From a virus: 64,000 bases of DNA. The notes beneath the pieces are model-generated. The model made no database searches. It was not told the origin of the DNA and saw only the letters and a program-made list of their open reading frames with translations. Shown piece by piece: positions 1 through 64,000 of this stretch; the stretch's first letter is position 1; each line of letters begins with the position of its first letter. The DNA lies in the IMG/VR virus record IMGVR_UViG_3300006028_000003, positions 1 to 64,000 of that record, one strand, 5' to 3'. Position numbers and translations under genes: made by a program.

Positions 1-208
1 CTCTCGCGGGAATAAGCTCCATGAGGGAAAACTCCATCAGGTTGGTGGTGCCGCCGCCGGGGCCTCCGGCTTTGTAGCGGCGGGCGCATGCATCGCAAAC
101 GAGCCGGGTGGCGACGGCGCTCTTGTAGATCGACGAGGCGATGCCGCCGCAGGGCTTGCCGTCGACGGTCGACTCGCAGACGAACGGATTGTTCGTCACG
201 GAGCCCAT
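1..208 (-). CDS. Partial small Cys-rich (zinc-ribbon-like) protein
   Basis: The reading frame opens with ATG at 208 and runs off the left edge, so the C-terminus is missing. The visible 69 residues contain four spaced cysteines (CES near residue 11, PCGG near 20, CDAC near 41-44), which suggests a metal-binding knuckle. Its ATG overlaps the TAA of the upstream gene (TAATG), as expected for a translationally coupled small gene. Function is unknown. Confidence 0.6.
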   Translation of the reverse strand, partial: MGSVTNNPFVCESTVDGKPCGGIASSIYKSAVATRLVCDACARRYKAGGPGGGTTNLMEFSLMELIPAR

Positions 209-501
209 TATTTTTCCGCGTCCGGCATATTGGCCCGCTTCTGCTCCTCGATGGTCTGAACTCCAAAAGCCCAGAGGACGCCTTGGATCCAGCCGAGCCA
301 CCGCATCTTCTTCTCGAGCTTCTCCGCCAGATCGATGCCGGCCAAAGCCAACGCGTGGCAGTGGCTCATCGCCTCGCGGCAAGGCCGAACGCCGAAGGGG
401 CCCTGCGGAAGGTCACCCTCCAACCTCTTCGGGGGATAGCCATCACGTTGGAGCTTATCGGCGATGCCGCGGAGCACTTCATTTACTTCGGTATTATCCA
501 T
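208..501 (-). CDS. Hypothetical protein, 97 aa
   Basis: A 97-residue protein I do not recognise. It is mixed-charge and mostly helical in appearance, with one possible short hydrophobic helix (WLGWIQGVLWAFG near residues 68-80) and a charged C-terminus. It starts 8 nt inside the end of the truncated methyltransferase gene upstream and ends overlapping the next start, so it sits in the same minus-strand transcription unit as the replication genes. Confidence 0.6.
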   Translation of the reverse strand: MDNTEVNEVLRGIADKLQRDGYPPKRLEGDLPQGPFGVRPCREAMSHCHALALAGIDLAEKLEKKMRWLGWIQGVLWAFGVQTIEEQKRANMPDAEK

Positions 502-847
502 AAACCCTCCTCACCGAGCGGTGTTGGCCCTCATGGCCCTTTAGACGAGACCAGTCTTGCGCAAGAGAGTCATGCGCAAGACATCCCCCGTGGCTCGTTT
601 GTATCGGCTCAACCTCGAACGGGGGACCGAAAAACTCCTTGGCGACCGTGTTCTCAGTGACCGCAGCAAGGTCTAGGTCGAATCTGGTGATCCCGAAGCG
701 CTTCTTGACCGCGGCGATGAACTCGGGAGGGGTTGCGTAGTCTTGCTTAGAGAGACCTGGCTTCTGCTTCGGCATCTTCCGGACCCCTTTGACGAACTCC
801 GGGCCGGCACCGAAGTCGTGCGCCATCGTTTGAACAGGCTGCCTCAT
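494..847 (-). CDS. Truncated phage N6-adenine methyltransferase (Dam-like) N-terminal fragment
   Basis: Starting at ATG 847 (ATGA overlap with the helicase stop), this 117-aa product matches the N-terminal part of the phage Dam family: a TPPEF segment, an FDLDLAA stretch, an ENT..KEFF stretch and a DSLAQDWS stretch. In intact members the last element is followed by the NPPY-type catalytic motif. Here the frame ends about 17 residues later with unrelated sequence, and no other frame restores NPPY. I infer a 3' deletion that leaves a probably inactive remnant, or a fragment kept for another role. The start at 847 is preferred over 907 because of the overlap. Confidence 0.55.
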   Translation of the reverse strand: MRQPVQTMAHDFGAGPEFVKGVRKMPKQKPGLSKQDYATPPEFIAAVKKRFGITRFDLDLAAVTENTVAKEFFGPPFEVEPIQTSHGGCLAHDSLAQDWSRLKGHEGQHRSVRRVYG

Positions 848-2160
848 TGGATCACCGTCAATCTGGTCTCTGCGCGAGTTACGGCAGTGTAGGCGAGGCG
901 CCGCCATCCCTCATCCCAGGGCCTCACCGGATGGTCAACGTAGAAAATGCAGTGCGAAAACTGACTCCCTTGGCTTTTGTGGACCGTCATGGCAGCCCCA
1001 AAATCGAAGAGCATCCCCGCGCCCTTGAATGTTTCTGGCATCCCTCGCGCCTTCAGCTCCTCGATGCTTCCAAAGGTCTTCTCGCGACAGAACTGAGGGG
1101 CGCACATCGTCAACCGCTGCGGGGGCAACCCCTCGTCGGGAAATTCAACATTGGCATCGAGTAGCCAGCGTTGGGCCCCAACGGAGCCATCGCCCGTCAG
1201 GATCCCGCGCATCCCGTTGTAGATCGGCGGCTTGTTCCGGAGCGCGATGACGACCTCGCCGGCTTTGGGTGGGCCGGAGAAGCCTAAGGCTTTGCGGGCC
1301 ATCCCGTTGAGTTGAACCCGGCTTCGGTTGGTCCAGCAAAGGATGCCGACATCAAGAAGCGGTTCTCCCCCGGCGGTAGTTAGGCTTTCGGCGTAAACCC
1401 CCGCGATGACATCGGAGGCCTTGGCTTTCTTCGCCCATCTCACCGCCGTCAGCCCACAGAATGACCCAGGGACCTCGAGTTGACCTGTTTCCCGAATATG
1501 GTGAGCCATGCGGATGATCGGCGAGTCCTCCGCTTGACGATGGATCGTTTCCAAACGAAGATCCGGATTTTTCATCAACTCGCCGGAATCCATCACTGGC
1601 GGAAGCTGGCCATGGTCACCGACAGCCAGGATCGGAACCCCAAAAACCTTGAGGTCTTCCAACATGCTTGAGCCAACCATCGACGCTTCATCGATGACGA
1701 TCAAGTCGTATTGCCGATCCAATCTGTCGCGTTTGGCCCATCCGAGGAGCTCCTCGGTCTCGTTGTCGATGACCGGCTTGTAGATCAGCTTGTGGATGGT
1801 CCCTACGAACGACGGGCCTCCTTGCAACGTCAACTTAGGGTCATACAAGTTGAAGATGTCTTTCCGAAGGCCCCGCAACCGAAGACCATCCGGGGGCCTC
1901 ATCTTGTCGGTCATCGCGGCGCCCGCGGCTCGGAGCTTCCGGGCCAAGACAGATGAAGCCCGGCCGGTGAAGGTGACATACGCACAAAGCAGCGTAGTGT
2001 TGGCTGCAAAGACGCCGAGGAGGGTTGTCTTGCCCGTTCCGGCTAACCCGCCCGTCGTGAGGAGGCTTCCGGATCGATTTTCGACCCAACCCATCATCGA
2101 GTGGTAGACCTTGAGTTGGTCTGGGCTCAAATCTGAGACGATGAGGCGCTTGTCAACCAT
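844..2160 (-). CDS. RecD/Dda-like superfamily 1 DNA helicase
   Basis: A 438-aa ATP-dependent 5'-3' type helicase. Visible motifs are a Walker A (GLAGTGKTT, residues 38-46), a Walker B (LIVIDEAS, about 150-157), a GDHGQLPP motif III and a C-terminal UvrD_C_2-type stretch (MTVHKSQGSQF, then AYTAVTRA). These are diagnostic of the RecD2/Dda family used by phages at forks and in recombination. Its ATG lies inside the end of an upstream small gene, and its stop overlaps the Dam remnant. It lies downstream of the polymerase in the same minus-strand unit, consistent with a replication role. Confidence 0.9.
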   Translation of the reverse strand: MVDKRLIVSDLSPDQLKVYHSMMGWVENRSGSLLTTGGLAGTGKTTLLGVFAANTTLLCAYVTFTGRASSVLARKLRAAGAAMTDKMRPPDGLRLRGLRKDIFNLYDPKLTLQGGPSFVGTIHKLIYKPVIDNETEELLGWAKRDRLDRQYDLIVIDEASMVGSSMLEDLKVFGVPILAVGDHGQLPPVMDSGELMKNPDLRLETIHRQAEDSPIIRMAHHIRETGQLEVPGSFCGLTAVRWAKKAKASDVIAGVYAESLTTAGGEPLLDVGILCWTNRSRVQLNGMARKALGFSGPPKAGEVVIALRNKPPIYNGMRGILTGDGSVGAQRWLLDANVEFPDEGLPPQRLTMCAPQFCREKTFGSIEELKARGMPETFKGAGMLFDFGAAMTVHKSQGSQFSHCIFYVDHPVRPWDEGWRRLAYTAVTRAETRLTVIQ

Positions 2161-2317
2161 CCTTATTGCCCCTCCTCACCTTGATCTCGTCGTAGATGAA
2201 CTCACTTGCCTTCGTGAAGAAAGCCGTCGCCGCCGCGATGATGATGGCTTCGACGACTCGCGCGCGACCGTCGGGGCAGTCGGGCGGATCTTCGGTGGTG
2301 CGCCAGAAGAGCGGCAT
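2153..2317 (-). CDS. Hypothetical small protein, 54 aa
   Basis: Starts at ATG 2317, sharing one base with the stop of the upstream gene (TGATG), and ends 8 nt inside the helicase gene. It has an Ala/Ile-rich central helix (AIIIAAATAFF) that could be a weak amphipathic or membrane helix, with an acidic-basic tail. No family recognised. Support comes from the coupling on both sides and from filling the space between helicase and polymerase. Confidence 0.5.
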   Translation of the reverse strand: MPLFWRTTEDPPDCPDGRARVVEAIIIAAATAFFTKASEFIYDEIKVRRGNKDG

Positions 2318-2496
2318 CAAAAGATCTCCATCTCCACCGCGGCCTCATGGATCTTATCAAAGGTGTCGAGACCAACGGCCTTTAGACCTTCCTCAATCTC
2401 CTCATGAGCCCCTTCAGAGTAGAAGTAGGCCTCTAAGAGAGCCTTGAGCAGTCTCGGAGCCGCTTCCTTCAACTTTTCCGGATCGATGACTGCCAT
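2317..2496 (-). CDS. Hypothetical small acidic helical protein, 59 aa
   Basis: ATG at 2496, TGA at 2317-2319. The product is rich in Glu, Lys and Ala with a Glu-dense middle (HEEIEEGL), looks fully helical and has no cysteines or membrane segment. It begins 4 nt after the stop of the tiny upstream gene. Function unknown. Confidence 0.55.
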   Translation of the reverse strand: MAVIDPEKLKEAAPRLLKALLEAYFYSEGAHEEIEEGLKAVGLDTFDKIHEAAVEMEIF

Positions 2497-2499
2497 GAG

Positions 2500-2577
2500 T
2501 TAGCCTACTGAGGCATCGGTGAAACCGTGGCTGATTGCGATTGCTAGGGCTTGGTCACGTAGTTCATTGAGGGTCAT
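2500..2577 (-). CDS. Possible 25-aa mini-protein
   Basis: A very short frame (ATG 2577 to TAA 2500) between the polymerase stop-proximal genes. Its product, beginning MTLNELRDQALAIAIS, looks like a single amphipathic helix. It sits directly before the 59-aa gene with a 3-nt gap and could act as a leader peptide for coupling. Evidence is positional only. Confidence 0.35.
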   Translation of the reverse strand: MTLNELRDQALAIAISHGFTDASVG

Positions 2578-2588
2578 TTCTACATCTC

Positions 2589-5219
2589 CTAACCGAAGTC
2601 GCTCCAACGGGAGCCCTCCTTCATATCGATCGGTTGCATGAAATTTCTCCCCGTTCTCGGTATCTCCACCGGCTCATCCCAAACGCTCTTGATGAGGCGC
2701 TTCATTCCCTCAACCAATCGCGTCGGGACCTCGTAGATCGCGCTGTCGTATTGATAGAGAACCTGCTTGACCCGACGGGGCATCCGGTCATCGATGATCC
2801 CGAGGCGCTCATTCATGACGTCGGCAACCCCCGCAGAGATCGGGAAGGCGCTTACCTCCGTCGGCTTCGGATGGAAACCTAGCCATCGCTTCCGGCCGAG
2901 GAACGCTGTTCTCAAAAATCCTTGGCGTTGGCAAAGAGCTACGTTTTCGTCGACGAATTGGAAGTAGCGCCAGTAAGCCGAATGGATGGCGTCGATAGCG
3001 TCTTGGCAGATATCGAGATCGATGTCAAAGCCGTTCTCGAAGAGGGTCTTGTAGAGCTTCTCTGCCTCCCCGAGGTATGAAATGCAGAAGCCACACTTCT
3101 TCGCGAGGTCGCGGAATCGGAAGCCCGCCCCCTTCGGGTCCTTGAGGTCTTCGAGGGCCCCCGGAACCGACCGAAAGAGGAGTCGAGCGTTACTCGCGTG
3201 GATGTCTGTTTCACAGGCCTTGACGAAGGCCTCATCCCCACTCAGGTTAGCGGCAAACCTCATCTCGCATTGACTAAGGTCGAAGTAGAGCCAGACGGTT
3301 CCGGGGGCCGCGATGTAAATGTCGCGGAGCTGGTCCTCCGGCTGGGGCTCTTGGCGCTTTCGGGGGTTGCATTCAACCCAAACCTCCTTCTTCCAGGCCC
3401 CATGCTTCATCCCGTCGAGAAGCATCGCCCCGCAGCCGGGGCAGCGGGCCATCGTTGGGATGTTCAATAAATTGGGATTTCTCGTTGCCGGCCTTCCAGT
3501 TTCGGTTCCGTAAGAACGCCAATGACAATGAACCCTCCCGTCGGGTCCGATCTTGACGTTGTCGAGGTACTCGCTCCGGGAATCGTTGGAGCGGCGCCAA
3601 CGGATGATGAGGTCTGCAAGCTTCGCGGCCCGGTTGTGGCCCCCTTTCAAGGCCTCCAGAACGACCGCGTTAGCGGCCGGAAGCCCCGTCGGGGTGAGGG
3701 GGGCCAAATAAGTGGGGGCCTTCAACTGCTGGAAGAGCGCCTTTCGGATGTCGTTCGGCTTCGACGGCGAAAAGTTGCGCCTCCCGAGGAGCCCCCTCAT
3801 CTCCCCCAACAAAGCAGCGGATCGGAATCGAAGCTTTTTCGACAAGGCCTTCTTTCGATCTTGATCCACCAAAATCCCGTTGACCTGGAGCTTTTGGCAA
3901 AGCAAGGCGTGGCGCTTGTCATGTTCGTAAACCTTTCGCTCTTGATTCAGATCCGATTGCATCCGGATCCAGGCTAGACTCCCTAGAACAACGTCGGCGC
4001 GGTTATATTTCGCCAGGTCTTCCTTCTTGACTCCGAAGCCAGCCACCCCCTTCTCTTCGGAGCCTTGCTTGAAGCGTGTCTTCCACGCCGAGGTGTCGGT
4101 GTAGATCGAAGCGACGTGGGCCAACGACTTGGGTTTGTCCGAAGCGAAGGCGTAGTGGGCCAACAGCGTATCTTCGTAATTGGGGTATCGAATCCCCAAG
4201 CGGCCAAGGGCGATGGAATCGAAAGCAGGGCCGTTGTGGGTCAACGCGATCCTTGATCGAAGGGCTTCCCGAAGGACCGGGATCAACCGCTTGTGCCAGG
4301 GGTCGAGGATCACCACCGCGCTCCGGGGTATCTTCTTGATCTTCCCTTTCTCCCATCGCTCGATGGCTCCGACGTCAGCGACCCCGATGCAGGTCATCCC
4401 AACACTCATCGGATCGTTGCCGTCGGTCTCGATGTCGACGTTGACGAGGGGGCCCATCTTGCCGAGGAGCTTCTTGGCTAGCTCCGGGTTGTCGGTCTGA
4501 ACGAAGGTCCCTTCATCTTCAAGCTGGAAGGGGGCCCGGCTCCAGCGAACCGCCCGGTCGATGTCGATCCGGAGAACCGGTAGCCACGAGTCGGCCCCGC
4601 GAAGGATGAAGGCACAATGGACCGTCGGAATAACAACCCTCCCGGAGTAAACTTGGCGGCTACTGATGATGGCCAAGGAATCTTCGGCGCTCTCTAGTTG
4701 CTTTTTGACTTTCTCGGTTGGCTCCTTCAACCGGAGCTTTTCCACCTTCCGGGTGGCGTTGGAAACCTGGCTAGGTTTGATCTCCGGGGCATGCCAAATA
4801 AACCCTCTGGATTTCATCACCCCGGCCTTACCCAACACCGATCGGGTGGCTTCGGCGCCGAGGGCCAAGATAGGGATGGTCTTGTCGATCGAGGCCAGCT
4901 CATTGGCCAACCGGGGGGCGCAGCAAGCAACGGCCCGCTTCATCTCCTGGTCGGAATCATTCCGGCACAATGCCGCGTTGGTCACCCAAGCGTCAGCGCG
5001 ATCGAAGTCGGCTTCCTCAAGGCAGCGATCTAGCATTTTTCCGCTGGGCCCATAAAATGGGATCCCGGATCGCTCTTCGAGTCGGCCGGGATTCATCCCA
5101 ACGATGATCAACTTAGTTGCTGTTGGGCCAAAGGTGGGAGGCTGCGGGGGAACCGGTGTCTTGCCTTGGAGCGGGCAAGACGAGCATCTAGCGCCGAGGG
5201 CTTCGGGATCGAAGGTCAT
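2589..5219 (-). CDS. Fusion of uracil-DNA glycosylase (family 4-like), 3'-5' exonuclease and family A DNA polymerase
   Basis: An 876-aa replicative polymerase. Residues 1-215 form a UDG superfamily domain with Fe-S-type cysteines (C12, C15, C85, C99/100), a GMNPG motif (41-45), a YGPSG stretch and an HCAFILR motif (201-207). An exonuclease follows, with DIE (262-264), an N..xFD ExoII and a YNRAD ExoIII. The polymerase domain has motif A (DLSQCEMR from D647) and motif B (R703 to YLG). Motif C reads QYDSAIYE with D825, so the usual HDE is YDS. The joined UDG could remove uracil ahead of synthesis or help the polymerase handle uracil in template DNA; this is inference. The catalytic Asp residues look intact. 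Confidence 0.93.
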   Translation of the reverse strand: MTFDPEALGARCSSCPLQGKTPVPPQPPTFGPTATKLIIVGMNPGRLEERSGIPFYGPSGKMLDRCLEEADFDRADAWVTNAALCRNDSDQEMKRAVACCAPRLANELASIDKTIPILALGAEATRSVLGKAGVMKSRGFIWHAPEIKPSQVSNATRKVEKLRLKEPTEKVKKQLESAEDSLAIISSRQVYSGRVVIPTVHCAFILRGADSWLPVLRIDIDRAVRWSRAPFQLEDEGTFVQTDNPELAKKLLGKMGPLVNVDIETDGNDPMSVGMTCIGVADVGAIERWEKGKIKKIPRSAVVILDPWHKRLIPVLREALRSRIALTHNGPAFDSIALGRLGIRYPNYEDTLLAHYAFASDKPKSLAHVASIYTDTSAWKTRFKQGSEEKGVAGFGVKKEDLAKYNRADVVLGSLAWIRMQSDLNQERKVYEHDKRHALLCQKLQVNGILVDQDRKKALSKKLRFRSAALLGEMRGLLGRRNFSPSKPNDIRKALFQQLKAPTYLAPLTPTGLPAANAVVLEALKGGHNRAAKLADLIIRWRRSNDSRSEYLDNVKIGPDGRVHCHWRSYGTETGRPATRNPNLLNIPTMARCPGCGAMLLDGMKHGAWKKEVWVECNPRKRQEPQPEDQLRDIYIAAPGTVWLYFDLSQCEMRFAANLSGDEAFVKACETDIHASNARLLFRSVPGALEDLKDPKGAGFRFRDLAKKCGFCISYLGEAEKLYKTLFENGFDIDLDICQDAIDAIHSAYWRYFQFVDENVALCQRQGFLRTAFLGRKRWLGFHPKPTEVSAFPISAGVADVMNERLGIIDDRMPRRVKQVLYQYDSAIYEVPTRLVEGMKRLIKSVWDEPVEIPRTGRNFMQPIDMKEGSRWSDFG

Positions 5220-5572
5220 GGCTCAAACGGGGCGTCGATGGTATCAGGAGGCTCGGGCCGATGCGCATACAGAAGGGCACCGCAGCTACAGAAGCATGGC
5301 TCATTCACGCGCTCATGCCCTCCGTGCTCGCGCCGCCAATTGACTGACCATGAGCTGCAAATGAGGCAGTTATGGCAGTGGGCTCCCGGACCGGGGAGGC
5401 CATCGATAAGCGCTTGGCACCGCGCTATAGCTCCAGCTAACGACCTCGGATACGTCTTAGCTCCATCGAACCGATTTTGGGCCTTCAACAGCAACCGAAA
5501 CTTCACCTCGGCGGTCGCGGTGTCGAGGGGAGCCGCGGAAGCTAGACAGGGATAGTCACGGGATGACTTCAT
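5216..5572 (-). CDS. Hypothetical Cys-rich protein, 118 aa
   Basis: Lies just upstream of the polymerase, its stop overlapping the polymerase start (ATGA). An N-terminal helical region is followed by clustered cysteines and histidines (HCHNCLIC near 67-74, then CFCSCG near 93-98), suggesting one zinc site. No known family recognised. The tight coupling suggests co-expression with DNA replication. Confidence 0.6.
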   Translation of the reverse strand: MKSSRDYPCLASAAPLDTATAEVKFRLLLKAQNRFDGAKTYPRSLAGAIARCQALIDGLPGPGAHCHNCLICSSWSVNWRREHGGHERVNEPCFCSCGALLYAHRPEPPDTIDAPFEP

Positions 5573-5781
5573 CCCCGGAAGCCCTTGCTACAGCGCCGGC
5601 ACCAAGATCCCGGATACCCGGCCCAGCGCAACTCAGGGCCGACGTCGCCGTCCGGATGAGGGCATTCCGCCTGGCTCTTGTCAACCGCGGCGGCGGCTTC
5701 TTTGAAGGCCTCCGACGTTGGATCCTTCTTACGCTCGACTTCGCATGCTCGAATCAATGAGGCGTTGGCGTAGTCTATCAT
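5569..5781 (-). CDS. Small protein with C-terminal Cys/His site, 70 aa
   Basis: The start at ATG 5781 is chosen because a strong Shine-Dalgarno (GAGGAAGAA) directly precedes it and its ATG overlaps the stop of the next gene. The N-terminal half is helical and charged. The C-terminal half has ECPHPDGD and WCRRC, a probable zinc knuckle. Function unknown. Confidence 0.6.
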   Translation of the reverse strand: MIDYANASLIRACEVERKKDPTSEAFKEAAAAVDKSQAECPHPDGDVGPELRWAGYPGSWCRRCSKGFRG

Positions 5782-5897
5782 TTCTTCCTCAGGTAGATTA
5801 TCCGCATGATCCCCACTGACACGTTGTCGACGACGAGAAGGAGGAAACCGACGATGGCGAAGGTGAGATACGGATGTGCTAAGGCCCAAGCTGTCAT
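5778..5897 (-). CDS. Single-pass membrane mini-protein, 39 aa
   Basis: ATG at 5897 overlaps the HD-domain gene stop (ATGA) and its own stop overlaps the next gene, so the short frame is well framed. Residues about 9-30 form a hydrophobic helix (LTFAIVGFLLLVVDN) and the C-terminus is basic (YLRKK), giving an N-out, basic-in topology. It is one of several such peptides in this genome; the role could be holin-like or virion membrane, neither shown. Confidence 0.55.
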   Translation of the reverse strand: MTAWALAHPYLTFAIVGFLLLVVDNVSVGIMRIIYLRKK

Positions 5898-6496
5898 CGG
5901 ATCCCCAACACCGACGCCATAGAGAGGAAGTTTTCCAGCGCCTCCGTCGGGCTCCACGGAACGATCCGAGCCATCCATGGGGTTGGCAGAGGAGCCCATG
6001 GGGCCGGTTCTGCAACGAGTAGATCTCGCTTCTCAGTCGCGAGCGCCTTGTTATCCTGGTGGTGAACTTCCGGATCGAGCGAGCAGAGCTCTACCCCGAA
6101 GCGGTCTCCGATCGTCGCCGCGAGCCGCGCTTCGATGACCTCGTAGTTGACGAGGTAGCGCTTCAGAGGCCTCGGGACGTCAACCAAAAACGCTTCGGTG
6201 GCATCGTGGAGGAGCGCTTGCTTCCGATGCTTGTGGGGGGAGTTCATCGCGACGAGGCAACAATGCTGCGCGACGCTGTAGAAGGATCCTATTTGGCCTC
6301 CGAAGCGACAGAGGTTGCTAAGCGCAACCGCGATGTCGAGGGGGTGGATCTCTTCGGGGCGGGGGTCGAGCGGGAAAAATTGGACCCCCGTGAAAGTTTG
6401 ACACCAGTCACCGCGGCGTGGCTCGTTGATGCGGGTGGAGCTGGTTTCCTCCATCGGGAAGGAAACCCTCTTGCGGTTGACGAGGGGGAAGGTCAT
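5894..6496 (-). CDS. HD-domain phosphohydrolase (YfbR-like 5'-nucleotidase family)
   Basis: A 200-aa metal-dependent phosphohydrolase. The HD signature is visible as SVAQHCC (H78), ALLHDATEA (H97, D98, E101) and DVPRPLK. This pattern is typical of phage YfbR-like enzymes that dephosphorylate deoxynucleoside monophosphates and adjust nucleotide pools. Its position between the polymerase cluster and the ssDNA-binding gene fits nucleotide metabolism. The ATG at 6496 is supported by a 4-nt overlap; M15 is an alternative start. The last roughly 60 residues are unusually Pro/Trp-rich. Confidence 0.85.
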   Translation of the reverse strand: MTFPLVNRKRVSFPMEETSSTRINEPRRGDWCQTFTGVQFFPLDPRPEEIHPLDIAVALSNLCRFGGQIGSFYSVAQHCCLVAMNSPHKHRKQALLHDATEAFLVDVPRPLKRYLVNYEVIEARLAATIGDRFGVELCSLDPEVHHQDNKALATEKRDLLVAEPAPWAPLPTPWMARIVPWSPTEALENFLSMASVLGIR

Positions 6497-6657
6497 TTTT
6501 CTTCTTCCTCTTCCTCGGCCGCCGCCACCTCGTCGAGGACTTCCCAGGCGTCGCCCATGAAGAGGTAGACCTCCCCAGCGGAGTCCAACGCATAGACGCT
6601 ATCGCCGGTAGCGGGATCGTGGGTGACGGCAATCTGGGTAAATTTGGGATGGGTCAT
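6493..6657 (-). CDS. Hypothetical acidic small protein, 54 aa
   Basis: ATG 6657 to TGA 6493-6495, overlapping genes on both sides by 4 nt. The product starts MTHPKFTQIAVTHDP, reads like a small beta-rich domain and ends in a run of Glu before a final Lys. The acidic tail could mediate protein-protein contacts. No family recognised. Confidence 0.6.
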   Translation of the reverse strand: MTHPKFTQIAVTHDPATGDSVYALDSAGEVYLFMGDAWEVLDEVAAAEEEEEEK

Positions 6658-6899
6658 TCCCCATCCCCATCGAACAGATTTCCGGTCCGGGCCTCTGCCG
6701 ATCCCGCCTCCTTGAGAGCCTTCAACTTCGCGTGCGCCGCTTTGCCCCCCTTCCGGCCTGCCTCTCTCGCCTCCTCGGTCGTAAACTGGTGGGCCTTCCC
6801 CTGAGCATGGGCGGCCTTTCCGCCTCGGCTCGAGATCTCCCGCACCTTGGCCGGATCCATCGCCGCAAAACCTTTCCGCGACTTCCCATTATTTTCCAT
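6654..6899 (-). CDS. KGG-repeat protein (stress-induced acidophilic repeat family)
   Basis: An 81-aa basic protein with two RGGKAAH/KGGKAAH repeats (about 26-32 and 50-56) and a GFAAMDP motif, matching the KGG (PF10685) family found in bacterial stress proteins and some phages. A second copy of the family lies at 55946-56164. It is the first gene of its transcription unit: upstream is the only clear 300-bp gene-free stretch, with a palindrome. The acidic tail (DGDGE) is unlike the repeats. Biochemical role unknown. Confidence 0.8.
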   Translation of the reverse strand: MENNGKSRKGFAAMDPAKVREISSRGGKAAHAQGKAHQFTTEEAREAGRKGGKAAHAKLKALKEAGSAEARTGNLFDGDGE

Positions 6900-7203
6900 G
6901 TGAAAACCTCCGTGGGCCGGGCCTGGAACGACCAGAACCTCTCAGCGCTCCGCGCGCCTACTTCCTACCGGTTGGTAGCTACCAATAACCCGGTCGGCCC
7001 ATAAGACCCGTTGGGATACGAGGAGGGTCAAGCCCCGGCCAAATTCGACCTTGCGTGTTGCTCCGGAACTACGAGCGCTTTTTCCGGCTCTCCGGCTACA
7101 ACCCGTCGAGAGGTCGAATCAAACAAGCTGCCACAGATATCCCGCTGCGGCGCCGGCATCGCTAGGGCCCTCGAAATGTCCCGCCAAGGCCCTTCGCGAA
7201 TCC
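6900..7203. other. Gene-free stretch between the KGG gene and the DUF669-like gene
   Basis: About 300 bases with no convincing reading frame on either strand. It is upstream of the KGG gene and downstream of the DUF669-like gene (both minus strand), so it may hold the end of one transcription unit and the promoter of the next. The only structure I see is the 14-bp palindrome listed separately. Confidence 0.6.
6972..6985. promoter_or_regulatory. Perfect 14-bp palindrome, candidate operator
   Basis: TTGGTAGCTACCAA is a perfect palindrome, flanked by loosely symmetrical ACCGG on the left and CCGGT on the right. It lies about 75-90 bp upstream of the KGG gene start in the only long gene-free stretch of this region. 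There is no T-run on either side, so a protein-binding site is more likely than a terminator. Confidence 0.4.
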
Positions 7204-7794
7204 CTATCGACGGGCCGACTTCTTGGTCTGCACCGGCTTGGCCTTGGTGGCCTTCGCCGGAGGCGCCGCCGGCTCCTCGTCGTCGTCCGTTCCGCCCATC
7301 GGGGAGAGAGTTCCCTCCTTCGGAGCCGAATAGCTCAACTGGGTATCCTCGCCCTCTTCACCTTCGGCCGCGGTGACCCAAACGTCGGTCTCCTGGTTCT
7401 TCAGGGCCGCGCAAAGGTCTCTCAAATCTCCAATCGAGCCGATGGCCGTCGGGATGACGTCGGGATCCAACCCCAACCCGTCGCGGAGTGCTCGGAGCTT
7501 CAGCTTGCCGAAGTTGCCACCGCGACCGCCGGTGAAGACGATCCAGTCTCGCTTCTCGGCGCCGATCGATTTCTGAGGGCCTTCATCTTCGCTCTCCGTA
7601 GACGTCATGGTCCAGGTGAGCTCAATCATCGGCTTGCCCTTTTTGCTCGCCTTGGCTTCGGCCTTGGTGCACTTCGCCCGGTAGGCGCCGGGGTAGACGT
7701 CGGGCTCCATCGTGTCGACGTCGTAGTTGATGGGTTCGAAGGACTGTCCGCCGTAGGAGCCCTTGCCAGCGTGGTTTTGCGTGTCGGTTGCCAT
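7204..7794 (-). CDS. DUF669-like phage ssDNA-binding/annealing-associated protein
   Basis: A 196-aa protein with a beta-rich OB-like core: a VYPGAYRAKC stretch (about 32-41), then PMIELTWTM, then an acidic linker. The C-terminus mixes an acidic run (GGTDDDEEP) with a Lys-rich tail. This matches the DUF669-type proteins that accompany Sak4-like recombinases and act as phage ssDNA-binding proteins. The ATPase just upstream supports this pairing. Assignment is by pattern and neighbourhood, not by a unique motif. Confidence 0.65.
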   Translation of the reverse strand: MATDTQNHAGKGSYGGQSFEPINYDVDTMEPDVYPGAYRAKCTKAEAKASKKGKPMIELTWTMTSTESEDEGPQKSIGAEKRDWIVFTGGRGGNFGKLKLRALRDGLGLDPDVIPTAIGSIGDLRDLCAALKNQETDVWVTAAEGEEGEDTQLSYSAPKEGTLSPMGGTDDDEEPAAPPAKATKAKPVQTKKSARR

Positions 7795-7850
7795 TGTTGG
7801 TACTTGCTTTCTTGGTGTTGTGTTGTCGTTGGTGTCTCGGAGATAGGGTT

Positions 7851-8087
7851 CTAATCCACCTCGGAGCTTTTTTGAGATTCAAGAGCCATGATTCTATTTG
7901 TGGCGGCCTCGATGATATCGAGCATAAAGACCTTCTCGAAGTCATCGTCGAGGCTCGGGTGGATCAAGTTGAGCAGAATGAGCCCTTCGCCCTCACTGGC
8001 GACCGCCAGAGAAACCCCGCTCGGGCTGTAGCCATCGTTGATGAGGGCCTGGAGGAAGTCCCGAAAGTGATCGGCGACGGGCCTCAT
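7851..8087 (-). CDS. Hypothetical small protein, 78 aa
   Basis: ATG 8087 overlaps the stop of the ATPase gene. The product begins MRPVADHFRDFLQAL and is a mixed alpha/beta domain with a central hydrophobic strand (GLILLNLIH). Placed between the RecA/Sak4-like ATPase and the ssDNA-binding protein, it may belong to the same recombination module. Not a family I recognise. Confidence 0.55.
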   Translation of the reverse strand: MRPVADHFRDFLQALINDGYSPSGVSLAVASEGEGLILLNLIHPSLDDDFEKVFMLDIIEAATNRIMALESQKSSEVD

Positions 8088-8977
8088 CGCCTCACCATCG
8101 GTTGTTGGGCCTTCGCCGGGGCCCCGACCTTCCGAACCGAAGCCCCATTGACCTTCCCCTCGGACATCGCCTCGATGAATCGCCCAACGTGCGCCGGCAT
8201 CACCCCGGTCTTGGCGAGGCTGCGGCAACCTGGCCCCCAGACCCCATCCGAAGAGGTGAAGAAGACCCGGTTGTTGTGGCCTCCCCCGAAATCCTTGGGG
8301 GCTACGTCAAACCAAACGATGTCATGGAACATCGCCGCGACTGCACTCCGAGAGGCCATGTTGGGCATCAGCGGAACGATCCCAGGCCCACTCTTAGGTT
8401 TGTCGCCCGCTTCATCGCCGCCGACCTCCATGTAGTGGTTGACTACGATGAGATGCGCAGGGATGGTCTGGAGAAGGTTGACGATGTGTTTGATCCGGCG
8501 GGTGAACTCCGGGTGGGCCTTACGGCCATCTTCATTGCCCTTCTCGGATTTGCTTTGGTAAAGGCATTCCTCCATGAGGGAGTCGGCGAAGAAATTCAAC
8601 GGGTCAACAACCACCGTCTTGATCTTGCGCTCCTTCGCATCGCGTTTGGCCTCGATGATGTATTTGGTCATCGAGTCGAAGCCTCCGACGCGCTCGAAGT
8701 CGAACCCCTTTGTCTCTCGACGGGCGCCGTTTAGGGCGGAGTCGGTCTTCTCGCAGAGCAACACCCGAACCGGCGCCGGGGCTGTCGCGACCGCGTGGGT
8801 GGTGGAACCCTTCTTGGGCCATGCGAGCCAGAGCATCCGAAGGTGTTGCTCAGAGGCGAGTGAGGAAGCCGGGATCGGCATCAGGCGGATCCTTTCGTTG
8901 GTGAAGTCGTTGGTGTAGTGCGTCCCGAGAGCGGCATCAGGCGGCCTCGGAAGATTGAGAGCGTAAAGCTGGATCAA
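8084..8977 (-). CDS. RecA/Sak4-like phage ATPase (AAA_24 type)
   Basis: The preferred start is TTG at 8977, in a TTGA overlap with the upstream stop, giving about 297 aa. A P-loop region reads AWPKKGSTTHA (about 52-62), and Walker B is TVVVDPLNFF (121-130), followed by a LIVVNHYMEVGG stretch and a Pro-rich end. This layout matches Sak4/phage nucleotide-binding proteins that load on ssDNA with a DUF669-type partner. The invariant Lys of the P-loop (GK[ST]) is absent: GST occupies that place, with Lys residues just before it. ATPase activity is therefore uncertain. A later ATG at residue 33 is possible. Confidence 0.7.
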   Translation of the reverse strand: MIQLYALNLPRPPDAALGTHYTNDFTNERIRLMPIPASSLASEQHLRMLWLAWPKKGSTTHAVATAPAPVRVLLCEKTDSALNGARRETKGFDFERVGGFDSMTKYIIEAKRDAKERKIKTVVVDPLNFFADSLMEECLYQSKSEKGNEDGRKAHPEFTRRIKHIVNLLQTIPAHLIVVNHYMEVGGDEAGDKPKSGPGIVPLMPNMASRSAVAAMFHDIVWFDVAPKDFGGGHNNRVFFTSSDGVWGPGCRSLAKTGVMPAHVGRFIEAMSEGKVNGASVRKVGAPAKAQQPMVRR

Positions 8978-9132
8978 CGCGACGGCAAGTCCCGAAAGCG
9001 TCTCAACTTGGCCGCTTCGACGTCGATGTACCAATGGGGGTTGAAGAGGGCAGCGATGGCGCGGAGGGGCCAGCCGCTCTCCCACCAGACCTGAAAGGCC
9101 ACCCACCGGTCCGATAGCGCTGCCGGCCTCAT
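8974..9132 (-). CDS. Hypothetical Trp-rich small protein, 52 aa
   Basis: ATG 9132 overlaps the preceding stop (ATGA) and its TGA overlaps the TTG start of the ATPase. Five Trp and several Arg/Leu residues in a compact chain (e.g. WVAFQVWWESGWPLR) suggest a small helical domain. Coupled to the recombination ATPase; role unknown. Confidence 0.55.
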   Translation of the reverse strand: MRPAALSDRWVAFQVWWESGWPLRAIAALFNPHWYIDVEAAKLRRFRDLPSR

Positions 9133-9416
9133 TTGGCCCTCTCCTCCGCTTCCTTCTTCCAAGCGGCCCGAGCCTGCACGACGCATTGGGGGCAGCATCG
9201 GAGCCCCCCGAGCGGAATCTTATTGGTTTCCGCGTCGTAGCCCATGACCGCATGTCCGGGATCGCTGAAGACCCACTCTTTTTCTTCCTTGGAGCGCCCG
9301 CAAAAGGTCCGGTCCCCGTAGTGACGGATGCAGGCGAACATCGGATCTCCTGGCTTCCGGATTTTCTCTGGGGCCGGGACCTCGGTCATCACCCCGTAGT
9401 CATGACCGAACATCAT
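9129..9416 (-). CDS. Hypothetical zinc-binding protein, 95 aa
   Basis: Contains four to five Cys in two groups (FACIRHYGDRTFC near 27-39 and RCCPQC near 73-78) with nearby His, consistent with a zinc site, then a basic helical tail. Two possible starts (9416 or 9413, ATGATG) both overlap the upstream stop. Function unknown. Confidence 0.6.
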   Translation of the reverse strand: MMFGHDYGVMTEVPAPEKIRKPGDPMFACIRHYGDRTFCGRSKEEKEWVFSDPGHAVMGYDAETNKIPLGGLRCCPQCVVQARAAWKKEAEERAK

Positions 9417-9568
9417 AGCCGCTCCACGGTGAGCTCGTCAGGGTGGCATCCAAATTTCAAAGCCGCCTTACGGCACGCGTCGAACCAGAGCCGGGCCTTG
9501 ATGAGGCGAGTTTTGTCTTTGTAGACCGCCTTCCAGATGACGGGCTTGTCGGGGACGTTGGTGGTCAT
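9413..9568 (-). CDS. Hypothetical small protein, 51 aa
   Basis: ATG 9568 to TGA 9413-9415, overlapping both neighbours. The product, starting MTTNVPDKPVIWKAVYKDK, is basic, has two Cys and Trp residues, and ends ELTVERL. It reads as a small alpha/beta protein. No family recognised. Confidence 0.55.
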   Translation of the reverse strand: MTTNVPDKPVIWKAVYKDKTRLIKARLWFDACRKAALKFGCHPDELTVERL

Positions 9569-9792
9569 AGATCAACCGCCCTAACCCGAAGCTCCTCGGA
9601 GAAGTAGTCCTGCACCACCAAACGTCGAACGACGCTCCCGTCAGCTCTTTGGAAGACGGAGGCCCCGTCGTAGCGGCCGCAATCGGTAAAGCCTCCGGCG
9701 ATGCTCGAACCCCAGAGGGCTTGAGCCTCAATCGCGAAGGCCTTGTCGCCGAAGAGGCCTCGCTTCGGGAGGAAGTAGCCGTGCCTCATCAT
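9565..9792 (-). CDS. Hypothetical protein, 75 aa
   Basis: The start is set at 9792 (ATGATG) because the 44-aa frame upstream ends there with an ATGA overlap; the longer frame to 9909 would overlap that gene. The product, beginning MMRHGYFLPKRG, looks like a small beta-rich fold with no cysteine cluster or membrane segment. Function unknown. Confidence 0.55.
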   Translation of the reverse strand: MMRHGYFLPKRGLFGDKAFAIEAQALWGSSIAGGFTDCGRYDGASVFQRADGSVVRRLVVQDYFSEELRVRAVDL

Positions 9793-9923
9793 GAGGCTTG
9801 CTCTAGCATCCGCCCCAAGCAAGCGCAACGGGTCCCCGGCGGCGAGGCAGGAGACCCGTTGCTGAGCACGACTCCGGTTCCGGGGAAAGAAGACCGGGTG
9901 CGTTTCCAATGGAAGTGTCTCAT
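9789..9923 (-). CDS. Hypothetical mini-protein, 44 aa
   Basis: ATG 9923 with GGGGTGAG a few bases upstream and TGA 9789-9791 overlapping the next start. The product (MRHFHWKRTR...) is basic at the start, Ser/Gly/Pro-rich in the middle and has CAC near the end. Support is positional and from the ribosome-binding site. Confidence 0.45.
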   Translation of the reverse strand: MRHFHWKRTRSSFPGTGVVLSNGSPASPPGTRCACLGRMLEQAS

Positions 9924-9938
9924 CAGAGTCTCACCCCG

Positions 9939-10049
9939 TCAAGGGCCCCGCCAGATGCGTCGGATGACGCTCTTGGTGTCGCGCCCGAGGCAATGAAGAG
10001 CGTTGGTGGTGGCCTTCAAACGACGCCAGAAGTCATGCCAGAGGCCCAT
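9939..10049 (-). CDS. Hypothetical basic mini-protein, 36 aa
   Basis: ATG 10049 to TGA 9939-9941. The 36-aa product starts MGLWHDFWRRLKAT and carries seven Arg/Lys in an amphipathic pattern with three Trp, resembling a short nucleic-acid- or membrane-binding helix. It lies two bases after the preceding gene. Coding status is likely but not certain. Confidence 0.45.
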   Translation of the reverse strand: MGLWHDFWRRLKATTNALHCLGRDTKSVIRRIWRGP

Positions 10050-10051
10050 CA

Positions 10052-10543
10052 CTAGAGCCCCCTCGTCTTGATGGCGTCGAGGGCCTCTTTAGACTTCGCG
10101 AAGTCGTAACTCTTGAGGGCCTTCACCGCCGCCCGAAGGTCCGCTAGCACCTCCTCTGCTTTCGCTACCCGCTCGACGTACTCCCCGATTTCTTCGTTCT
10201 CCTTCACCGGGTATGCCGCCTTGACCCGATCGACTTCCTTTCGCCTCTCCGCCTCCGCGTTGACGATCGGCCACTCCGGTAGCTTTTGGATGGCCTCGAT
10301 GGCCTCACGGCGAGCTGTCTCGAAGCCAGCTGAGGAAGCAAGGCTAAGGGCCTCAGCATCGGCCTCGATGACGTCTAGGTATCTGTCGAGCTCCGTATGA
10401 TCGAGGGCCTCTCGGAGCCGCTTCGCGAGAGCGAGGAGGAGATTATGGGAGCGGGTAGCGAAGGCCTCTACGCTCTCTCCCCAATCTCTAATCCAGGGTC
10501 CTTTTTCTGCCTCTTCGATCATCTTCTTGTCTTCGTCGTTCAT
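10052..10543 (-). CDS. Coiled-coil protein, 163 aa
   Basis: Almost entirely helical and highly charged: Glu/Lys/Ala-rich segments recur from residue 1 to 160 (for example EAEDKK-like N-terminus and EYVERVAKAEEVLADL near 124-139). No catalytic motif, membrane segment or Cys. GAGG precedes the ATG. It may act as a scaffold or structural adaptor in the replication region; this is inference. Confidence 0.6.
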   Translation of the reverse strand: MNDEDKKMIEEAEKGPWIRDWGESVEAFATRSHNLLLALAKRLREALDHTELDRYLDVIEADAEALSLASSAGFETARREAIEAIQKLPEWPIVNAEAERRKEVDRVKAAYPVKENEEIGEYVERVAKAEEVLADLRAAVKALKSYDFAKSKEALDAIKTRGL

Positions 10544-10551
10544 CGCCGCCT

Positions 10552-10800
10552 CTAGTTGTTGGTGGTTAGGTCGTAAGCCCAGAGAGCCTTGCGGCCCGCG
10601 GGTGTTGGATAGACGTCGGGGCTATCCGGCCCCCGCCGCCGGTTCGGTTCGTAGTAAGCGAGCCCACCGTCGACGAGGTCTCGGATGCCTTCGCGTTCCT
10701 CCTTCGACAGAGGGCCCCCGCCCGACTTGTCGTCGACCTCCCCTTTATCGCAGAGGACCATCCGCCGGAGGAGGTCGGCTTGAAGGGGTGTTAGCTTCAC
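10552..10800 (-). CDS. Winged-helix-like small protein, 82 aa
   Basis: The start is GTG 10800, forming a GTGA overlap with the stop of the frameshifted gene upstream; longer frames to 11055 are shadows. The chain reads KLTPLQADLLRRMV, then LVDGGLAYYEP, then VYPTPAGRKAL, a helix-helix-wing order typical of small winged-helix DNA-binding domains. Targets unknown. Confidence 0.6.
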   Translation of the reverse strand: MKLTPLQADLLRRMVLCDKGEVDDKSGGGPLSKEEREGIRDLVDGGLAYYEPNRRRGPDSPDVYPTPAGRKALWAYDLTTNN

Positions 10801-11055
10801 AGCCAAGCCCTTTTTTGCCGAGGCCCCATAGGGCCGGTGGCCGAAAGGGCCGCCTTGAAGAAGGCCTTCTTGAAGACCTCCCGCCACCGTTCGGGGATAG
10901 CCTCCGCGCTTTGGCCCCGACCTTCTGAGGCGTCCAAGGCCGCAACTTTGATCTCTGCACGGCTCGCGTGGGGAAAAAGCCCCGGCGGACCACTTTCCTT
11001 GCTCGTTGCCTTCCTTCTCTGCCTGACGTCTACAGGTGATCATCGCCGCCCTCAC
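10797..11055 (-). pseudogene. Small gene with an apparent +1 frameshift at a T5 run
   Basis: From GTG 11055 (GTGA overlap with the beta-helix gene) the frame reads MRAAMITCRRQAEKEG... in protein-like fashion up to residue 27. A different frame then takes over: HASRAEIKVAALDASEG to a TGA at 10797-10799, which forms a GTGA overlap with the next gene. The two halves join smoothly if one T is skipped in the TTTTT run (plus-strand A's 10974-10978), giving about 85 aa. The cause may be a homopolymer sequence error, a real mutation or programmed frameshifting. Function unknown. Confidence 0.45.
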
Positions 11056-11993
11056 ATCAAGTTGTTGTTCGCCCCATGGGTGAAGCTCTCCGCCCCGGAA
11101 TTTCCGATCAGAGATCCGATCCGGCCCTGCGCGTAGGCTCCCCAGCTAGCCGCGATGCCGAAGGCCCCGTTAGCCGCGGTCGAAGTGTTGGGGGTGTCTT
11201 CCGTTTTGGTTCCGGTGGGGTTACCCAGATGAACGACGCTGTTCTCCGAGGCAAAAACCCCGTTCTTCAAGTTGGCCCCAATCTCATCGGAGGCCACCTC
11301 GGCGTAGGAATCACTTTCCACATGAACCCCGTCGTTGGTGTTGCCGTCGATCGTGGTGACGTAGATGCGGGCCGCGGAGTTGCGCTGAACACGGATGCCG
11401 TGACCCCCATTGGAGCTAACGACACAAGGGCCGGTGGCGCCCTCGGAAGCCCCTACCCCGTCGGTGAAGCCAACCCGCACGTAGGAGTTTTCGTTGATGA
11501 CCACCCCGTTGCCGGGGTTGTTCGTCACGACGGCGTTGACGACGAAGCCGGTGCTGGCTCGCTGGAAATGGATCCCATGCCTTCCGGCGTGGGAAACCGT
11601 GGCTCCGTCGATGGCGATCCGGGAGCCGCCGTTGATCGAGATCCCGTCGTTGCCCCCGCTGATGGTCAGATTTTTGATGACCATGGCGGCAACCCCGTCG
11701 AGTTCCAAAACATTCAAGGTTGCAACTGGCCCGGCGATGGTTCCACCCCCGGTTCCATCGAGGGTGACTCCATTTCCTTCCGGGGCCGTCAGCAAGAGGT
11801 TTTCGTTGCAGGTTCCCTTCACCAAGACGGTGTCGCCTCGCTTCGACTTGGCGAGGGCCTTCCCGACGGTTTCGCCTGCGGCGCAGTCGACGACGCGGGT
11901 CTTGGGGCCGTCGTCGTCGGCCTTTGCGAGGGGAAATTTGGGCGCCAAACACCCGAGGGCGAAGGCGAGGATGATGAGGATGATGCGGTTCAT
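11052..11993 (-). CDS. Secreted right-handed parallel beta-helix protein
   Basis: A 313-aa protein with an N-terminal signal-like helix (MNRIILIILAFALGCLA) and then about ten turns of beta-helix repeats: NLTISGGNDGISINGG, ATVSHAGRHGIHF, AVVTNNPGNGVVI and so on, the classic NGV/NGI pattern of pectate-lyase-like solenoids. A clear AAGGAG lies 7 nt before the ATG. A Cys soon after the signal helix leaves either lipoprotein or cleaved export open. It is surprising inside a replication cluster; it may bind or modify surface polysaccharide. No obvious catalytic residue set is visible. Confidence 0.8.
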   Translation of the reverse strand: MNRIILIILAFALGCLAPKFPLAKADDDGPKTRVVDCAAGETVGKALAKSKRGDTVLVKGTCNENLLLTAPEGNGVTLDGTGGGTIAGPVATLNVLELDGVAAMVIKNLTISGGNDGISINGGSRIAIDGATVSHAGRHGIHFQRASTGFVVNAVVTNNPGNGVVINENSYVRVGFTDGVGASEGATGPCVVSSNGGHGIRVQRNSAARIYVTTIDGNTNDGVHVESDSYAEVASDEIGANLKNGVFASENSVVHLGNPTGTKTEDTPNTSTAANGAFGIAASWGAYAQGRIGSLIGNSGAESFTHGANNNLM

Positions 11994-12034
11994 GGCCGAG
12001 CTCCTTATGGTTGAGGTGTAGTACTTTCAATCAC

Positions 12035-12217
12035 TTACGTGCACTGTTGATCCGCGTTTTCATGTGTATCGTCCAGGCTTTGTGATGGAATCATTGATCT
12101 TTTCAGCGCGTCTTTTTTGACACAGATGCCTAACGATACGAAATCATTGAGGTCCAACCGGCCCAACTCGAAAATCGATCTCAGAGGGTAATGAGCGCAA
12201 ACTTTACTCCTCCTCAT
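12035..12217 (-). CDS. Doubtful small ORF, 60 aa, in a lower-GC gap
   Basis: The ATG at 12217 lies inside the end of the VapE gene and the frame runs to 12035. The region is visibly lower in GC than its neighbours and the product has no family resemblance. It could equally be the promoter and leader region of the beta-helix gene at 11993. Listed because it fits the overlap pattern. Confidence 0.25.
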   Translation of the reverse strand: MRRSKVCAHYPLRSIFELGRLDLNDFVSLGICVKKDALKRSMIPSQSLDDTHENADQQCT

Positions 12218-13655
12218 CTGCGCCCTCCCCCCCTATAGCAGAACCCTCTTGGACCGGTTGGACCAGTTGGACCTTACGTATATTTACCGAAGAAACGGGG
12301 GTCTCGTGGTCCGAGTGCGGTCCATTCGGGCCGACCGCTTTTAGGGTTCCACGTGTCGGTCGGTATACTCTTCGGCGCCCCTCGCCATCGCGCGGGCGGC
12401 CAGACAACCCCCACCCGCATGCGCGGAGAACTGCCGCAGCTCGCATTTCATCCCCTCTCGTGAGGTGGGCGGCCTCCTTCGTAAGCCCCATCGTTAGGAG
12501 CTCGTAGGTGGTCACCCCGTCATCTCGGCGCTTCTGGGGAAGGCGTAGGAGCCAACGGTGGGCCGGGTCCTCCCAGGGGTCTGCGTGCCGCCTCGATTCG
12601 GCTACCTTCGCGGCCGTCGCGCGAATGGTGGGATCAGAGATGAAGGGGAGCTCCCCCTTCTTGTACCGGTGGACCGCTTCGGCCCAGAGCTGATCGCGTT
12701 CCTCGATCAATGCCTCGACGTCGATGCTCTTAGTGACCTGCACTGGATAAAAACGAGTCGCCCCCGTGTCGTCCTTCAGGTAGGTCGAGTCGTTCGTGGA
12801 CCCCGCGAAGCCACACTGGCGAAAGAAGTCGATGCTCCGGCGGCCGTAGGAGGGCCGGTAGGTTGAAACCCTCTCACTCACATACTGCTTGACGCGGCTC
12901 GTCTCGCTTCGGCTAAGGGAATCGAGCTCCGCAAACTCGACGATCCACTTTCCCCGGAGCGTTTGGTATGAATCCTTCGAACCCATCTCGATCGTGGTCT
13001 CGAGGAACCATTCATCGTGGGTCGCCAAAACCCGGAGGGCCGTTGACTTGCGAATGTCTTGGGGCCCCTCAAGGATCAACATCATCCGGAACATGCACCC
13101 CGGCTCAAACGCCCGGCTCACCAACCCGATCATCCACTTCGCGGTCACGCTTCGGGTGTAGTGGTCATCTTTGGCCCCCGCGTGACGAATGAGCCAAGAG
13201 TTGACCCGCTCCTCTCCATCCCACTCGAGGCTCGACAACCAATCTCTGACCGGGTGGAACTTCTTTTGCTCCGCGAAGACTTGAAGAGCGCTCCCGACGA
13301 TCCAGTCAGGGCATATGACTCCGTGCTTCCGCGCGAGCCAAGCCCCACATCTCGTTGTGTCCTGATCGGTCCAATAGCGAGGGCCGGGCCGGCCGCTGGG
13401 ATCAGCCCCGGGGGCTAGGTCTCCGCGCCAAGGCGGGGGCTTGGTGGCCTCGATGTCGCCGATGAAGGTGTTGAACCCAAGGACGTCCTTCCACTCCGGG
13501 TCGTTGCTAAGGGCGAGGATGACGTTACCGGCGGTGGAAGCAATCTCCCCCTTCTTGGTGCGGACGAAGAGGTTGTACCAGTTAGGGATGCCTACGACCG
13601 GTTGGGGCTTGGCCTTCGGTTTGACCGCCGGCTTGCCGTTAGTTTTGGCCTTCAT
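12204..13655 (-). CDS. VapE-type (virulence-associated E) ATPase/helicase-like protein
   Basis: Starts at ATG 13655 (ATGA overlap), 483 aa. The N-terminal part (about 30-160) has WTDQDTTRCGAWL and PVRDWLSSLEWDG, typical of the VapE/DUF5906-like family of phage and satellite replication proteins. The ATPase core shows LEGPQDIRKST (196-205) as Walker A and WIVEFAELD (237-245) as Walker B, then AGSTND. The P-loop normally ends GxGKS; here Gly before Lys is Arg (IRKST), while Lys and Ser are kept. It probably works with the upstream gene as primase-helicase partner. The C-terminal 150 residues are basic and winged-helix-like. Confidence 0.85.
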   Translation of the reverse strand: MKAKTNGKPAVKPKAKPQPVVGIPNWYNLFVRTKKGEIASTAGNVILALSNDPEWKDVLGFNTFIGDIEATKPPPWRGDLAPGADPSGRPGPRYWTDQDTTRCGAWLARKHGVICPDWIVGSALQVFAEQKKFHPVRDWLSSLEWDGEERVNSWLIRHAGAKDDHYTRSVTAKWMIGLVSRAFEPGCMFRMMLILEGPQDIRKSTALRVLATHDEWFLETTIEMGSKDSYQTLRGKWIVEFAELDSLSRSETSRVKQYVSERVSTYRPSYGRRSIDFFRQCGFAGSTNDSTYLKDDTGATRFYPVQVTKSIDVEALIEERDQLWAEAVHRYKKGELPFISDPTIRATAAKVAESRRHADPWEDPAHRWLLRLPQKRRDDGVTTYELLTMGLTKEAAHLTRGDEMRAAAVLRACGWGLSGRPRDGEGRRRVYRPTRGTLKAVGPNGPHSDHETPVSSVNIRKVQLVQPVQEGSAIGGEGADEEE

Positions 13656-14092
13656 TCGGCCTTCGAGGGGGGCTTCAAAGGGAGCTTTGACCGATCGCGC
13701 ATCCAATCAGGGCGCTTGGCTTCTTTCTCATCGTAGAACTTCCTACGCCACTTTTGATCCGCCTCTGGGTCGACGACCCAGCGGGTTCCGCCAAACATCG
13801 AATGGCCCATTCTTTGGGAAGAGGCCCGCCAAATTTCTAGCTTTTTGATTACGCGAGCTTGAGAAGGTGCGATGAAGCCAAAGGGGAGAGTGAGCCAATA
13901 CTCTAAGATTTTGCGGGCCTCGGGGGTGATCCGCTTGTCTTCGATGAGCGCGGTGATGCGACTAATTAGCGCAGGGTCGTCCCCCTGTTGGGCAATTGAC
14001 TTCGTGACGCGACCTCGGTCGAACCGCTCCCCCATTAGGCCGGTATAAAAGGCTTTTCTTTCCGTATTCGCCTTGAATCGATCCTTGGCCAT
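13652..14092 (-). CDS. Hypothetical basic protein, 146 aa, next to VapE
   Basis: Ends in an ATGA overlap with the VapE start. Mostly helical and Arg/Lys-rich, with a conserved-looking hydrophobic core (LEYWLTLPFGFIAPSQ near 63-78) and a charged C-terminus. VapE-type helicases are often encoded beside a primase or loader; this protein lacks visible primase metal motifs, so a loader or accessory role is only inferred. Confidence 0.55.
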   Translation of the reverse strand: MAKDRFKANTERKAFYTGLMGERFDRGRVTKSIAQQGDDPALISRITALIEDKRITPEARKILEYWLTLPFGFIAPSQARVIKKLEIWRASSQRMGHSMFGGTRWVVDPEADQKWRRKFYDEKEAKRPDWMRDRSKLPLKPPSKAE

Positions 14093-14272
14093 TTACTTGG
14101 CCCTCGGCTTGAGCCGAACGACGCGGGCCTGCGGATGGTAATCGGCGATAGCCTTCGCAAAGCCACGATCGTAGGAGCGCCACGCAAACTTCTGATGGAA
14201 TGTCCAAACATCCGGGCCGAGACCCCCGCGGAAGTAGCTATCTTCCCCGCGCTTGATGATCCAAGTTTTCAT
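14093..14272 (-). CDS. Hypothetical basic small protein, 59 aa
   Basis: ATG 14272 overlaps the SLOG gene stop. The product starts MKTWIIKRGEDSYFRG and ends with a basic strand (ARVVRLKPRAK), reading like a small beta-rich domain. It is directly followed by the 146-aa gene. No family recognised. Confidence 0.6.
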   Translation of the reverse strand: MKTWIIKRGEDSYFRGGLGPDVWTFHQKFAWRSYDRGFAKAIADYHPQARVVRLKPRAK

Positions 14273-14682
14273 CCCGCCACCTTTCTCAATCTGACCTCGG
14301 TGACTTCCCGTCGAATAAACCGTCGAAGCAACTTCCCCCAACCTTTCCCGGATGTGTGAAGGATCCCGTCAAGGGCCACTATACAAACCGGGATGGTCAA
14401 TTGATTTGCCCAACGTTTCACCCCCGCGTGGCTGTTCCCGGTCGTTGTCGCGAGCAGGATCAAGTCAGGGTTGGCCTCTGGAATATGGTTTGCCATGCGG
14501 TCAGCTTGGAGGATTCGGTAAGGAATGTTATTGATGTCAACCCAACCGCTTGCTGCTAAGTCAACCCCGGATCTTCTTTGTGAGGCTCCATGGATCACCT
14601 CAGTGATGCCAAAAAGATCATGGAGCTTGGTTAGGGCTTGTGGGATTCGTTTGCCGGAGGCGCCACAAACGAAAACTCTCAT
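14269..14682 (-). CDS. SLOG/DUF2493 (YspA-like) nucleotide- or ligand-binding protein
   Basis: The start is set at ATG 14682 (ATGA overlap), 137 aa. It opens with MRVFVCGASGKRI, a Rossmann-like glycine-rich first strand, then VIHGASQRRSGVDLAASGW, which corresponds to the HG..GAD..A motif of DUF2493, and LILLATTTGNSHAGVKRWANQ. SLOG proteins bind nucleotide-derived ligands and occur in phages; the substrate here is unknown. The basic C-terminus (LLRRFIRREVTEVRLRK) is an addition to the usual core. Confidence 0.75.
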   Translation of the reverse strand: MRVFVCGASGKRIPQALTKLHDLFGITEVIHGASQRRSGVDLAASGWVDINNIPYRILQADRMANHIPEANPDLILLATTTGNSHAGVKRWANQLTIPVCIVALDGILHTSGKGWGKLLRRFIRREVTEVRLRKVAG

Positions 14683-14849
14683 TTGCCTTGGTTCACTTTC
14701 ACTTCGACGATGCAGAGGGCCCCATTGACTTCCGCAAGGCACCGCCACGTACCATCGGGTTGCTTCTTGGCCTTCCCTATGAAGAAGACCTTTCTGTCCT
14801 TGTCGTAGATGCCGTCGAGGTTTATTTCCGTCAGCTCGACGGTGATCAC
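14679..14849 (-). CDS. Hypothetical small beta-rich protein, 56 aa
   Basis: Starts with GTG 14849 in a GTGA overlap and ends with an ATGA overlap into the SLOG gene. The product (starting MITVELTEINLDGIYD) alternates hydrophobic and polar residues as in a small all-beta fold and contains two Cys. Function unknown. Confidence 0.6.
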   Translation of the reverse strand: MITVELTEINLDGIYDKDRKVFFIGKAKKQPDGTWRCLAEVNGALCIVEVKVNQGK

Positions 14850-15043
14850 GATCGCATCCTTATCGGAATCGCGTACGGGTTTCCCCCAACCCCCTCGACC
14901 ATGATGCGGCCCACAATCCGGACCAGATCTTTTTCATGCGGGGTCGAAGCGATTGACTTGAATAGCTCGATCCGGAGCCCGTCGGGCCCGGCGATGTAGA
15001 TCATCTCCCCGTCGAACTCAAGGCGGCGGCCTTTGGGGGTCAT
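14846..15043 (-). CDS. Hypothetical small beta-rich protein, 65 aa
   Basis: The start at 15043 shares a base with the upstream stop (TGATG). The product, from MTPKGRRLEFDGEMIYI, looks like a compact beta-sheet domain and ends in MRS at the GTGA overlap. Together with the next gene it forms a tandem of small beta proteins. No family recognised. Confidence 0.6.
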   Translation of the reverse strand: MTPKGRRLEFDGEMIYIAGPDGLRIELFKSIASTPHEKDLVRIVGRIMVEGVGGNPYAIPIRMRS

Positions 15044-15249
15044 CAAGGATGCCTCGGGCAAAGGGGATCGGAGTCAATGTGGACCTCACTGCAGCCGCGA
15101 CATTTGAAGCGACGGCATGTGCAGGGGAGGGCCTTGCGAGCTTGGATGGCATCGAGCTCCTCAAGAATGTTCTTAGGAAGCCCCCCGACGCGCGCCCATC
15201 GCTCCAGCTTCCGTAAAGCCTCCAGCTCCTCTTTTTCAAGGTCGTCCAT
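15043..15249 (-). CDS. CTC/CPRH zinc-motif small protein, 68 aa
   Basis: The N-terminal half is a charged helix (EKEELEALRKLERW). The C-terminal half has CTC, CRGC and CPRH in a V-x-I-x-SD-x-CP-x-H frame. The protein at 37014-37277 has the same plan (LDAI.AR, CTC, SDCPLH), so the two are paralogs. Probably zinc-binding. It is the first gene of the minus-strand unit and sits opposite the plus-strand unit that starts at 15384. Confidence 0.65.
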   Translation of the reverse strand: MDDLEKEELEALRKLERWARVGGLPKNILEELDAIQARKALPCTCRRFKCRGCSEVHIDSDPLCPRHP

Positions 15250-15383
15250 GTCGCCGCCTTTCTTCCGCTTCCCCCGGAAAGGATGACGCTACTCCCCCCG
15301 GGGCCTAACGCAAGGGCTGTAGGCTAACTGAGACGCGTTGGAGACTTTGCGGGCGGAAAACCGGATGCTAGGTGTAGGATTCA
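15250..15383. promoter_or_regulatory. Divergent intergenic region, probable back-to-back promoters
   Basis: A 134-bp gap between a leftward unit (starting 15249) and a rightward unit (starting 15384). Transcription of both must begin here or near here. I could not identify convincing -35/-10 pairs, so this is a positional inference. A GC-rich palindromic stretch (CCCCCCGGGG) lies near 15294-15303. Confidence 0.45.
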
Positions 15384-15584
15384 ATGAACGACCGTCTCCC
15401 GATGGATCTCGTCAGCCGAGCGAAACGCGCCTACACTGACCACCGTACGTCTCGGCAAGAGCTCGAAGGTTACGTTTCGGACCTCTGCAACGCCTTGGAG
15501 GCGACCCAAAAGGCCCTCGCCAATTATCGGTGGATGCTAGGGGATGCTACCGACGAGATAATTCGGATGAAACAAGGAAGATAA
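15384..15584 (+). CDS. Hypothetical helical protein, 66 aa
   Basis: First gene of the rightward unit; AGGA lies 5-8 nt before the ATG. The product (MNDRLPMDLVSRAKRAY...) is amphipathic and helical, with heptad-like leucines in its centre (LCNALEATQKALANY). It may be a small regulator or coiled-coil adaptor; no family recognised. Confidence 0.6.
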   Translation: MNDRLPMDLVSRAKRAYTDHRTSRQELEGYVSDLCNALEATQKALANYRWMLGDATDEIIRMKQGR

Positions 15585-15745
15585 TGGGAAACCCGAAGCC
15601 TGATCATCCCTGGCGACAGAAGCGCTACCCCCAACCGAAGCCCTATCCAAAACCCTGCCCTGGCGCGGCCTATGTTAGAGTTGAGGTGCCCACGGTGATG
15701 GATCCCAGATTGATGCCGGCTCCCGAAGAGCCTCAGCCTCAATGA
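15584..15745 (+). CDS. Proline-rich small protein, 53 aa
   Basis: The start shares a base with the preceding stop (TAATG). About a quarter of the residues are Pro, in PQPKPYPKPCPG and PAPEEPQPQ stretches, giving an extended, probably disordered chain. Its end overlaps the next start by 4 nt. Likely a linker or adaptor; function unknown. Confidence 0.5.
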   Translation: MGNPKPDHPWRQKRYPQPKPYPKPCPGAAYVRVEVPTVMDPRLMPAPEEPQPQ

Positions 15746-15873
15746 AACGCATCCTAGCGCGGCTCCACTACCTTCTCGTGGCCTACACGCCCTTTTGGCG
15801 CGTCTCACGCTGGTGGGTGCTTAGGCAGATTCGGTTGGGGCATCGCCCAAGACCGCCGTTGGTTTCTCGATGA
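15742..15873 (+). CDS. Basic, hydrophobic mini-protein, 43 aa
   Basis: ATG 15742 and TGA 15871-15873 overlap neighbours on both sides by 4 nt. The chain has a moderately hydrophobic Trp/Leu/Tyr helix (LHYLLVAYTPFWRVSRWWVL) flanked by Arg, suggesting membrane association. Function unknown. Confidence 0.5.
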   Translation: MKRILARLHYLLVAYTPFWRVSRWWVLRQIRLGHRPRPPLVSR

Positions 15874-16124
15874 GGCCCCCCTTCGCCGGCCCCCCCATGA
15901 AGCTCCCCGAGTCCGTCGTCATCTCCGCCCACTTCAAGAACCCGCAAGAGGCGGAGTTGGTCAAGAAGGCAGCGAAGGCCATCGGGTTGACCCCTTCAGC
16001 TTTCATGCGGCAACTAGCCTTGGAAAAAGCAAGTGTGATTTCCGACGGGTGGGACATCCGACAGATGAAGAGGCGGGCCAAGGGCCAGTTGAAGTTGAGG
16101 GTGATTGAAGGAGGAAAGAAATGA
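15870..16124 (+). CDS. Ribbon-helix-helix (Arc/CopG-like) DNA-binding protein
   Basis: An 84-aa basic protein. ESVVISAHFK (about 14-23) forms the beta-strand ribbon. It is followed by a helix and GLTPSAFMRQLALEKA (39-54), which is the second helix pattern of MobC/DUF1778-type ribbon-helix-helix proteins. Such proteins bind operators as dimers. Placed early in the rightward unit, it may autoregulate that unit; this is inference. The internal M10 (MKLPES) is an alternative start. Confidence 0.7.
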   Translation: MRPPFAGPPMKLPESVVISAHFKNPQEAELVKKAAKAIGLTPSAFMRQLALEKASVISDGWDIRQMKRRAKGQLKLRVIEGGKK

Positions 16125-16657
16125 AATGGGCAATCTGGGTCACAGCGGGTACATACTCTGAATGGTATGGTGGTAACGACTACCCGTTGCTATTCGATGA
16201 GGAGTCCGCGAAAAAGTCGGCTGCGCGGTACACCGCGGCCTCAAAAATGAAAAACATCTATGAGGCGCGAGAGTATCCCGAGGCTCCTCTTTGGGAAGCG
16301 GCCTCTGCCTTAGAAATCACACAACTAGTGGGCCCTCAAGGCTCAGCCCCTGGTGACCTTGTCTTCACTACCGCTAGCGGCGAGGCCCTTCGCCTCAAGT
16401 CCAACGGCGACATCATCCGAAACAGAAAGGTCCTCGGAACCGATCCGGAAATAGTCGAGGGCCTCAAGTCGTTCGTAAGCTTTACCCTCCCTGAGGCGAT
16501 CATCGCTCGTCGGCTCCACGCGACTGACCCTAGGGTCATCGCCTTCGTTGCCGATCGAATCGTCGAGGGGGTGACCGTCGAAAAGGTTTGGGGTCGTGAT
16601 GAAGGCGGGTGGGCTACTGAGGCTCAGGCTCGGGCGGCGGAAATGGTAAAGCTATGA
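16121..16657 (+). CDS. Hypothetical protein, 178 aa
   Basis: Begins MKWAIWVTAGTYSEWYGG and appears to have two parts: an N-terminal roughly 60-residue alpha/beta domain seen in other phage hypothetical proteins of this style, and a C-terminal helical part rich in Ala/Val/Glu. No catalytic motif or membrane segment. It overlaps both neighbours by 4 nt. Function unknown. Confidence 0.6.
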   Translation: MKWAIWVTAGTYSEWYGGNDYPLLFDEESAKKSAARYTAASKMKNIYEAREYPEAPLWEAASALEITQLVGPQGSAPGDLVFTTASGEALRLKSNGDIIRNRKVLGTDPEIVEGLKSFVSFTLPEAIIARRLHATDPRVIAFVADRIVEGVTVEKVWGRDEGGWATEAQARAAEMVKL

Positions 16658-16755
16658 ATCCCGCAACCTGGCCTTGGTGGCTCCTCATTCTGATCGGGAT
16701 CATCATCGCTTTGATTGTCTTCTTCCTTCTCTACTGGATCTTGGAAAAACTATGA
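16654..16755 (+). CDS. Single-pass membrane mini-protein, 33 aa
   Basis: A 33-aa product consisting almost entirely of one hydrophobic helix (WPWWLLILIGIIIALIVF), with a short polar N-terminus and a Lys near the C-terminal end. Both ends overlap neighbours by 4 nt, which makes a random frame unlikely. It could be a holin-like or regulatory membrane peptide. Confidence 0.6.
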   Translation: MNPATWPWWLLILIGIIIALIVFFLLYWILEKL

Positions 16756-16973
16756 CCGCAGTGGTTTCGAAGGAGCTATCGGAATATCAACTTGACATCC
16801 TCAAAGCGTTGGAAAGGGATGGCCCAACCCGAGCTTTTCTCTTCAACGACGAAGACCTTGATCCCCTTTTCAAGATGCGGCCCCGGCTAATCCAGCTCGT
16901 CAAAGGCCATGTTGAGGCAGTGGTCGACATTACGGGGGATGGGATCAAGAAGTTGAGGACCTATGGTCGTTGA
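16752..16973 (+). CDS. Winged-helix-like small protein, 73 aa
   Basis: Start at 16752 (ATGA overlap). SEYQLDILKALERDGPTRA resembles the first helices of a winged-helix fold, followed by a polar loop, another helix (PRLIQLVKGHVEAV) and a short wing-like strand before a basic end. Possibly DNA-binding; no direct evidence. Confidence 0.5.
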   Translation: MTAVVSKELSEYQLDILKALERDGPTRAFLFNDEDLDPLFKMRPRLIQLVKGHVEAVVDITGDGIKKLRTYGR

Positions 16974-17178
16974 TGGTTGGAGGTTTCAGGTGCAACGAGC
17001 GTCAATAAGAGTGGGGCCCCTAGTCGTTGAGGCCTACCACTCCTCCGATGGGAAATGGCGATGGCACGTAGAGCCGTTCGAGGCTTCACCTGACGACACG
17101 TGGGAAGTTCTTGGGGTGAGCCCTACCCTCGAGAAGGCCCAGGAGGCCGCCAAGTCCATCGCCGAAAAGCTTCGATGA
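16963..17178 (+). CDS. Hypothetical small beta-rich protein, 71 aa
   Basis: Starts 11 nt inside the preceding gene. The chain has alternating hydrophobics (WRFQVQRASIRVG, LVVEAYH, KWRWHVEPF) and then a C-terminal helix (LEKAQEAAKSIAEKL), the beta-beta-beta-alpha order common in small phage proteins. Function unknown. Confidence 0.6.
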   Translation: MVVDGWRFQVQRASIRVGPLVVEAYHSSDGKWRWHVEPFEASPDDTWEVLGVSPTLEKAQEAAKSIAEKLR

Positions 17179-17531
17179 TCGACCTTCACGATGGGGTAGC
17201 TTCCCTTTTCGCCGAAGCCAACGGGCCCCGCGACACACGCGATGAAGATGAAGTGAGGCATGACAACTGGGGGGCTCATTTCCTCTCCCTCCGCGGCGAG
17301 GATGACCTAAATCGCCGGTGGGAGAAGACCCTCCGAGTGAGCTACGAGATAACCCCCATCGCCCCGGTGAGGTTGATGCGATGCCCCCGGTGTAAGGGGC
17401 ACGCTGAAGTGAGGCCAGGCTCCCCCCTTGCGATTTGCTTCACTCGCGCTTGCGGAACGATCGGGCTATCGACTAACCCCGCATCGGTGAGGGTTCGAGA
17501 GTGGAGAGCTAAACGTCGTGAAAAAACCTAG
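17175..17531 (+). CDS. Zinc-ribbon protein, 118 aa
   Basis: Start at ATG 17175 (ATGA overlap). The N-terminal half is acidic and helical. The C-terminal half carries CPRC (about 70-73) and C..ACG (about 88-93), a four-Cys zinc ribbon as in DNA-binding or transcription proteins, ending in a very basic tail (WRAKRREK). It overlaps the nuclease gene by 14 nt, so the two are probably co-translated. Confidence 0.65.
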   Translation: MIDLHDGVASLFAEANGPRDTRDEDEVRHDNWGAHFLSLRGEDDLNRRWEKTLRVSYEITPIAPVRLMRCPRCKGHAEVRPGSPLAICFTRACGTIGLSTNPASVRVREWRAKRREKT

Positions 17532-18831
17532 GGGCTTCAAGCATCGGTCAGGCGGCAATTGTTGGGAGGGCATCGTCTCACCCCAAGATGAGGATGTTTG
17601 CCTTCACCATGACGAACCGCGAGGGGATTGCAGTGAGTGCCCCCGCTGCCCCGCTTGCGATAACTTGAACCTAGCAACGAGTCTTTCCGCGGAGATTGTT
17701 GAGGCCACCCCGGAAACATATGTTCTCAATCCGAGCGCCAGTAAAGTTGACCTCCTGTTTGCCTGCACCTATCCGTTTGGGAAGACCCTGAAGCGAGAGG
17801 TGGTCGGCGAGCGAACCCGCTTCGGAAGCGCCTTCCATGAGGTGATGGAAGGGATCAAACCTGGATGCCTCCCGTCTAAGTCGACCACCAAGCGAATCGC
17901 CGAGAAGTGGGCCGTCGATCGAGAAGAGCTCGAGAGTCGGATCTACGAGGCCTCCCCCGTCATCGCGAAGTGGCTCTCCGGCGGTAACATGTGGGGCCTC
18001 GACTTTGTCGCCGCTGGAATCGAAACCGAGATCTCCATCGCGGTTGACCCCAGAACCCATGAAGCCCGCTTCCTTCCGGATGGCCCGGGGGAGCACCACG
18101 ATTACCCGGGGAGGCAACCGGGAGAGGTCCCGGGCACCGCCGACGTGGTCTCGACCATGGTGCATCCGGAAAGCGCCGGCCTCAAGACCCTCTTGGTGCT
18201 TGACCATAAATCCGGCTGGAACGTCGCCCAAGGCTGGCAACCCCAGACCCCCGCCGAGTCCGGCCAGCTTCGGACCCTTGCATTGGCCCTCGCGGAGCTT
18301 TACCAGGTCGACCAGGTCATAGTGGCCTTCTTCCATGTCCCCCTCGAAGGTCAACCGACGGTCTACGCGGATCTCCTTACACGTGAGGATTTGGAATCCC
18401 ATCGGAAGGCCCTCAAGTCAGCGCTAGGCAACGTCGGTTCCGATTGGCTTCGCCCTGGGCCTTGGTGCCCCCTCTGCCCGGCCTTTACCATCTGCCCAAC
18501 CCAGACCACCGCCCTCGTTGAGTTGAAGCGGGGAAGCGGAAACTTGACTGCGGAGAGGGTCGGGGCGATCCACCAGGCGACGGCGCTTTATGACAACCTC
18601 CGGGAGAAGCTTCGGGAGGAAATGCGCGCCTGGGTAAGTAAAAATGGCCCCGGGGTCCGGCCCGACGGGCAACTAGTCGACTTGGTTCCTCGGCCCCGGA
18701 CCAACCTGAGCCAAGCCTCGGTAGTGAGGGCCTATGGCCCCCTAAAGGGCGCCAAGGTCCTTGCGAAATTGAAAGCCGATGGGGCCATCGAGGAAAAGGA
18801 AAACCTCGAGCTCCGAGCGGTCCGTCGCTAA
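17518..18831 (+). CDS. PD-(D/E)XK nuclease (RecB/Cas4-like) with C-terminal Cys cluster
   Basis: GTG start at 17518, 437 aa. After a Cys/His-rich N-terminus (CLHH, CSECPRCPAC) comes the nuclease core: SKVDLLFACTYPF, GSAFHEVMEG, TADVVSTM and LLVLDHKSGWN (the D..xHK of motif III), then QLRTLALALAE. A CPLCPAFTIC group near residue 318-328 is a probable Fe-S or zinc site like that of AddB/Cas4-type enzymes. It probably processes DNA ends for recombination with the Sak4-like ATPase. Its stop overlaps convergently with the surface-protein gene on the other strand. Confidence 0.85.
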   Translation: MKKPRGFKHRSGGNCWEGIVSPQDEDVCLHHDEPRGDCSECPRCPACDNLNLATSLSAEIVEATPETYVLNPSASKVDLLFACTYPFGKTLKREVVGERTRFGSAFHEVMEGIKPGCLPSKSTTKRIAEKWAVDREELESRIYEASPVIAKWLSGGNMWGLDFVAAGIETEISIAVDPRTHEARFLPDGPGEHHDYPGRQPGEVPGTADVVSTMVHPESAGLKTLLVLDHKSGWNVAQGWQPQTPAESGQLRTLALALAELYQVDQVIVAFFHVPLEGQPTVYADLLTREDLESHRKALKSALGNVGSDWLRPGPWCPLCPAFTICPTQTTALVELKRGSGNLTAERVGAIHQATALYDNLREKLREEMRAWVSKNGPGVRPDGQLVDLVPRPRTNLSQASVVRAYGPLKGAKVLAKLKADGAIEEKENLELRAVRR

Positions 18832-20342
18832 ACCCCTATGAGCGCTGCGTTGGTGGCCGGATTTATGGCCGCGAAGCCGAATCCCCCGGCCCCAATTGTC
18901 GCCGCGAAGTGGGCCCACGTCGTCGTTCTTGTGGCAGGCCCACCCGCTTCAGTGTAGGCCCCCGCCGCTTCGTTCCAGGCCCGCGCGACGGTTACTGCCG
19001 CCCCGCCGTTTTCGCCGATGAAGCCGAAGTCACCGAGGGTTCCCGTAACGCTAGGGACAAACCCCAGAGCGGCGGTGAGGCCGCCGGTGGCCCCTGGCCC
19101 TACCGCAACCCCCAACCCCGCGTTGCCGTTGCCCCAAATGAGCGATGGGGCTTCCTCTCCTAGGAGCCCTAGGTTGTTACCGAGATTGGCCGTCAACAAG
19201 AATGAGAGGGCCCCCTGAGGGCCTTCTGGTAGGAATGTATTGTCTTGGAGCTGCAATGTTCCGGCGCCGGTAATGGTAGCTAAACCAACTGAAACGTTGA
19301 CGAAGCCGGTCTGCTGATCGAGGGCTAGCCCTAGCCCAGTGAGGTAAACATCGTTGAATAGAACAAGATAACCGGCCCACCCATCGGCCCCTGTCGTTAC
19401 GAAAAGCCCTGCCTGAAGCACAATAATAGCTGCGGGAGTAAAAGTAAGCATGACCGCCCCAGAAGCGCAGTAGCAATCGAGGAATGCTCCCCCCATGACA
19501 AGGGGGGCCTCGAAGGAGCAACGCTGGTACAGCCCGCCGCACAACGTGTTGCCCCCCGAGCTAGCGGTAAAGGCAAAGTCATTGAATACCGCCTGGCCCC
19601 CAGCACCACTAGTGTTTGTATTCGTGTAGCCCGTCGATGTGGCTAGCGTGAGAAGGGACCCTCGAACAATTTGGTAGCTATCCCCTATTGTGAAAACCGC
19701 CGCTGGCCCGACGAAGCTCTCCTCTGAATAATTCGAGGGTGAGATAGGCCGCGTAGTGCTTGCCGTCGCGGTACCACTTACGATCCATGCGCCGGTACCG
19801 GCGTTTAGGCCCGATGTATCGACGATCTTGGTAGGGTGGGGGGCGGTGCCGCTTCCGAAGTTGAAGACGAACGGGGCGAACGTCGCGAGGTCGCTTACGT
19901 GGACCAGTTGCCGCTGGCCCCCGCCGGCCGCGAAGGGGTTGATTGCAACTGTTCCCGCGTTGAAGGCCCCTCCGGTATGTAGAACTTGGATGGTTCCCTG
20001 GAAGATCAAATTGAAGCCATTGAAGTCGATCGTTGAGAAGTCAAGCGATGCCCCAGCCGCATCGTCGGACATGTAGGTTATGATCCGATCCGCGGGGAGC
20101 CTCTTCATGAAGAGAAGGGAGTTCAGGTGAGCCGTAGTGAGGATGGGCCCCGATCCCGCTGGGATATTATTGTTGGTGGCCCCCGTATTGGAATCGGAGG
20201 CAACCCCACTGACGTTGGCTGGGTCGATGAAGGCAATAGGGCCTAGAGGTGTTCGCTGGAGGATAGATCCCCCGCTCTTGTTAGACTCTAGAAGCTCTAA
20301 GGCCTCTAGCCGTTTGACCCTTCCTCTGTCTGTTGGTTTCAA
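18828..20342 (-). CDS. Virion surface protein, paralog 1 (MKPxDRGRVKRLEAL family)
   Basis: A 504-aa protein opening with MKPTDRGRVKRLEALELLES, almost identical to the opening of the protein at 21590-22975. It continues with an FIDPANVSGVASDSNTGA segment shared by all three proteins here. The rest is Gly/Ala/Thr/Val-rich and repetitive, like a beta-solenoid or receptor-binding shaft. The short conserved N-terminus may dock it to the virion. Its stop overlaps the convergent nuclease gene. Recognition is by internal similarity; no outside family is certain. Confidence 0.65.
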   Translation of the reverse strand: MKPTDRGRVKRLEALELLESNKSGGSILQRTPLGPIAFIDPANVSGVASDSNTGATNNNIPAGSGPILTTAHLNSLLFMKRLPADRIITYMSDDAAGASLDFSTIDFNGFNLIFQGTIQVLHTGGAFNAGTVAINPFAAGGGQRQLVHVSDLATFAPFVFNFGSGTAPHPTKIVDTSGLNAGTGAWIVSGTATASTTRPISPSNYSEESFVGPAAVFTIGDSYQIVRGSLLTLATSTGYTNTNTSGAGGQAVFNDFAFTASSGGNTLCGGLYQRCSFEAPLVMGGAFLDCYCASGAVMLTFTPAAIIVLQAGLFVTTGADGWAGYLVLFNDVYLTGLGLALDQQTGFVNVSVGLATITGAGTLQLQDNTFLPEGPQGALSFLLTANLGNNLGLLGEEAPSLIWGNGNAGLGVAVGPGATGGLTAALGFVPSVTGTLGDFGFIGENGGAAVTVARAWNEAAGAYTEAGGPATRTTTWAHFAATIGAGGFGFAAINPATNAALIGV

Positions 20343-21593
20343 TTAGGCCCCTAGAATGTTACTGATGGCCCCGTGGCCCGGTAGGAATAGACCATACCCC
20401 ACCGGGTCGTCGTTGGCGTCAATGTTCGTGGGGGTAATCGGAATATTCGTCGTCAAACCCCCGGTCGTTTGGTTGACGCTACAAGCCGTCGATCGCGAAG
20501 AGATAGTGGTCCCCCCGGTTTGGAGTAGAACATCGACGGCTTTCTCACCGCCGGGGAGGAACACCCTCCCTTCACTTATTTCGAACCGCCCTGGGCCCCA
20601 CAAGCGAGCCTCCCCATACGCGAAGGGGGTGATGGCGGTCAGATCCCCCACGAGCATCGGCCTAGATAAAAATACGGTTCCGAAAACACATCCGTTGCCT
20701 ACCGGCGATGAGCCATTGAAGGCAGCTACGATGAAGTTCCCATCGAAGACAGCTCCGGCGACACTAAATCCACCAAACCCTCCGTAGACCTTCGGCCCCG
20801 GCACCCCAACGATCATGGTGCCGATCCCGGTAGTGCATGGGGAGCCCCCCTGAAGGCCGAGGGAGTCGGTGAAGATGCAGTTGAGGAAAACCGTCGAATG
20901 AGCCGAAGCTGGTTTTGATAAGACCACCCGACGATCGCATCGGCAGTCGAGCAAAGCAACGGAATCCCCCAGGTAACATACCCCTCCGCCTAAGAGGCCT
21001 AGGTTTTGGATGATTGCCCGGTTATTCCCCTCGGCCATCAACGGCTCGAATAGAGCTAAATCAATCTCTACCAACGATTGAATCTCAAAGGCATCGCCGT
21101 TAGCCCAGGTATCAACCATATTTGGTGCCGACAGGGAAATTGTTGAGGCCTCCATCGGCTGGCTTAGACTAAAGGATGTCCCGGCCGTGGCGGTGAAGGC
21201 CCACGCTTTACTCGGCTTGGTGATGTTGACGACCAGGGCGTTGGGGAAACCTAGGCCCCCTAGATCTGTCGTCGGAAGGTTACCGGCGATGTAATCCTTC
21301 GGGGTGAACCCAGCCAGGTTACCGGAGGCGACTATTTCCGGGGCCCCCACAAAGGTGACCCGGGCCCCCCGGGCCATCGTCGGCCGGAAAACGATTGGGT
21401 CGCTTCCGTCGGTCGGGGATCCGTTGAGGAATGTAAAGGTGGTGTCTTGGGGCAACGTCGGGGCTTGGGTTTGGTATCGCCTCTCGATCTCGGCCCAGGT
21501 TTTTACTGGTGTCGAGGAGAAGGCCCCATCGTTACCATCGCTCCCGTTGATCGGATCGATGACCCAATTCGGCTGTAGCCAGAAGCTGTTCAT
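20343..21593 (-). CDS. Virion surface protein, paralog 2 (lacks the docking peptide)
   Basis: A 416-aa protein beginning MNSFWLQPNWVIDPINGSDG, i.e. directly at the IDP..G..DG segment of its neighbours, without the MKPxDRGRVKRLEAL start. It shares TPVKTWAE, TFTFLNG and DPIVFRP stretches with paralog 3. Its remainder is beta-rich with regular Gly/Ala turns. It overlaps paralog 3 by 4 nt. If the missing N-terminal peptide docks the others to the particle, this one must attach differently or form hetero-oligomers. Confidence 0.65.
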   Translation of the reverse strand: MNSFWLQPNWVIDPINGSDGNDGAFSSTPVKTWAEIERRYQTQAPTLPQDTTFTFLNGSPTDGSDPIVFRPTMARGARVTFVGAPEIVASGNLAGFTPKDYIAGNLPTTDLGGLGFPNALVVNITKPSKAWAFTATAGTSFSLSQPMEASTISLSAPNMVDTWANGDAFEIQSLVEIDLALFEPLMAEGNNRAIIQNLGLLGGGVCYLGDSVALLDCRCDRRVVLSKPASAHSTVFLNCIFTDSLGLQGGSPCTTGIGTMIVGVPGPKVYGGFGGFSVAGAVFDGNFIVAAFNGSSPVGNGCVFGTVFLSRPMLVGDLTAITPFAYGEARLWGPGRFEISEGRVFLPGGEKAVDVLLQTGGTTISSRSTACSVNQTTGGLTTNIPITPTNIDANDDPVGYGLFLPGHGAISNILGA

Positions 21594-22975
21594 GCGGTGT
21601 TACTTATTCCCCCGACACCCGGAACATACATCCCCACCCCCGCCGGATCGGCTTGGGCGTCAATGGTGGCCGGAGTGATAGGAACGTTGCCGTTGATGAC
21701 GCTAGGATTGGCTCTTGTTGCGGTGAAAGCGAAGCCTCCGCTACCCCCAATAATAATCTTGGGTGACATAGTATTGAGAAAAATGGAGACGGCCGAAGCG
21801 GTCAAGAAGGTGTGGCCCTCTTCGATCTGGTACTGGGTAGGGCCCCAGAAGCGGGGGCCATCGAAGAGGAATGCCCCAAAAGTGTTCGACCCTTGGGCGA
21901 TGAGCCCCATTTGAGCATAGACCGTCGCCAGGAGGCAGCCGTTGATGGAGCTCCCTCCACCCCCCGCTGGCGTAAGGATGACATTGCCGTCGAGGATGGC
22001 GCCGTTGATAGTGGTTGCCGCAAACCCGCCTAGAACGCGTGTCGTCGGAACCGAATCGACCAGGAGGGCCACCGCGTTTTGGCTTGTTCCCCCGTTGATG
22101 CCGAAGATGTCGGTGAAGGCGCAGTTGATGCAGTAGGTGCTCCTTACCGGGGCCCCCTGGTACATTGCCGCACGTCGATCGATGCGGCACTCTTGGAGCG
22201 CCACCCCGTTACCCCAATAGAAGGGGCTACCAGCGGTGCTCGCCTCGAACCCCAACTGCTGGATGTAGGCCCTCGCGACGCTGTCGGCGAACGTCGGGGT
22301 AAACTGAGCCATCTCGATGGAATCCAACAGATAGACATCAAAGGTATCACCGTTGGCCCAGGTATCCACGAAGGTGGGGATGCTAAGGGGGAGAGTTGTT
22401 CGAGTGAGGGCCTGGCTCAAGTTGAAGGTAGTCCCGGCGACGTTGGCGAAGGTAAAGGCGGCGCTTTCTTTACCCCCGGTCGTGTTGACCACCAATTGAT
22501 TGGTTGTGACCGCTCCTGCGCTTCCGAGGTCAGCGGTGAGGAGCTGGCCCGTCGCGTAATTCTTCGCGATGACCCCGGCTAGGACCCCAGATCCAATTTT
22601 GTTGGCGGTAACGAGGGTTCCTTGGAAGACCAGTTGAGAGCCGTTAGTGGCGGTCGGGCTAAAGATGATGGGGTCGGTTTCAGCTAGTGCGGTGCCGCTC
22701 AGGAAGGCCCAAGTGGTGTTCTGGGCTAGGATTGGTGAGTTGGTCCCGTACCTTTGGATGACCCCTTTATTCCAGGTCAAGACCGGGGTTGTTGATGTAG
22801 CCCCGTCGTTGCTATCAGAGGCTAGGCCGGTTCGGTTCTGCGGATCGATAAACCAAGCCGCGCGCAGCCAAAACGGATTGGGGGTCACCCCTCCACCGCC
22901 GCCGCCGCCGCCGGATGGAGTCAGGAGTTGAAGGGCCTCGAGTCGCTTTACCCTTCCTCGATCTTTCGGCTTCAT
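21590..22975 (-). CDS. Virion surface protein, paralog 3 (MKPxDRGRVKRLEAL family)
   Basis: A 461-aa protein beginning MKPKDRGRVKRLEALQLLTP, followed by a poly-Gly linker, then WFIDPQNRTGLASDSNDGA, TPVLTWNK, YGTNSPIL and DPIIFSPTA. These blocks recur in paralogs 1 and 2. The poly-Gly hinge after the N-terminal peptide suggests a flexible tether between an anchor and a beta-rich head. It overlaps the SGNH hydrolase gene, so these are co-translated tail-like or surface proteins. Confidence 0.65.
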   Translation of the reverse strand: MKPKDRGRVKRLEALQLLTPSGGGGGGGGVTPNPFWLRAAWFIDPQNRTGLASDSNDGATSTTPVLTWNKGVIQRYGTNSPILAQNTTWAFLSGTALAETDPIIFSPTATNGSQLVFQGTLVTANKIGSGVLAGVIAKNYATGQLLTADLGSAGAVTTNQLVVNTTGGKESAAFTFANVAGTTFNLSQALTRTTLPLSIPTFVDTWANGDTFDVYLLDSIEMAQFTPTFADSVARAYIQQLGFEASTAGSPFYWGNGVALQECRIDRRAAMYQGAPVRSTYCINCAFTDIFGINGGTSQNAVALLVDSVPTTRVLGGFAATTINGAILDGNVILTPAGGGGSSINGCLLATVYAQMGLIAQGSNTFGAFLFDGPRFWGPTQYQIEEGHTFLTASAVSIFLNTMSPKIIIGGSGGFAFTATRANPSVINGNVPITPATIDAQADPAGVGMYVPGVGGISNTA

Positions 22976-24459
22976 AGCCCCGCCGCGAGCATCTGTTGCA
23001 TCAAGATCCCTGCAAAGCGGTACTGCCCGCTCTTCGCGGGGTGGAGCCCATCGCTCTCGAAGAAGTTGGTGTTCGTCGGGATGTTGCCGGCAGCGCTTCC
23101 AAGCATCGCATCGGCCCCCGCATCGACGAGGTTGACCCTCACGTTAGCGGTTCCCATCCCCGGCAAGGCTGCGCGGATCCCAGCGTTGATCGTCTGGCGG
23201 TCGGTCTCGTTCGCGGGGCTGAACCCGTGAGCGAAGGTGATGGTAGCGCAGTTGACTTGGTGGGGGTGGCTTCCAACCGGCACCGAATTTAGCGCGCTTA
23301 CTCTCGCTGAGACAATGGCCAGATACTGAGAAAGGATATTGGCTGCGGTGTCGGTCCCGAGGCTGTTGATGCCCCCCTCGATGTTGACGATGTTGACAAC
23401 CCCCGCAAGATAATAGGGGTCAATCATCGTTCCTTGGGTCGTGATGTCGGGGAGATTTCCCCCACCTACTAGGCGGCTTCCAGAGACTGAGATGTTGAAG
23501 GGGAGCCCAAACCGGCCCCCGAGCGCGATCCCAGCCGCCCCCGCGTAAGCCCAAGGGGTGTTGAGGTGGAACGCGACGTTCCCCTGAAGATTGGCGCCGC
23601 CCGCGATGCTGTCGCCAATCTGGAAGACCTGATACTTTACCGTTTCATTTAGATTGGTCAGATTCCAATTCAAACGGAGGTAGGCATCGAGCTGGCCCCT
23701 TTGGGTTAGACTCAATGAATCCCAGATGCCGAAGAAGCCGATGCTTCCGGTGAGGGGGTTTGAGGCCGTATGGCCTACCCCCAGAGTTCCGCTAGTGGTG
23801 ATCGCGCCAGCCCCCGGAGCAGTTCCGGAATTGCTTACTGATTGAAGAACCCCGTTGACGGTAATCTTCGTCACCAACCCATCGTTTTCGACGATGACAT
23901 ACTGAGTCTGGTTATTGCCGGCCCAGAACGAGGGAGAGGCGGTATCGGCGTTTTCGGTATTGCCGGCCCTTCTAGTTCGGGCCCCCCAGCCGTTAGAGCT
24001 AGTCAATATAACCCCATCGGCCGCAGTGATGTTTGTGCTGACTTCCGCGATGGTCATGCTCTGACTATTCGAGGCCCCCCGCTGATTGGAGTCGGCTCTG
24101 AATAGGCAAACCATCACATAGGGAACCTGGAAAACCAACGCGGTAAAATTCAACCAAGTGGGGGTGCTGAAAAGGGGGATGCCTGGGCCTCCGGTTACAA
24201 TCGCCGGCTTCCCCCCCAACCCGATGGTGTCGTAGAACGGTCGGTTGATCGCTGCCGCCTGAGTCGCATCGGCCCCGTTCCCGCTCTGATCTTGCCAGGC
24301 GTCAACTGCCGTCCCGTCGGCCGCGGGGCTTCCACCAAACCGGATGGAGCTTGCAACGGAGGCATCCAAAACAACGCGGCCCCCTGCAGGTCGAATCGGG
24401 CTAAAGACCGGGGGAGCCACCGGCGGCGGCACGAAGAAGTTGGTGTTGACGGCAGGCAT
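22972..24459 (-). CDS. LamG-like domain plus SGNH/GDSL hydrolase
   Basis: A 495-aa protein. Residues about 28-265 resemble a LamG/concanavalin-type carbohydrate-binding jelly roll, ending IGFFGIWDSLSLTQRGQLDAYL. Residues 275-495 are an SGNH hydrolase: GDSIAGGA (S284 nucleophile), a GGINSLGTD block and DGLHPAKSG (D470, H473). The likely role is deacylation of a host surface glycan during attachment, as in phage esterases. It lies between the surface paralogs and a collagen-like protein, supporting a virion location. Confidence 0.85.
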   Translation of the reverse strand: MPAVNTNFFVPPPVAPPVFSPIRPAGGRVVLDASVASSIRFGGSPAADGTAVDAWQDQSGNGADATQAAAINRPFYDTIGLGGKPAIVTGGPGIPLFSTPTWLNFTALVFQVPYVMVCLFRADSNQRGASNSQSMTIAEVSTNITAADGVILTSSNGWGARTRRAGNTENADTASPSFWAGNNQTQYVIVENDGLVTKITVNGVLQSVSNSGTAPGAGAITTSGTLGVGHTASNPLTGSIGFFGIWDSLSLTQRGQLDAYLRLNWNLTNLNETVKYQVFQIGDSIAGGANLQGNVAFHLNTPWAYAGAAGIALGGRFGLPFNISVSGSRLVGGGNLPDITTQGTMIDPYYLAGVVNIVNIEGGINSLGTDTAANILSQYLAIVSARVSALNSVPVGSHPHQVNCATITFAHGFSPANETDRQTINAGIRAALPGMGTANVRVNLVDAGADAMLGSAAGNIPTNTNFFESDGLHPAKSGQYRFAGILMQQMLAAGL

Positions 24460-24665
24460 CAGGGGGATTCCTTAGGAGGCTCCGGGGGATCCGGCTTGAT
24501 GAAGGAACCTGAGGTGGGATCAAACCTCCAATCTCCTGGCTCAAGCCCCAGCGCTGCGGCGGTGGCCCCCAAGAAGTCGTTGAGCCGGGCCTGCGCGACG
24601 GCGAGGGTTTCCTGATGCCCCTTCATGAGGATGAGGCTTTGATCGGAGAGCTTTACGACCGTCAT
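24459..24665 (-). CDS. Hypothetical small protein, 68 aa
   Basis: ATG 24665 is overlapped by the preceding stop (ATGA), and it ends at the SGNH gene start. An N-terminal polar helix (QSLILMKGHQETLAVAQARL) is followed by a Pro-rich tail. It might be a small chaperone or connector for the adjacent surface proteins; not recognised. Confidence 0.6.
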   Translation of the reverse strand: MTVVKLSDQSLILMKGHQETLAVAQARLNDFLGATAAALGLEPGDWRFDPTSGSFIKPDPPEPPKESP

Positions 24666-24832
24666 TTGGTGATGACCCCTACGGAGACCAACCGGAGGTA
24701 GATCCGATGGGTGAGGCTTTGGCCATGCCGATCGGATAGCTTTGTTTCCTCGGCGATGATGGGCTCCGATTTCACCGGGTCGGCCTTGGCGATGGCGGCC
24801 TTGAAATATTCGACTGCTTCCGGATGTTCCAT
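24662..24832 (-). CDS. Hypothetical small protein, 56 aa
   Basis: ATG 24832 to TGA 24662-24664, overlapping the next start. The product (MEHPEAVEYFKAAIAK...) has one helix and a C-terminal beta-like stretch (RIYLRLVSVGVIT). No cysteines. It is located between the collagen-like and SGNH genes. Confidence 0.55.
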   Translation of the reverse strand: MEHPEAVEYFKAAIAKADPVKSEPIIAEETKLSDRHGQSLTHRIYLRLVSVGVITK

Positions 24833-24854
24833 GGTCTTCTTCCTTGAGGGGAAT

Positions 24855-26120
24855 TTAGGCTAGTGCGACGAGGCGAGCAATCCCGCTCGTACCCCAAAAC
24901 ATGAGGTTGCCGGTGGTAGGGTCAACATAGAGCCCCCCGTACCCCGCTGGCATCGCAACGGTCGGGATCGCGTTTGCTTGACGGAACGAAAGGACCCCGT
25001 TGCCGCTTCCGAATTGCGCGGTGATAGAGAAGAGCTGGGTTCCGGCGGGCATCACTGCGACAGGGCAATGGGCGTCAGAGATGTCGTCGTTGTTGCCGAT
25101 CCACACCCCCGAGTTTTGGGCGCAGTTGACAAATAGTTGACCCCCCGGATTGATCTCGAGGGTGAAGTTGCCGGCGCTTTCGGTGAAGCCGAAGCCGCTC
25201 TGGAAGAGCCAAAGCGCTCCGAAAGAAGCCGACGATGCCGGGGCCCCGAAAGAAGCCACTGCATCCCCCGCCATCAAGAAACGATAGAAGCGGGTGGGCC
25301 CCCCTGCTGGTGGAGCTGGGAGGTTGAAGTTGATGTTTCCGTTAGTGCCCGCGGCTGCGGTAGTGGCCTGCGCGGTGATGTTGAGGTTCTCCGCGGTTGG
25401 GTTAGCGGTGGTCGCCTGGGAAATAGTCGGCGCCGCTTGCGTCGCCCCAAATTGGAGGTTGTTGTAAAGAATCGGAAGGGTGCCGCCGGCCCCGCCGACG
25501 CCAAGCGATTGCACCGTCGCGGTGACCTGGTAGCCGCTCGTGACGGTGAAGGCCAAATCTAATCCAGACAACAGTTGGGTAGCCGGCCCGTCGTAGGTAA
25601 CCCCGGACCCAGAGGGGATAACCGTCGTCGGAGCTGCGTTAGTGACCCCTCCACTTGAGCCAAGGTTGGTCAAAGTGATGGTTCCGACGCCGACCGCGAA
25701 GAGCGAATAGGCCCCACCGCCACCAGCGACTAGCACCGCGGCCCCCACTACCGCCCCGACGGTGTTACTCACCGAGACGACGACGTTGGAGCCGACGGCC
25801 GGTTGAGTGAAGTTGGCCGTCGTCGTTGCATTGAAGGCCGGTCCCGTAGGCCCGGTTACCCCCGCAGCGCCAGTGGCTCCGGTCGCGCCCGCTCCTGTTG
25901 CGCCCGTCGGCCCCAGGGGGCCGGTTGCGCCAGTCGCACCGTTCGGCCCGGTCGGCCCGGTCGGGCCTAGTGGACCAGTCGCCCCCGTGACACCTGCCCC
26001 AGTGGGCCCCGTCGGCCCGACTGGGCCTGTCGGGCCGGTAGCGCCTCCACCCCCACCACCTCCGGTGAGCGAGTCGATAGCGACTCTAGAAAACGTCGAA
26101 ATGGTTACGGGCTTGGTCAT
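24855..26120 (-). CDS. Collagen-like protein with large C-terminal domain
   Basis: A 421-aa protein: a short N-terminus, a Gly-rich hinge and then about 23 Gly-X-Y triplets (residues about 27-97, GPTGPTGA style), followed by a roughly 320-residue beta-rich C-terminal domain. Collagen-like repeats of this type form trimeric rods in phage and tectivirus spikes. The C-terminal domain would be the head or receptor-binding part. Its stop overlaps the transglycosylase start region (ATGA). One of three such proteins in the window. Confidence 0.85.
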
Positions 26121-26818
26121 GATCTTTTCCGTCTGTTGCGTTTCGGCGGTTGGTCGATAGTGAGGCCGTAGGCGACGGCGGCACTGGAGAGGAAGATGGC
26201 CCCAGCGATGAACCAGGGGCGGTGCTTGTCGTAGAATCCGTAGTCTAGACCGTAAACAGGATCGGTTTCAGGTCCGTACGGATTCGTTGAGCCGGTATCT
26301 ACTGAGGCATACGCTTGCGCGATTGCATCCTTCGCCGTTTGAGTGGCCGCGGCCCGCGCTACGAAGTTCGCTAGATCTTGGAGGCTTATGTAGCCTTTAC
26401 CTTTTGCATCGAGCCCTTTATTCGCGTTGTAGTAGGCGCTCGGTGCAGCGGTGACCGTATCGGTAAGATGCTTTACAGCCGGTAGAGTCGCCGGAAGGAA
26501 ATTCGCGAGGTAGACTCTGACCCCGCTCCGCAGCGGCCCGTACGACGCGACTAGGCCCTTCATAAAACCTAGAACGACTGTTTGAAGTTGCCGCGAGGCC
26601 GGCCAAGTCAGGTAGGTTTGGGGATCGGTTCCAGCGAATTGCTGAATCAAGCTAGCGCTAGCCTGATTGATTCCGTAGAACGGCTGCCCTGCTTGATTTG
26701 GGATTGCTGGGTTGAGCCCGCTCTCGGCGTATAGGACAGGGATAAGCCATTCCGGACGGATTCCAGTCTCGTTGTAGATCTGCCAAAAAATCGGAAATGA
26801 GGCGCTATCGAGACTCAC
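26117..26818 (-). CDS. Membrane-anchored lytic transglycosylase (SLT-like)
   Basis: A 233-aa protein. Residues about 8-110 form an SLT domain: [21 protein letters not shown] places the catalytic Glu at residue 32, and FYGINQAS and [11 protein letters not shown] follow. Near the C-terminus is one membrane helix ([18 protein letters not shown], about 202-219) ending in a basic tail (KRNRRKR). Peptidoglycan cleavage by a virion membrane protein would help genome entry. A tail-anchored transglycosylase is more typical of internal-membrane viruses than of tailed phages. Confidence 0.8.
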
Positions 26819-26850
26819 GCGACGGCCTCGTGTGGGTTACGGGAAGTAGT

Positions 26851-27339
26851 ATGGCCCTTCCCTTGAAGCACGGCTTTCACGGCACCCCGACGTACCGCTC
26901 TTGGTGCGCGATGAAAAGCCGCTGTTTGAATCCGAACGCCCACAAATACGAGTGTTATGGTGGGGCTGGGGTCAAGATCCACCCACCGTGGTTGAAGTTC
27001 GAGAACTTCCTTCGCGACATGGGGGTTAGGCCCTCCCTCCACCACTCGCTTGATCGCTTCCCTAATCCGCGTGGGAGCTATGTTCCTGGGAACGTTCGGT
27101 GGGCGACGCGGGAGCAGCAAAACTCCAATCGGATTACGACTAAATGGATCACGGCGAACGGCGAGAGACTTCACGTATCGGACTGGGCTAGGCGTTTGAA
27201 TTGCCCCGAGGCTACGATTGTCCGTCGAATAAAACTCGGCGGCATGACTCCGGAAGAGGCAGTCACGAAACCGATCCGCCCATGCAAGCGCGGTGCTGAT
27301 CGAGCCCCTTACCCTCATCGAGGCTCTTCTAAGGGCTGA
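26851..27339 (+). CDS. HNH homing-type endonuclease 1
   Basis: The start is chosen at ATG 26851 (GGGAAGT upstream); the frame extends to 26797 but that part overlaps the transglycosylase gene. The 162-aa product has TYRSWCAMKSRCLNP, YGGAGVKIHPPW, HSLDRFPNPRG and NVRWATREQQNSNR, the HNH motif order of free-standing phage endonucleases, and then a helix-turn-helix-like C-terminus (LHVSDWARRLNCPEATIV). It is oriented against its left neighbour and is related to the genes at 31594 and 34469, so it is probably a mobile intron-less homing gene. Confidence 0.8.
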   Translation: MALPLKHGFHGTPTYRSWCAMKSRCLNPNAHKYECYGGAGVKIHPPWLKFENFLRDMGVRPSLHHSLDRFPNPRGSYVPGNVRWATREQQNSNRITTKWITANGERLHVSDWARRLNCPEATIVRRIKLGGMTPEEAVTKPIRPCKRGADRAPYPHRGSSKG

Positions 27340-27408
27340 GCTAGTCATCCGGGCCGGGACCTTGACAAGATGCTAGCTCGGCGTCTCAACTACGTCTAGA
27401 CTCAGATC

Positions 27409-27918
27409 GTGCCCCTCATTCGCGGGACAACCGATGCAACCCGAAGTGAGAACATCCGCCGCCTCCGTCGCGAGGGCTACGACTTCCATCAAGCCGCTGC
27501 AATTGCATACCGGATCCAACGAGAAGAGCTGAAAAAGCGCCACCATAAGGCTGGAGAACCCATGAGCCGATCCCTCGTCCGTAGACGTCGTTCCCGCCGC
27601 GGTATCGCCCGGCTCAACCCCATCGGCAAAGGGCCGGTTACAACCGCACTGAAATGGCTCGGCGCTGGAGTTCTCGTCGGCGGAGTCGCCGGGGGCGTTG
27701 GCTCAGCGAGCGGGATGACATCGGCTAATTTGCCGACGGGCATCATCGGGGGAGCCTCAGCCGTTGTCGGATTGGAGGTCCTCGGTGGGTTGGTGGTGGG
27801 TCTGGCTAGCCCCACTTACCGGAACCCGGCGTTGGCTACGGCTGGGATCGGTCTCGCGGCTCTGCTCATCACTCAGCTCGTGACGACGACGGCGTTTGCG
27901 GCTCCGAAGACGGCTTAG
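27409..27918 (+). CDS. Membrane protein with basic N-terminus, 169 aa
   Basis: GTG start at 27409. Residues 1-50 contain a phage-style helix (SENIRRLRREGYDFHQAAAI) and then an Arg-rich block (RRRRSRRGIARLNP). Residues about 78-165 hold two to three Gly/Ala-rich membrane helices. The Arg-rich-then-Asn-Pro pattern just before the membrane segment recurs in the basic virion protein at 61397-62959, which suggests a shared targeting or DNA-contact feature. A later internal start at 27562 (MSRSLV) is possible. Confidence 0.65.
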   Translation: MPLIRGTTDATRSENIRRLRREGYDFHQAAAIAYRIQREELKKRHHKAGEPMSRSLVRRRRSRRGIARLNPIGKGPVTTALKWLGAGVLVGGVAGGVGSASGMTSANLPTGIIGGASAVVGLEVLGGLVVGLASPTYRNPALATAGIGLAALLITQLVTTTAFAAPKTA

Positions 27919-27957
27919 AGACTTGCCGCCGTGGGGGCCGAGCGGGAAGATCTGGGG

Positions 27958-28128
27958 ATGACCTACCCCGCCTCGGCTGACACCTTCCCGGACCTCGTCA
28001 AAGTCGCCCGCCGCGTCATCGATCGCCAAAGCGGAAGCATGGCCGAAGACGCGATCGTGCTAGCGCGCTGGATCTTGGCGGCCGACGAGGCTCGCGAAGA
28101 CCCGCGGTTGGCCTGGGTAAAGAAATGA
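27958..28128 (+). CDS. Hypothetical small protein, 56 aa
   Basis: Preferred start ATG 27958 with GGGAAG upstream; GTG 27931 would add nine residues. The chain is acidic and helical (PDLVKVARRVIDRQ) and ends WVKK at an ATGA overlap. It lies between the membrane protein and the lysozyme module. Function unknown. Confidence 0.55.
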   Translation: MTYPASADTFPDLVKVARRVIDRQSGSMAEDAIVLARWILAADEAREDPRLAWVKK

Positions 28129-28349
28129 CCTCCCGAGATGACCTCTCCGCCAACGAGCGGGATCTGCGGGCCTTCATCAATGAGCTCCCACTCGGCCCTC
28201 ATCTCAAGACGGTGCTCATCGCGAAGCTTGAGGTGACCCTCAACGAGGTCGGGTATGATTTCGGCAACTTCCTCAAGGAAATCTGTTGCGATGAATGCCT
28301 CGAGAGGGTCAAGGCTTGCCTCGAAGCCCCGGTGGAGGAGCCATCATGA
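28125..28349 (+). CDS. Hypothetical small protein, 74 aa
   Basis: An acidic helical protein, starting MTSRDDLSANERDLRAFIN, with a CCDECLERVKAC group near its C-terminus. It overlaps the lysozyme start by 4 nt. The Cys pattern could bind metal or form disulphides. It belongs to the lysis module by position only. Confidence 0.55.
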   Translation: MTSRDDLSANERDLRAFINELPLGPHLKTVLIAKLEVTLNEVGYDFGNFLKEICCDECLERVKACLEAPVEEPS

Positions 28350-28891
28350 AAACCTCACCTGAGGGATTGAAATTCATCGCAGGCCAAGAGGGATTCGTTC
28401 CGCGGGTCTACCATGACATCGCGGGGGTGCCGACGATCGGGTTTGGGCATGTGCTGAAGATGGGCGACCCCATTACGGTCACCGAAGATCAAGCGATGGA
28501 TCTTCTTCGCCATGACATCGCGACGGCGGAGTCGGCCATCAATTCGATGGTCAAGGTGGAGCTGAACCAAAATCAAGTCGATGCATTGACTTCGTTTGTT
28601 TTCAACCTCGGCTCCGGCGCGTTGGCTACCTCGGCGTTGCTCCACTTCATCAACCTAGGCTGCTTCGCGACGGCCGCCGACGAGTTCCCCAAGTGGTGCC
28701 ACGCGCGGGTCAACGGAGAGATGGTAGTAGTGGCGGGTCTCCTCAAGCGACGTCAGCTGGAGAGGGCTCTGTTTTTGTCGACGGCGGTCGAAATCCCTCC
28801 GCCCGGCCCCCTGCCAATCACCATCAACGACGCCCCGCCGGTGTTGCCCGACGAAGGCCAGCCGACGCCTCCCGAGGATCTCGATACCTGA
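28346..28891 (+). CDS. T4-type lysozyme (GH24 muramidase), endolysin
   Basis: The start is ATG 28346, with GGTGGAGGAG directly upstream, giving 181 aa. The catalytic triad pattern is clear: E15 in AGQEGFVPRVYHD, D24, and T30 in PTIGFGH. A typical NQNQVDALTSFVFNLGSGAL block follows. GH24 enzymes cleave the glycan backbone of peptidoglycan. No signal peptide is visible, so it may depend on a holin or on membrane-peptide neighbours. The Pro-rich C-terminus (about 150-181) is an extra tail. Confidence 0.92.
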   Translation: MKTSPEGLKFIAGQEGFVPRVYHDIAGVPTIGFGHVLKMGDPITVTEDQAMDLLRHDIATAESAINSMVKVELNQNQVDALTSFVFNLGSGALATSALLHFINLGCFATAADEFPKWCHARVNGEMVVVAGLLKRRQLERALFLSTAVEIPPPGPLPITINDAPPVLPDEGQPTPPEDLDT

Positions 28892-28940
28892 GACGGGGTT
28901 GAGACGAGAGGTTGGCTTCGATTGGAGCTAGCCTCGCGGG

Positions 28941-29531
28941 ATGAATCATGCCGATCATTCCGACGACTTTGAGATGAGCTTCTGGGCCGATTGTACCCGG
29001 AGCTTCGGGGAGGAATCAAAACAGATCCTCTACATGGAGTTGATGGAGATCCCGCGGGTCGAGACTTGGCGGAGCCCCCTAAACTATGACTTCGGCGGCC
29101 GAAGCGTGATCGACATCGGCGGAGGCCCCTGTAGTGTCTTGTTGAAAGGTGAAAACCTGAAGCCCCGAAGCGTCGTCGTCGACCCCGGGAATTATCCCGA
29201 TTGGGTTTTGATGCGGTATGGCCTATCTGGGATAATTTGGCATAAGGCCCGCGGTGAAGACATCGACACAAACGGCGGGGGCGGCCGATTCGATTTGGCT
29301 TTGATTTACAACTGCCTCCAGCACTGCTCGGATCCTGAGAAGATCATTGCCAACGCCCGAGCCGTTTCGGGGCATCTCAAGATCTTCGAGTGGATCGACA
29401 TCCCGCCTCATGAAGGGCACCCACATGAGTTGAAGGCCTCGGATCTCGAGAGATGGACCAGGCAGAAGGGGGAGGTTATTGAGCTCCATGGGGAATACGG
29501 ATGCTCTGGCCGCGCATGGGTATTGCGATGA
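28941..29531 (+). CDS. Class I SAM-dependent methyltransferase
   Basis: A 196-aa protein with motif I GRSVIDIGGGPCSVLL (about 53-68), an acidic end to strand 2 (VVVDPGN) and motif IV-like DLALIYNCLQH (about 119-129). These features mark a Rossmann methyltransferase of the small-molecule or glycan group. Its stop overlaps the glycosyltransferase start (ATGA), so both probably build or modify the same glycan. The substrate is unknown. Confidence 0.8.
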   Translation: MNHADHSDDFEMSFWADCTRSFGEESKQILYMELMEIPRVETWRSPLNYDFGGRSVIDIGGGPCSVLLKGENLKPRSVVVDPGNYPDWVLMRYGLSGIIWHKARGEDIDTNGGGGRFDLALIYNCLQHCSDPEKIIANARAVSGHLKIFEWIDIPPHEGHPHELKASDLERWTRQKGEVIELHGEYGCSGRAWVLR

Positions 29532-31276
29532 ACCGCAAGTTCCGCTTCCACATGGTGACGATGCCCCACGTACAAGTCAACAAACATTGGAACGCCTGCG
29601 CCTATACTCAGAAGGATGTCAAGTACGTGGCCGCCATGGCCCCGCGAGGCCACGAGATCATTCTCTATGGCAACGAAGGCTCGAACGTCGGCCATGGCGT
29701 CGAGATTGTCCAGCTCCTAACCGAAGAGGAAAGGTCTTCATGGTTCGGAGGCCACAACAAGCAAAAGCTATACGATCTTCGTTGGGACAGTAACGAACCC
29801 TATTGGCGCCTGCAAGCGGAACGCGCGATCCCGGCTCTGAAAGCCCGGGTTAGAAAGGGTGACTTTATCCTTTCTCTTTCGGGGTGCTGCCATCAACCGA
29901 TCGCGGATCACTTCCCCGGAAGCTACTCAGGTAATCCAACCGGCCCTATGTGGGTCGAGTATGGGTGTGGGTACTATGGAATTTTCTCGAAGCGAGTCGT
30001 TTACGAGAGCGAGACTCATCGGTCTTGGCTCCATGGTCGACGCGACAGTCGCGTAGGCGATTTCCACGATGCGGTGGTGCCGAACTATTGGGACCTTTCC
30101 GAGTTTGCCCTCGCGCGAGAAGAGGTTGAGCCTTACTTTTTGTTTGTAGGGAGGATCATTGAAGACAAGGGCTGGCGCGTCGCCGTTGAGGTGACGAAAG
30201 CGATCGGAGCCAAGTTGGTTCTCGCCGGTCAAGGCGATCCCGGAGCTTTGCCGGATCACGTTACCTTTATTGGCCATGTCGACATCCCGACGCGAAACCT
30301 ACTGATGACCAACGCCATCGCAACCTTCTGCCCTACAACGTTCAGGGAGCCATTTGGGGGCACCGCCGCTGAAACGCAGCTTTGCGGGACTCCCGCGATC
30401 ACCACCGACTATGGAGCGTTTGTAGAGACGACCCTCCCTGAATGGAGGTGCGCGACTCATCGTGAGTTCGTCGAGGCGGCTATGAGAGCCCAGACGTTGA
30501 CCGTAGGGGATAGGGCCGCGATCAAGGCTAGGGCGTCGTCGCTCTACTCTCTCGAGGCCGCGGCGGTTCTGTACGAGCGTTACTTCTCCCGGATCCTTTC
30601 AGTTTGGTGGGGAGGCTACTACGAGATGAGAGACCTCGACACCTTGGGGCTCCCTTCCTCAGAGTCGGTCGAATTGCCGCCTCTGGTGGATCAACCCCTA
30701 CCTCCCCCGAGCGCGGTTTGCGACTTCACGAAGATCACCGACGAAGAAACCCCCCAAGCGATTCGGCTAGCTTCTTGGTTCCGCCAGAAGCATCCGGATA
30801 AGCGAATCCTCGATGTGGGGTGCGGGCCTGGGATCTACGTCGAAGAGATGCGGAAGGTTGGGATCGAGGCCTATGGGGTGGATAACGATGAGCGGTTAGT
30901 GGAAGGCCCATACCTTACTCGGTTCGACATCACTGAGCTGTGGGAAGAGTTTATCGATGGCGTGGGAGCTTACCCCGATGTCATCTTGAGCCTTGAGGTT
31001 GGCGAGCACATTCCCGAAGAGAAGGCCGATGCCTATATCGAGTTTCTTATGATGTGCGAGCCGGATCTAATCTACTTCAGCGCGGCTCGACCCGGCCAAG
31101 GCGGCAACGGCCACATCAACCTCCAACCTAAATCTTACTGGATCAAGAAATTTTACGCTGCCGGATTCTGGCTCGATGTCGATGCGGCCGAGGAGGCCCT
31201 AGCCTTCATCCGGTCTGGGTACCACCTTGGGTGGCTTACCCAAAACCTTTGCGTCTTTCGCCGAGCCAGCGACTAG
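29528..31276 (+). CDS. Fusion of GT4-like glycosyltransferase and SAM methyltransferase
   Basis: Starts at ATG 29528 (ATGA overlap), 582 aa. Residues 1-360 look like a GT4-type glycosyltransferase: PYFLFVGRIIEDKGW (from about 202), IGHVDIPTRNLL, and CPTTFREPFGGTAAE (about 269-283, the E-x7-E-like region). Residues about 395-582 carry a methyltransferase, RILDVGCGPGIYVEEM (426-441), with DVILSLEVGEHI as motif IV. One enzyme may therefore transfer a sugar and methylate it. This may modify host or virion surface glycan; the target is not shown. Confidence 0.85.
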   Translation: MNRKFRFHMVTMPHVQVNKHWNACAYTQKDVKYVAAMAPRGHEIILYGNEGSNVGHGVEIVQLLTEEERSSWFGGHNKQKLYDLRWDSNEPYWRLQAERAIPALKARVRKGDFILSLSGCCHQPIADHFPGSYSGNPTGPMWVEYGCGYYGIFSKRVVYESETHRSWLHGRRDSRVGDFHDAVVPNYWDLSEFALAREEVEPYFLFVGRIIEDKGWRVAVEVTKAIGAKLVLAGQGDPGALPDHVTFIGHVDIPTRNLLMTNAIATFCPTTFREPFGGTAAETQLCGTPAITTDYGAFVETTLPEWRCATHREFVEAAMRAQTLTVGDRAAIKARASSLYSLEAAAVLYERYFSRILSVWWGGYYEMRDLDTLGLPSSESVELPPLVDQPLPPPSAVCDFTKITDEETPQAIRLASWFRQKHPDKRILDVGCGPGIYVEEMRKVGIEAYGVDNDERLVEGPYLTRFDITELWEEFIDGVGAYPDVILSLEVGEHIPEEKADAYIEFLMMCEPDLIYFSAARPGQGGNGHINLQPKSYWIKKFYAAGFWLDVDAAEEALAFIRSGYHLGWLTQNLCVFRRASD

Positions 31277-31551
31277 CGTTGTCTCTCCATCCACTTCGAC
31301 AGCGCGGCCCGATCCACAAAGCGCTTGCCCCAACAAATCTCGCAGGTCTGTCGGCTCGCCTTGTGGAGGTGGCCCTCGAACCATGTCTCGGTGACGATTT
31401 CCCCAGTCGGCTCTCCGTTAGGCCCTGGGCAGGCCGGGCACTTGGCGACGAAGCGATCGGGTTTGGTGTCCTCCTCGTCTGAGAAAGAGATCGGCCGGTT
31501 GGCCTTCGGGAACTTCGAGGGGTCGCGGGGCATCTGAGCCAAGACTAACAT
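31273..31551 (-). CDS. Zinc-ribbon-like protein, 92 aa
   Basis: Has CPAC (about 38-41) and CEIC (about 70-73), an arrangement typical of a four-Cys zinc ribbon, in a basic, Trp-containing chain. The start is uncertain: 31551 or 31533, neither with a strong ribosome-binding site. It overlaps convergently with the glycosyltransferase stop. Divergent from the HNH gene at 31594. Confidence 0.55.
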   Translation of the reverse strand: MLVLAQMPRDPSKFPKANRPISFSDEEDTKPDRFVAKCPACPGPNGEPTGEIVTETWFEGHLHKASRQTCEICWGKRFVDRAALSKWMERQR

Positions 31552-31593
31552 AGACCTAGCGCTCGAACAAGTTTATAGCTATCATCTGCGTCA

Positions 31594-32397
31594 ATGAGGG
31601 CCATCGATCTGTCCGGACGCGTTTTTGGAAGACTCACGGTAGAGGAACGCGCTGAGAACACACCGTTAGGGCAGGCGAAATGGCGTTGCCGATGCTCGTG
31701 CGGCGGAACGGCGAATTCGACCAGCTACAACCTAAGGAATGGCAAGTCGACCTCGTGTGGATGTAGAAGGTCAGAGGCTGCGCCGGATGTCACTATCGAC
31801 CTAACTGGAAAGACGTTCGGTAATCTAAAGGTCATACGGCGCGTTGGCACTAAACGCCAGCAGGCGTTGTGGCGCTGCCGGTGCTCATGTGGACGTACGG
31901 CAGATGTTGTTGGGTACAACCTTCGTAGCGGAACTACGCGAACGTGCGGATGCGGTAAGGCGCAAAACGGACGAAAGCATGGGGGGTATAAGACATCAGA
32001 ATACAGTGTTTGGCGTAGCATGCTCAACCGCTGCTATAACACTAAGGCCGACTGTTACTCCTATTATGGAGGCCGCGGCATAACGGTATGCGATCGGTGG
32101 CGGAAGTCGTTCATATTATTTCGAGAGGACATGGGCCGGCGCCCATCGCTGCGGCACTCAATCGAGCGTCGAAAAAACGATCGCGGCTACAGCCCCGATA
32201 ACTGTTATTGGGCAACCACTATTCAGCAGAACAGGAATAAAAGAACGGTAAAGCGCTACGCTTACGCCGGTAGAGAGATGACATTACCCGAATGGCTCCA
32301 AGAGCTTCGCCCTACTTGGGCATACTCGAAAGCATGGCAGCGATTACGACGGGGTCTTTCATTTACCCAAGCACTGGAGCTCGACGTCAATGGCTGA
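31594..32397 (+). CDS. HNH homing-type endonuclease 2 with duplicated Cys repeats
   Basis: A 267-aa protein. Two tandem N-terminal repeats (about 1-60 and 65-125) share GxxFGxLxV, then WRCRCSCG, then TxSCGC: a zinc-binding DNA-recognition module. Residues about 135-205 hold the HNH core (VWRSMLNRCYN, YGGRGITVCDRW, HSIERRKNDRG, NCYWATTIQQN), followed by a helix-turn-helix-like end. It appears lower in GC than its neighbours, consistent with later arrival. Related to the genes at 26851 and 34469. Confidence 0.85.
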   Translation: MRAIDLSGRVFGRLTVEERAENTPLGQAKWRCRCSCGGTANSTSYNLRNGKSTSCGCRRSEAAPDVTIDLTGKTFGNLKVIRRVGTKRQQALWRCRCSCGRTADVVGYNLRSGTTRTCGCGKAQNGRKHGGYKTSEYSVWRSMLNRCYNTKADCYSYYGGRGITVCDRWRKSFILFREDMGRRPSLRHSIERRKNDRGYSPDNCYWATTIQQNRNKRTVKRYAYAGREMTLPEWLQELRPTWAYSKAWQRLRRGLSFTQALELDVNG

Positions 32398-32806
32398 ACG
32401 CGTTTCATCGAACGATTTACTATTCGAGCTTTTACAAGAAATAGTCAGGGAGCGTCAGCGCGACATGGGCGAGGGCATCACCCTCCGAGCCCTCAACAAG
32501 CGCTTCGACGAACACCTCGCCGAGGATGAGCGCCGCCACGAGAAGAGTGATGACCGGATCCGGAAGCTCGAAGAGCATATGGCCCGCTCCGAGGCCCACG
32601 TCGAGACGACGGCTCGCTTCATCATCCCCCCGACCCCCCCGGTGGCCCAGGTCACCATCAACGGAAACCACTCGAAGCGACCGACGATCACCAAGGGGCT
32701 AAAGGAAGCGATGAGCAACCCCATCATCAAGTGGGTCGGAATTGCTCTCGCTTTAGCGGCTTCCCACCTAGCGGCCCGTTGCGGGATCCCCCCGCTCCCC
32801 CACTAG
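32390..32806 (+). CDS. Coiled-coil membrane protein, 138 aa
   Basis: Residues about 30-72 form a charged coiled coil ([20 protein letters not shown]). They are followed by a Pro-rich spacer and one membrane helix near the C-terminus ([17 protein letters not shown], about 113-129). A tail-anchored coiled coil is reminiscent of phage lysis or virion membrane proteins. A similar layout is seen at 35343-35627. It overlaps the HNH gene by 8 nt. Confidence 0.6.
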
Positions 32807-33654
32807 GGGCCGAAGCGCCGGATCATCAACCGGCCTTCGCTCGCCGGCACCTGGCAGTTCCCGGAGCCCCCCGTTGCAGTGCAAACTAGCGTGCACGTGT
32901 GGGCGCCGACGGAGAACCCTTGGTCACCGATGAACGTAGAGCATTCGCAGAAGGTCTGGCCGGAGAGGAGCTCGTCTTGCTGAGCGGTCCCGATGACGGT
33001 CCCCCCATCGACGAAAATGTCAACGGTGACTTGGCTCCCGGTAGCGAGGCCCTCGCTTATGTTTTGGAAGGTGACCGCGGCGTGAAGGTCAACGGTTTGG
33101 CCGGGGGCGGTGATGGTGAAGCCTCCGATCAGCGTCGCGACCGTCGTGTTCGTCGCCCCCACCGGGACAGCGGATACGTTTCGGATGACGTTGGCGGCAG
33201 AGGCCGCGCCGGCTAGGCCGGTTGGCCCCGTAGCTCCGGAGGCCCCCGCGGGTCCCGTCGCGCCGGTTGGCCCTGTCGCCCCTACGCCGGTCGGTCCGGT
33301 CGGTCCGGAAGGCCCCGTTGGTCCGAGAGCGCCGGTTGCTCCGGTGACTCCTGCGCCGGTTGCGCCGGCTGGCCCCGTCGCCCCTGTCGGCCCGCTCGGT
33401 CCGGTAGCGCCAGCACCTGGTCCGGTAGCGCCCTGAGCGCCTGTCGCGCCTGTTGCGCCTGCTCCAGTGGGTCCCGTCGGTCCGCTGGGTCCGGTCGAGC
33501 CGGAAGGCCCCGTCGCTCCGGTTACTCCAGCGCCGGTTGCTCCCGTGGGGCCTAGGGGTCCAGTGGGGCCGGAAGGGCCAGTGGCGCCCCCCGGAGCATC
33601 GGATCCGTAGACCCCACCGTGACGAATCCGACCGCCGCGCTCGAGTCTGCTCAT
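32803..33654 (-). CDS. Collagen-like protein 2 with C-terminal beta domain
   Basis: A 283-aa protein with a short basic N-terminus ([14 protein letters not shown]), then a long Gly-X-Y stretch (about 21-155, GATGPTGP style) and a roughly 125-residue C-terminal beta-sandwich-like domain with Cys residues ([20 protein letters not shown]). The C-terminal domain resembles that of the protein at 56222. A trimeric fibre is expected. It neighbours the hypothetical protein at 33658. Confidence 0.85.
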
Positions 33655-33657
33655 GGC

Positions 33658-34461
33658 TCAACCGTCCACGATGGCTACAACGGTTCTCGCTACGTTGACC
33701 GTGACAACCCCTGGCGCTACCTCGCCGGCCGCTATCCCGAAGGTTCGCGCGAGACCGTTGCCGGGCGCCTCGAGGGTCCAACTGACGGTCGAAAGCCCAG
33801 GGAGGTCATCGACCGCAGAGTTACCGACGGTCTGAGAGAACCCATCGATCTGCGTCGTCGCAACCCCGTCGAAGATTTGCATCGCGACGTTGTCTTGGGT
33901 CCCAGCAGCCGCACTCATCGTGAGGCTACAGCTGATGATTGCCTTCTGGAGCGCAGTGAAGGGGGCCGTCGTGACGCTTGCTCCGGCGATAGCAACGAAG
34001 CTTCCGGTGAGCGCCTGCGGAGTGGTTCCCTTCGCAGTGTAGGTCGGGGGTGGGGTGAAGATGCCCCCCGCGGTCGGCGCCGTGATGGCGAACCAGGCCC
34101 CTACGGAGACGTCGTAGAAGCAAATCGCGAAGGCCCCTGCGGAGGCCGGAAGCACCAGCGACGATGCCCCGTTGATGAGCTTCCCGTCCGGAGCGGTGAT
34201 GGTGATCACCTGAGCCCCATCTACGTCCAAAATTCCGACACTATGTGCCTCTTTCAAACCAGCCCCCGGCGGGATTGCGGCGGTGGTTGCGTTTGGAAGA
34301 AGGATCGAGACGGGTGCGGATGCCCCCTGAATTGCCGTCAGGGCGCCGTATGGTATTGAGCCGACAGAGCTACCTGCGATAACACGTACTCTCTCGAAAA
34401 AAGAAGTGTACGCAAGTCGTGCCCATAGGGCTAACGCCGATTGAGTTCTTCCCTTGGCCAT
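33658..34461 (-). CDS. Putative virion protein, 267 aa
   Basis: Begins MAKGRTQSALALWARLAYTS and is then almost wholly beta-rich (PVSILLPNATTAAIPPG, AQVITITAPDGKLING). Its C-terminal part (FTALQKAIISCSLTMSA and VTVNVARTVVAIVDG) resembles the end regions of the neighbouring collagen-like protein and the gene at 56838. A spike or capsid-accessory role is inferred from composition and from its place beside the collagen-like gene. Confidence 0.55.
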   Translation of the reverse strand: MAKGRTQSALALWARLAYTSFFERVRVIAGSSVGSIPYGALTAIQGASAPVSILLPNATTAAIPPGAGLKEAHSVGILDVDGAQVITITAPDGKLINGASSLVLPASAGAFAICFYDVSVGAWFAITAPTAGGIFTPPPTYTAKGTTPQALTGSFVAIAGASVTTAPFTALQKAIISCSLTMSAAAGTQDNVAMQIFDGVATTQIDGFSQTVGNSAVDDLPGLSTVSWTLEAPGNGLARTFGIAAGEVAPGVVTVNVARTVVAIVDG

Positions 34462-34468
34462 AACGCCC

Positions 34469-35320
34469 TCAGTAGTGAATAGCTCGCGCTAGATCATCGG
34501 AAGTACCGGTGTGGTTAGCGCTACGGTGTTTTGGGGTGGTCAACGCTTTCTCGGCGGACCATCCAAGGCTAGTTATTCTCGTCCACACTAAGTAAAGGTC
34601 TGCGCCATAATTATCGCAGGCTTCTTTGAGGCTCATGCGCTCGCCGTAGACTACGATCCAGCGTGTAGATCGGCGGTTACGCGTTTGCTCGACCCGCGTC
34701 GCCCAACGGCAATTAGCAGGCGCGTATGGCCCGTCGCCATCAATGCGATCCACCGAATGGCTCTTGGATGGCCTAGGGCCCATATCGGCTAGAAACCGCA
34801 TGAAGCCTCCCGGCCCTAGCCAAATGGGATCAACAGTGATCCCACGTCCGCCGTATCGGATATACGACTTAGTTTTGGTGTTTTGGCATCTGCGAATAAT
34901 GCCGCACCAGATACTGTACTCGTTTGTCTTCGATCTCCCGTGGGGCCTATTTATGCATCCGCAAGATTTTGTCTTGCCGGACTTGAGTCGCGTGACAAAG
35001 GAGTGCATCTCGCGCCCGCAATCGCAGCGGCACACCCAACCCCATTTACCATCACGGTCTCTACGCTCAGGTCGTAGGGCAACTAGCCGCCCAAATCGTT
35101 CACCGGTGATGTCGATCCAGGGCGCAGCCGATGCTTTACGTCCAACCGACTCACACCCACACGATCGCACACCGCCGTTGCGTAGGTGCCCGCTGCGGAC
35201 GAGCTTATCATTACCGCAGTCGCACCGGCAGAGCCAGACGGCTCCATTGTGACGTTCGGCTACAGCAACAGCGACCAGTCGTCCGAACTTCTGGCCTCTG
35301 AGATCGATCGACGTGGTCAT
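34469..35320 (-). CDS. HNH homing-type endonuclease 3 with duplicated Cys repeats
   Basis: The likely start is ATG 35320; the frame extends to 35461 but that overlaps the preceding gene. The 283-aa product has two repeats of GQKFGRLVAVA then WLCRCDCG and VRSCGCE (and GERFGRLVAL, WVCRCDCG, TKSCGC), followed by an HNH core (WCGIIRRCQNT, YGGRGITVDPIW, HSVDRIDGDG, NCRWATRVEQTRN). It is the closest relative of endonuclease 2 but on the opposite strand. It probably spread by homing. Confidence 0.85.
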   Translation of the reverse strand: MTTSIDLRGQKFGRLVAVAVAERHNGAVWLCRCDCGNDKLVRSGHLRNGGVRSCGCESVGRKASAAPWIDITGERFGRLVALRPERRDRDGKWGWVCRCDCGREMHSFVTRLKSGKTKSCGCINRPHGRSKTNEYSIWCGIIRRCQNTKTKSYIRYGGRGITVDPIWLGPGGFMRFLADMGPRPSKSHSVDRIDGDGPYAPANCRWATRVEQTRNRRSTRWIVVYGERMSLKEACDNYGADLYLVWTRITSLGWSAEKALTTPKHRSANHTGTSDDLARAIHY

Positions 35321-35342
35321 CCCGAGGAGGATAATACCAGCT

Positions 35343-35627
35343 CTAGTGAGCCATCGCAACGCCACCGAGGAGGCCCAAAATGCCGAGCGCCACCGCGGCC
35401 CCCGCGACCGCCCCCGCAATAGCCCCAGGGAGCCAGCTAGTGAGCACCTTGGCCGCCGCAAGCTTCAACGCGGTGTTGGCGAGGCTCTTCGTCATCACCT
35501 CGCATCGGGTCACTCGATCGTCGAGGCCGTCGACCATCGGGATCCGCGTCTCGATGCGATGGATGAGGGTGTCGACCTTCGAGGTGAGGATTTCCAGTTG
35601 GCCCCGGATTCCGTCGAGGTCGTTCAT
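35343..35627 (-). CDS. Coiled-coil membrane protein, 94 aa
   Basis: The start is chosen at ATG 35627 (MNDLDGIRGQLEIL). Residues about 5-45 are a heptad-like helix. One or two Gly/Ala-rich membrane helices follow (WLPGAIAGAVAGAAVALGIL, about 64-83). The layout resembles the holin-like or hemolysin XhlA-type proteins of phages and the protein at 32390-32806. Function not proven. Confidence 0.55.
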   Translation of the reverse strand: MNDLDGIRGQLEILTSKVDTLIHRIETRIPMVDGLDDRVTRCEVMTKSLANTALKLAAAKVLTSWLPGAIAGAVAGAAVALGILGLLGGVAMAH

Positions 35628-35659
35628 CCCTAAAGTCTTCGCGCAAGTGGCCGTAGACG

Positions 35660-35809
35660 TCAAGGCAGGGTTTTGCCGGACCCCTTGCAGTCGGAGCATT
35701 GCTGGTAGAGCATGTGGGGGCTATCGGAGGGAATGTAACCGTAGCCATCACAACGTTTGCAGAACTCCCGCCTCGCCTTGCGGAAGAGGAAGAGGAGCCA
35801 CGGGATCAA
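35660..35809 (-). CDS. DnaJ-type zinc-finger mini-protein, 49 aa
   Basis: A TTG start at 35809 is in a TTGA overlap with the upstream stop, with AAGGAG about 10 nt before it. The 49-aa product has CKRCDGYGY and CSDCKGSGK, i.e. two CxxCxGxG motifs as in the DnaJ Cys-rich domain, preceded by a hydrophobic basic helix (WLLFLFRKARR). No J-domain is present. It may be a small redox or metal-binding protein. Confidence 0.55.
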   Translation of the reverse strand: MIPWLLFLFRKARREFCKRCDGYGYIPSDSPHMLYQQCSDCKGSGKTLP

Positions 35810-35997
35810 TCGGTCATCCTCTCCTTGAGGATCTTCTGCAGCTGAGCAAAGAGGCCATCAGCTACGGTGAGGCCGTAGAAGACCCTCGCGATTATTTCCT
35901 CGGGGAGGGGCTTCAAGAGTGCGAGGGTGAAGGTCCGGCCTCGGGTGTTGACGAGCTCTTGGATGGTGAAGCGCTCTTGGGTACCGCGGGTTTCCAT
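35806..35997 (-). CDS. Hypothetical small protein, 63 aa
   Basis: ATG 35997, overlapping the 32-aa membrane peptide stop and ending in MTD at the TTGA overlap. The chain is helical and amphipathic (QELVNTRGRTFTLALL, then VADGLFAQLQKIL). No family recognised. Its tight coupling on both ends supports coding. Confidence 0.6.
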   Translation of the reverse strand: METRGTQERFTIQELVNTRGRTFTLALLKPLPEEIIARVFYGLTVADGLFAQLQKILKERMTD

Positions 35998-36095
35998 CAG
36001 AGATCCTTTTCATGGAAGGCTCGACAAGCCATCCAGCCGGAGGCAATCCAAAAGGCGATGAGAAGAAGCATCTGGGGGCCGCTAATATCGATCAT
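35997..36095 (-). CDS. Single-pass membrane mini-protein, 32 aa
   Basis: ATG 36095 to TGA 35997-35999. The product, starting MIDISGPQMLLLIAFW, is one hydrophobic helix with a short charged C-terminus (RAFHEKDL). It begins 14 nt inside the upstream Cys-rich gene and ends in an ATGA overlap. It belongs to the group of tiny membrane peptides in this genome. Confidence 0.5.
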   Translation of the reverse strand: MIDISGPQMLLLIAFWIASGWMACRAFHEKDL

Positions 36096-36294
36096 TAGCC
36101 ACTAGGCTCGATAGGGTAATCATTGAACATTGCTGATCGCAGCCGTGAACGTTCCCTTTGCAGGTACAGTGCCAGGCGGGCCCGAATATACCGTCATGCC
36201 ATTTGGGGGTGCAGCCGGCCATGATAGCGTTGGTTTGTATCTCAGCGCCGCACATGCATAGAGGGCCCCCCTCACACCACCATTGATGAGTCAT
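36082..36294 (-). CDS. Cys-rich small protein, 70 aa
   Basis: Start at ATG 36294 (ATGA overlap). Seven Cys residues are spread across 70 residues (WCEGG, CMCG, CTPKW, HCTCKG, CDQQCS), with many His/Trp, so metal binding or disulphide formation is likely. Follows the secreted Pro/Ala/Asp-rich protein gene and may be co-exported with it, though no signal peptide is visible. Confidence 0.55.
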   Translation of the reverse strand: MTHQWWCEGGPLCMCGAEIQTNAIMAGCTPKWHDGIFGPAWHCTCKGNVHGCDQQCSMITLSSLVANDRY

Positions 36295-36863
36295 TGGCAA
36301 ACCACCACACTCCCCGGCTTCATTCCCGGGGCCCCATTATCGATGCATCTCGCTACCGTCTGGCCGTAGACCGCGCAAGGGTTGGGGTCAGCGGCGAGGA
36401 TACATCGGCAATTGTAGTCACATCGACAGGGGTTTGGGGTAGGGATTGAATGCCCCGGCGCAGTTGTAGCGGCGGCTTCGTCGACGCAAAAGTCGCCCGG
36501 AGCCAAAACCGCGATTCGATCGGTGCCGCAAGTGAAGGCGCTTGGCGGAATAGGAGTGCAGGCGTCAGAGGCATCAGCATCGGGGGAAGCTTCAATGGAA
36601 GCCTCGGTGGCTTCGGCTTCATGGGAAGCGTCAGGGGCCCCGGCGTCGGGCTTGGGAGCTTTGAAGGCATCCGGAAGCCTCGCATCTGGGGGTGTCTCCT
36701 CAGGGGGGCTCGCTTCAGAGGGGCTTGCTTCGGGGGGGCCCGCTTCGCCGGTTGGATCCGGTCCAAGCAAAGTGAAGGCGGCGCCGCCGCATCCGAAAGC
36801 CCCAAAAATGAGGGCTAGCTCGAGAAGAGCGATGATAGCGATGAAGAGGTAGGCTATTTTCAT
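36291..36863 (-). CDS. Secreted protein with Asp/Ala/Pro/Glu-rich linker and Cys-rich tail
   Basis: A 190-aa protein with an N-terminal signal helix (MKIAYLFIAIIALLELAL) and a possible lipobox region (FGAFGCGG), then a low-complexity Pro/Glu/Ala/Asp linker (about 37-105) and a C-terminal domain with eight or more Cys (CTPIPPSAFTC, NPCRCDYNCRC). The ADASDA-type linker before a Cys-rich domain resembles myxobacterial extracellular lipoproteins. Role in the virus unknown; it may have been taken from a host or act on the host surface. Confidence 0.7.
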   Translation of the reverse strand: MKIAYLFIAIIALLELALIFGAFGCGGAAFTLLGPDPTGEAGPPEASPSEASPPEETPPDARLPDAFKAPKPDAGAPDASHEAEATEASIEASPDADASDACTPIPPSAFTCGTDRIAVLAPGDFCVDEAAATTAPGHSIPTPNPCRCDYNCRCILAADPNPCAVYGQTVARCIDNGAPGMKPGSVVVCQ

Positions 36864-37014
36864 GTGTCAGCTGTTTTGGCTAGGAATTTGTTGTCATCTT
36901 GAAGATCTTGAATTTGTTCTTCTAGGGCCTCCTCTCCGCCCGCTTCCGTTTACACGGCAAGCTCAAAAGAACGACGATGGTCGTGATCGTCGCCAGGATT
37001 GCCAACATCTCCAT
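36860..37014 (-). pseudogene. Membrane plus coiled-coil mini-protein, frameshifted
   Basis: From ATG 37014 the frame gives an N-terminal membrane helix (MEMLAILATITTIVVLLSLP) and a basic linker, then hits TAG at 36922-36924. The -1 frame continues as a Glu/Gln-rich coiled coil (EALEEQIQDLQDDNKFLAK) and stops at 36860-36862 in an ATGA overlap with the secreted-protein start. Joining at the GGAGAGGAGG stretch (about 36929-36938 on the plus strand) gives a coherent 52-aa protein resembling a spanin or anchored coiled coil. The cause may be indel, sequence error or programmed shift. Confidence 0.5.
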
Positions 37015-37277
37015 CACTCCCTCTCCGCCCGCGTCCCGTGTAGCGGGCAATCGCTTAGTATCCGTTGCACGCGGACCGTCGTTGGGCACGTGCACTTCGC
37101 CTCCGCCTGCTTCGCCCGCGCGCGGATGGCGTCGAGGCGACGGACTACGGCAGCCGCGTCTTTCTTTGTCTGCACCACGAGCGCTTCATCCTCTGGGTTG
37201 GAGATCGCAACGCGAACAACACGCAGCAACTCCCTCAGCGCCTCGAGCTCCTCCGCGTCGATGGGGGCGGTGGTCAT
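37014..37277 (-). CDS. CTC/CPLH zinc-motif small protein, 87 aa
   Basis: A long N-terminal acidic helix (EELEALRELLRVVRVA) is followed by RRLDAIRARAKQAEAKCTC and SDCPLHGTR. The end repeats the plan of the 68-aa protein at 15043-15249, so these are paralogs. A zinc site from the Cys and His residues is plausible. Its ATG is overlapped by the preceding gene. Confidence 0.65.
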   Translation of the reverse strand: MTTAPIDAEELEALRELLRVVRVAISNPEDEALVVQTKKDAAAVVRRLDAIRARAKQAEAKCTCPTTVRVQRILSDCPLHGTRAERE

Positions 37278-37390
37278 TTTTGCGACCTAAGCGCTGACTC
37301 GAGTTCGGCGATGCGTGCGGTGGACATCTCAAGCAGCCGATCACGCGCAGCGGACAGCTTTCCTCCGAGTTCGCAGCTAGTGCCTGTCAT
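37274..37390 (-). CDS. Hypothetical helical mini-protein, 38 aa
   Basis: ATG 37390 overlaps the lipoprotein gene stop and the frame ends in an ATGA overlap. The chain (MTGTSCELGGKLSAARDRL...) is one amphipathic helix with a C-terminal SALRSQK. It could be a small coiled-coil partner. Evidence is positional. Confidence 0.45.
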   Translation of the reverse strand: MTGTSCELGGKLSAARDRLLEMSTARIAELESALRSQK

Positions 37391-38541
37391 GGGTGCGCCG
37401 AAATGATAGGCGAGATCTCCATCGCCGTTGTCACGTCGCCGCTCCCAGTCAAGATCGTAGTCGTATCCGACGGAGATGCCGTCGCGATTGCGCCCCCGAA
37501 GCGCATTTGTTTGTTGCTAAAGTAACATCCTTGGAAAACCCCGGTGGAATTGGACCCAAACGGGAATGAGAAGAACCATTTCTGCCCGCCCAGTGGGGTA
37601 AATTGGCTAGGTCCACAAGCGTTACACTGCGTCCCGTACTGCCAGGTGAGTAGACCGCTCATAGATGCCGGCTCGCTCAGGAACACGCCGGCACTTGCGG
37701 CAAAAGTGCTCGTGTATCGGCTGGCGTACGCGATCCCATCGGAATCGCCTACGGGCCCCTTGTAGTAATAGGAGACAAACTCCTGATCCTGCCCTGGCCG
37801 CTGCACCGCCGGCCACCAATCGGCATAGGCCCCGTTCTCGCTGCCGTACGAGAGCGTGCCGCCCAAGGCCCCGTGGCTCGTATCCGTGAGGTAACCAGTA
37901 CCGATGAAGTAGGACCAGGTATCGGTGGCGATCGTGTCGAAAGCGCTCCAGAATCCGAACCCAATCCACCGCTGAGATAGTGCTTGAGACCAGGCTTCCA
38001 GCGTTACGTTTTGACCGGCCGACGACGCCGTGATCGAATGGTCGTACACCCAGTTATAGAGCGTCGCATTCGGGGCCAGGATGAAGTCCTGACTGATCCA
38101 AGACCCCCGCGCCGGCTCCATTTGGCAGGCGGTAACGAAAGTGTTGTAACCATCCGTGTCGAGGCACCATCCGGGAGCCTGCCGTAGCGTGATCCCGTAG
38201 TGAGAGCAGTAGCTAACGGTCGGATCGCAGCCTGAATAAATCGAGGTCAGCGTCCAGTCTTGCTGACGACCGCCGCTTACGGGATTGGCCCTAACAGCCA
38301 TATGGTCGGCCGGGGGCCAGCCGGAGAGCTCGAGAGCCAACCCGGCTCCCCCGCCCGCCCCTAGGCCACCATTAGTGATCCCGCCGTACGCGGCAAAGCC
38401 TGATGTAGGCTGGCTGATCGATGCGCTAACGACGTTATTCGTCATCCCATCGAAGATGATATCGCCGAGCTCGGGGGGTCTCGGGGATTCGCTGCTGCAC
38501 GCGCAGCAAATAGGTACGGCCAGAATCGCTAATTTTTTCAT
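37387..38541 (-). CDS. Large putative lipoprotein, 384 aa
   Basis: The preferred start is ATG 38541 (MKKLAILAVPICCACSS), immediately after the preceding stop. A short hydrophobic segment ends in a Cys cluster that fits a lipobox, so lipid attachment is likely. The remaining roughly 360 residues are Gly/Ser/Thr/Trp/Tyr-rich with scattered Cys pairs (CDPTVSYC, CNACG) and look all-beta. A carbohydrate- or envelope-facing role is plausible. I do not recognise the family. Confidence 0.65.
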   Translation of the reverse strand: MKKLAILAVPICCACSSESPRPPELGDIIFDGMTNNVVSASISQPTSGFAAYGGITNGGLGAGGGAGLALELSGWPPADHMAVRANPVSGGRQQDWTLTSIYSGCDPTVSYCSHYGITLRQAPGWCLDTDGYNTFVTACQMEPARGSWISQDFILAPNATLYNWVYDHSITASSAGQNVTLEAWSQALSQRWIGFGFWSAFDTIATDTWSYFIGTGYLTDTSHGALGGTLSYGSENGAYADWWPAVQRPGQDQEFVSYYYKGPVGDSDGIAYASRYTSTFAASAGVFLSEPASMSGLLTWQYGTQCNACGPSQFTPLGGQKWFFSFPFGSNSTGVFQGCYFSNKQMRFGGAIATASPSDTTTILTGSGDVTTAMEISPIISAHP

Positions 38542-38543
38542 GG

Positions 38544-38717
38544 TCAATTCCATTTCTCATTGGGGCTGGGCTGCTTCCAGCGGCCGGTTTTCTCTTCCGG
38601 ATCGACGAGTGTATTTTTTGAGGTCTCCCAGACGTCGCCGAAGGCGAGGAGTTTGGCGGAGAGGTTGAAGAGGAGGCCCCCGAGACGGAGGGCTAGATAT
38701 TTGAGGGTGTTTCTCAT
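38544..38717 (-). CDS. Hypothetical basic protein, 57 aa
   Basis: ATG 38717 overlaps the helicase stop. An N-terminal hydrophobic helix (LKYLALRLGGLLFNLSAKLL) is followed by a charged tail ending EKWN. It may sit at a membrane. It directly precedes the lipoprotein gene with a 2-nt gap, so joint translation is likely. Confidence 0.55.
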   Translation of the reverse strand: MRNTLKYLALRLGGLLFNLSAKLLAFGDVWETSKNTLVDPEEKTGRWKQPSPNEKWN

Positions 38718-40339
38718 TTGTCTTGTTCCTTCAATCGCTGGTAGAGCTTCTGCATCCGTTCCGCCGCCGATGACCCCTCGAGCCCTCGAAAGTCCTCCTG
38801 CAATCTATCATCAGTCCTCCCTACAGCCGAGGTGAACGCATCGAGCTTTTGGATGAGGGCGCGCTTTATGAGCGACTCGATTGAGTTTTTGGCGATGCAG
38901 TACTGGATCAGAACATTTCTTCCGGGCTCCCGCCCGAATCTGCCCTCCCATTGGGTAAGGACCGACGGCACCCAGACGAGTTCCGCCACAACCCCGACGC
39001 TAGCGAACGAAAGGTTGATAGCCCCCGCCGTAGAGTCGAGCGTCGCACAAAGGAGGTCAGGTTGGCTTTTTAGAATTTCTTCCCGCTTCTTCATTGGGGT
39101 CTCGCCGGTGAGCGTTTCAATCCGCCAAGGGCCTTTCTGCGCTACCCCCTCTGCGATCGTCGCTACGATAGCCCGACGGTGGGCCCCGACGACAACCTTT
39201 AGACCCGCTTCAAGGTGACCGACGACAAGATCGATCACCTGAGGGAACTTACCGTCAGCCGCGGAGTTCAACGCTTGCCGAAGGAGCTTATCGGATTTGA
39301 CCGCGCTGCCGATCGGGGTAACAAAATTCCGAGCTACGTCGAGGGTTACAATTTGTCTGGTTCTCGCGGGGAGCTCCAAGGCAACCTCGCTCTTCAACCG
39401 ACGGAGCATGAATCCCCACGGAGTCGCGGGAGAATAATTCATCCGAGCATTGAGCTCATCAAGTTTGCTTGAGCCATCGAACTTCCAGATGTTGCGGGTT
39501 GTCTTTACTCCTTCAACTCGGATCTCAATCTGCTCTTGTTTCCCAGCGCAGTAGCAGAGCCCGTAGGCGAAGAACTTCCCGAAGCGACCTTTGCTAATAG
39601 CTTCGACTGGCGCGTGAAGGTCACGGGGCCGGCTCGTCATGGGGGTCCCGGTGAGTCCCATACGGAACCTGCAGGCCTCGGCCAGTTTCGCTACCGCGTT
39701 AGTCCTTCGGCTACTCCCCCCCATGCAGTAGTGTAGCTCATCGACGATGAGTGTTTCAGCCCCCCAGGCGATGAGGATGTCAACCCAGGCGTAGAGGATG
39801 TCGAAGTGGATGACGACAATATCGAGGTCGACGACGGCTAGGTTATGCTCCGGTTTGACGCCCTTCAACCCGATGGCCTTCGCATCCTTCCACCACTTGC
39901 GGAGCTCTCCATCCTTCGGGTCGAGCCATACGGACCGCCCGAAGGACGGGCACACGATGACAGTCTTGCGTTTCAATGCGCGGGCTGCGGTTGCCGCCTG
40001 AGCGCTCTTCCCCATTGCAACCTCGTCGGCAAGGATGCAGCCCTCTTCAGCCTTCGCGATGAGGAACTCGACACCTTTGATCTGGTAGCCTCGTAGGCCC
40101 TTCTCGGCCACTGGCATCGTCGGAATCCCTACGGCGCCGTCGACTCCCCCAATTATTTGAAGGCCCCTTTTTCGGAGCCGGGCCGCGGTTACCGCGACTG
40201 CATCGGCGTAGCCTACCCAAGCTTTGTTGGGGTCATCCCAGCGCATCCCGGGGGTCGCCTTGCACTCGAACCTGACGACATTGCTGAAGCCGCTTTTGAT
40301 GCCCCAGGTCTGGCGGTCGATGCGGATAACTTGGATCAT
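38714..40339 (-). CDS. SNF2/HARP-like superfamily 2 helicase or translocase
   Basis: The start is ATG 40339 (ATGA overlap), 541 aa. The N-terminus (TPGMRWDDPNKAWVG) resembles the HARP motif of SMARCAL1-like proteins and many phage SNF2 proteins. Helicase motifs are visible: LADEVAMGKSAQ (103-114, motif I), LIVDELHYC (DELH, motif II), GLTGTPMTS (motif III) and, in the second RecA domain, a GRFGREPG-type motif VI. The usual DEMGLGKT motif I reads DEVAMGKS, but Lys and Ser are kept. Annealing or fork-remodelling activity is likely. Confidence 0.85.
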   Translation of the reverse strand: MIQVIRIDRQTWGIKSGFSNVVRFECKATPGMRWDDPNKAWVGYADAVAVTAARLRKRGLQIIGGVDGAVGIPTMPVAEKGLRGYQIKGVEFLIAKAEEGCILADEVAMGKSAQAATAARALKRKTVIVCPSFGRSVWLDPKDGELRKWWKDAKAIGLKGVKPEHNLAVVDLDIVVIHFDILYAWVDILIAWGAETLIVDELHYCMGGSSRRTNAVAKLAEACRFRMGLTGTPMTSRPRDLHAPVEAISKGRFGKFFAYGLCYCAGKQEQIEIRVEGVKTTRNIWKFDGSSKLDELNARMNYSPATPWGFMLRRLKSEVALELPARTRQIVTLDVARNFVTPIGSAVKSDKLLRQALNSAADGKFPQVIDLVVGHLEAGLKVVVGAHRRAIVATIAEGVAQKGPWRIETLTGETPMKKREEILKSQPDLLCATLDSTAGAINLSFASVGVVAELVWVPSVLTQWEGRFGREPGRNVLIQYCIAKNSIESLIKRALIQKLDAFTSAVGRTDDRLQEDFRGLEGSSAAERMQKLYQRLKEQDK

Positions 40340-40692
40340 TGACTGTCCAACGCCGCTTTGATCTCTGCGCGTACGGCTGCCCACCGCCTTACGTTATCGG
40401 CCTCGCTCCGTTCCGCTTCGCCCGCCTGCTCTTCAAGGCGCTCCGCGGTCCAGGAAAGGATGCGAACGCACTCGTAGAGAGCCTCTTCGAGCGTACGCCC
40501 GACTCCGGTTTCAACGCTTTGCGATGTGGCCGGTCGAAACTCTACCGAGATGAGGCGCTCGCCCGCCTTGAATCGTTCCGGCAAGCCCTCGCCGGAGTAG
40601 GTGAAGCGCTCGACGATGAAACGAGGCTGGCGGTTCATGTCGACGTACGCCAGGTCAAGAACCAAGTTTATCAATTTGTCGGTTTTGGTCAT
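40336..40692 (-). CDS. Hypothetical protein, 118 aa
   Basis: A mixed alpha/beta protein beginning MTKTDKLINLVLDLAYVD, with a beta-rich first half and a long Glu/Ala-rich helix at the end (AERLEEQAGEAERSE). It ends in an ATGA overlap with the helicase and may be an accessory to it. No family recognised. Confidence 0.6.
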   Translation of the reverse strand: MTKTDKLINLVLDLAYVDMNRQPRFIVERFTYSGEGLPERFKAGERLISVEFRPATSQSVETGVGRTLEEALYECVRILSWTAERLEEQAGEAERSEADNVRRWAAVRAEIKAALDSQ

Positions 40693-40696
40693 GCCC

Positions 40697-40945
40697 TTAT
40701 GCCCTCACCTTGATCGCCTCGAAGATCCGTTTCGCTTCCAACCCAAGAGAAGTAATTCTCGCATGGCAAACGTTTTCCGGATCACACGCGCAGTCGTAGA
40801 TCTCGACGAGGCCTCGCTCTTGAAGCCCGGTCAGGATCTGGGTCACCGCGAAGGGAAAATGGAAAGCCGCCTCACAAGCGGAGGAGCAAACGTCACCGAC
40901 GGCGGTCGAGAGGGCCCAGTATTCGGAGGAGGTGAGGCCTTTCAT
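40697..40945 (-). CDS. Winged-helix-like small protein, 82 aa
   Basis: A helix-turn-helix-like order can be read: SSEYWALSTAVG, then FPFAVTQILTGLQERGLVEIYDC and LGLEAKRIFEAI, the pattern of small winged-helix regulators (GLQERGLV near the recognition helix). Several Cys residues (CSSACEA, CACDPENVC) could bind metal. Probably DNA-binding; target unknown. Confidence 0.6.
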   Translation of the reverse strand: MKGLTSSEYWALSTAVGDVCSSACEAAFHFPFAVTQILTGLQERGLVEIYDCACDPENVCHARITSLGLEAKRIFEAIKVRA

Positions 40946-41208
40946 TCTTCCTCTTTGAGCTCGGCGGCTAATTGGAGTAGCTCTTGATCAAGTCGATGCC
41001 GCTCCTTGAGCCAACTTTGGGCCGACTCCTTGCTTGTAGCCCTACCGATCCTTCGGTCTGCATCCTCCCGAGCGCGCTCAAGTAAAGCCTTCTGCTCCTC
41101 GTAGCTGCTAGGCCCTGGCTTCATCAACCGATCCGCAAACCAGAGGCCCCCGAGTGTTACCGCGGTGACGCTCGCGAAGAGCCCAATGATGATGGTCTCG
41201 AAGATCAT
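40942..41208 (-). CDS. N-terminally anchored coiled-coil protein, 88 aa
   Basis: An N-terminal membrane helix (MIFETIIIGLFASVTAVTLGG) is followed by a charged coiled coil (SYEEQKALLERAREDADRRI and later RHRLDQELLQLAAELK). This is the layout of an i-spanin-like or virion membrane protein. Both ends overlap neighbours by 4 nt. No family-level match made. Confidence 0.6.
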   Translation of the reverse strand: MIFETIIIGLFASVTAVTLGGLWFADRLMKPGPSSYEEQKALLERAREDADRRIGRATSKESAQSWLKERHRLDQELLQLAAELKEEE

Positions 41209-41303
41209 GGCCTCAGGCCTTCCATCATCTTGTAGATCGCCATCGCCGCGATGACGACGAGGGCAAACGTAGCGACGACGGCGAAGATGGGATCTTCCTT
41301 CAT
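41205..41303 (-). CDS. Single-pass membrane mini-protein, 32 aa
   Basis: ATG 41303 overlaps the preceding stop (ATGA). The product is a hydrophobic helix (IFAVVATFALVVIAAMAIY) with a short acidic start (MKEDP) and a MMEGLRP tail. With the coiled-coil membrane protein next to it, it may form a lysis or virion-membrane pair. Inference from layout only. Confidence 0.55.
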   Translation of the reverse strand: MKEDPIFAVVATFALVVIAAMAIYKMMEGLRP

Positions 41304-41491
41304 TTGGTCTCGGCTGGGAGCTCAGGTAGCCCCTTTGCTCGGCGTAGTAAGTTCAATTGGTTATTGTCCAGGGAGATCACCGGCCAACCATCGCCTTCGC
41401 CGTAGTACTCCTGCCCGCAGCCTGGGCAGGTCTCAGTGTTGCCGTACCCAGGCTCTCCGATCGGTGCCCTACATAAATCGCAGGTGCTCAT
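41300..41491 (-). CDS. Zinc-ribbon small protein, 63 aa
   Basis: Start at ATG 41491. MSTCDLCRAPIG and ETCPGCGQEYYG place four Cys in two CxxC pairs, followed by a polar helix (NNQLNLLRRAKGL). It overlaps both neighbours by 4 nt. Typical of the zinc-ribbon mini-proteins that recur in this region. Confidence 0.65.
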   Translation of the reverse strand: MSTCDLCRAPIGEPGYGNTETCPGCGQEYYGEGDGWPVISLDNNQLNLLRRAKGLPELPAETK

Positions 41492-41685
41492 TCGGGTTCG
41501 ATCTCTTCGAGCCACCAAGACACCCGTTGCCAGATGCGGCGAAGGGCTCGGCGCAAAAGGTTCGGCTTCTTGTAGACGTGCGGGGGCGCCAGTACGGTCA
41601 TGCAACCGGTCTCGGGATTGTACCACTTGAGCGATCCATCTTCGGCGACGTAAAGACTTCCGCGTTTTTCAACGTGAGGGTTCAT
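41488..41685 (-). CDS. Hypothetical basic protein, 65 aa
   Basis: Start at ATG 41685 (ATGA overlap). The N-terminal half is beta-like (KRGSLYVAEDGSLKWYNP) and the C-terminal half is a basic amphipathic helix (LRRALRRIWQRVSWWLEE). Function unknown. Confidence 0.6.
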   Translation of the reverse strand: MNPHVEKRGSLYVAEDGSLKWYNPETGCMTVLAPPHVYKKPNLLRRALRRIWQRVSWWLEEIEPE

Positions 41686-41930
41686 AGCTCTTCCCAGTCT
41701 GCGATCGTGTAACTTGGCTTGTAGTCGGTCAAGTCTCTCTCGCGTCTCGGTTGTTTCTTGCGGCCTCGGCGGCACCATTCGCCATCGCAGTTGCCGCACC
41801 TTTCCACGAGCGGCCCTAGGACCACGATGGCCCCCGCGTGATCCTTTAGCGATATGCCGCAGAGCGTCGTCGGCGAGCGGTGAGGAACCGCGTGGGCCTT
41901 GTCGCCTTGATGGGTGCGGATCCATCTCAT
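41682..41930 (-). CDS. Cys/His-rich small protein, 82 aa
   Basis: The start is set at ATG 41930, where the upstream stop overlaps it; earlier starts would overlap the previous gene too far. RWIRTHQGDKAHAVPH, TTLCG and RCGNCDGEWCRRG suggest a His/Cys metal site. The basic middle (RGRKKQPRRERD) may contact nucleic acid. Confidence 0.6.
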   Translation of the reverse strand: MRWIRTHQGDKAHAVPHRSPTTLCGISLKDHAGAIVVLGPLVERCGNCDGEWCRRGRKKQPRRERDLTDYKPSYTIADWEEL

Positions 41931-42094
41931 GGCTTCTCGCTTGGTAATTCCCATCTCTGATCCGCAATCTTGATGGCCCCGCAACACGCGCACCACACAA
42001 TCCTCCGGGTCGCGGAAACCAAGACCGGTGAGTGTTGATGCTGCGCCGCATCGTTGGCGGCCTTCAGCTTTTGGGTTGACTCCCAGGGGGTCAT
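41927..42094 (-). CDS. Hypothetical small protein, 55 aa
   Basis: ATG 42094 overlaps the preceding stop. The chain (MTPWESTQKLKAANDAAQH...) is helical at the start and has IVWCACCGAIKI at residues about 32-43, a likely metal site. Couples to the His/Cys-rich gene downstream. Confidence 0.55.
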   Translation of the reverse strand: MTPWESTQKLKAANDAAQHQHSPVLVSATRRIVWCACCGAIKIADQRWELPSEKP

Positions 42095-42324
42095 CGTTGT
42101 TTCTCGCTGACGTAAAAGAGCTTCTCGGCCGTGATCGGCGGAACGTGCTCGCCTTCGTAGGCCAGGAACGTTCCTGCCTTCCCAGCCCACCCGGTATCCC
42201 GGGCTGCGAACGGCAAATTGAAGAACCTCCGTGCGGCTAGGTAAGCGGCCCCGACGAAGGAAGTTGATTCAACGGTCCCCAGCAACCGGCCGATCGAGGT
42301 CTTCTTGCGGATCTCGTAGATCAC
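42091..42324 (-). CDS. Hypothetical protein, 77 aa
   Basis: Starts MIYEIRKKTSIGRLLG and alternates hydrophobic strands with a helical AYLAARRFFNL segment. Resembles small phage beta-alpha proteins of unknown function. Overlaps genes at both ends by 4 nt, so the frame is probably right. Confidence 0.6.
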   Translation of the reverse strand: MIYEIRKKTSIGRLLGTVESTSFVGAAYLAARRFFNLPFAARDTGWAGKAGTFLAYEGEHVPPITAEKLFYVSEKQR

Positions 42325-42608
42325 CTGGGCTCCTTTAGCATCCGCTCTGCTTCAGCGGCAGCTTTGAAGTACGTCTCATCGGAGACGAAGCTGAGGTCGG
42401 CGTAGGCACTAACGGAATAGCCTAGGAGCTGCCAAAACTGTTCTAGGTCATCGACGTCGAATTGGTAGACCATAATATCGTTGAGGTTGATTCGCTTCGT
42501 CTCGAAGAGCCATTCTACAACGGCGTTGGCCTGAAACCTTACGACTCCCTCGGCGTCGAACACAAGCGGCTGCATCGGTTGCTTTACCGCGGGTTTGAGG
42601 GGTTTCAT
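42321..42608 (-). CDS. Hypothetical protein, 95 aa
   Basis: Begins MKPLKPAVKQPMQPLVFDA. It has a conserved-looking mid segment (RFQANAVVEWLFETKRI, then LNDIMVYQFDVDDLEQFWQLLGYS) with acidic and aromatic residues, typical of many small phage proteins. No motif for function. Confidence 0.6.
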   Translation of the reverse strand: MKPLKPAVKQPMQPLVFDAEGVVRFQANAVVEWLFETKRINLNDIMVYQFDVDDLEQFWQLLGYSVSAYADLSFVSDETYFKAAAEAERMLKEPR

Positions 42609-42787
42609 TCCGTCGCCCCCTTGACCGACCGAAGCCTCCGCTCTGCCTGCACCCGCGCTTCAGCGAGCGCCGCGTTGAGCTCGAAGGCCGCGAGATGGTA
42701 GGGCCTCGGATCCTTCCCTTCGGAGCGAGCGAACTTGACGGCTTCAATTACAAGCCGCTCCTTAGCTTTTTCGATTCGTTTGGTCAC
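42605..42787 (-). CDS. Hypothetical basic helical protein, 60 aa
   Basis: GTG start at 42787 (GTGA overlap with the upstream gene). VTKRIEKAKERLVIEAVKFA and LAEARVQAERRLRSVKG are long basic amphipathic helices, so this may be a nucleic-acid- or partner-binding helical bundle. Function unknown. Confidence 0.55.
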   Translation of the reverse strand: MTKRIEKAKERLVIEAVKFARSEGKDPRPYHLAAFELNAALAEARVQAERRLRSVKGATE

Positions 42788-42969
42788 GGCGATACCTCCT
42801 CGACGGTTCCCCCGACAAGTTTTGCAAGAAGCTCGAACCGGGGCCGATCGTTGGGTTGGCACACCAAGCAAACATGCTCGTCACTTCCCCAGTCAGCCCT
42901 TTGCCCGAGGAGGCGATCCCACCAAAAGCCTTTGAGAAAAAGGCCGACGTTGTTTTTGATCACAATCAT
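42784..42969 (-). CDS. Hypothetical small protein, 61 aa
   Basis: Start at ATG 42969 (MIVIKNNVGLFLKGFWWD). The chain has a Trp-rich beta-like part and one CLVC pair (about 35-38), perhaps a minimal metal site, and ends ELLAKLVGGTVEEVSP. It overlaps the next gene by 4 nt (GTGA). Confidence 0.55.
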   Translation of the reverse strand: MIVIKNNVGLFLKGFWWDRLLGQRADWGSDEHVCLVCQPNDRPRFELLAKLVGGTVEEVSP

Positions 42970-43172
42970 GACGGTAAAACTCCTCCTCGTAGCCAGGCGA
43001 CGACAATCGCGCCCCTCAACATTTCGACGTGGCCCCCGCCGCGGCATTCAAAGAGAAAGCTCTTCCAAGCCTCTTCCTCGGTGAGGCCGGAGCCAACGAA
43101 GCTCCCTCGGCGTCGGATTGAGAAGTCGCCGGAGGAGAGGGGCTTGGGGGCTTTGATGGGGTTGGGGTTCAT
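42966..43172 (-). CDS. Hypothetical protein, 68 aa
   Basis: Opens MNPNPIKAPKPLSSGDFSIR and is basic, with a helical FLFECRGGGHVEMLRGAIVV segment in the second half. No identifiable domain. Both ends overlap neighbours by 4 nt. Confidence 0.55.
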   Translation of the reverse strand: MNPNPIKAPKPLSSGDFSIRRRGSFVGSGLTEEEAWKSFLFECRGGGHVEMLRGAIVVAWLRGGVLPS

Positions 43173-43393
43173 AGGTACGGGCCTTGGAGGGGATCATTTA
43201 GGGCGGCAAGGGCTGATTCGCATTCGTCTTGTTGTAAGGCCTCGCCGAGGGCCCCGACGATCTCTTTGCGCGGGTGCTTCCAAGGCCACCGCGGCTCTCG
43301 GACCTTTGCGACGGCCGGCGCCCTGAAGGTCTTCCACGTCGCCTCGCGGGCCTTCTTACGAGCCCGCTGAAACCTTCTCCGTCTCCACTTCAT
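43169..43393 (-). CDS. Hypothetical Arg/Lys-rich protein, 74 aa
   Basis: Starts MKWRRRRFQRARKKAREATW, an Arg-rich amphipathic helix, then a WPWKHPRKEI block and an acidic end (DECESALAALND). The basic front end suggests nucleic-acid contact. Function unknown. Confidence 0.55.
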   Translation of the reverse strand: MKWRRRRFQRARKKAREATWKTFRAPAVAKVREPRWPWKHPRKEIVGALGEALQQDECESALAALNDPLQGPYL

Positions 43394-43545
43394 TGCTTCT
43401 TCTCCTTCTTGTCGAGCGCCTCATTGTAGAGGCCGATAATCTGGGCCCAGACCAGCGCGTCAACGGCTAGGCCCATTTCTACGTATTTGGTGATTACTCT
43501 CTGGGCCCATTCGCGAAAGTTTGTTTCGTTGAGATCCGCCATCAT
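43390..43545 (-). CDS. Hypothetical helical protein, 51 aa
   Basis: ATG 43545 (ATGA overlap) to TGA 43390-43392. The chain (MMADLNETNFREWAQRVI...) is an amphipathic helical protein with a Lys-rich end (DKKEKKQ). Possibly a coiled-coil dimer. Not recognised. Confidence 0.55.
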   Translation of the reverse strand: MMADLNETNFREWAQRVITKYVEMGLAVDALVWAQIIGLYNEALDKKEKKQ

Positions 43546-43739
43546 TTTCTCCTCGGTTTGACCGTCTCAGTATCGCTAGCTCTTCGTTCCGCCGGAGGCG
43601 CTTCCCAACTTTTCCCGGTGGAACAACTTTCATCGGCGGCGATAATGAGGGCGCTCGGCTCAGGGGTTGGCAAAAACCGGCGCCGTCGGAGCTTGGGGCC
43701 GTCGGGGGCCGGCGGTAGGATGGTGGCCCGACGTTTCAT
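43542..43739 (-). CDS. Hypothetical basic, Pro-rich protein, 65 aa
   Basis: Begins MKRRATILPPAPDGPKLRRR and is disordered-looking, with basic, Pro and Ser/Glu clusters and a final KPRRK. It may act as a nucleic-acid- or virion-associated peptide. It overlaps both neighbours by 4 nt. Confidence 0.5.
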   Translation of the reverse strand: MKRRATILPPAPDGPKLRRRRFLPTPEPSALIIAADESCSTGKSWEAPPAERRASDTETVKPRRK

Positions 43740-43951
43740 AGCTTGAGCCTCTTCGCCCTGATGACCTCGCCCAACGTCGCGAGGGTCTTCTGGTCAACCT
43801 TTCGACGTCGGGCTGACAGCTTCGCGGCTTGTTCGCGTCGACACACGCCGCAGACGAGGAAACCCTCGAACGTTGAGAAGCCGCCGATGGGATCGTCAGC
43901 GTCGCAGCATTCGCAGGTCGCGGGGCCGGCGGGGGAGGGCTTGCGCTTCAT
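43736..43951 (-). CDS. Zinc-finger-like small protein, 71 aa
   Basis: Carries CECCDADD (about 13-20) and CGVCRREQ (about 34-41), four Cys in two pairs, followed by a basic C-terminal helix (RRRKVDQKTLATLGEVI). Probably a zinc ribbon with a DNA-facing helix. Overlaps genes on both sides. Confidence 0.6.
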   Translation of the reverse strand: MKRKPSPAGPATCECCDADDPIGGFSTFEGFLVCGVCRREQAAKLSARRRKVDQKTLATLGEVIRAKRLKL

Positions 43952-44151
43952 CGAGGCCCCGTACGCCCAACAGTGCCGTATTTGCTTGCCTCTAGTGCCG
44001 GCCTGTCAAGATGCTCCTCGATAATCTTAGCGAGCTCCTCAAGAGCATCGGCGAGGAGCCCGATTGTATGGTCAAACCGAAGGATTCGAGGCTCCGGGTC
44101 GAGCTGCTTCTTGACTTCGGCAATCTTCACCCTGACTTCCGCGAGGCTCAT
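43948..44151 (-). CDS. Hypothetical helical protein, 67 aa
   Basis: A charged helical protein (MSLAEVRVKIAEVKKQLDPE and LADALEELAKIIEEHLDR) with no Cys or membrane segment, likely a helical bundle or coiled coil. It ends near a GTVGRTGPR tail. Function unknown. Confidence 0.55.
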   Translation of the reverse strand: MSLAEVRVKIAEVKKQLDPEPRILRFDHTIGLLADALEELAKIIEEHLDRPALEASKYGTVGRTGPR

Positions 44152-44513
44152 CGCTTCCCCCTAAGCTTCCGGGGCGAACACCCCTTGCACTTTGCCATCG
44201 CTCGTTTCACTTGTCGGATCTCCTTATCGAGTTGCTTGATGATCTCTCGAGGGTCGCGCCAGTCGTTGATCCATTCTTCGTCGGCTTTGATTCGTTCGAG
44301 TGCGTCGAGCGCCGGGTGAAGCGGCGGCCCCCCGAGGATATCGGTCCCATGCGAGAGCAGCAAAACTTGAATCGCTGCCCTCGCGTTAGCGTAATGGTAG
44401 CTTGCGGCTCGGTTTGCCTTGCGTTTGATGGCCGTCTCGATATGGCGGCTCAACACCGCGACCATATCGCTCGCCGAGTCGTTGGAGAATGGCCCCACAC
44501 CCCAGGCGCCCAT
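44148..44513 (-). CDS. DUF4259-like protein
   Basis: A 121-aa protein opening MGAWGVGPFSNDSASDMV, the hallmark of DUF4259 (MGAWGTGPFxND). The rest is helical with acidic and basic patches and ends in a basic CSPRKLRGKR tail. DUF4259 proteins occur in bacteria and mobile elements, and their function is unknown. It shares one base with the preceding stop (TGATG). Confidence 0.75.
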   Translation of the reverse strand: MGAWGVGPFSNDSASDMVAVLSRHIETAIKRKANRAASYHYANARAAIQVLLLSHGTDILGGPPLHPALDALERIKADEEWINDWRDPREIIKQLDKEIRQVKRAMAKCKGCSPRKLRGKR

Positions 44514-44842
44514 CAGAGTCCAATCCCCCTAAGCGTATCCCTCCGCGGCATCTCTTCCTCTTCCTCTTCCCGATCCGAAGCCGCCAAGAACTTCTGGTCC
44601 CCGAGCAATGCCGCTAGGGCCTTCTCCGCACGGGCGGCCAATTCCGGCCCGCCTCGTTGGACCAATCGGCCGAGGGCCCCAACGGCGACGCTCCAATCGT
44701 TGGGAGGGCATTCCTCCACCTGTTTGAGATCTAGGATCTCATACTTCGTTCGGAGGTCGGAAACTTGGGCCTCGGTCCGAGGGAGCTGTAGATTGACCAG
44801 GCCGATGCCGGGGGCGTTGATGGTAACGTGGAACTTTTTCAT
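44513..44842 (-). CDS. Hypothetical protein, 109 aa
   Basis: Start at ATG 44842 (ATGA overlap). The N-terminal part is beta-rich (KKFHVTINAPGIGLVNLQL) and the middle is helical. The end has a Glu-rich run (DREEEEEEMP). Possibly a small adaptor with an acidic tail. No family recognised. Confidence 0.6.
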   Translation of the reverse strand: MKKFHVTINAPGIGLVNLQLPRTEAQVSDLRTKYEILDLKQVEECPPNDWSVAVGALGRLVQRGGPELAARAEKALAALLGDQKFLAASDREEEEEEMPRRDTLRGIGL

Positions 44843-45174
44843 AGAGAAACCTTGGGGCGTTGGATGTTCTGGGCCTGCCAATAGGACTTTGGGAAGACGA
44901 CGGGGGCCCCCAGCACGACACTGGTGACGATCCAGTCATGATCGTTTTCTTGGATGAGATTAGCGACGTGAACCGGCCAATCTTGGCCCTTCGGTGTGAG
45001 CGCAATCGTCGCCGGGCCTTGCTTAGGCTCTCGCCCCACCCGCGCAACCCATGCCTTGATCGTTGAGGCGGTAACCCCAAACCGTTGCGCAATGTCGGAA
45101 AGCTCCTTCTTCTGATCGACTCGAAGCGAGTAGGCCTCGCGCATACGGTGGGTGGCCTTGCCGATGGGTTTCAT
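44839..45174 (-). CDS. Helix-turn-helix protein, 111 aa
   Basis: Residues about 20-45 (KKELSDIAQRFGVTASTIKAW) read as a classic helix-turn-helix, like transposase or phage regulator N-terminal domains. The C-terminal half (LIQENDHDWIVTSVVLG) is beta-like and may be a dimerisation or ligand domain. It probably regulates the nearby leftward unit. Target unknown. Confidence 0.65.
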   Translation of the reverse strand: MKPIGKATHRMREAYSLRVDQKKELSDIAQRFGVTASTIKAWVARVGREPKQGPATIALTPKGQDWPVHVANLIQENDHDWIVTSVVLGAPVVFPKSYWQAQNIQRPKVSL

Positions 45175-45641
45175 GGCCCCTCGCTTGTGCTTTGCGGCAA
45201 CAATCGGTTGCCGGGTGTAGCCATCATCTCCGAGACAGTCTGGCCATTAGATAGCACCAGATCGGCCATAAACTCCCGTTGAGCGCTACTCAACCCAAGC
45301 CGGACAATCTCGAGCTTGCTCTTGACGACGAGGATCAAGGCCCGCCAGCGTTGGCGAGAGGCCTGCTCCCATTGCCTGTAGCGCCATTGGGCTCGTTTCG
45401 TTTCGGCCCAGCCGTGCCAGCCCCGGGGGGCATCTCCGCTCTTGGGAAAGTCACTCGGCTTCGGCAAAGGCACACTCAACCGATACTTGCCACCCCCAAG
45501 CGCGAAGGCGACGATGGCCTGCCCTTGCTGATCATCCGAGACGATGCCCCGGCTATTGGCCCCCGCCTTCCCGAGCAGGGTGTCGAGCTCGGCTTTGCTC
45601 CGCTCGACGGAGACGGAAGTGTTTTCGGCGAAGGCTTTCAT
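45171..45641 (-). CDS. Conserved phage protein of unknown function, 156 aa
   Basis: Starts at ATG 45641. Residues about 5-60 (SKAELDTLLGKAGANSRGI and VAFALGGGKYRLSVPLPKP) and about 95-125 (RQRWRALILVVKSKLEIV) match a family widely seen in phages, whose members carry RQRWRAL.L..KAKLE and an FLA..VL.DG..V end. I recognise this family pattern but know no function. It is close to a DUF4259 gene and upstream of a regulatory cluster. Confidence 0.7.
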   Translation of the reverse strand: MKAFAENTSVSVERSKAELDTLLGKAGANSRGIVSDDQQGQAIVAFALGGGKYRLSVPLPKPSDFPKSGDAPRGWHGWAETKRAQWRYRQWEQASRQRWRALILVVKSKLEIVRLGLSSAQREFMADLVLSNGQTVSEMMATPGNRLLPQSTSEGP

Positions 45642-45793
45642 GGGGTCTCGTTGACTTTGGCAAAGAAGGCGATGCAATCAAACTCAATCGTCGGCCGCTC
45701 ATCTTCCGGGGCAAAATAGGCCTCGATATCAGCTTCGGTGAGCTCGACAGGTTGGGTGTCGCGGGGACGGGGCGGAGCCTTGGGGAAGTTCAT
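45638..45793 (-). CDS. Hypothetical acidic protein, 51 aa
   Basis: Start at ATG 45793 (MNFPKAPPRPRD). A Pro-rich opening is followed by an acidic helical part (VELTEADIEAYFAPEDERPT) and a short FDCIAFFAKVN end. Couples to the phage-conserved gene by a 4-nt overlap. Function unknown. Confidence 0.55.
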   Translation of the reverse strand: MNFPKAPPRPRDTQPVELTEADIEAYFAPEDERPTIEFDCIAFFAKVNETP

Positions 45794-45993
45794 GATCGCA
45801 CCTTGGCCCCGGCGTGGAGCGTTTCGCCCGTCGTTACCCATTCTTGACCGGTCCACCGTTCGATCGGCGCCATCGGTCGGTTCAAGCGGGCCAATTCGGC
45901 CGCCGCTTGTTTGGTCTGACGCGGACTATTGACGCGAAACAGGCGCCCTGCGATGAGAACGTATAGGCCCCGCACTTTAGGTTGGAAGATCAT
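45790..45993 (-). CDS. Hypothetical protein, 67 aa
   Basis: Start at ATG 45993 (MIFQPKVRGLYVLIAG). A beta-rich front is followed by a helix (QTKQAAAELARLNRPM) and a WVTTGETLHAGAKV end, the look of a small SH3-like or OB-like fold. No family recognised. Confidence 0.55.
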   Translation of the reverse strand: MIFQPKVRGLYVLIAGRLFRVNSPRQTKQAAAELARLNRPMAPIERWTGQEWVTTGETLHAGAKVRS

Positions 45994-46400
45994 GATCGTT
46001 TCTCCGCGCGCCAGCTCAGGATCACCCGTTCGCACTGCTCCCACGCGTCGACGTCTCGCCCGACAAGGCGCAACGCCCGATCGCAGATCTCGACCTGCGC
46101 TAAGTCGCCAGCCTGACCGGCGGCCGTGCGGAGCGACTCCACATCAGCGTCGGTCACAGCGATCGGATCGTCGCTATCCGGGTAGCTACGCCCAGCCGGT
46201 AGCGCCGTTCCGTAGGCTGCGCGCAGGGGGTGAGCGTAACCGCGCTCTCCGTTGCGCGTGCTGTCCAGATTGGCGGGCGTCGTATCCCAATCGACCTCCC
46301 AGCCGTCAGGGCACGCCGCGTCGACTTCGCCCGCGTCGACGTCGCCCCACACCTTGACGCGCGGTCCGACAGCGCCGTCGATCTCAAATTCGATGGACAT
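45990..46400 (-). CDS. Hypothetical acidic protein, 136 aa
   Basis: Start at ATG 46400 (MSIEFEIDGAVGPRVKVWG) with GGAGG just upstream. Strongly acidic (DVDAGEVDAACPDGWEVDWD), Gly/Asp-rich and with a helical C-terminal end (QVEICDRALRLVG). The composition differs from the flanking minus-strand genes, marking the left border of the accessory block. Function unknown. Confidence 0.6.
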   Translation of the reverse strand: MSIEFEIDGAVGPRVKVWGDVDAGEVDAACPDGWEVDWDTTPANLDSTRNGERGYAHPLRAAYGTALPAGRSYPDSDDPIAVTDADVESLRTAAGQAGDLAQVEICDRALRLVGRDVDAWEQCERVILSWRAEKRS

Positions 46401-46475
46401 CGTCTCATCCTCCTTCGTGCCCATATCCAAGAGTACGTCACTTCCGCGCGAAGCTTTAGTCGCGAAGATTCTTTT

Positions 46476-46694
46476 TTAGTCTGTAGAGTACTGCTCCGAC
46501 ACCATAGCAATCTGCCGCCTGCCAGCCGACGTAAGACCGATTCTCACCCAGCCGTTGCCGATCGGCGTCCGATAGAGCCAGCCAGCGGTAAGGCAAGACT
46601 CGATGTCGTCGTCCAAGCGCTGCCCCTCAAGCCGCTCGATCGGCCATTCATACGAGAGCGTGAGCGTATCCCAGCGCGGATCGAATTCTGCCAT
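46476..46694 (-). CDS. Hypothetical protein, 72 aa, downstream of repeat element E
   Basis: Start at ATG 46694 with GGGAGACGACG upstream; element E lies 38 nt further up. The chain (MAEFDPRWDTLTLSYEW...) ends with a winged-helix-like strand order (WVRIGLTSAGRRQIAM). It may be a small transcription or adaptor protein. Function unknown. Confidence 0.6.
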   Translation of the reverse strand: MAEFDPRWDTLTLSYEWPIERLEGQRLDDDIESCLTAGWLYRTPIGNGWVRIGLTSAGRRQIAMVSEQYSTD

Positions 46695-46731
46695 CGTCGT
46701 CTCCCTTGTTTGGCTTCCGCCTTCGATGCCT

Positions 46732-46763
46732 CGTTTGACGGAGGCATCGACGGCGATATTCAA
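46732..46763 (-). promoter_or_regulatory. Repeat element E (TTGAAT...CGTCAAAC), promoter- or operator-like
   Basis: On the minus strand it reads TTGAAT, 19 bases, TCAAAC; the last CG before TCAAAC is conserved. Its TTGA supplies the TGA stop of the preceding gene (46760-46762). GTTTGAC lies in the loop of a perfect 10-bp hairpin (46723-46732 with 46741-46750). One of five copies in the window, upstream of the gene at 46694. Confidence 0.6.
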
Positions 46764-47359
46764 ACAACGGGGGGCATACCCGAAAGTTTTCGCATGAGGT
46801 TTTTCGCCGTATCGAAGGGACCACTGTTCAGGGCCGCGTCGAGGTCCCCTCGTCCGTACTCGGCAGCCGTCGAGCCAAGCCTATTGACTGGTCGGGCGAG
46901 ACGTTCCGCGAGTAGGGCCGCGTCCTTCATGCAGGTTTCGGCGTAGCGCCGCGCATCGGCTCGAACGCGTGAGGGGTAGTTATCGCCGCCGAACGAATTG
47001 AGCGGCTCGACGGCTCCGTAAGAGACGCAAGCCTCGACGATGGCGAGCATGTGGCCCTCGGAGTCTTTCGCGGCAATGAGGTCGCCCGAGTCACTCACGA
47101 TGCCTTCAACCGTCATCCGCGACCCGACGCACGCGAGGGCTGACTTGATCCGATCGATCGGCAAGGTCGAGAGATTGACCCGCTTGACCTCACACACATA
47201 TTGGGCTTGCCTGTCCGCCTTGCAGTCCTCTTCGCCGCAAGCATCCCACATGTTCGTGAAGTCAAGCACGTACCAAGAGCCGTCCTTGGCGCGCCGTGCC
47301 CACTTGCCCCCGTAGTCGCCCCAATTGACGTCTGAGCCGATGTCCGTCCAACCGCGCAT
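46760..47359 (-). CDS. Hypothetical protein, 199 aa, downstream of repeat element D
   Basis: ATG 47359, with AAAGGCGG upstream and element D 28 nt further up. The chain reads MRGWTDIGSDVNWGDYGGKW and contains CGEEDC near residue 41 and later a Ser/Gly-rich middle and a helical end (AAALLAERLARPVNRL-like). It does not match a family I know. Its stop lies in element E. The only sizeable gene in the element-controlled set. Confidence 0.6.
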   Translation of the reverse strand: MRGWTDIGSDVNWGDYGGKWARRAKDGSWYVLDFTNMWDACGEEDCKADRQAQYVCEVKRVNLSTLPIDRIKSALACVGSRMTVEGIVSDSGDLIAAKDSEGHMLAIVEACVSYGAVEPLNSFGGDNYPSRVRADARRYAETCMKDAALLAERLARPVNRLGSTAAEYGRGDLDAALNSGPFDTAKNLMRKLSGMPPVV

Positions 47360-47387
47360 GATGATCCGCCTTTCTTGCTTGAAGTCT

Positions 47388-47420
47388 CTGTTTGACGAGC
47401 CGCCTCGCCCGATTATTCAA
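47388..47420 (-). promoter_or_regulatory. Repeat element D (TTGAAT...CGTCAAACAG)
   Basis: Minus-strand copy: TTGAAT, 19 bases, TCAAACAG, located 28 nt upstream of the ATG at 47359. Its TTGA contributes the TGA stop of the 25-aa gene (47417-47419). Same orientation relative to its gene as the other four copies. Confidence 0.65.
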
Positions 47421-47494
47421 CGTCGCCCGATCGCCAGCGTCGCCGGAACGATGGCAAGCGCGAAGGCGAGGAGCGGGACCCACATGAGAATCAT
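47417..47494 (-). CDS. Possible 25-aa membrane peptide
   Basis: ATG 47494 overlaps the stop of the preceding gene and the frame ends inside element D. The product is a short hydrophobic helix (MILMWVPLLAFALAIVPA). It could be a holin-like or regulatory peptide, or coincidental. Confidence 0.4.
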   Translation of the reverse strand: MILMWVPLLAFALAIVPATLAIGRR

Positions 47495-47730
47495 GCGTCT
47501 ACCGCTTGCGCTACTAGCGCCCGAGCCGCGTCATGGTCGAAGCCGAAGGCACGTGCCTCGCGTTCCGCGACGTTCACCCACCCACTCATCGCCTCGACGG
47601 CCGCGTACATGCCGCGCCCGTAGGCGCTAGCGTCGTAGTGTTCGTGGTGGGAGATTGCCTCCCAGGTCATGCCGAACCGCCAAAGTTGAATGGCGAAGGC
47701 GAATCCCGCCTCAAAGTTGTCGGGGGTCAT
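47491..47730 (-). CDS. Hypothetical protein, 79 aa
   Basis: Start at ATG 47730 (ATGA overlap). Opens MTPDNFEAGFAFAIQLWRF and continues with His/Glu-rich helices (SHHEHYDASAYGRG) and an Ala-rich C-terminus. Function unknown. Second gene of the leftward arm of the element array. Confidence 0.6.
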   Translation of the reverse strand: MTPDNFEAGFAFAIQLWRFGMTWEAISHHEHYDASAYGRGMYAAVEAMSGWVNVAEREARAFGFDHDAARALVAQAVDA

Positions 47731-47957
47731 GCGCCCCCCGCGGCAAGAAACGCGGCAACGGCCGCTGAGGCCTGCGCCAACGTCGCGTAACTGCCGTTGG
47801 CCGTCGGGTGCTCGATGCGGCTCGTGGCGCCCCCCGCGACAAGAGGGCGCCCGATTGAGAGGCCTCCCCCACGAACCCACATGATGTTGAGGCTAGTTCC
47901 AGGGACCGCGAAAACGACCGCGGCAGGGTTTCGGTAGACTATCTTGGGCTTGGCCAT
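47727..47957 (-). CDS. Hypothetical protein, 76 aa, downstream of repeat element C
   Basis: Start at ATG 47957 (MAKPKIVYRNPAAVVFAV) with AAGAAAGAGAGGCGG before it. The chain is beta-rich (SLNIMWVRGGGLSIGRPLV), then helical at the end with an Ala-rich tail. Element C lies 22 nt upstream. First gene of the leftward arm. Confidence 0.6.
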   Translation of the reverse strand: MAKPKIVYRNPAAVVFAVPGTSLNIMWVRGGGLSIGRPLVAGGATSRIEHPTANGSYATLAQASAAVAAFLAAGGA

Positions 47958-47978
47958 CGTCCGCCTCTCTTTCTTGCC

Positions 47979-48011
47979 CTGTTTGACGCCTCCCCCACCC
48001 GATTCATTCAA
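47979..48011 (-). promoter_or_regulatory. Repeat element C (TTGAATGAATCG...CGTCAAACAG)
   Basis: Minus strand: TTGAATGAATCG, then GTGGGGGAGG and CGTCAAACAGG. Located 22 nt upstream of the ATG at 47957. It faces element A across 52 bp, so C and A are the two inner copies of a mirrored array. Confidence 0.7.
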
Positions 48012-48063
48012 CCCCCCCGATTCTTTTTTCTGGCCCCTACATGGGGGCCGGGAGAAAAAAGTG

Positions 48064-48095
48064 TTGAATGAATCGACGGCCCCCACGTCAAACAG
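48064..48095 (+). promoter_or_regulatory. Repeat element A (TTGAATGAATCG...CGTCAAACAG)
   Basis: Plus strand: TTGAAT, 18 bases ending in CG, then TCAAACAG, 18 nt before the ATG at 48113. A run of A's (GAGAAAAAAG) just upstream could serve as an UP element. The motif could be a -35/-10-like promoter for an alternative sigma factor, or an operator. Confidence 0.7.
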
Positions 48096-48112
48096 GCACA
48101 AGGGAGACGATC

Positions 48113-48457
48113 ATGACGACTTTTTCGAGCTCGACTCAAGTTCAGGCCGATGGCGCGCGCGTCGAAACGGGCGTTGTCCACCATGAAGGGAAGGCCTTCG
48201 CCGCCCTCGGTTCCGTCGTCGACGTCGCGTCGGGCCTCGTCAACGCCTACGTCTCTGAGAATGGGGGCGTCTACACCCTGACGACGTGGGAGGGTACCCC
48301 GATCGCCCCTCTCATCTTGACGGGCAAGTGGCAACAGTGGGGTCTCGGAGGCGTCCGAAACACGATCTGGGCTTGGCGCGCGACCGTCGACGGGGTCAGG
48401 TTCAGCGGTCGGAACTCCGGCCCGGGCATGTTCATCCGGATGCGCGCCAAGGTTTGA
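48113..48457 (+). CDS. Hypothetical protein, 114 aa, downstream of repeat element A
   Basis: Start at ATG 48113 with AAGGGAGA upstream. The chain is beta-rich throughout (GVVHHEGKAFAALG, NAYVSENGGVYTLTTWEG) with Gly/Thr/Trp-rich strands, similar to small single-domain beta proteins. Its stop lies within element B. Function unknown. First gene of the rightward arm. Confidence 0.65.
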   Translation: MTTFSSSTQVQADGARVETGVVHHEGKAFAALGSVVDVASGLVNAYVSENGGVYTLTTWEGTPIAPLILTGKWQQWGLGGVRNTIWAWRATVDGVRFSGRNSGPGMFIRMRAKV

Positions 48458-48485
48458 ATGAATCGCGCCCCCGCGCGTCAAACAG
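48454..48485 (+). promoter_or_regulatory. Repeat element B (TTGAATGAATCG...CGTCAAACAG)
   Basis: Plus strand: TTGAAT, 18 bases ending CG, TCAAACAG, followed by AGGGAAGGGAGAG and the ATG at 48506. Its TTGA overlaps the TGA stop of the preceding gene (48455-48457), as in elements D and E. Confidence 0.7.
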
Positions 48486-48505
48486 AGGGAAGGGAGAGAA
48501 CGACG

Positions 48506-48874
48506 ATGGCATCGAAACGAGGCTTGCAGGTGCGGCCCCCCGTGGGGTCGAAGGTGCGACTGACCGGCTACTTTCTCAAGTCGACGGGTCAGATCAAAGG
48601 GGAGGAAGGGGCCAAGCGCTGGACTGTCGTTGACTGCGGATACGACTGCCTTTGCGGTCTCGGAGGCCACGTCGGAGTGAACGAGCCGACCGACACGTCA
48701 ACGGGGTACGATGACATCGCCCCCGAAGTGCGCGCGAAGATGGTGCGCCACATCGCGCTCGGTAACTTGGAACTCGTCGGTGCGCCGCCTAAGGCAGCCG
48801 ATCAGGGTGACGCCATGGGCCCAATCAAGTTGCCGCTCGGACATCCGGACGATCCGCCGAGGGCCCGTCGATGA
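48506..48874 (+). CDS. Hypothetical protein, 122 aa, downstream of repeat element B
   Basis: Start at ATG 48506. The chain (MASKRGLQVRPPVGSKVRLT...) carries a beta-barrel-like front with CGYDCLCG near residues 44-51, a helical middle (APEVRAKMVRHIALG) and a Pro-rich end. Not recognised. It overlaps the next small frame by 4 nt (ATGA). Confidence 0.6.
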   Translation: MASKRGLQVRPPVGSKVRLTGYFLKSTGQIKGEEGAKRWTVVDCGYDCLCGLGGHVGVNEPTDTSTGYDDIAPEVRAKMVRHIALGNLELVGAPPKAADQGDAMGPIKLPLGHPDDPPRARR

Positions 48875-49029
48875 TCCTCGATGAGCTCTGTCCCGAATGT
48901 CACGGCCGTCCGTCACTCGCTCTAGTGCGACGGACCCACAACACCCGCAAGTGACTCGAATGCGGCCACTGTTGGAACGAAGAGAGGCAAGAGCCGATGT
49001 TGGATCGAAAAGGATGGGTGAGACGATGA
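48871..49029 (+). pseudogene. Zinc-ribbon mini-protein interrupted by an in-frame TGA
   Basis: From ATG 48871 (ATGA overlap) the frame reads MILDELCPECHGRPSLAL up to a TGA at 48952-48954. It then continues in the same frame, LECGHCWNEERQEP, to a TGA at 49027-49029 that overlaps the next ATG. If the internal TGA were TGG, the 52-aa product would be a CPEC-CGHC zinc ribbon. Such a ribbon is expected here, so this looks like a nonsense mutation, a sequence error or stop readthrough. Confidence 0.5.
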
Positions 49030-49253
49030 GCCAAGACGACGTCACGGAAGCCCTCCGAGATTGGGATGCCCGTTTCTGGGAAGCGACCGAGACGCGTTGC
49101 TATGACCGCATGTCGCCTTTGCAGGCGCGGGAGCTACGAGAACAGCGAATCACCTACGGCACTGGCCCCACTGGGCTAACCGGCGCGACCTGTAGCACCT
49201 GCGGAGCTTTGCTAGGGCCGACCCCCAAGAGCCCTCCAAAACCGCCCCGCTAA
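49026..49253 (+). CDS. Zinc-binding small protein, 75 aa
   Basis: Start at ATG 49026 (ATGA overlap with the interrupted gene). The chain is acidic at the start (MSQDDVTEALRDWDARF) and has CSTCGALL near its C-terminus, a single CxxC that may pair with an upstream Cys (ETRCYD). It precedes the integrase control region. Function unknown. Confidence 0.55.
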   Translation: MSQDDVTEALRDWDARFWEATETRCYDRMSPLQARELREQRITYGTGPTGLTGATCSTCGALLGPTPKSPPKPPR

Positions 49254-49302
49254 CCCCCCTTCTCCCCACCGCGCAACGCCGCAAAGCCCTTGCAATGAGC
49301 TA

Positions 49303-49415
49303 AGGCCTCCCGAGGGGCCTACCCCTTCTAAAGCGAGGCCTGGCCTGAGGGCCTAGACCCCAGACCCGAGGCCTTTGACGGCCCCCGACCGAGGCCTTAG
49401 GTTTCGGGCCTAGGC
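49303..49415. repeat. Clustered AGGCCT/GGGCCT sequence repeats upstream of the integrase
   Basis: AGGCCT occurs at 49303-49308, 49336-49341, 49369-49374 and 49392-49397, with further GGGCCT and TAGGCC copies between them. The first three are spaced exactly 33 bp, i.e. about three helical turns. This gene-free stretch lies directly upstream of the integrase, so it could hold arm-type integrase or excisionase sites or an attachment site. The core site itself is not identified. Confidence 0.4.
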
Positions 49416-49434
49416 CGAACTATGGGCGGTGCAC

Positions 49435-50652
49435 ATGGTTGATAGCAACGAAAAACCCAATGATATCAAAGACTTAGCCTATGATCCGCCCGCTGCTGCG
49501 GTAGAGTCCGCCTCTGAGCTAGCCAAGGTACGAGCGCTGATGCGGATAGCGTCACCTAAGCTAGGCGAGAGCTTCGCGGCCTGGCGTGGGGCGAAGGCCG
49601 ATGGCCTTGCGACGGTCGATAAGTCGTCTCCCGCGGCCCTTGGCGGAGCGCTCTCGTTACCGCGCGCTGCACTAGTAGACGCTTTGGCCCCGGAGCTAGA
49701 CCCCGTACGCAAGTTCCTTGCTCTCAGCGAGAGCCCGCGGACCGCGCAGACCATGGCTGAGGGGCTCGCGCGCATCGGCGCCCTCTACGGCATCGCGCCG
49801 CAAGACGTCGCTTGGCACCAGCTTCGGCGCCTGCACACGACGGACATGCGACTTCGATTGCAGCGCGCCTATAGCCCCCGGACGGTCAACGTAACCCTTT
49901 GCGCGCTTCGGGGGGTGCTCCGGTGCGCCTGGGAGGACGAGCTCATGACCGGGGAGGAGTACACGCGCGCCATCGGGGTCAAGAACATGAAGGTGCGCCG
50001 GCTACCGAAGGGGCGATGGCTCGGGGAGGACACCAAGCGTGTGCTCAACCACTGCCGGGCCCTAGGGCCAACCGCGAAGGATTGGCCGGGGAGCGCCTTC
50101 GGTTCGTTCTTGCTCGTCTCGTGCGCGCTCATGTTCGCAGCCGGGCTCAGGGCCTCCGAGGTCGCGTGCTTGACGGTCAACTCGTACGATCGCCGTACGA
50201 AGGAGCTTCGTTTTATCGGCAAGGGCGGTGACGAAGCAATCGTACCCCTCGGCGACGAGGTGATCGGCGCGTTGGAGGAATGGCTTAGTGTCCGCGCGGA
50301 GCTCGACCTAGGGGAGGGCATGCCCCTCATCGTTCGCGTCCGCAAAGACGGGAGCGTCAACCCCCGGACGGCGCTCTTGAACCGGCGGAAGCTAGAGCAC
50401 CTCTGTAAGCAGATAGCACGCAAGGCCCTCGGCGAGAAATTCTCCCCCCACGATCTACGCCGGACCTTTTGCACTGACATCCTCGATCGCGGAACGGATC
50501 TCGCGACAGCGCAGCGGCTTATGCGGCACAAGAGCCCGGCGACAACCGCGCTCTATGATCGGAGACCAATCGAAGCCGATGCGGCGGTCCGGCGCAAGAT
50601 GAATCTTTTCGAGCGCAAGCCGTCTGATGGAGAGGAGAAGGATAAAGCATGA
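49435..50652 (+). CDS. Tyrosine recombinase (phage integrase)
   Basis: An about 405-aa integrase (GTG 49429 is an alternative start). An N-terminal arm-binding and core-binding part (about 80-190) precedes the catalytic domain, where the full catalytic set can be seen: R241 (GLRASEV), K265 (GKGGDE), H341xxR344 (HDLRRT), H367 and Y376 (ATTALYD), in numbering from the GTG start. This catalyses site-specific strand exchange between att sites. Located beside the repeat cluster and the accessory array, it argues that the element can integrate or be mobilised. The N-terminal about 75 residues are extra and acidic. Confidence 0.93.
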   Translation: MVDSNEKPNDIKDLAYDPPAAAVESASELAKVRALMRIASPKLGESFAAWRGAKADGLATVDKSSPAALGGALSLPRAALVDALAPELDPVRKFLALSESPRTAQTMAEGLARIGALYGIAPQDVAWHQLRRLHTTDMRLRLQRAYSPRTVNVTLCALRGVLRCAWEDELMTGEEYTRAIGVKNMKVRRLPKGRWLGEDTKRVLNHCRALGPTAKDWPGSAFGSFLLVSCALMFAAGLRASEVACLTVNSYDRRTKELRFIGKGGDEAIVPLGDEVIGALEEWLSVRAELDLGEGMPLIVRVRKDGSVNPRTALLNRRKLEHLCKQIARKALGEKFSPHDLRRTFCTDILDRGTDLATAQRLMRHKSPATTALYDRRPIEADAAVRRKMNLFERKPSDGEEKDKA

Positions 50653-50924
50653 AGCCGTTCGACCCCGAACATACTTTTCATCTCAATACGATGGCGGCCT
50701 TCGAACAGTACAAGGTCAACAGCAAGGACGCCCCTGAACCCGCTTTCGCGCATCGAGAGCGGATGCTTGTAGCGGCGCTCACTCGAATCGCTGATGAGCG
50801 CCTATCAGCTACTGAGATGCGGCGTACCGCCGTCGAGGGCTTAGCGCTCTGGGTACACCGCATGTCGCCGGAGATGCGAGAGCGCCTCGGGTTCCCGCGC
50901 GCCGATGATTCGGACGGAACATGA
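50649..50924 (+). CDS. Hypothetical protein, 91 aa
   Basis: Overlaps the integrase stop by 4 nt and ends in an ATGA overlap. Starts MKPFDPEHTFHLNTMAAFEQ and has helical middle and end segments (ALTRIADERLSATEMRRTAV). It may be an integrase-linked regulator or excisionase-like protein, but no helix-turn-helix is clear. Confidence 0.55.
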   Translation: MKPFDPEHTFHLNTMAAFEQYKVNSKDAPEPAFAHRERMLVAALTRIADERLSATEMRRTAVEGLALWVHRMSPEMRERLGFPRADDSDGT

Positions 50925-51094
50925 AGCCCATCGTCCAAGACGCCACCATGGCATTCAACGGCAGCAAAAAGACCGGCGCTATAGTGACCTGGATCCTTGA
51001 CCGGCAACTCTGCTACCGGTGGTTCGACACCCGCGCCGAAGCCGAGGCCTTCGCTGCTCTCAAAGCAGATGAAGCCAAGAAATCTGAAGGGTAA
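50921..51094 (+). CDS. Hypothetical small protein, 57 aa
   Basis: ATG 50921 overlaps the preceding stop; stop TAA at 51092-51094. The product begins MKPIVQDATMAFNG, is beta-strand-rich (AIVTWILDRQLCYRWF) and ends in a helix rich in Glu/Ala/Lys. Third gene of the integrase unit. Function unknown. Confidence 0.55.
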   Translation: MKPIVQDATMAFNGSKKTGAIVTWILDRQLCYRWFDTRAEAEAFAALKADEAKKSEG

Positions 51095-51245
51095 TCCCGC
51101 TCGCCACTTCGTATGGGCTAAGGTAGATGCTCTCGCGAACGCCCACGTGGAGCTCCGCCGAGGTGTAGAGCCTTCCCGCCGGAGTCGGGGGCGGAAGCAA
51201 AGGCGGAGGTGCCCCCTGTAAAGCGAGGGCGAGGAGCGCGATCAC
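51060..51245 (-). CDS. Hypothetical small protein, 61 aa
   Basis: GTG 51245 in a GTGA overlap with the zinc-ribbon gene; ends inside the convergent 57-aa gene. Opens with a short hydrophobic Ala/Leu helix (IALLALALQG), then a Pro-rich linker and a polar end. It may be exported. Less certain because of the convergent overlap. Confidence 0.4.
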   Translation of the reverse strand: MIALLALALQGAPPPLLPPPTPAGRLYTSAELHVGVRESIYLSPYEVASGITLQISWLHLL

Positions 51246-51592
51246 GACGCTCTAGCGGCTTCGTCGAGCTCCAACGCGCGCCGCCCCGCAGCCGTGACGT
51301 GCCAGTAGCCATCATCGCCCCAGTAGCCCCAGCCCTCGGCGATGCAGCCCTCGAACGTAGCTTCTGAGACCGGGCCCTCACCAGGAAGCCCTATCTCTCG
51401 CAACGCCATTCGCTCTTGATCAGTTAGCTTCGCCATCCCTTGCGTCACGAACATCGCCGGCCGTTTCCCGCACCGCTTGCATTGCGTCGGGCCTCGGTAG
51501 ACGCCAAGTCGGATCTCATCGAGGGCAACGCAGCCCCCACAAGTGAGGCTCCGAGGCGCGGGCCCGATCGCAGATGCGTAAAACTTGCTCAT
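51242..51592 (-). CDS. Zinc ribbon plus winged-helix-like protein, 116 aa
   Basis: The N-terminal half has LTCGGC (about 16-21) and QCKRCGKRP (about 37-45), two CxxC groups. The C-terminal half (KLTDQERMALREIGLP, FEGCIAEGWGYWGDDGYWHVTAAGRRAL) reads as a winged-helix unit like the one at 10552-10800. A DNA-binding small regulator is plausible. Confidence 0.65.
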   Translation of the reverse strand: MSKFYASAIGPAPRSLTCGGCVALDEIRLGVYRGPTQCKRCGKRPAMFVTQGMAKLTDQERMALREIGLPGEGPVSEATFEGCIAEGWGYWGDDGYWHVTAAGRRALELDEAARAS

Positions 51593-51750
51593 GCTTCCTC
51601 ATCGTTTGCCGCGGCTAGCTCTCGCCAGCGCACCCAAGTTCCAACGGAGATCGAGACGACGAAGATTACCGAGAGCGCGGGATGCAATCTCCAGAGATCG
51701 ACCGAGACTGCCATCGCAGCGAGAAACATGGCGCAAAGCCAGGGGGTCAT
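51589..51750 (-). CDS. Two-helix membrane protein, 53 aa
   Basis: ATG 51750 overlaps the upstream stop; TGA 51589-51591 overlaps the next start. Hydrophobic segments AMFLAAMAVSVDLW and SVIFVVSISVGTWV form a helical hairpin, and the C-terminus is polar. A hairpin of this size is compatible with a holin or virion membrane peptide. Confidence 0.5.
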   Translation of the reverse strand: MTPWLCAMFLAAMAVSVDLWRLHPALSVIFVVSISVGTWVRWRELAAANDEEA

Positions 51751-51887
51751 CGCCTCGCCTGGCAATTGGGCATCCGCTCGCCGCAGATCCAGCAGCGCCT
51801 ATGTTGTTGGATGATTCCTCGGGCCCACGCGGAGAAGCGGGCAACCCAAGGCGCAGGTGGGGCCTTCCGCCGAGGCGGCAAGGGCAT
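51747..51887 (-). CDS. Cys-containing mini-protein, 46 aa
   Basis: ATG 51887 to TGA 51747-51749, overlapping the membrane-hairpin gene. Basic and Pro-rich at the start, with RRCWICGERMPNC near the C-terminus, a likely zinc knuckle. Not recognised. Confidence 0.5.
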   Translation of the reverse strand: MPLPPRRKAPPAPWVARFSAWARGIIQQHRRCWICGERMPNCQARR

Positions 51888-51898
51888 CCGATAAACCG

Positions 51899-52339
51899 TC
51901 ACCGCATCGCCTTTGCGCGTTGCTCCGCCTCACCACGAAGGCCACGGACGTCATTGTCGAATAGCCGCTGGAGCAATTCTTCGGAAGGCTCTCGGCCCTC
52001 GGATGCTTCGACGGTCAACGCCGCAACGCGATCGTCGGTATCCCAAAGCTTCCGGGTCAGCTCCGCGTCTTGAAGCTCAGAGGGCGGGTTGGAGTGAATA
52101 CACCATCGGCCGTTCGCCTTCGGCGGGGAGATGCGACAGGCGCAGCACCGCTCAAACATCCGGTGGAAGTAGTGCCCTTGGCTGTAGTAGACCGCGATTG
52201 CGGAATGATGACTGCTACGAGCTTCCTCCTGAGCATGATCAGCGTCGGGGGTCACGAGATCAAACCCGGCAACATCCTGAAGCCAACGGCCGCCGTCGCC
52301 TTGGAAGGGCAGCCAGACTCCATAAAGCGCCGGCTTCAT
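51899..52339 (-). CDS. Hypothetical protein, 146 aa
   Basis: Start at ATG 52339 (ATGA overlap). The first half is a mixed domain with GVWLPFQGDGGRWLQD and a CCACRISPP group near residue 65. The second half is helical and charged (ELTRKLWDTDDRV, SEELLQRLFDND). The N-terminal Trp/Gly region resembles small carbohydrate-binding folds, but this is not certain. Function unknown. Confidence 0.55.
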   Translation of the reverse strand: MKPALYGVWLPFQGDGGRWLQDVAGFDLVTPDADHAQEEARSSHHSAIAVYYSQGHYFHRMFERCCACRISPPKANGRWCIHSNPPSELQDAELTRKLWDTDDRVAALTVEASEGREPSEELLQRLFDNDVRGLRGEAEQRAKAMR

Positions 52340-52515
52340 CGGCTCTGCTCCCGCTTCCATTTGGCGGCCTTCTGTACCGCCTGGTCTTTGACGCGCGCGC
52401 AGCTTTCCCCAAGGCCATCGGCGCGGTCGACCTTCGCTTTTTCGACGCCGCACTGTTTGCACTTGGTGGCGGGGGGCCGGGGGGAGAGGCGTCGCTTGAA
52501 GGAATCGCTACCCAT
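52336..52515 (-). CDS. Zinc-binding basic protein, 59 aa
   Basis: ATG 52515 to TGA 52336-52338. The product has KCKQCGVEKAKVD (about 19-31) and a further Cys (ESCARVKD), a probable zinc site, within a very basic chain that ends KWKREQSR. Likely a small nucleic-acid-binding protein. Confidence 0.55.
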   Translation of the reverse strand: MGSDSFKRRLSPRPPATKCKQCGVEKAKVDRADGLGESCARVKDQAVQKAAKWKREQSR

Positions 52516-52729
52516 TGTCGTTCTCCTGGTCTGGCTCTTCTTCGAAGGGGCTTTGGTAAGGCTCCCCCTTGCTCATCTTCTCGGCTGCATCGGCGGATTT
52601 GGTGAGAGCATCGGTGAGGTGATGCCCAAGCTCTGCGCCGCTCTTCAACACCGTCGAGATGGCGGCGGAGGCGGCCCGGCGGCCAATGCGGCCAAGCGCT
52701 GCCAAAAACTCTTGCGCGGGATCAGTCAT
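52508..52729 (-). CDS. Hypothetical helical protein, 73 aa
   Basis: A helical protein (MTDPAQEFLAALGRIGRRA, then ALTKSADAAEKMSKGE), mainly Ala/Glu/Lys with an acidic, Asn-rich end (EEEPDQENDNG). It may form a small helical oligomer. Its start overlaps a frameshifted gene. Function unknown. Confidence 0.55.
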   Translation of the reverse strand: MTDPAQEFLAALGRIGRRAASAAISTVLKSGAELGHHLTDALTKSADAAEKMSKGEPYQSPFEEEPDQENDNG

Positions 52730-52932
52730 GATGGGGCCTCAGGGCTTTTCGCATTCGGCTATAGGCTTCGGTCGCAGCACCACAAATCGCCATCGCCAAG
52801 GCGACCGCAAAGACGAAGGGCCAAAACCAAGGCCAATGCCGCGTCAGCCACCCAATCGTCGGGATCGAATTGCATCGCGAAGGTAACGATCGCGACGAGA
52901 AGCCAGACCCCGAAGAGGATGCTGAGGATCAT
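52722..52932 (-). pseudogene. Two-helix membrane protein with apparent +1 frameshift
   Basis: From ATG 52932 (ATGA overlap) the first frame gives a membrane helix (ILSILFGVWLLVAIVTFAM) and FDPDDW, then ends in TAG at 52759-52761. Another frame from the same point reads LTRHWPWFWPFVFAVALAM, a second membrane helix, and AYSRMRKALRPHHD to a TGA at 52722-52724. Skipping one base near 52850 joins the two halves into a coherent two-helix protein. The first frame alone gives 57 aa and may itself be the gene. Confidence 0.4.
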
Positions 52933-53297
52933 GGGGGAGAGAGCTTACAATCGGCCCCGCAAGCCGCAACGTCAGCCGGCACCAACACTTTGACCAAACA
53001 AGCTAGGTCATAGTGGTGGAAGCGAGGATCCGCGTTGACCTTGCAAATCGTCGCCGCACAATCGGAGAGCACAATGCAGCCAACGCGGTTCATCGCATCG
53101 CAGGCGCTTTGGCAATCGGCTACCGAAGCATCGGGGGGAACTGGTTTCGGCGCGGAGTCCTTTACCGCAGGTGGGGCCCCGACGTCGGCGGCATCAGAGC
53201 TTGGCGAGACCGGGCCGGGGTTCGGAGGGCAAGCGCTAATGAAAACCCCGATGGCCGCGAAAGCAACGAGGGGAATGGCTATCTCTCGGAGGATCAT
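52929..53297 (-). CDS. Lipoprotein-like secreted protein with Ala/Asp/Pro linker
   Basis: Start at ATG 53297 (ATGA overlap), 122 aa. MILREIAIPLVAFAAIGVFI and SACPP form a signal helix with a lipobox-like Cys. Then comes a Pro/Asp/Ala/Ser linker and a Cys-rich domain (DCQSACDAMNRVGCI, CAATICK). This style is common among myxobacterial lipoproteins and parallels the protein at 36291. A surface or superinfection role is possible but unproven. Confidence 0.7.
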   Translation of the reverse strand: MILREIAIPLVAFAAIGVFISACPPNPGPVSPSSDAADVGAPPAVKDSAPKPVPPDASVADCQSACDAMNRVGCIVLSDCAATICKVNADPRFHHYDLACLVKVLVPADVAACGADCKLSPP

Positions 53298-54223
53298 AGT
53301 TGCCTCACTGGGAAGAGGAGACAATCGCTCATCACCTTCGCCAAACAAGCGGCGGTGAGCTCGTAGCAACCCGGGGTCCAGAAGGGCGACGAGGGAGGCG
53401 GGTCTCCACTTGGCCAATCAGCTCCCCAAGAGTTAGGCCCCCCGAAAACGACCCCGCTCGGAGTGGTGTAGTAGTAGTCCAACGCAAGCCAATGGCCCCC
53501 GCCTTGCGGATCGTTGAGGTCGATGCTGTTGATCGGGCCTTGGGCCGGGGCCCAATTCATGAAGCCGCTATCGACGAAGATGCCGATCCCAGCCGTCGCC
53601 TTCGATGCGATAGAAGCTTGGATCTGCGCTGCAAAGTTGGGGTTCCTCTCGTCGATGCGATACTCCCCGGTGAGGAGCTTCAACCCGGAGGTTTCCAGAT
53701 CCAACAACGAGGGCTCATTGTTGACGTTGGGAACGATGGTAACTGGCGGGTAGAGGTTGAGGGCCGCAACGTCGTCGGGGCCCATGATGTCGGAGTAGCG
53801 GCCGTCGGGGGCCGGGGCCTGGATCGGGCTCACTCCGAATTGCCGGAGCACCGTCAAAAGGTCGGAAGGCATGGCCCCCGAGTCGGTAAGCGGCTGCGAC
53901 GCATCTTGCCGCTCGAGGATTCTAACGAGCGCGTAGCCGACACGTGGTGAGGGGACAAACGGGAGTGGGTTACCAGAAGCCGCCGCGGAGGTATAAACGG
54001 CTTGGGGGGTCCCGTGAAAAGTGCAGCTTCCGGTCGCGCCTTGGTTGAATAGCGGGGCCCGGAATGAAGCGAGGCTATCTTGCTGCGGGACCGTCGGAGA
54101 GGCCCCAAACCTCAGCGTCGAATCCTTCTGGCGCCTCTTGTGGTCCGCGTCGGGGATGTAGCCGAAGAACTTCCCGTTGAAGGCCTTCGCGATAGCTTCG
54201 TGCGCTGCGGTTCGGAAGGTCAT
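53294..54223 (-). CDS. Papain-like (C1A) cysteine protease
   Basis: A 309-aa protein. The papain triad pattern is present: Q61 (FNQGATGSC) with C67 as nucleophile, a His in GGGHWLALDYY and an Asn in GPNSWGADWP. Length and order match C1A proteases without a pro-peptide. In the virion region it could mature capsid proteins or act on the host envelope. No signal peptide is seen. C1A proteases are unusual as viral maturation proteases in bacteriophages. Confidence 0.85.
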   Translation of the reverse strand: MTFRTAAHEAIAKAFNGKFFGYIPDADHKRRQKDSTLRFGASPTVPQQDSLASFRAPLFNQGATGSCTFHGTPQAVYTSAAASGNPLPFVPSPRVGYALVRILERQDASQPLTDSGAMPSDLLTVLRQFGVSPIQAPAPDGRYSDIMGPDDVAALNLYPPVTIVPNVNNEPSLLDLETSGLKLLTGEYRIDERNPNFAAQIQASIASKATAGIGIFVDSGFMNWAPAQGPINSIDLNDPQGGGHWLALDYYYTTPSGVVFGGPNSWGADWPSGDPPPSSPFWTPGCYELTAACLAKVMSDCLLFPVRQL

Positions 54224-54411
54224 CGCTTAGCCTTGGCCTTTCGCTTTGTCTTTGGCTTCAGCTTCTTCGGTGGCGCATAGGCCTCAACGGCCTTTACCAT
54301 CTCACGAAGGCGGCGAAGGGCCTCTTGCTTCGAGGTTGAGGACCACGTAACCTCCGCGATGGTTTCCCCCATAGCGGTCCGCACGGTGATCGTGACGCAA
54401 TCCTTTTTCAT
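54220..54411 (-). CDS. Hypothetical basic protein, 63 aa
   Basis: Starts MKKDCVTITVRTAMGETIAE, a beta strand-helix small fold, with a Lys-rich tail (PPKKLKPKTKRKAKAKR). The tail suggests DNA or virion-lipid contact. It overlaps the protease and the next gene by 4 nt. Function unknown. Confidence 0.55.
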   Translation of the reverse strand: MKKDCVTITVRTAMGETIAEVTWSSTSKQEALRRLREMVKAVEAYAPPKKLKPKTKRKAKAKR

Positions 54412-54554
54412 CGCTTAGGGGCCTTCTTCGGGGTTACGGGGGCTAAGGCGTCGATCGCCATCTTCGCGGCGAACGTCATCAAGGCGACGTCTTCCTTCGC
54501 GTGCTCAACGCAACGGACGGCGACGGCTTGAAGGTTTTGCGCGATCCGTTTCAT
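54408..54554 (-). CDS. Hypothetical basic helical protein, 48 aa
   Basis: ATG 54554 to TGA 54408-54410. The chain (MKRIAQNLQAVAVRCVEHA...) is a basic amphipathic helix with a Lys-rich tail (TPKKAPKR). Overlaps both neighbours by 4 nt. Function unknown. Confidence 0.5.
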   Translation of the reverse strand: MKRIAQNLQAVAVRCVEHAKEDVALMTFAAKMAIDALAPVTPKKAPKR

Positions 54555-55162
54555 TTTCGATGCGCTTCCGCCAACGGCCTCTCCTCCGCGAGCATCATCC
54601 GAGCCTGCGGAAGCACGTTCGCCGGAACATACCCCGCGTCGATGAGGAAGGTCAGAACGTCTTCCAACACGATCGCCACATCGGCCCCAGGCTGACCCGC
54701 GAGAGCGTTGCCGACGTCAACCTCGATCTGAGCGCGCGTCTTACCGGCGGCGAGGTCATCGAGCACCACCTGCTCGACCTTGGAAAACATCGCTTGTTGA
54801 GCGGGGGTACATCCGACGTCGCCGGCTATAGCGGCTCCGCCGAAGACCAAACCGAAGGCGATGACCAAACCCCCGAGGCCAAAACCAACGTTCCGCATCG
54901 CAGCGGGGGGCGGAGGCTTCGGAGTCGAGGTTCCTCCAGAAGCATTGGGTCCAACTGGGGGCGGCGGCGGGGTGATGTCCCCCCAGAGCTGCACCAAGTC
55001 CTCGATGGCGTTCGCGATGTGGCCCGACGGGATCGAGATGATCGCCGAGATGAACCGCGCCACGTTGGGGGCGAAGGGGCCGAGGAGGAATTTGTTGACG
55101 ATGGAGACCACCGCAATGAGGGCGGTCCAACCGGTGATGATTTGCGTCGGATCGAGCTTCAT
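54551..55162 (-). CDS. Membrane protein, 203 aa
   Basis: Start at ATG 55162, with GGAGACGAACA upstream. Hydrophobic segments are ITGWTALIAVVSIVNKFLL (about 8-26) and the Gly/Ala-rich VGFGLGGLVIAFGLVFGGAAI (about 92-112), separated by a Pro-rich linker. The C-terminus is a soluble helical domain ending MMLAEERPLAEAHRK. Membrane-protein character in the virion gene block suggests a structural or entry role. No family recognised. Confidence 0.6.
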   Translation of the reverse strand: MKLDPTQIITGWTALIAVVSIVNKFLLGPFAPNVARFISAIISIPSGHIANAIEDLVQLWGDITPPPPPVGPNASGGTSTPKPPPPAAMRNVGFGLGGLVIAFGLVFGGAAIAGDVGCTPAQQAMFSKVEQVVLDDLAAGKTRAQIEVDVGNALAGQPGADVAIVLEDVLTFLIDAGYVPANVLPQARMMLAEERPLAEAHRK

Positions 55163-55203
55163 TGTTCGTCTCCTAGAAAAAGGCTCATGGCCCTTCGCTT
55201 GTT

Positions 55204-55476
55204 TTACTTCCCACTCCGCGCCGCGCCGCGCGGTTCTTCCCATCCGAAAGCTTCGGCCCACGTTTCAATCGCCCACGGAAGACTCCAGGGGGCGGCATTC
55301 AAAACCCGTCGCTCGTTACCGTGAAGGAACTCGGCAGCAGCCTTCACTAGATCGCGGGTCGCCTCATCAATGCCCGAGTTGATCAAAACGCTGAGGCGTC
55401 GGAATTGCTCCGCGCGGATGGCTTCGATTCCGCGAAGGCCTCCGTAGCGTCGCAGCCGCCGGCTCGAGAGGTTCAT
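55204..55476 (-). CDS. Hypothetical protein, 90 aa
   Basis: Opens MNLSSRRLRRYGGLRGIEAIRAEQ, basic and helical, and includes a WSLPWAIETWAEAFGW stretch (about 64-79). It overlaps the GroES stop by 4 nt. No known domain. Possibly a co-chaperone client or capsid accessory, only by neighbourhood. Confidence 0.6.
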   Translation of the reverse strand: MNLSSRRLRRYGGLRGIEAIRAEQFRRLSVLINSGIDEATRDLVKAAAEFLHGNERRVLNAAPWSLPWAIETWAEAFGWEEPRGAARSGK

Positions 55477-55763
55477 TCCTCGACCACCCCTAGAATGCTA
55501 TCGTCGTGCATCGACAAGAGCTCAACCCCGTCGATCTTCACCTTCGGGAAAGGATCCTGCGCGCTGAAGACCACCCGATCTCCAGGTTGCACGGCCGGCA
55601 TCGGGTAGCGGGTTCCATCTTTCAAGAGCAACCCAGGCCCCATGAAAACGACCACCCCGGTTCCGGCCGGCTTCTTTGCGCGCTCGGGGATGATAAGGCC
55701 TCCTTTGGTCACTCCTTCAGGCTCATCGGGGCGGATGAAGATGCGATCACCGAGCGGCTTCAT
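55473..55763 (-). CDS. groES: GroES (Cpn10) co-chaperonin
   Basis: The start is set at ATG 55763, giving 96 aa, the usual GroES length. Diagnostic segments: MKPLGDRIFIRPDEPE, GGLIIPERAKKPAGTGVVV (mobile loop then first strand), PGDRVVFSAQDPF and the MHDDSILGVVEE end. It caps a GroEL ring to fold proteins. No GroEL gene occurs in the window, so it probably works with host GroEL. T4 gp31 and similar phage co-chaperonins help fold the major capsid protein, and capsid candidates lie a few kb downstream. Confidence 0.92.
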   Translation of the reverse strand: MKPLGDRIFIRPDEPEGVTKGGLIIPERAKKPAGTGVVVFMGPGLLLKDGTRYPMPAVQPGDRVVFSAQDPFPKVKIDGVELLSMHDDSILGVVEE

Positions 55764-55959
55764 TGGGCCTCCCTTCAAGGTAAATATCGATCACCGGATC
55801 GCCCGGAACCTCCGTAGCGCTCCCATAAAGGCCGGGGGGCCTCATGGCCTTGAGCGTTGCTTCGAGGGCCCCCACCCGTCGCGCGAGAGCGTTGGAATAC
55901 TTCATCTCGAGCTCGAGGCATTTCGCCATCGTGTCGAGGCGTTCTTCAACCGTTGCCAT
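55747..55959 (-). CDS. Coiled-coil protein, 70 aa
   Basis: The start is set at ATG 55959 (MATVEERLDTMAKCLELEM). Heptad-like hydrophobics through residue 40 (KYSNALARRVGALEATLKAM) suggest a coiled coil, followed by a short beta-like end (DPVIDIYLEGRP). It overlaps the GroES gene by about 17 nt. Function unknown. Confidence 0.55.
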   Translation of the reverse strand: MATVEERLDTMAKCLELEMKYSNALARRVGALEATLKAMRPPGLYGSATEVPGDPVIDIYLEGRPNEAAR

Positions 55960-56164
55960 TTTTCCCCTTTCGTAGGCCGCCGCGACGGCCGATTTCGACC
56001 ATGTGCTCTCGCGAGTGTGTCTTGCCGCCCTTCTTGCCGGCGACCTTGGCCTCTTCGCTCGTGAAGCGTCGGCCCCGACCGCTCGCCTGGGCCGCTTTAC
56101 CGCCCTGACTCGCGATTTCCCGTTGGCGCTCGGGATCCATGCCCGCAAAGCCTCGCTTGCTCAT
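55946..56164 (-). CDS. KGG-repeat protein, second copy
   Basis: Start at ATG 56164 (MSKRGFAGMDPERQREIAS), 72 aa. Three RGGK/KGG/RGG blocks (QGGKAAQ, KKGGKTH, RRGGLRKGK) and the GFAGMDP start match the protein at 6654-6899, so these are paralogs in one virus. The basic C-terminus (GLRKGKNGNG) differs. The family is stress-associated in bacteria; role here unknown. Confidence 0.75.
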   Translation of the reverse strand: MSKRGFAGMDPERQREIASQGGKAAQASGRGRRFTSEEAKVAGKKGGKTHSREHMVEIGRRGGLRKGKNGNG

Positions 56165-56221
56165 TGGAGAGCAAGCTAACGCATCAGGGAGCGAAGTCAA
56201 TAGCCGTAATCAGCCCCGGCC

Positions 56222-56815
56222 TTAGACAACGACGACTTGGCGCATGAGCTTACCGCCCCCGGCCCCGACCGTCAGAGTCCCGTCGCCCGTAGCGGCTGCT
56301 TTGACCGTCAGTACGCGAGATCCGGCTGCGGGCCCCACTTCAACAGCCCATGCAGCTGAGACTGCGGTAGCGCCGCCTGCATAACCCTGCTCTATCGGGC
56401 CGCCGATCACCGAAACACCATCGATCTGAATGTCGAGCTCCAACGCACCACCGGCTGAGCTTCCGGCGACGCCAGCAGCGACGTAGCCGGTGATGATGAT
56501 GCTCTGCCCGGCCACGATCGTTACCGTCGCGGTGGCAACAGTTGCAAGCGATCCCGTCAGAACAACGGGGGCGCCGTTACTGGACGATCCAGTCGAGACC
56601 AGGTTTGCGGGGCCGGTGGGACCAGTAGCGCCGGTTCCCCCAGGGCCAGTCGCTCCCGTTGCTCCGGTAGGCCCCGTCGCGCCGGAACCAGCGGGGCCCG
56701 TTGGACCAGTCGCACCAGAAGGACCCCCTGGCCCAGTCGCTCCGGCGCCACCCGGAGGGGTTCCGACGGATGTTGCGATTGTGCCGACGTAGGTGCTGTA
56801 GGGGATAGGGGGCAT
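56222..56815 (-). CDS. Collagen-like protein 3 with C-terminal beta domain
   Basis: A 197-aa protein. Residues about 20-70 contain about 16 Gly-X-Y triplets ([17 protein letters not shown] style) after a short N-terminus (MPPIPYSTYVGTIATSVG). The C-terminal about 120 residues form a beta-sandwich-like domain (VVLTGSLATVATATVTIVAG, LELDIQIDGVSVIGG). The domain resembles the end of the collagen-like protein at 32803. A trimeric spike or fibre at the virion surface is inferred. Confidence 0.85.
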   Translation of the reverse strand: MPPIPYSTYVGTIATSVGTPPGGAGATGPGGPSGATGPTGPAGSGATGPTGATGATGPGGTGATGPTGPANLVSTGSSSNGAPVVLTGSLATVATATVTIVAGQSIIITGYVAAGVAGSSAGGALELDIQIDGVSVIGGPIEQGYAGGATAVSAAWAVEVGPAAGSRVLTVKAAATGDGTLTVGAGGGKLMRQVVVV

Positions 56816-56837
56816 GGTTTTTCCGTCGGTCCGGGTT

Positions 56838-57305
56838 TTACAGATCCGCGACTACAATCGTCGCGTCGCCGGTGAGAATTTGCGCGGTGTGACCACCGCC
56901 AATTGACGCCCTGACCCCGTAGGTATGGGAGGCGCCGGGGGCCGGAGTGTCGATGAAGGTGGCGGCCCCGAATGCTTTGACGCTCCCGGTTGCGGTTCCT
57001 GCGCTCACCTCGGAGGTGCCGCCGACTGGGGTGGTTCCATCGCGGAAGATCTGAACGGTTACCGCGTCACCGTCGGCTAGGGTTCCGGGGGCGACGCTGA
57101 TCGTTCCAACGACCAACACCTTGCCGGTTCCGGAAATAAACGCACTCGAGTCCCACTCCACCGTTGCGCCGGGCCCGATGGGAGCGGCGTTGGTCTGGCT
57201 CAGGTTGTTACCGGAGGGGCTTCCCGACGCGCCGCGCCCGAGGGCACCGAGGATCGAGGTGTAGGCCTTGTTAGCCAGAGCGGTAACGGATTTCATGGGG
57301 ATCAT
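56838..57305 (-). CDS. Putative virion beta-sandwich protein, 155 aa
   Basis: ATG 57305 overlaps the preceding stop. MIPMKSVTALANKAYTSILG is a helical start; the rest is beta-rich (KVLVVGTISVAPGTLADGD, VTVQIFRDGTTPVGG), with strand patterns like those in the protein at 33658 and in the collagen-like C-terminal domains. A spike-base or penton-like role is a hypothesis. No metal or catalytic motif. Confidence 0.55.
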   Translation of the reverse strand: MIPMKSVTALANKAYTSILGALGRGASGSPSGNNLSQTNAAPIGPGATVEWDSSAFISGTGKVLVVGTISVAPGTLADGDAVTVQIFRDGTTPVGGTSEVSAGTATGSVKAFGAATFIDTPAPGASHTYGVRASIGGGHTAQILTGDATIVVADL

Positions 57306-57799
57306 CCTCGGCGGCGGTTTTTCTTCCAGTAAAGGTAGCCGAAAACACCGGCGGTCGCGACTCCAGCTCCGATGAGAGCAAACGGAATCATGTTCGACGG
57401 TGGGGGGTTCGTAGGAACAGTCGGAGTTGGGGTCGGCGGTGTCGGGGTTGGTGCCGGAGGCACAACGGGGGGGACAACGGGGGGAGCCGGGGGAATGACC
57501 GGAACAACTGGCGGAGCGACACTAGGGGTGAAGCAATCCGGGGGCGCGGTCCCCTGCCCGAGGGTGCTCATCACGAATTGCAGCGCCCCGCGGGTTAGCG
57601 GCCCATACTTCCCGTCTTCAACGAGCGGGTTGTTTGGGTTAGCCAGGTTCCATTGCACCTGGAAGTCATGGCATTCCGGAAAGGGTTGCTGGGTGCAAGG
57701 ATTGCCCGAAAGCCAGCCGATCAGATCAGCGGCGGTCTGCGCGAGGGGCGTTGGCGGAAGATCCGGTTGCCCAAAAGCCAGTCGAGGCATCCAACTCAT
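57302..57799 (-). CDS. Peptidoglycan-binding-domain-like protein with C-terminal membrane anchor, 165 aa
   Basis: The N-terminal about 80 residues read like a PG_binding_1 unit: DFQVQWNLANPNNPL, DGKYGPLTRGALQF. A Pro-rich linker (PVIPPAPPVVPPVVPP) is followed by one membrane helix (MIPFALIGAGVATAGVFGYLY, about 137-157) and a basic tail (WKKNRRRG). The next gene has the same layout, so this is a tandem duplication. A virion membrane protein that holds peptidoglycan would suit cell-wall contact during entry. Confidence 0.75.
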   Translation of the reverse strand: MSWMPRLAFGQPDLPPTPLAQTAADLIGWLSGNPCTQQPFPECHDFQVQWNLANPNNPLVEDGKYGPLTRGALQFVMSTLGQGTAPPDCFTPSVAPPVVPVIPPAPPVVPPVVPPAPTPTPPTPTPTVPTNPPPSNMIPFALIGAGVATAGVFGYLYWKKNRRRG

Positions 57800-58341
57800 C
57801 GATGATGCTTCTTCCGCTTCCAGGCCCAGTAAATCAAGCCGGCTCCGAGAACCGCGGCACCGCCGATGATGACGGGGGTTGGAATCCCAGTGGCTCCGGC
57901 GGGGGTAATGGCCGTCGGAGTCGTTGGAGCCGGCGCGGGGGGCTCGTCAGGTTGCGGCGTCGTAGGCACCACGTCGCTGAAAACATTCTGGGGCGCCAAC
58001 TGCGAAGGCCCGATGACGTTGTTCAACGCAACCTGAGTGTTGGGCCCATATTGGCCGTCAACAGTAAGGCTCCCAGGCAACCCGGAGCTATTGTAGGCGC
58101 TCTGGAAAGCAGAGACTTGCGGAACCGAATCTCGCGAAGGGGCATTGGTGGCAAAGAAGGCCATCAGATCCGCCGCCGCCGATTGCGCCGCGGGGAGGTC
58201 ACCAAAGCCGGATCCACCCGCAAGGCCTTGGCTATAGGTGATCCCGTTAGCAGCAACCCACCAAGTTTTTTCGACTAGCATCGGAGTTGCTCCGAGGCCG
58301 AAGGGGCCACTTCCGAGGGGAGCTTTGATCCAAGTTTTCAT
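57796..58341 (-). CDS. Peptidoglycan-binding-domain-like protein with C-terminal membrane anchor, 181 aa
   Basis: Starts at ATG 58341 and overlaps the next gene by 4 nt. The middle domain has VSAFQSAYNSSGLPGSLTVD and GQYGPNTQVALN, again the PG_binding_1 pattern. It is followed by a Pro/Thr linker and a membrane helix (PVIIGGAAVLGAGLIYWAW) with a basic tail (KRKKHHR). The N-terminal about 60 residues (GLGATPMLVEKTWWVAANG) are unique. Paralogous to the protein at 57302. Confidence 0.75.
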   Translation of the reverse strand: MKTWIKAPLGSGPFGLGATPMLVEKTWWVAANGITYSQGLAGGSGFGDLPAAQSAAADLMAFFATNAPSRDSVPQVSAFQSAYNSSGLPGSLTVDGQYGPNTQVALNNVIGPSQLAPQNVFSDVVPTTPQPDEPPAPAPTTPTAITPAGATGIPTPVIIGGAAVLGAGLIYWAWKRKKHHR

Positions 58342-59148
58342 TTACATCTCCACCACGAGGGAAACACCGACCCGCCAATATCGAGGGCGCCCGCCTTCGT
58401 CGCTGCCGAAGTTGCCGATGAAGTTCTCCTCGAGAGGAAGGCCAAGCGCTGGAGTCAACGCGGGGTAGGCTCCGGAGCTTTGCTTCACGCTGATGAAGAA
58501 CGCGATGGTGTCGGGGCCTTCAACGGTGATGTCGAGGCTACGCCAGGCGCCGTGCGTTCGCTGTTGGGTCCGGAGGTCGAAGAAGGTGGAGTGGTTCCCT
58601 TGGCTAAGGGGGGTTCCCCAGGGGCGGCCCAACATCGGCGGTTGGTAGGAAGTGAGCTGGGTGTAGATCCGGTTCCCTGCGGCGATAGTGTATTTGTTGT
58701 AGAGGAGGCAAGGGCCATCAGCCCAAAGCCGCTTGAAGCTATTCAAGTCAAGCGGGGTCGGATCGGTCAGGGGATACCCGGAGTTATTCGGGGGCCCGAG
58801 TCGATGCATGTGCCAAGAAATGTTGCCGTCGGGCAACCGGAAGTTGGGGGAGATGATCTCCTGCTCGACGAATCGAGTCGGAGAAGTTGCAACCCCAAGG
58901 GAGGCAAATTGCCGGTAGCCAACGATGCGAGCAACCCCGCCTTCGCCAAGGCTGAAGGAGGCCCCCAAGAAAAGATACCGGGAGGCCTTATCCGAGGTCG
59001 CAAGGGTTGGGACCCTCAAGCCGAAGGAGGAGGCCCCGCCGAAGGGGTCTCCGCCTTGAGCTTGCAAGAACTCATCGAGGCCGGTGGTCTCAAACTCCGA
59101 GACGCGCCGGCTCCCTCTGAGTAGTTCGGGGTTGAGGGGCTGCACCAT
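58342..59148 (-). CDS. Putative virion protein, 268 aa
   Basis: A single-domain-looking protein with beta-rich segments (SRYLFLGASFSLGEGG, SWHMHRLG, SLDITVEGPDTIAFFI, and RYWRVGVSLVVEM at the end). No membrane segment or enzyme motif. Its end is next to the gene for the second peptidoglycan-binding protein. It lies in a three-gene row of capsid-like proteins (58342, 59156, 59942). A minor capsid or vertex role is inferred from position. Confidence 0.55.
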   Translation of the reverse strand: MVQPLNPELLRGSRRVSEFETTGLDEFLQAQGGDPFGGASSFGLRVPTLATSDKASRYLFLGASFSLGEGGVARIVGYRQFASLGVATSPTRFVEQEIISPNFRLPDGNISWHMHRLGPPNNSGYPLTDPTPLDLNSFKRLWADGPCLLYNKYTIAAGNRIYTQLTSYQPPMLGRPWGTPLSQGNHSTFFDLRTQQRTHGAWRSLDITVEGPDTIAFFISVKQSSGAYPALTPALGLPLEENFIGNFGSDEGGRPRYWRVGVSLVVEM

Positions 59149-59155
59149 CGCGGTC

Positions 59156-59908
59156 CTACAATGAGAGGACCATCTTGATGTAGGAGTCGCTCATCTCGAT
59201 CCCGAAGTCATTCTGCAACGAGTCGATGGCCTCGCGGGTCGTCATTGTAACAAAAGATTGGGTTACTGGCACCCAGCCGCGGTAGGTGCAGACGACTTCG
59301 ATCGGCGCGTAGGGGAGAAGGATCTTCGCGTTGAAGTCCATCCACAACTGCTGCTGATAGGTGAGCACCCAACCGCCAGGCCAATGGGAGCTCCCGGTGA
59401 CCATATCGGCCAACGTACTCAACGGGGTGTATTTGTTGGCGACGTCGTAGCGAGGCGCGCCTTGGATGCTCAGCTTTGCTTCGATCCCCGACTGGAAGCC
59501 GAAGAAGAAGTCGCTGAACGCTTGGAATTGGTTTTGGTTCGCGGTCGAAGATTCGTTCTGAACCCTCACCACCAACGCATCGATGAGGGTGTCCTGAACG
59601 ATCTTGACGTCGGAGCCGACCCCGGTAATGACCGAAGTTGCGGTATCGGGGAAGATTGCCCGGACGTTGATGATGTAAGGCGCGAGGGGAACTCCCTTCG
59701 CCTTGGCGAGAGCGAGCCTCGGAGAACCCGCCGCCAGCATCGCGTAGACGCCGGCAGCGAGGGGTCCGAGGACATTGTCGGTGCAGTCGCAGCTCCCCAT
59801 ACCGAAGGCTTTCACCTTCGGCTTTGGGGGGGCTCCGAGACCCGCTGTTTTCGAGAGCAGCTTTTCGAGTTGCTCGTTGGAGATCCAGGCTCCTGCTTGC
59901 TGAGTCAT
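59156..59908 (-). CDS. Putative virion protein, 250 aa
   Basis: A 250-aa protein with an N-terminal helical part (NEQLEKLLSKTAGLG), a CDCTDNVLGPLAAG block and a beta-rich second half with RGWVPVTQSFVTM. I do not recognise a family. It lies directly before the 451-aa capsid candidate in translation order (downstream of it on the minus strand) and shares its dense virion context. Could be a second capsid protein or a scaffold. Confidence 0.5.
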   Translation of the reverse strand: MTQQAGAWISNEQLEKLLSKTAGLGAPPKPKVKAFGMGSCDCTDNVLGPLAAGVYAMLAAGSPRLALAKAKGVPLAPYIINVRAIFPDTATSVITGVGSDVKIVQDTLIDALVVRVQNESSTANQNQFQAFSDFFFGFQSGIEAKLSIQGAPRYDVANKYTPLSTLADMVTGSSHWPGGWVLTYQQQLWMDFNAKILLPYAPIEVVCTYRGWVPVTQSFVTMTTREAIDSLQNDFGIEMSDSYIKMVLSL

Positions 59909-59941
59909 CGAGGGTTACCTCCTTTCAGGGGGTAGCCCCGA

Positions 59942-61297
59942 TCACTGCGCTGCGAACCGCATCCCGACGCACTCGAACACGGCCGCGCGGATGTCGGCGC
60001 TCGCACTGAGCTGGTTGTACCAATCCTGGGAGACTTCGAAGCCGCGGATCGGGAGGGTCAACTTGAGGTCGCCAGACTGGTAGACAACGCGCTCGGCGTC
60101 GACTTGCTGCGCGACGTCGGTTCCGTCGAGGGTGCGCTCCAACATGACGGGAGAAGCGCCGCCTGCGGTCGGCTCCGCGATCCAGTTGCTGTCCGACGTG
60201 AAGATCGGGGGGATGCTCCCGCCGAAGCCCTGCGTGATGCTGAGGAACTGGCGCATCTGGTCGCCTTCCACGGAGTCACACTCCTGAAGGAAGATCCCGA
60301 TCGGAACGCCGCGGGGGATCACGTAGGGGACGCAGAGCTTGCGCATCTCCTTGTTGCCGTTGAGCATCGACCGGAGATCCATGCCGCCGTAGGTGGCGCC
60401 GACGATCTCGAAGTCACGCGTCGGGGTGAACCGCCCGACGTTGACACCGCCGGTGGCCGCAGAGCCGAGCCGAAGGAAGTCGACGCGGCTGAAGTTGAGG
60501 GCCGTGCCGAGCTCATCGTAGCGCTGGTTCAGGTTGCGCTCGAAGGTGACGGTATCGACCTCAGAGCTGGAAGCAGAGCCTTCCTGCGCCGACGGAGGCA
60601 TGTACGCCGTGTGACGGAGCTGATCGTCGCAGATGTTGGTGTGCTGACCGATCTTCCACCGGTAGTTATAGGCGCGGCTCATGTGCCAGCAGACGTAGTT
60701 CGCCCACCACCCGTGACGCCACACCGCGGGGAGAGCGACGCCCGTGGGGCTTGCGCCTGCGAAAGCGGCGCCGAGAGCTCCGTTGAAGCGGTCGTTCTGG
60801 GTGAAGACGTCAGGAGAAGGCGGCTTCGCAACAGCGGCCGTCGGATGCGTAAACGCATTGCCCCGGGCGGTGAAGCAGAGGGGTTCCGGCTCCATGATGA
60901 AGCCGACATAGCAGGCGACGAAGTTCGTCTGGGTCTGCCCGGTCTGCGCCATCGTGGTTTCCACGAAGTCGATTCCGAAGGGCGACTTGCCGGCGCCGAA
61001 GAGGTCGATCTCCGCGCCGAAGTTACTCCGGACGCTTTCGTCGACCTGAGGGCCGGTCATCGTCCATCGGACTTCCTCGATCACGTCCATGTTCCAGTAG
61101 GGGGTGTTGCTTGACTCCTGCATCAGGTCGATGATGCTTCCGAACCCAGACTTGAGGGTCGCGGCGTCCTTGACCTTACTGAGGTCGAGCGCTCGGCCCT
61201 GACCAACCTGGTATCGATCGCTGGGCCGCTCCCTCTTGCGGATTTCCGCCGCCCGAGGGGCGACATTGCGAGACTGAACGAGACCTCTGTAATCCAT
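59942..61297 (-). CDS. Putative major capsid protein, 451 aa
   Basis: A 451-aa protein beginning MDYRGLVQSRNVAPRAAE, with GGAG upstream. It is rich in beta-prone segments (VEEVRWTMTG, DFVETTMAQTGQTQTNFVACY) and in long loops. There is no membrane segment or enzyme motif. Size, lack of catalytic motifs and position among virion genes make it the best major-capsid candidate. Both HK97 and jelly-roll folds are possible; I cannot tell from sequence alone. Structure prediction would decide. Confidence 0.5.
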   Translation of the reverse strand: MDYRGLVQSRNVAPRAAEIRKRERPSDRYQVGQGRALDLSKVKDAATLKSGFGSIIDLMQESSNTPYWNMDVIEEVRWTMTGPQVDESVRSNFGAEIDLFGAGKSPFGIDFVETTMAQTGQTQTNFVACYVGFIMEPEPLCFTARGNAFTHPTAAVAKPPSPDVFTQNDRFNGALGAAFAGASPTGVALPAVWRHGWWANYVCWHMSRAYNYRWKIGQHTNICDDQLRHTAYMPPSAQEGSASSSEVDTVTFERNLNQRYDELGTALNFSRVDFLRLGSAATGGVNVGRFTPTRDFEIVGATYGGMDLRSMLNGNKEMRKLCVPYVIPRGVPIGIFLQECDSVEGDQMRQFLSITQGFGGSIPPIFTSDSNWIAEPTAGGASPVMLERTLDGTDVAQQVDAERVVYQSGDLKLTLPIRGFEVSQDWYNQLSASADIRAAVFECVGMRFAAQ

Positions 61298-61396
61298 GAT
61301 GCGATTCTCCGTGGTTAGGTGGCCCTCTTAGGCGCCCACCAGTTTTGAACCGCACTCAGCTTTCGTTTCCCCGGAAGCTGGAATCTTGCTCAAGAT

Positions 61397-62959
61397 CTAT
61401 TCGTCGTTGAAGCCCCAGTTGAAGCGGTTTCGGCCGCCATTCTTGGGGACTCCGGTAAGGTTCTGCATGTTGAGGCTCGGCGGAGGAGCCGCGGGGGGTG
61501 GCGGGGGAGGAGGCGGCGGGGCCGTCATCTGGGGGGTCGGCGCCTGGGTTTGGGCGTTTTGGGAGGTTTCCCGGGGCATGCTCGGGTAACCCAGGTTTTT
61601 TTGCTCGCAGGGAGCGCAATCACCAAGGGGTTTCCCAAGCTGGGGCCTTCCGAGGCCTGCTGAGGGGAGGGAAGCCAAATCGGCGGCTTGCTGGTTTCCG
61701 TTGTTCGCCTTGAGAACCGCGGCCCTCATCTCACCGTCGTAGAGGCGCTGGCCGGTTCCCATGCCCTTGGTGAGCGTCGCGATTGCGTCGATGGCGCCCT
61801 TACCAACGACTCGAACTCCCCAGCCGAACGCTGCGAATTGCATCGAAGCGCGGACCATCGGGGCCTTGACGAAACTCGCGGTGACGAACATCACCGCGGG
61901 AACGCCGATGCCGGCGGCCCATCGGCCAAGATCCATCGGAGCGCAAATCGCGGTCGGATTGAAGAGCCCGGAATAACTCCCGGAAGTCGGAGGGTTGTCG
62001 GCGTAGAGCTCGTTTCCGTTCGCATCCTTGGTGCCCTTATCGGTCAGGGCGTGGGTCGCGATGAAGCGGTCGAGAGCATCGCCGCCGAGGAAGCCGAGGG
62101 TGCCGAAGATCGAGGCGACGAAGAGCTCACCGCCAGTCAAGCCGTATTGGCTTGGGTTGCGCCTCGATCGGCCACGGCGTCGACCACGGCGGCGCTCGGC
62201 CGCGTAGTCTTCACGTCGACTCGACCGGCTTCGGAAGCCCTGCGAAGCCATACGGCCTCGACGGGCCGCGTGGGCCTTTTTGATGTTGCGGCGGGCGGCG
62301 GCGATTTGCTTTCGGCTCGCCTTGCGCTTTCCACCACCGCTCTTGCGGCGACCGCGCGACTTCCGCTTCGGGGCTTTGCCCGCCCGGCGTCGACGTGCCC
62401 AACCCTTTTTGGCTGCCTTCGCGTGCCGACGAGGGGCTCCACGCCATTCGCTTGCGGAGCTCTTTCGGCTCTTCCGACGCCGTTTCGCGGCCTTGCGCTT
62501 CGCCTTGCTGCGCTTGCGCTTCGGGGTCGGGTTGTGCTTTGCGCGCCGCTTACCCTTCGACCGGCGCTTTTTGCGCGGGGTCTCGGAGGCCCGATGTTTC
62601 GATCGACGCGCGGCCTTTGCGGCGCGGATCATCTTCCGCGTAGCGCGCTGTTGCGCAGCGGTGCGAGCCTTCTTGCGACCCTTTTTCTTGGCCATCGGTG
62701 CTTTCCTCGAAGATTTTGCGCCTGACCTGCCTTTCCCCGTTGAAGTTGTGCTCTCTCGAAGTGAAGCGCGGCGGCGATGGTATGTCAAGCCCCTCCCCTT
62801 CTTGTGCGCCTTCTTCTTAGTCTTACGGCGGTAGCCAAAATCTAGCCGCCGGCCTTTTTTGCTCTCCTTGCTACCGGTGATCCGGCCCTTGGCTGTCGCG
62901 GCAAATTCGGGCCCGGATTCACGGTTGGAGTCCAGGCGAGCGAGGTAATCTATCGGCAT
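61397..62959 (-). CDS. Very basic histone-like N-terminal region fused to membrane segments and Pro-rich tail
   Basis: A 520-aa protein with a strong AGGAGG 5 nt before ATG 62959. Residues about 30-270 contain well over 100 Lys/Arg/Ser/Ala residues in histone-like blocks (RKKRRSKGKRRAK, KRKRSKAKRKAAKRRRKS), ending RRGRSRRNPS. Membrane-type segments follow at about 276-293 (GELFVASIFGTLGFLGG) and about 346-365, and a Pro-rich tail before the C-terminus. A second in-frame ATG at 62695 (MAKKKGRKKART) has its own GAGGAA, so two isoforms are possible. Probably tethers DNA to a membrane. Confidence 0.8.
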   Translation of the reverse strand: MPIDYLARLDSNRESGPEFAATAKGRITGSKESKKGRRLDFGYRRKTKKKAHKKGRGLTYHRRRASLRESTTSTGKGRSGAKSSRKAPMAKKKGRKKARTAAQQRATRKMIRAAKAARRSKHRASETPRKKRRSKGKRRAKHNPTPKRKRSKAKRKAAKRRRKSRKSSASEWRGAPRRHAKAAKKGWARRRRAGKAPKRKSRGRRKSGGGKRKASRKQIAAARRNIKKAHAARRGRMASQGFRSRSSRREDYAAERRRGRRRGRSRRNPSQYGLTGGELFVASIFGTLGFLGGDALDRFIATHALTDKGTKDANGNELYADNPPTSGSYSGLFNPTAICAPMDLGRWAAGIGVPAVMFVTASFVKAPMVRASMQFAAFGWGVRVVGKGAIDAIATLTKGMGTGQRLYDGEMRAAVLKANNGNQQAADLASLPSAGLGRPQLGKPLGDCAPCEQKNLGYPSMPRETSQNAQTQAPTPQMTAPPPPPPPPPAAPPPSLNMQNLTGVPKNGGRNRFNWGFNDE

Positions 62960-62968
62960 CGAAGCCTC

Positions 62969-64000
62969 CTAGGGGCGCACAAAACCACGGTCGTCCAGTT
63001 GAGCACCGCGGGGGAGCTCCAACCGACAAAACTTTCCGCGTTTGTAGAGGCGGACCTTCTTGTGGCCCCCCAAGAGTGACATCAAGCCCTTGTTGAATTC
63101 ATGGCGAAAATAGCCCGCGCGTCGGCCACTTCGGGTGTAGAAGATGTCCGCCACCTCCCCCAAGTAAGACCAATCCCTCAACGCCTTCGGCGGGGTGTTG
63201 ACCCTTCCGAGGTGACCGTCGCTCCGACCAAAGTAAGCCTTCGCATCGCCTTCGATATCAACCCGGCTTTCTCGAAGCTTAGCCGGCCCAATCAAAACAC
63301 TCTTTGAAGGCCACCATCGGCCGCTCGGGTCATGCATCATCGCTCCGGAGCAATGAATCTCGCGGCCGTCGGCAAGTTCGAAGGTGACCCCGCGCCCCTT
63401 GGCGATAAGGGCCTTGCTTCCTAGTTTTCTTCCGCCGCCGCCGGTGGGATTTTCCTTGGGCCCCTTGAAGATCATCCAACCCATCACCCCGAGGCCCACC
63501 GCGACGAGGCCCCACAAAGCGGCCGCCGCAACGCTAGTCGGTGTCGACGTAGAAGTAGCTTTGACGGGGGTAGCGGGGGTGATCTGCGGCGCTGACGCAA
63601 CCGGGCCTCTTAGATCTGCTTGAATGAGCTTCGCGAGGTCTTGGGCGGTATGAGCGGTCTGGGGTGAAGCGAGGTGCCAGTCGAGCGCTTGCAGTTGGGT
63701 GAGGACCCCATCGATTTCGGGGGGCCAAGAAGTGACCTGCGCCTTGATCGTCGCAACTTGCGGGATGATGGCTTGGTAGGCCTGGACCGCATTTTCCCAC
63801 TTCTTGGCGACCATGAAGGCGTCGCCGGAGTCGATCGTGACCCCGAGGTTCTGCAAGTCGACCGCGGCGGAGCCGAAGCCTTGCGGTATTCCCCCTAGAG
63901 TCGGACACGCTCGTATGTGCATGAGGCCGTCCGACCCGAGAACGTCATGTCCTACGCCACGTGCACAACGGCCGCAGTATCGAGAGCCATCCTGCCGAAG
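62969..64000 (-). CDS. Membrane protein, partial at the right edge (about 317 aa or more)
   Basis: The frame is open from 64000 to its stop at 62969, so the true N-terminus may lie beyond the window; the internal ATG 63922 is one possible start. Upstream of that ATG the frame reads YCGRCARG, a possible metal site. Downstream are a helical part, a membrane helix (ALWGLVAVGLGVMGWMIFKG), a basic Gly-rich hinge and a beta-rich C-terminal domain (GVTFELADGREIHCSGAMM). Virion membrane or entry role inferred. Confidence 0.55.
   Translation of the reverse strand, partial: LRQDGSRYCGRCARGVGHDVLGSDGLMHIRACPTLGGIPQGFGSAAVDLQNLGVTIDSGDAFMVAKKWENAVQAYQAIIPQVATIKAQVTSWPPEIDGVLTQLQALDWHLASPQTAHTAQDLAKLIQADLRGPVASAPQITPATPVKATSTSTPTSVAAAALWGLVAVGLGVMGWMIFKGPKENPTGGGGRKLGSKALIAKGRGVTFELADGREIHCSGAMMHDPSGRWWPSKSVLIGPAKLRESRVDIEGDAKAYFGRSDGHLGRVNTPPKALRDWSYLGEVADIFYTRSGRRAGYFRHEFNKGLMSLLGGHKKVRLYKRGKFCRLELPRGAQLDDRGFVRP

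Follow-up and report, generated by a model that had tools for sequence, protein, structure and literature searches.

A repeated element resembling ECF sigma factor promoters faces the genes of an integrase-adjacent array in an environmental virus

A divergent array of small genes and its repeated element

The locus described here raises the question of why one short bipartite sequence should recur in front of gene after gene in a viral array of small orphan genes, and whether it is a promoter, a regulator binding site or a recombination site. The source virus record (G000) has 76,031 b, and the window, meaning the whole stretch of DNA that was analysed, is its first 64,000 nt. G000 may be a complete genome, circular or terminally redundant although classed as linear, because an exact 110-bp repeat is common to both of its ends (1-110 and the last 110 bases). 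Gene starts were taken from a simple home-made gene caller. The features on which the argument turns are listed by window coordinates:

44839-45174, minus: small HTH protein, similar to sigma-70 region 4 below the cut-off
46476-46694, minus: small orphan gene of the left arm, 72 aa; no PHROGs, Pfam or PADLOC match
46733-46763, minus: element E1, TTGAAT-N17-CGTCAAAC; lies before gene 46476-46694, and gene 46760-47359 ends at its TGA
46760-47359, minus: orphan gene of the left arm, 199 aa; no family above cut-off
47390-47420, minus: element E2, TTGAAT-N17-CGTCAAACAG; lies before gene 46760-47359, and a 25-aa ORF ends at its TGA
47491-47730, minus: orphan gene, 79 aa, overlapping the end of 47727-47957 by 4 nt and without an element of its own
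47727-47957, minus: orphan gene of the left arm, 76 aa, headed by E3
47981-48011, minus: element E3, TTGAAT-N17-CGTCAAACAG; lies before gene 47727-47957 as the inner leftward copy
48024-48060 (about), no strand: near-perfect palindrome with A6/T6 and GGCCCC arms and a 4-nt loop, z -4.7
48064-48093, plus: element E4, TTGAAT-N16-CGTCAAACAG; lies before gene 48113-48457 as the inner rightward copy
48113-48457, plus: orphan gene of the right arm, 114 aa, headed by E4
48454-48483, plus: element E5, TTGAAT-N16-CGTCAAACAG; lies before gene 48506-48874, and gene 48113-48457 ends at its TGA
48506-48874, plus: orphan gene of the right arm, 122 aa, headed by E5
49435-50652, plus: tyrosine integrase flanking the right arm (PF00589, E 2.5e-25; PHROG integrase, E 4e-31)
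50600-50627, plus: candidate additional core, TGAAT-N16-CGTCTGA, within the integrase gene at its 3' end and 25 nt before gene 50649-50924

A sequence-only reading of the window had described the element as TTGAAT-N18/19-TCAAAC(AG), in five copies found nowhere else in the window. An exact search for TTGAAT-N18/19-TCAAAC bears this out, returning five copies in the whole 76,031-b record, all of them in the array, with some of the earlier coordinates 1-2 bases off. The pattern is exact in all five, and the core can be tightened to TTGAAT-N16/17-CGTCAAAC, but the AG tail follows CGTCAAAC in only four, the copy at 46733 having GA. Nor is the motif frequent by chance: in 100 shuffles of the window the pattern never occurred, no further copy exists in G000 at 13 of 14 matching positions, and copies at 12 of 14 are at noise level (3 found, 2.85 expected). 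The bare core TGAAT-N16/17-CGTCnnA has two extra matches, at 43023 (minus) and 50600 (plus), both intragenic. The latter has a counterpart in the related virus G001, at 2636, which stands 40 nt before the orthologue of gene 50649-50924; it is possibly another promoter, or it may merely reflect codon conservation.

The arrangement of the copies is likewise as first read. All five face a gene start, with 23-42 nt from CGTC to the start codon (own gene calls), and the arms diverge from about 48,037, where the palindrome lies midway between the divergent E3 and E4 and places its A-tract just upstream of the rightward -35 half. In all three copies that have a preceding gene on the same strand (46733, 47390 and 48454), the TGA supplies the stop codon of that gene, which at 47390 is the 25-aa ORF. 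Searches with the array proteins gave no useful homologue in known phages, Pfam, PHROGs or PADLOC; the product of 46760-47359 has short N-terminal similarity only, in some viral contigs, and that of 48113-48457 weakly and partially matches a hypothetical protein from Rhodococcus phage Mbo2.

Several other features of the record were observed in passing. The intergenic stretch 49237-49434, 5' of the integrase, has palindromic CGAGGCC/GGCCT runs that are partly kept in G001 and is a candidate attP. Gene 2589-5219 (minus) encodes a DNA polymerase A with a fused N-terminal uracil-DNA-glycosylase-like domain. A putative virion gene block occupies 56222-64000 of the window and 64001-71854 of the record; its tested products had no structural PHROG match, and the AlphaFold model for gene 59942-61297 in this block reached a pLDDT of 27, there being too few homologues.

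Conservation of the element and divergence of its cargo

Relatives of G000 were reached by routes that did not depend on the motif: G001 and G002 through the conserved protein encoded at 59942-61297 (97% and 75% identical there), and G003 through DNA polymerase. The element occurs once in exact form in G001, at the contig end and 1.3 kb away from the integrase, and G002 and G003 each have a divergent pair, TGAAT-N17-CGTCTTA, adjoining the integrase and lying 25-33 nt before the gene starts, except for 9 nt in the case of the leftward G003 gene. A third match in G002, at 23697, was set aside as it precedes an HNH-like ORF with a probably wrong start. Because the G002/G003 pair reads in this way, the part kept across G000-G003 consists of TGAAT, CGTC and their spacing, and excludes the leading T of TTGAAT and the trailing AAACAG.

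Two more distant viruses carry larger clusters. G008, a 54-kb record reached through motif-scan match L031, has seven copies, all on the same strand; a control pattern had no match, and an integrase adjoins the copies. One of its elements heads the gene of a 570-aa protein (L215:5614-7326) in which DUF3560 occurs with a methyltransferase-like domain, and another heads a UvrD-like helicase. A motif-blind search by integrase alignment gave 79 loci, among them L248, where five copies form a mirrored array next to the integrase. An odd L248 site at 13194 (minus), which does not face a gene start, was excluded. The search of related genomes thus recovers the TGAAT/CGTC core in G001-G003 and also in G008 and L248, and a tyrosine integrase adjoins the element in every virus with a cluster. 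G008 and L248 have only a handful of weakly similar proteins in common with G000; since G000-G003 are of shared ancestry and these two are distant kin, the lineages are not wholly independent.

Broader pattern searches added little. The long pattern TTGAATGAATCG-N9/12-CGTCAAAC had no match in viral contigs and one in bacterial genomes, in Paenibacillus, which was treated as chance; the 14-base pattern gave mostly chance matches in viral contigs (108 of 120 inside called genes), one of which led to G008; and Myxococcus phage Mx8, tried as a guess suggested by lipoprotein style, had one match, which is the chance level.

Across the 22 listed copies of G000-G003, G008 and L248, in which the TGAAT-CGTC gap is 16 or 17 bp by search definition, the consensus is TGAAT-N16/17-CGTCnAAC. 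The third base after CGTC is A in 13 of the 13 copies that were not selected on that letter, and the fourth is C in 10 of these 13. When every 5-mer/4-mer dyad with a gap of 15-18 was surveyed across the upstream regions of 82 sequences, TGAAT/CGTC emerged independently as the strongest one in each of G000, G008 and L248, which lead the survey. An ATG follows every one of the 22 copies, never less than 8 nt from CGTC, with four at exactly 8 nt and one at 9 nt (one ATG among those at 8-9 nt opens nine codons only).

The genes behind the element change. Between G002 and G003 both segments that carry the element are identical, and the first leftward gene diverges directly after the -10 half, save for its first few codons. 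G001 keeps only the last 43 codons of the G000 array gene 48506-48874, although the identity between the two viruses in capsid-region genes reaches 97-99%. Element-headed genes of different lineages have no clear homology to one another. As related viruses keep the element and differ in the genes behind it, the locus behaves as a cargo slot whose genes would bring their own promoter.

Predicted promoter function and its alternatives

The interpretation preferred here, with fairly high confidence, is that each element is a complete ECF (group IV sigma) promoter, with TGAAT as the -35 element, a 16-17 bp spacer and CGTCnAAC as the -10 element, on the ground that its spacing, its orientation and its CGTCnAA half agree with ECF -10 elements from the literature. 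ECF41 promoters read TGTCACA-n16-CGTC with a spacer of 16+/-1 (PMC3426412), so that the viral element is like them in its CGTC and its spacing and differs in its -35; the neisserial sigma-E promoter has a -10 of CGTCTAAH with the start 6 nt downstream (PMC2893595), and shares CGTCnAA with the element but has a 12-13 nt spacer and another -35. TGAAT fits none of the three -35 motifs compared, namely TGTCACA, the GGAACTT of E. coli ECF promoters and GTMAGBWTT. Many ECF -35 elements carry AAC, which TGAAT does not. The viral element differs from ECF promoters in general in belonging to viruses and in repeating gene by gene. Transcription would start about 8-9 nt after CGTC, and the ATGs at 8-9 nt would suit leaderless transcripts. 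The five copies in G000 would drive the two arms of a divergent accessory-gene array beside the integrase, and where a copy lies between genes, the preceding gene often ends at a stop codon within the putative -35.

The sequence-only reading had implied a sigma factor of either ECF or phage type. The ECF part gains from the 16/17-bp spacing, the orientation, the conservation despite differing cargo and the -10 match. The phage-sigma part finds no support: a Pfam search confined to the G000-G003 records, which a very divergent or non-Pfam sigma would escape, detected neither a sigma region 2 nor a region 4 above cut-off. Because none was detected in these four records, the cognate sigma is probably that of the host. 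The cargo would then be expressed when the host sigma is active, for example under envelope stress at infection or in the lysogen, and independently of the lytic programme.

An operator, that is, a site at which a phage repressor or activator would co-regulate the array while the true promoter lies elsewhere, is unlikely. Such repeated sites are common in phages, cluster A mycobacteriophages with their 13-bp stoperators being an example (PMC3203893); those of L5 are likewise many, dispersed, short and asymmetric. A small, weakly sigma-region-4-like HTH protein is encoded close to the array at 44839-45174; no match to the region 4 family was found in G001-G003. The TTGA...TCAA letters also form a loose dyad in G000, but this dyad is not conserved, the right half being CGTCTTA and the left half CTGAAT in G002 and G003. 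The element is asymmetric and always gene-facing, its 16/17-bp spacing and fixed distance to the start codon fit a promoter, and no sigma-70 promoter was seen beside the elements, the single regional match lying inside a gene. An approximate stoperator-like pattern, GGTGGMTGTCAAG, occurs in the window at near chance level and matches none of the five elements.

Some copies are also palindromic, which bears on two further alternatives. Long palindromes of 18-22 pairs spanning the -10 half occur in five copies (E1 at 46733, one in G001, two in G008 and one in L248), with stem sequences that differ among the five; that of E1 is imperfect, with 30-nt arms and CGTCAAAC as its 8-nt loop. The remaining copies (about 17 of 22) have near-random folding energy and no strong palindrome. 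An RNA element was rejected, as four of the five window copies lack structure and there was no meaningful Rfam match.

A recombination or cassette-boundary site, by which the adjacent integrase would swap cargo in the manner of integron attC sites, is quite improbable. The adjoining tyrosine integrase, the cargo that differs between relatives and the five long palindromes would all be expected of it; against it stand the occurrence of both orientations within one array, the many copies that have no strong palindrome, and a conservation that is bipartite with promoter-type spacing. In attC sites the RYYYAAC-type boxes are placed at the outer ends, whereas the RYYYAAC-like letters of the palindromic viral copies fall within the loop or close to it. 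An attC array would have palindromic sites in one orientation, bounded by RYYYAAC ... GTTRRRY; the G000 array has copies on both strands, and most copies are free of a strong palindrome.

A vegetative SigA/sigma-70 promoter with TTGAAT as its -35 and an unusual -10 is very improbable, since the agreement of TTGAAT with four of the six letters of TTGACA, and the putative SigA-like promoters held by the ESAS of cluster K phages (PMC11373665), are outweighed by there being no TATAAT-like hexamer at 16-18 bp and by the letters conserved over lineages being TGAAT and CGTCnnA, not TTGACA and TATAAT.

On the preferred reading of the element as an ECF-type promoter, the left arm of the hairpin copies lies upstream of the expected start, so that only read-through RNA from the preceding gene could form the hairpin. 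A hairpin around the promoter may in this way terminate or process the upstream transcript, and an insulating or terminating role is proposed for it.

Comparison with known phage elements and implications

The closest known systems are the ESAS of cluster K mycobacteriophages and the ECF promoters of phiEco32-like phages, and the element belongs to neither. ESAS recur as oriented intergenic elements, each about 50 bp long and holding a putative promoter, before small non-structural genes of different families; they pair with the 13-bp SAS GGGATAGGAGCCC and have SigA-like hexamers and a 17-bp inverted repeat, and a hairpin that precedes the P91 promoter of Adephagia may be a terminator (PMC3203893, PMC11373665). 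The likeness lies in repeated, oriented putative promoters before scattered small phage genes; the difference is that the halves are ECF-like here, that most copies are without an inverted repeat and that the -35 often holds the upstream stop codon. In place of the 17-bp imperfect inverted repeat of ESAS type, a long palindrome is found in E1 alone among the five copies, and a search for SAS GGGATAGGAGCCC beside start codons gave two 2-mismatch matches (2.75 expected), none at the array. The middle and late promoters of phiEco32-like phages are served by a phage-encoded ECF-family sigma and carry tAATGTATAtA 6-8 nt before the start (PMC4281155). They are similar in being several phage promoters with a conserved motif under an ECF-family sigma, which is predicted for the viruses studied here; the difference is that the sigma is encoded by the phage there and none was detected in G000-G003, and that the motif is another, TAATGTATA being absent from the window at up to 1 mismatch.

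A more speculative proposal, which is given little credence here, is that stop codon, terminator hairpin and promoter are fused into a unit of about 60 bp that doubles as the boundary for cargo exchange, so that an integrase-linked locus would trade small genes between viruses as a promoter-bearing counterpart of integron cassette arrays, run by a host stress sigma. More modestly, the overlapping stop codons and the hairpin copies suggest that single genes could be insulated and driven in a very compact manner. If the promoter reading is true, TGAAT-N16/17-CGTCnAAC beside an integrase would be a simple DNA signature for an accessory-gene slot in a poorly known group of environmental viruses, and with it hypervariable cargo genes, which may act on the host, could be listed. 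It would also mean that these phages wire their accessory genes to what appears to be a host ECF regulon, and not to the vegetative or a phage sigma factor.
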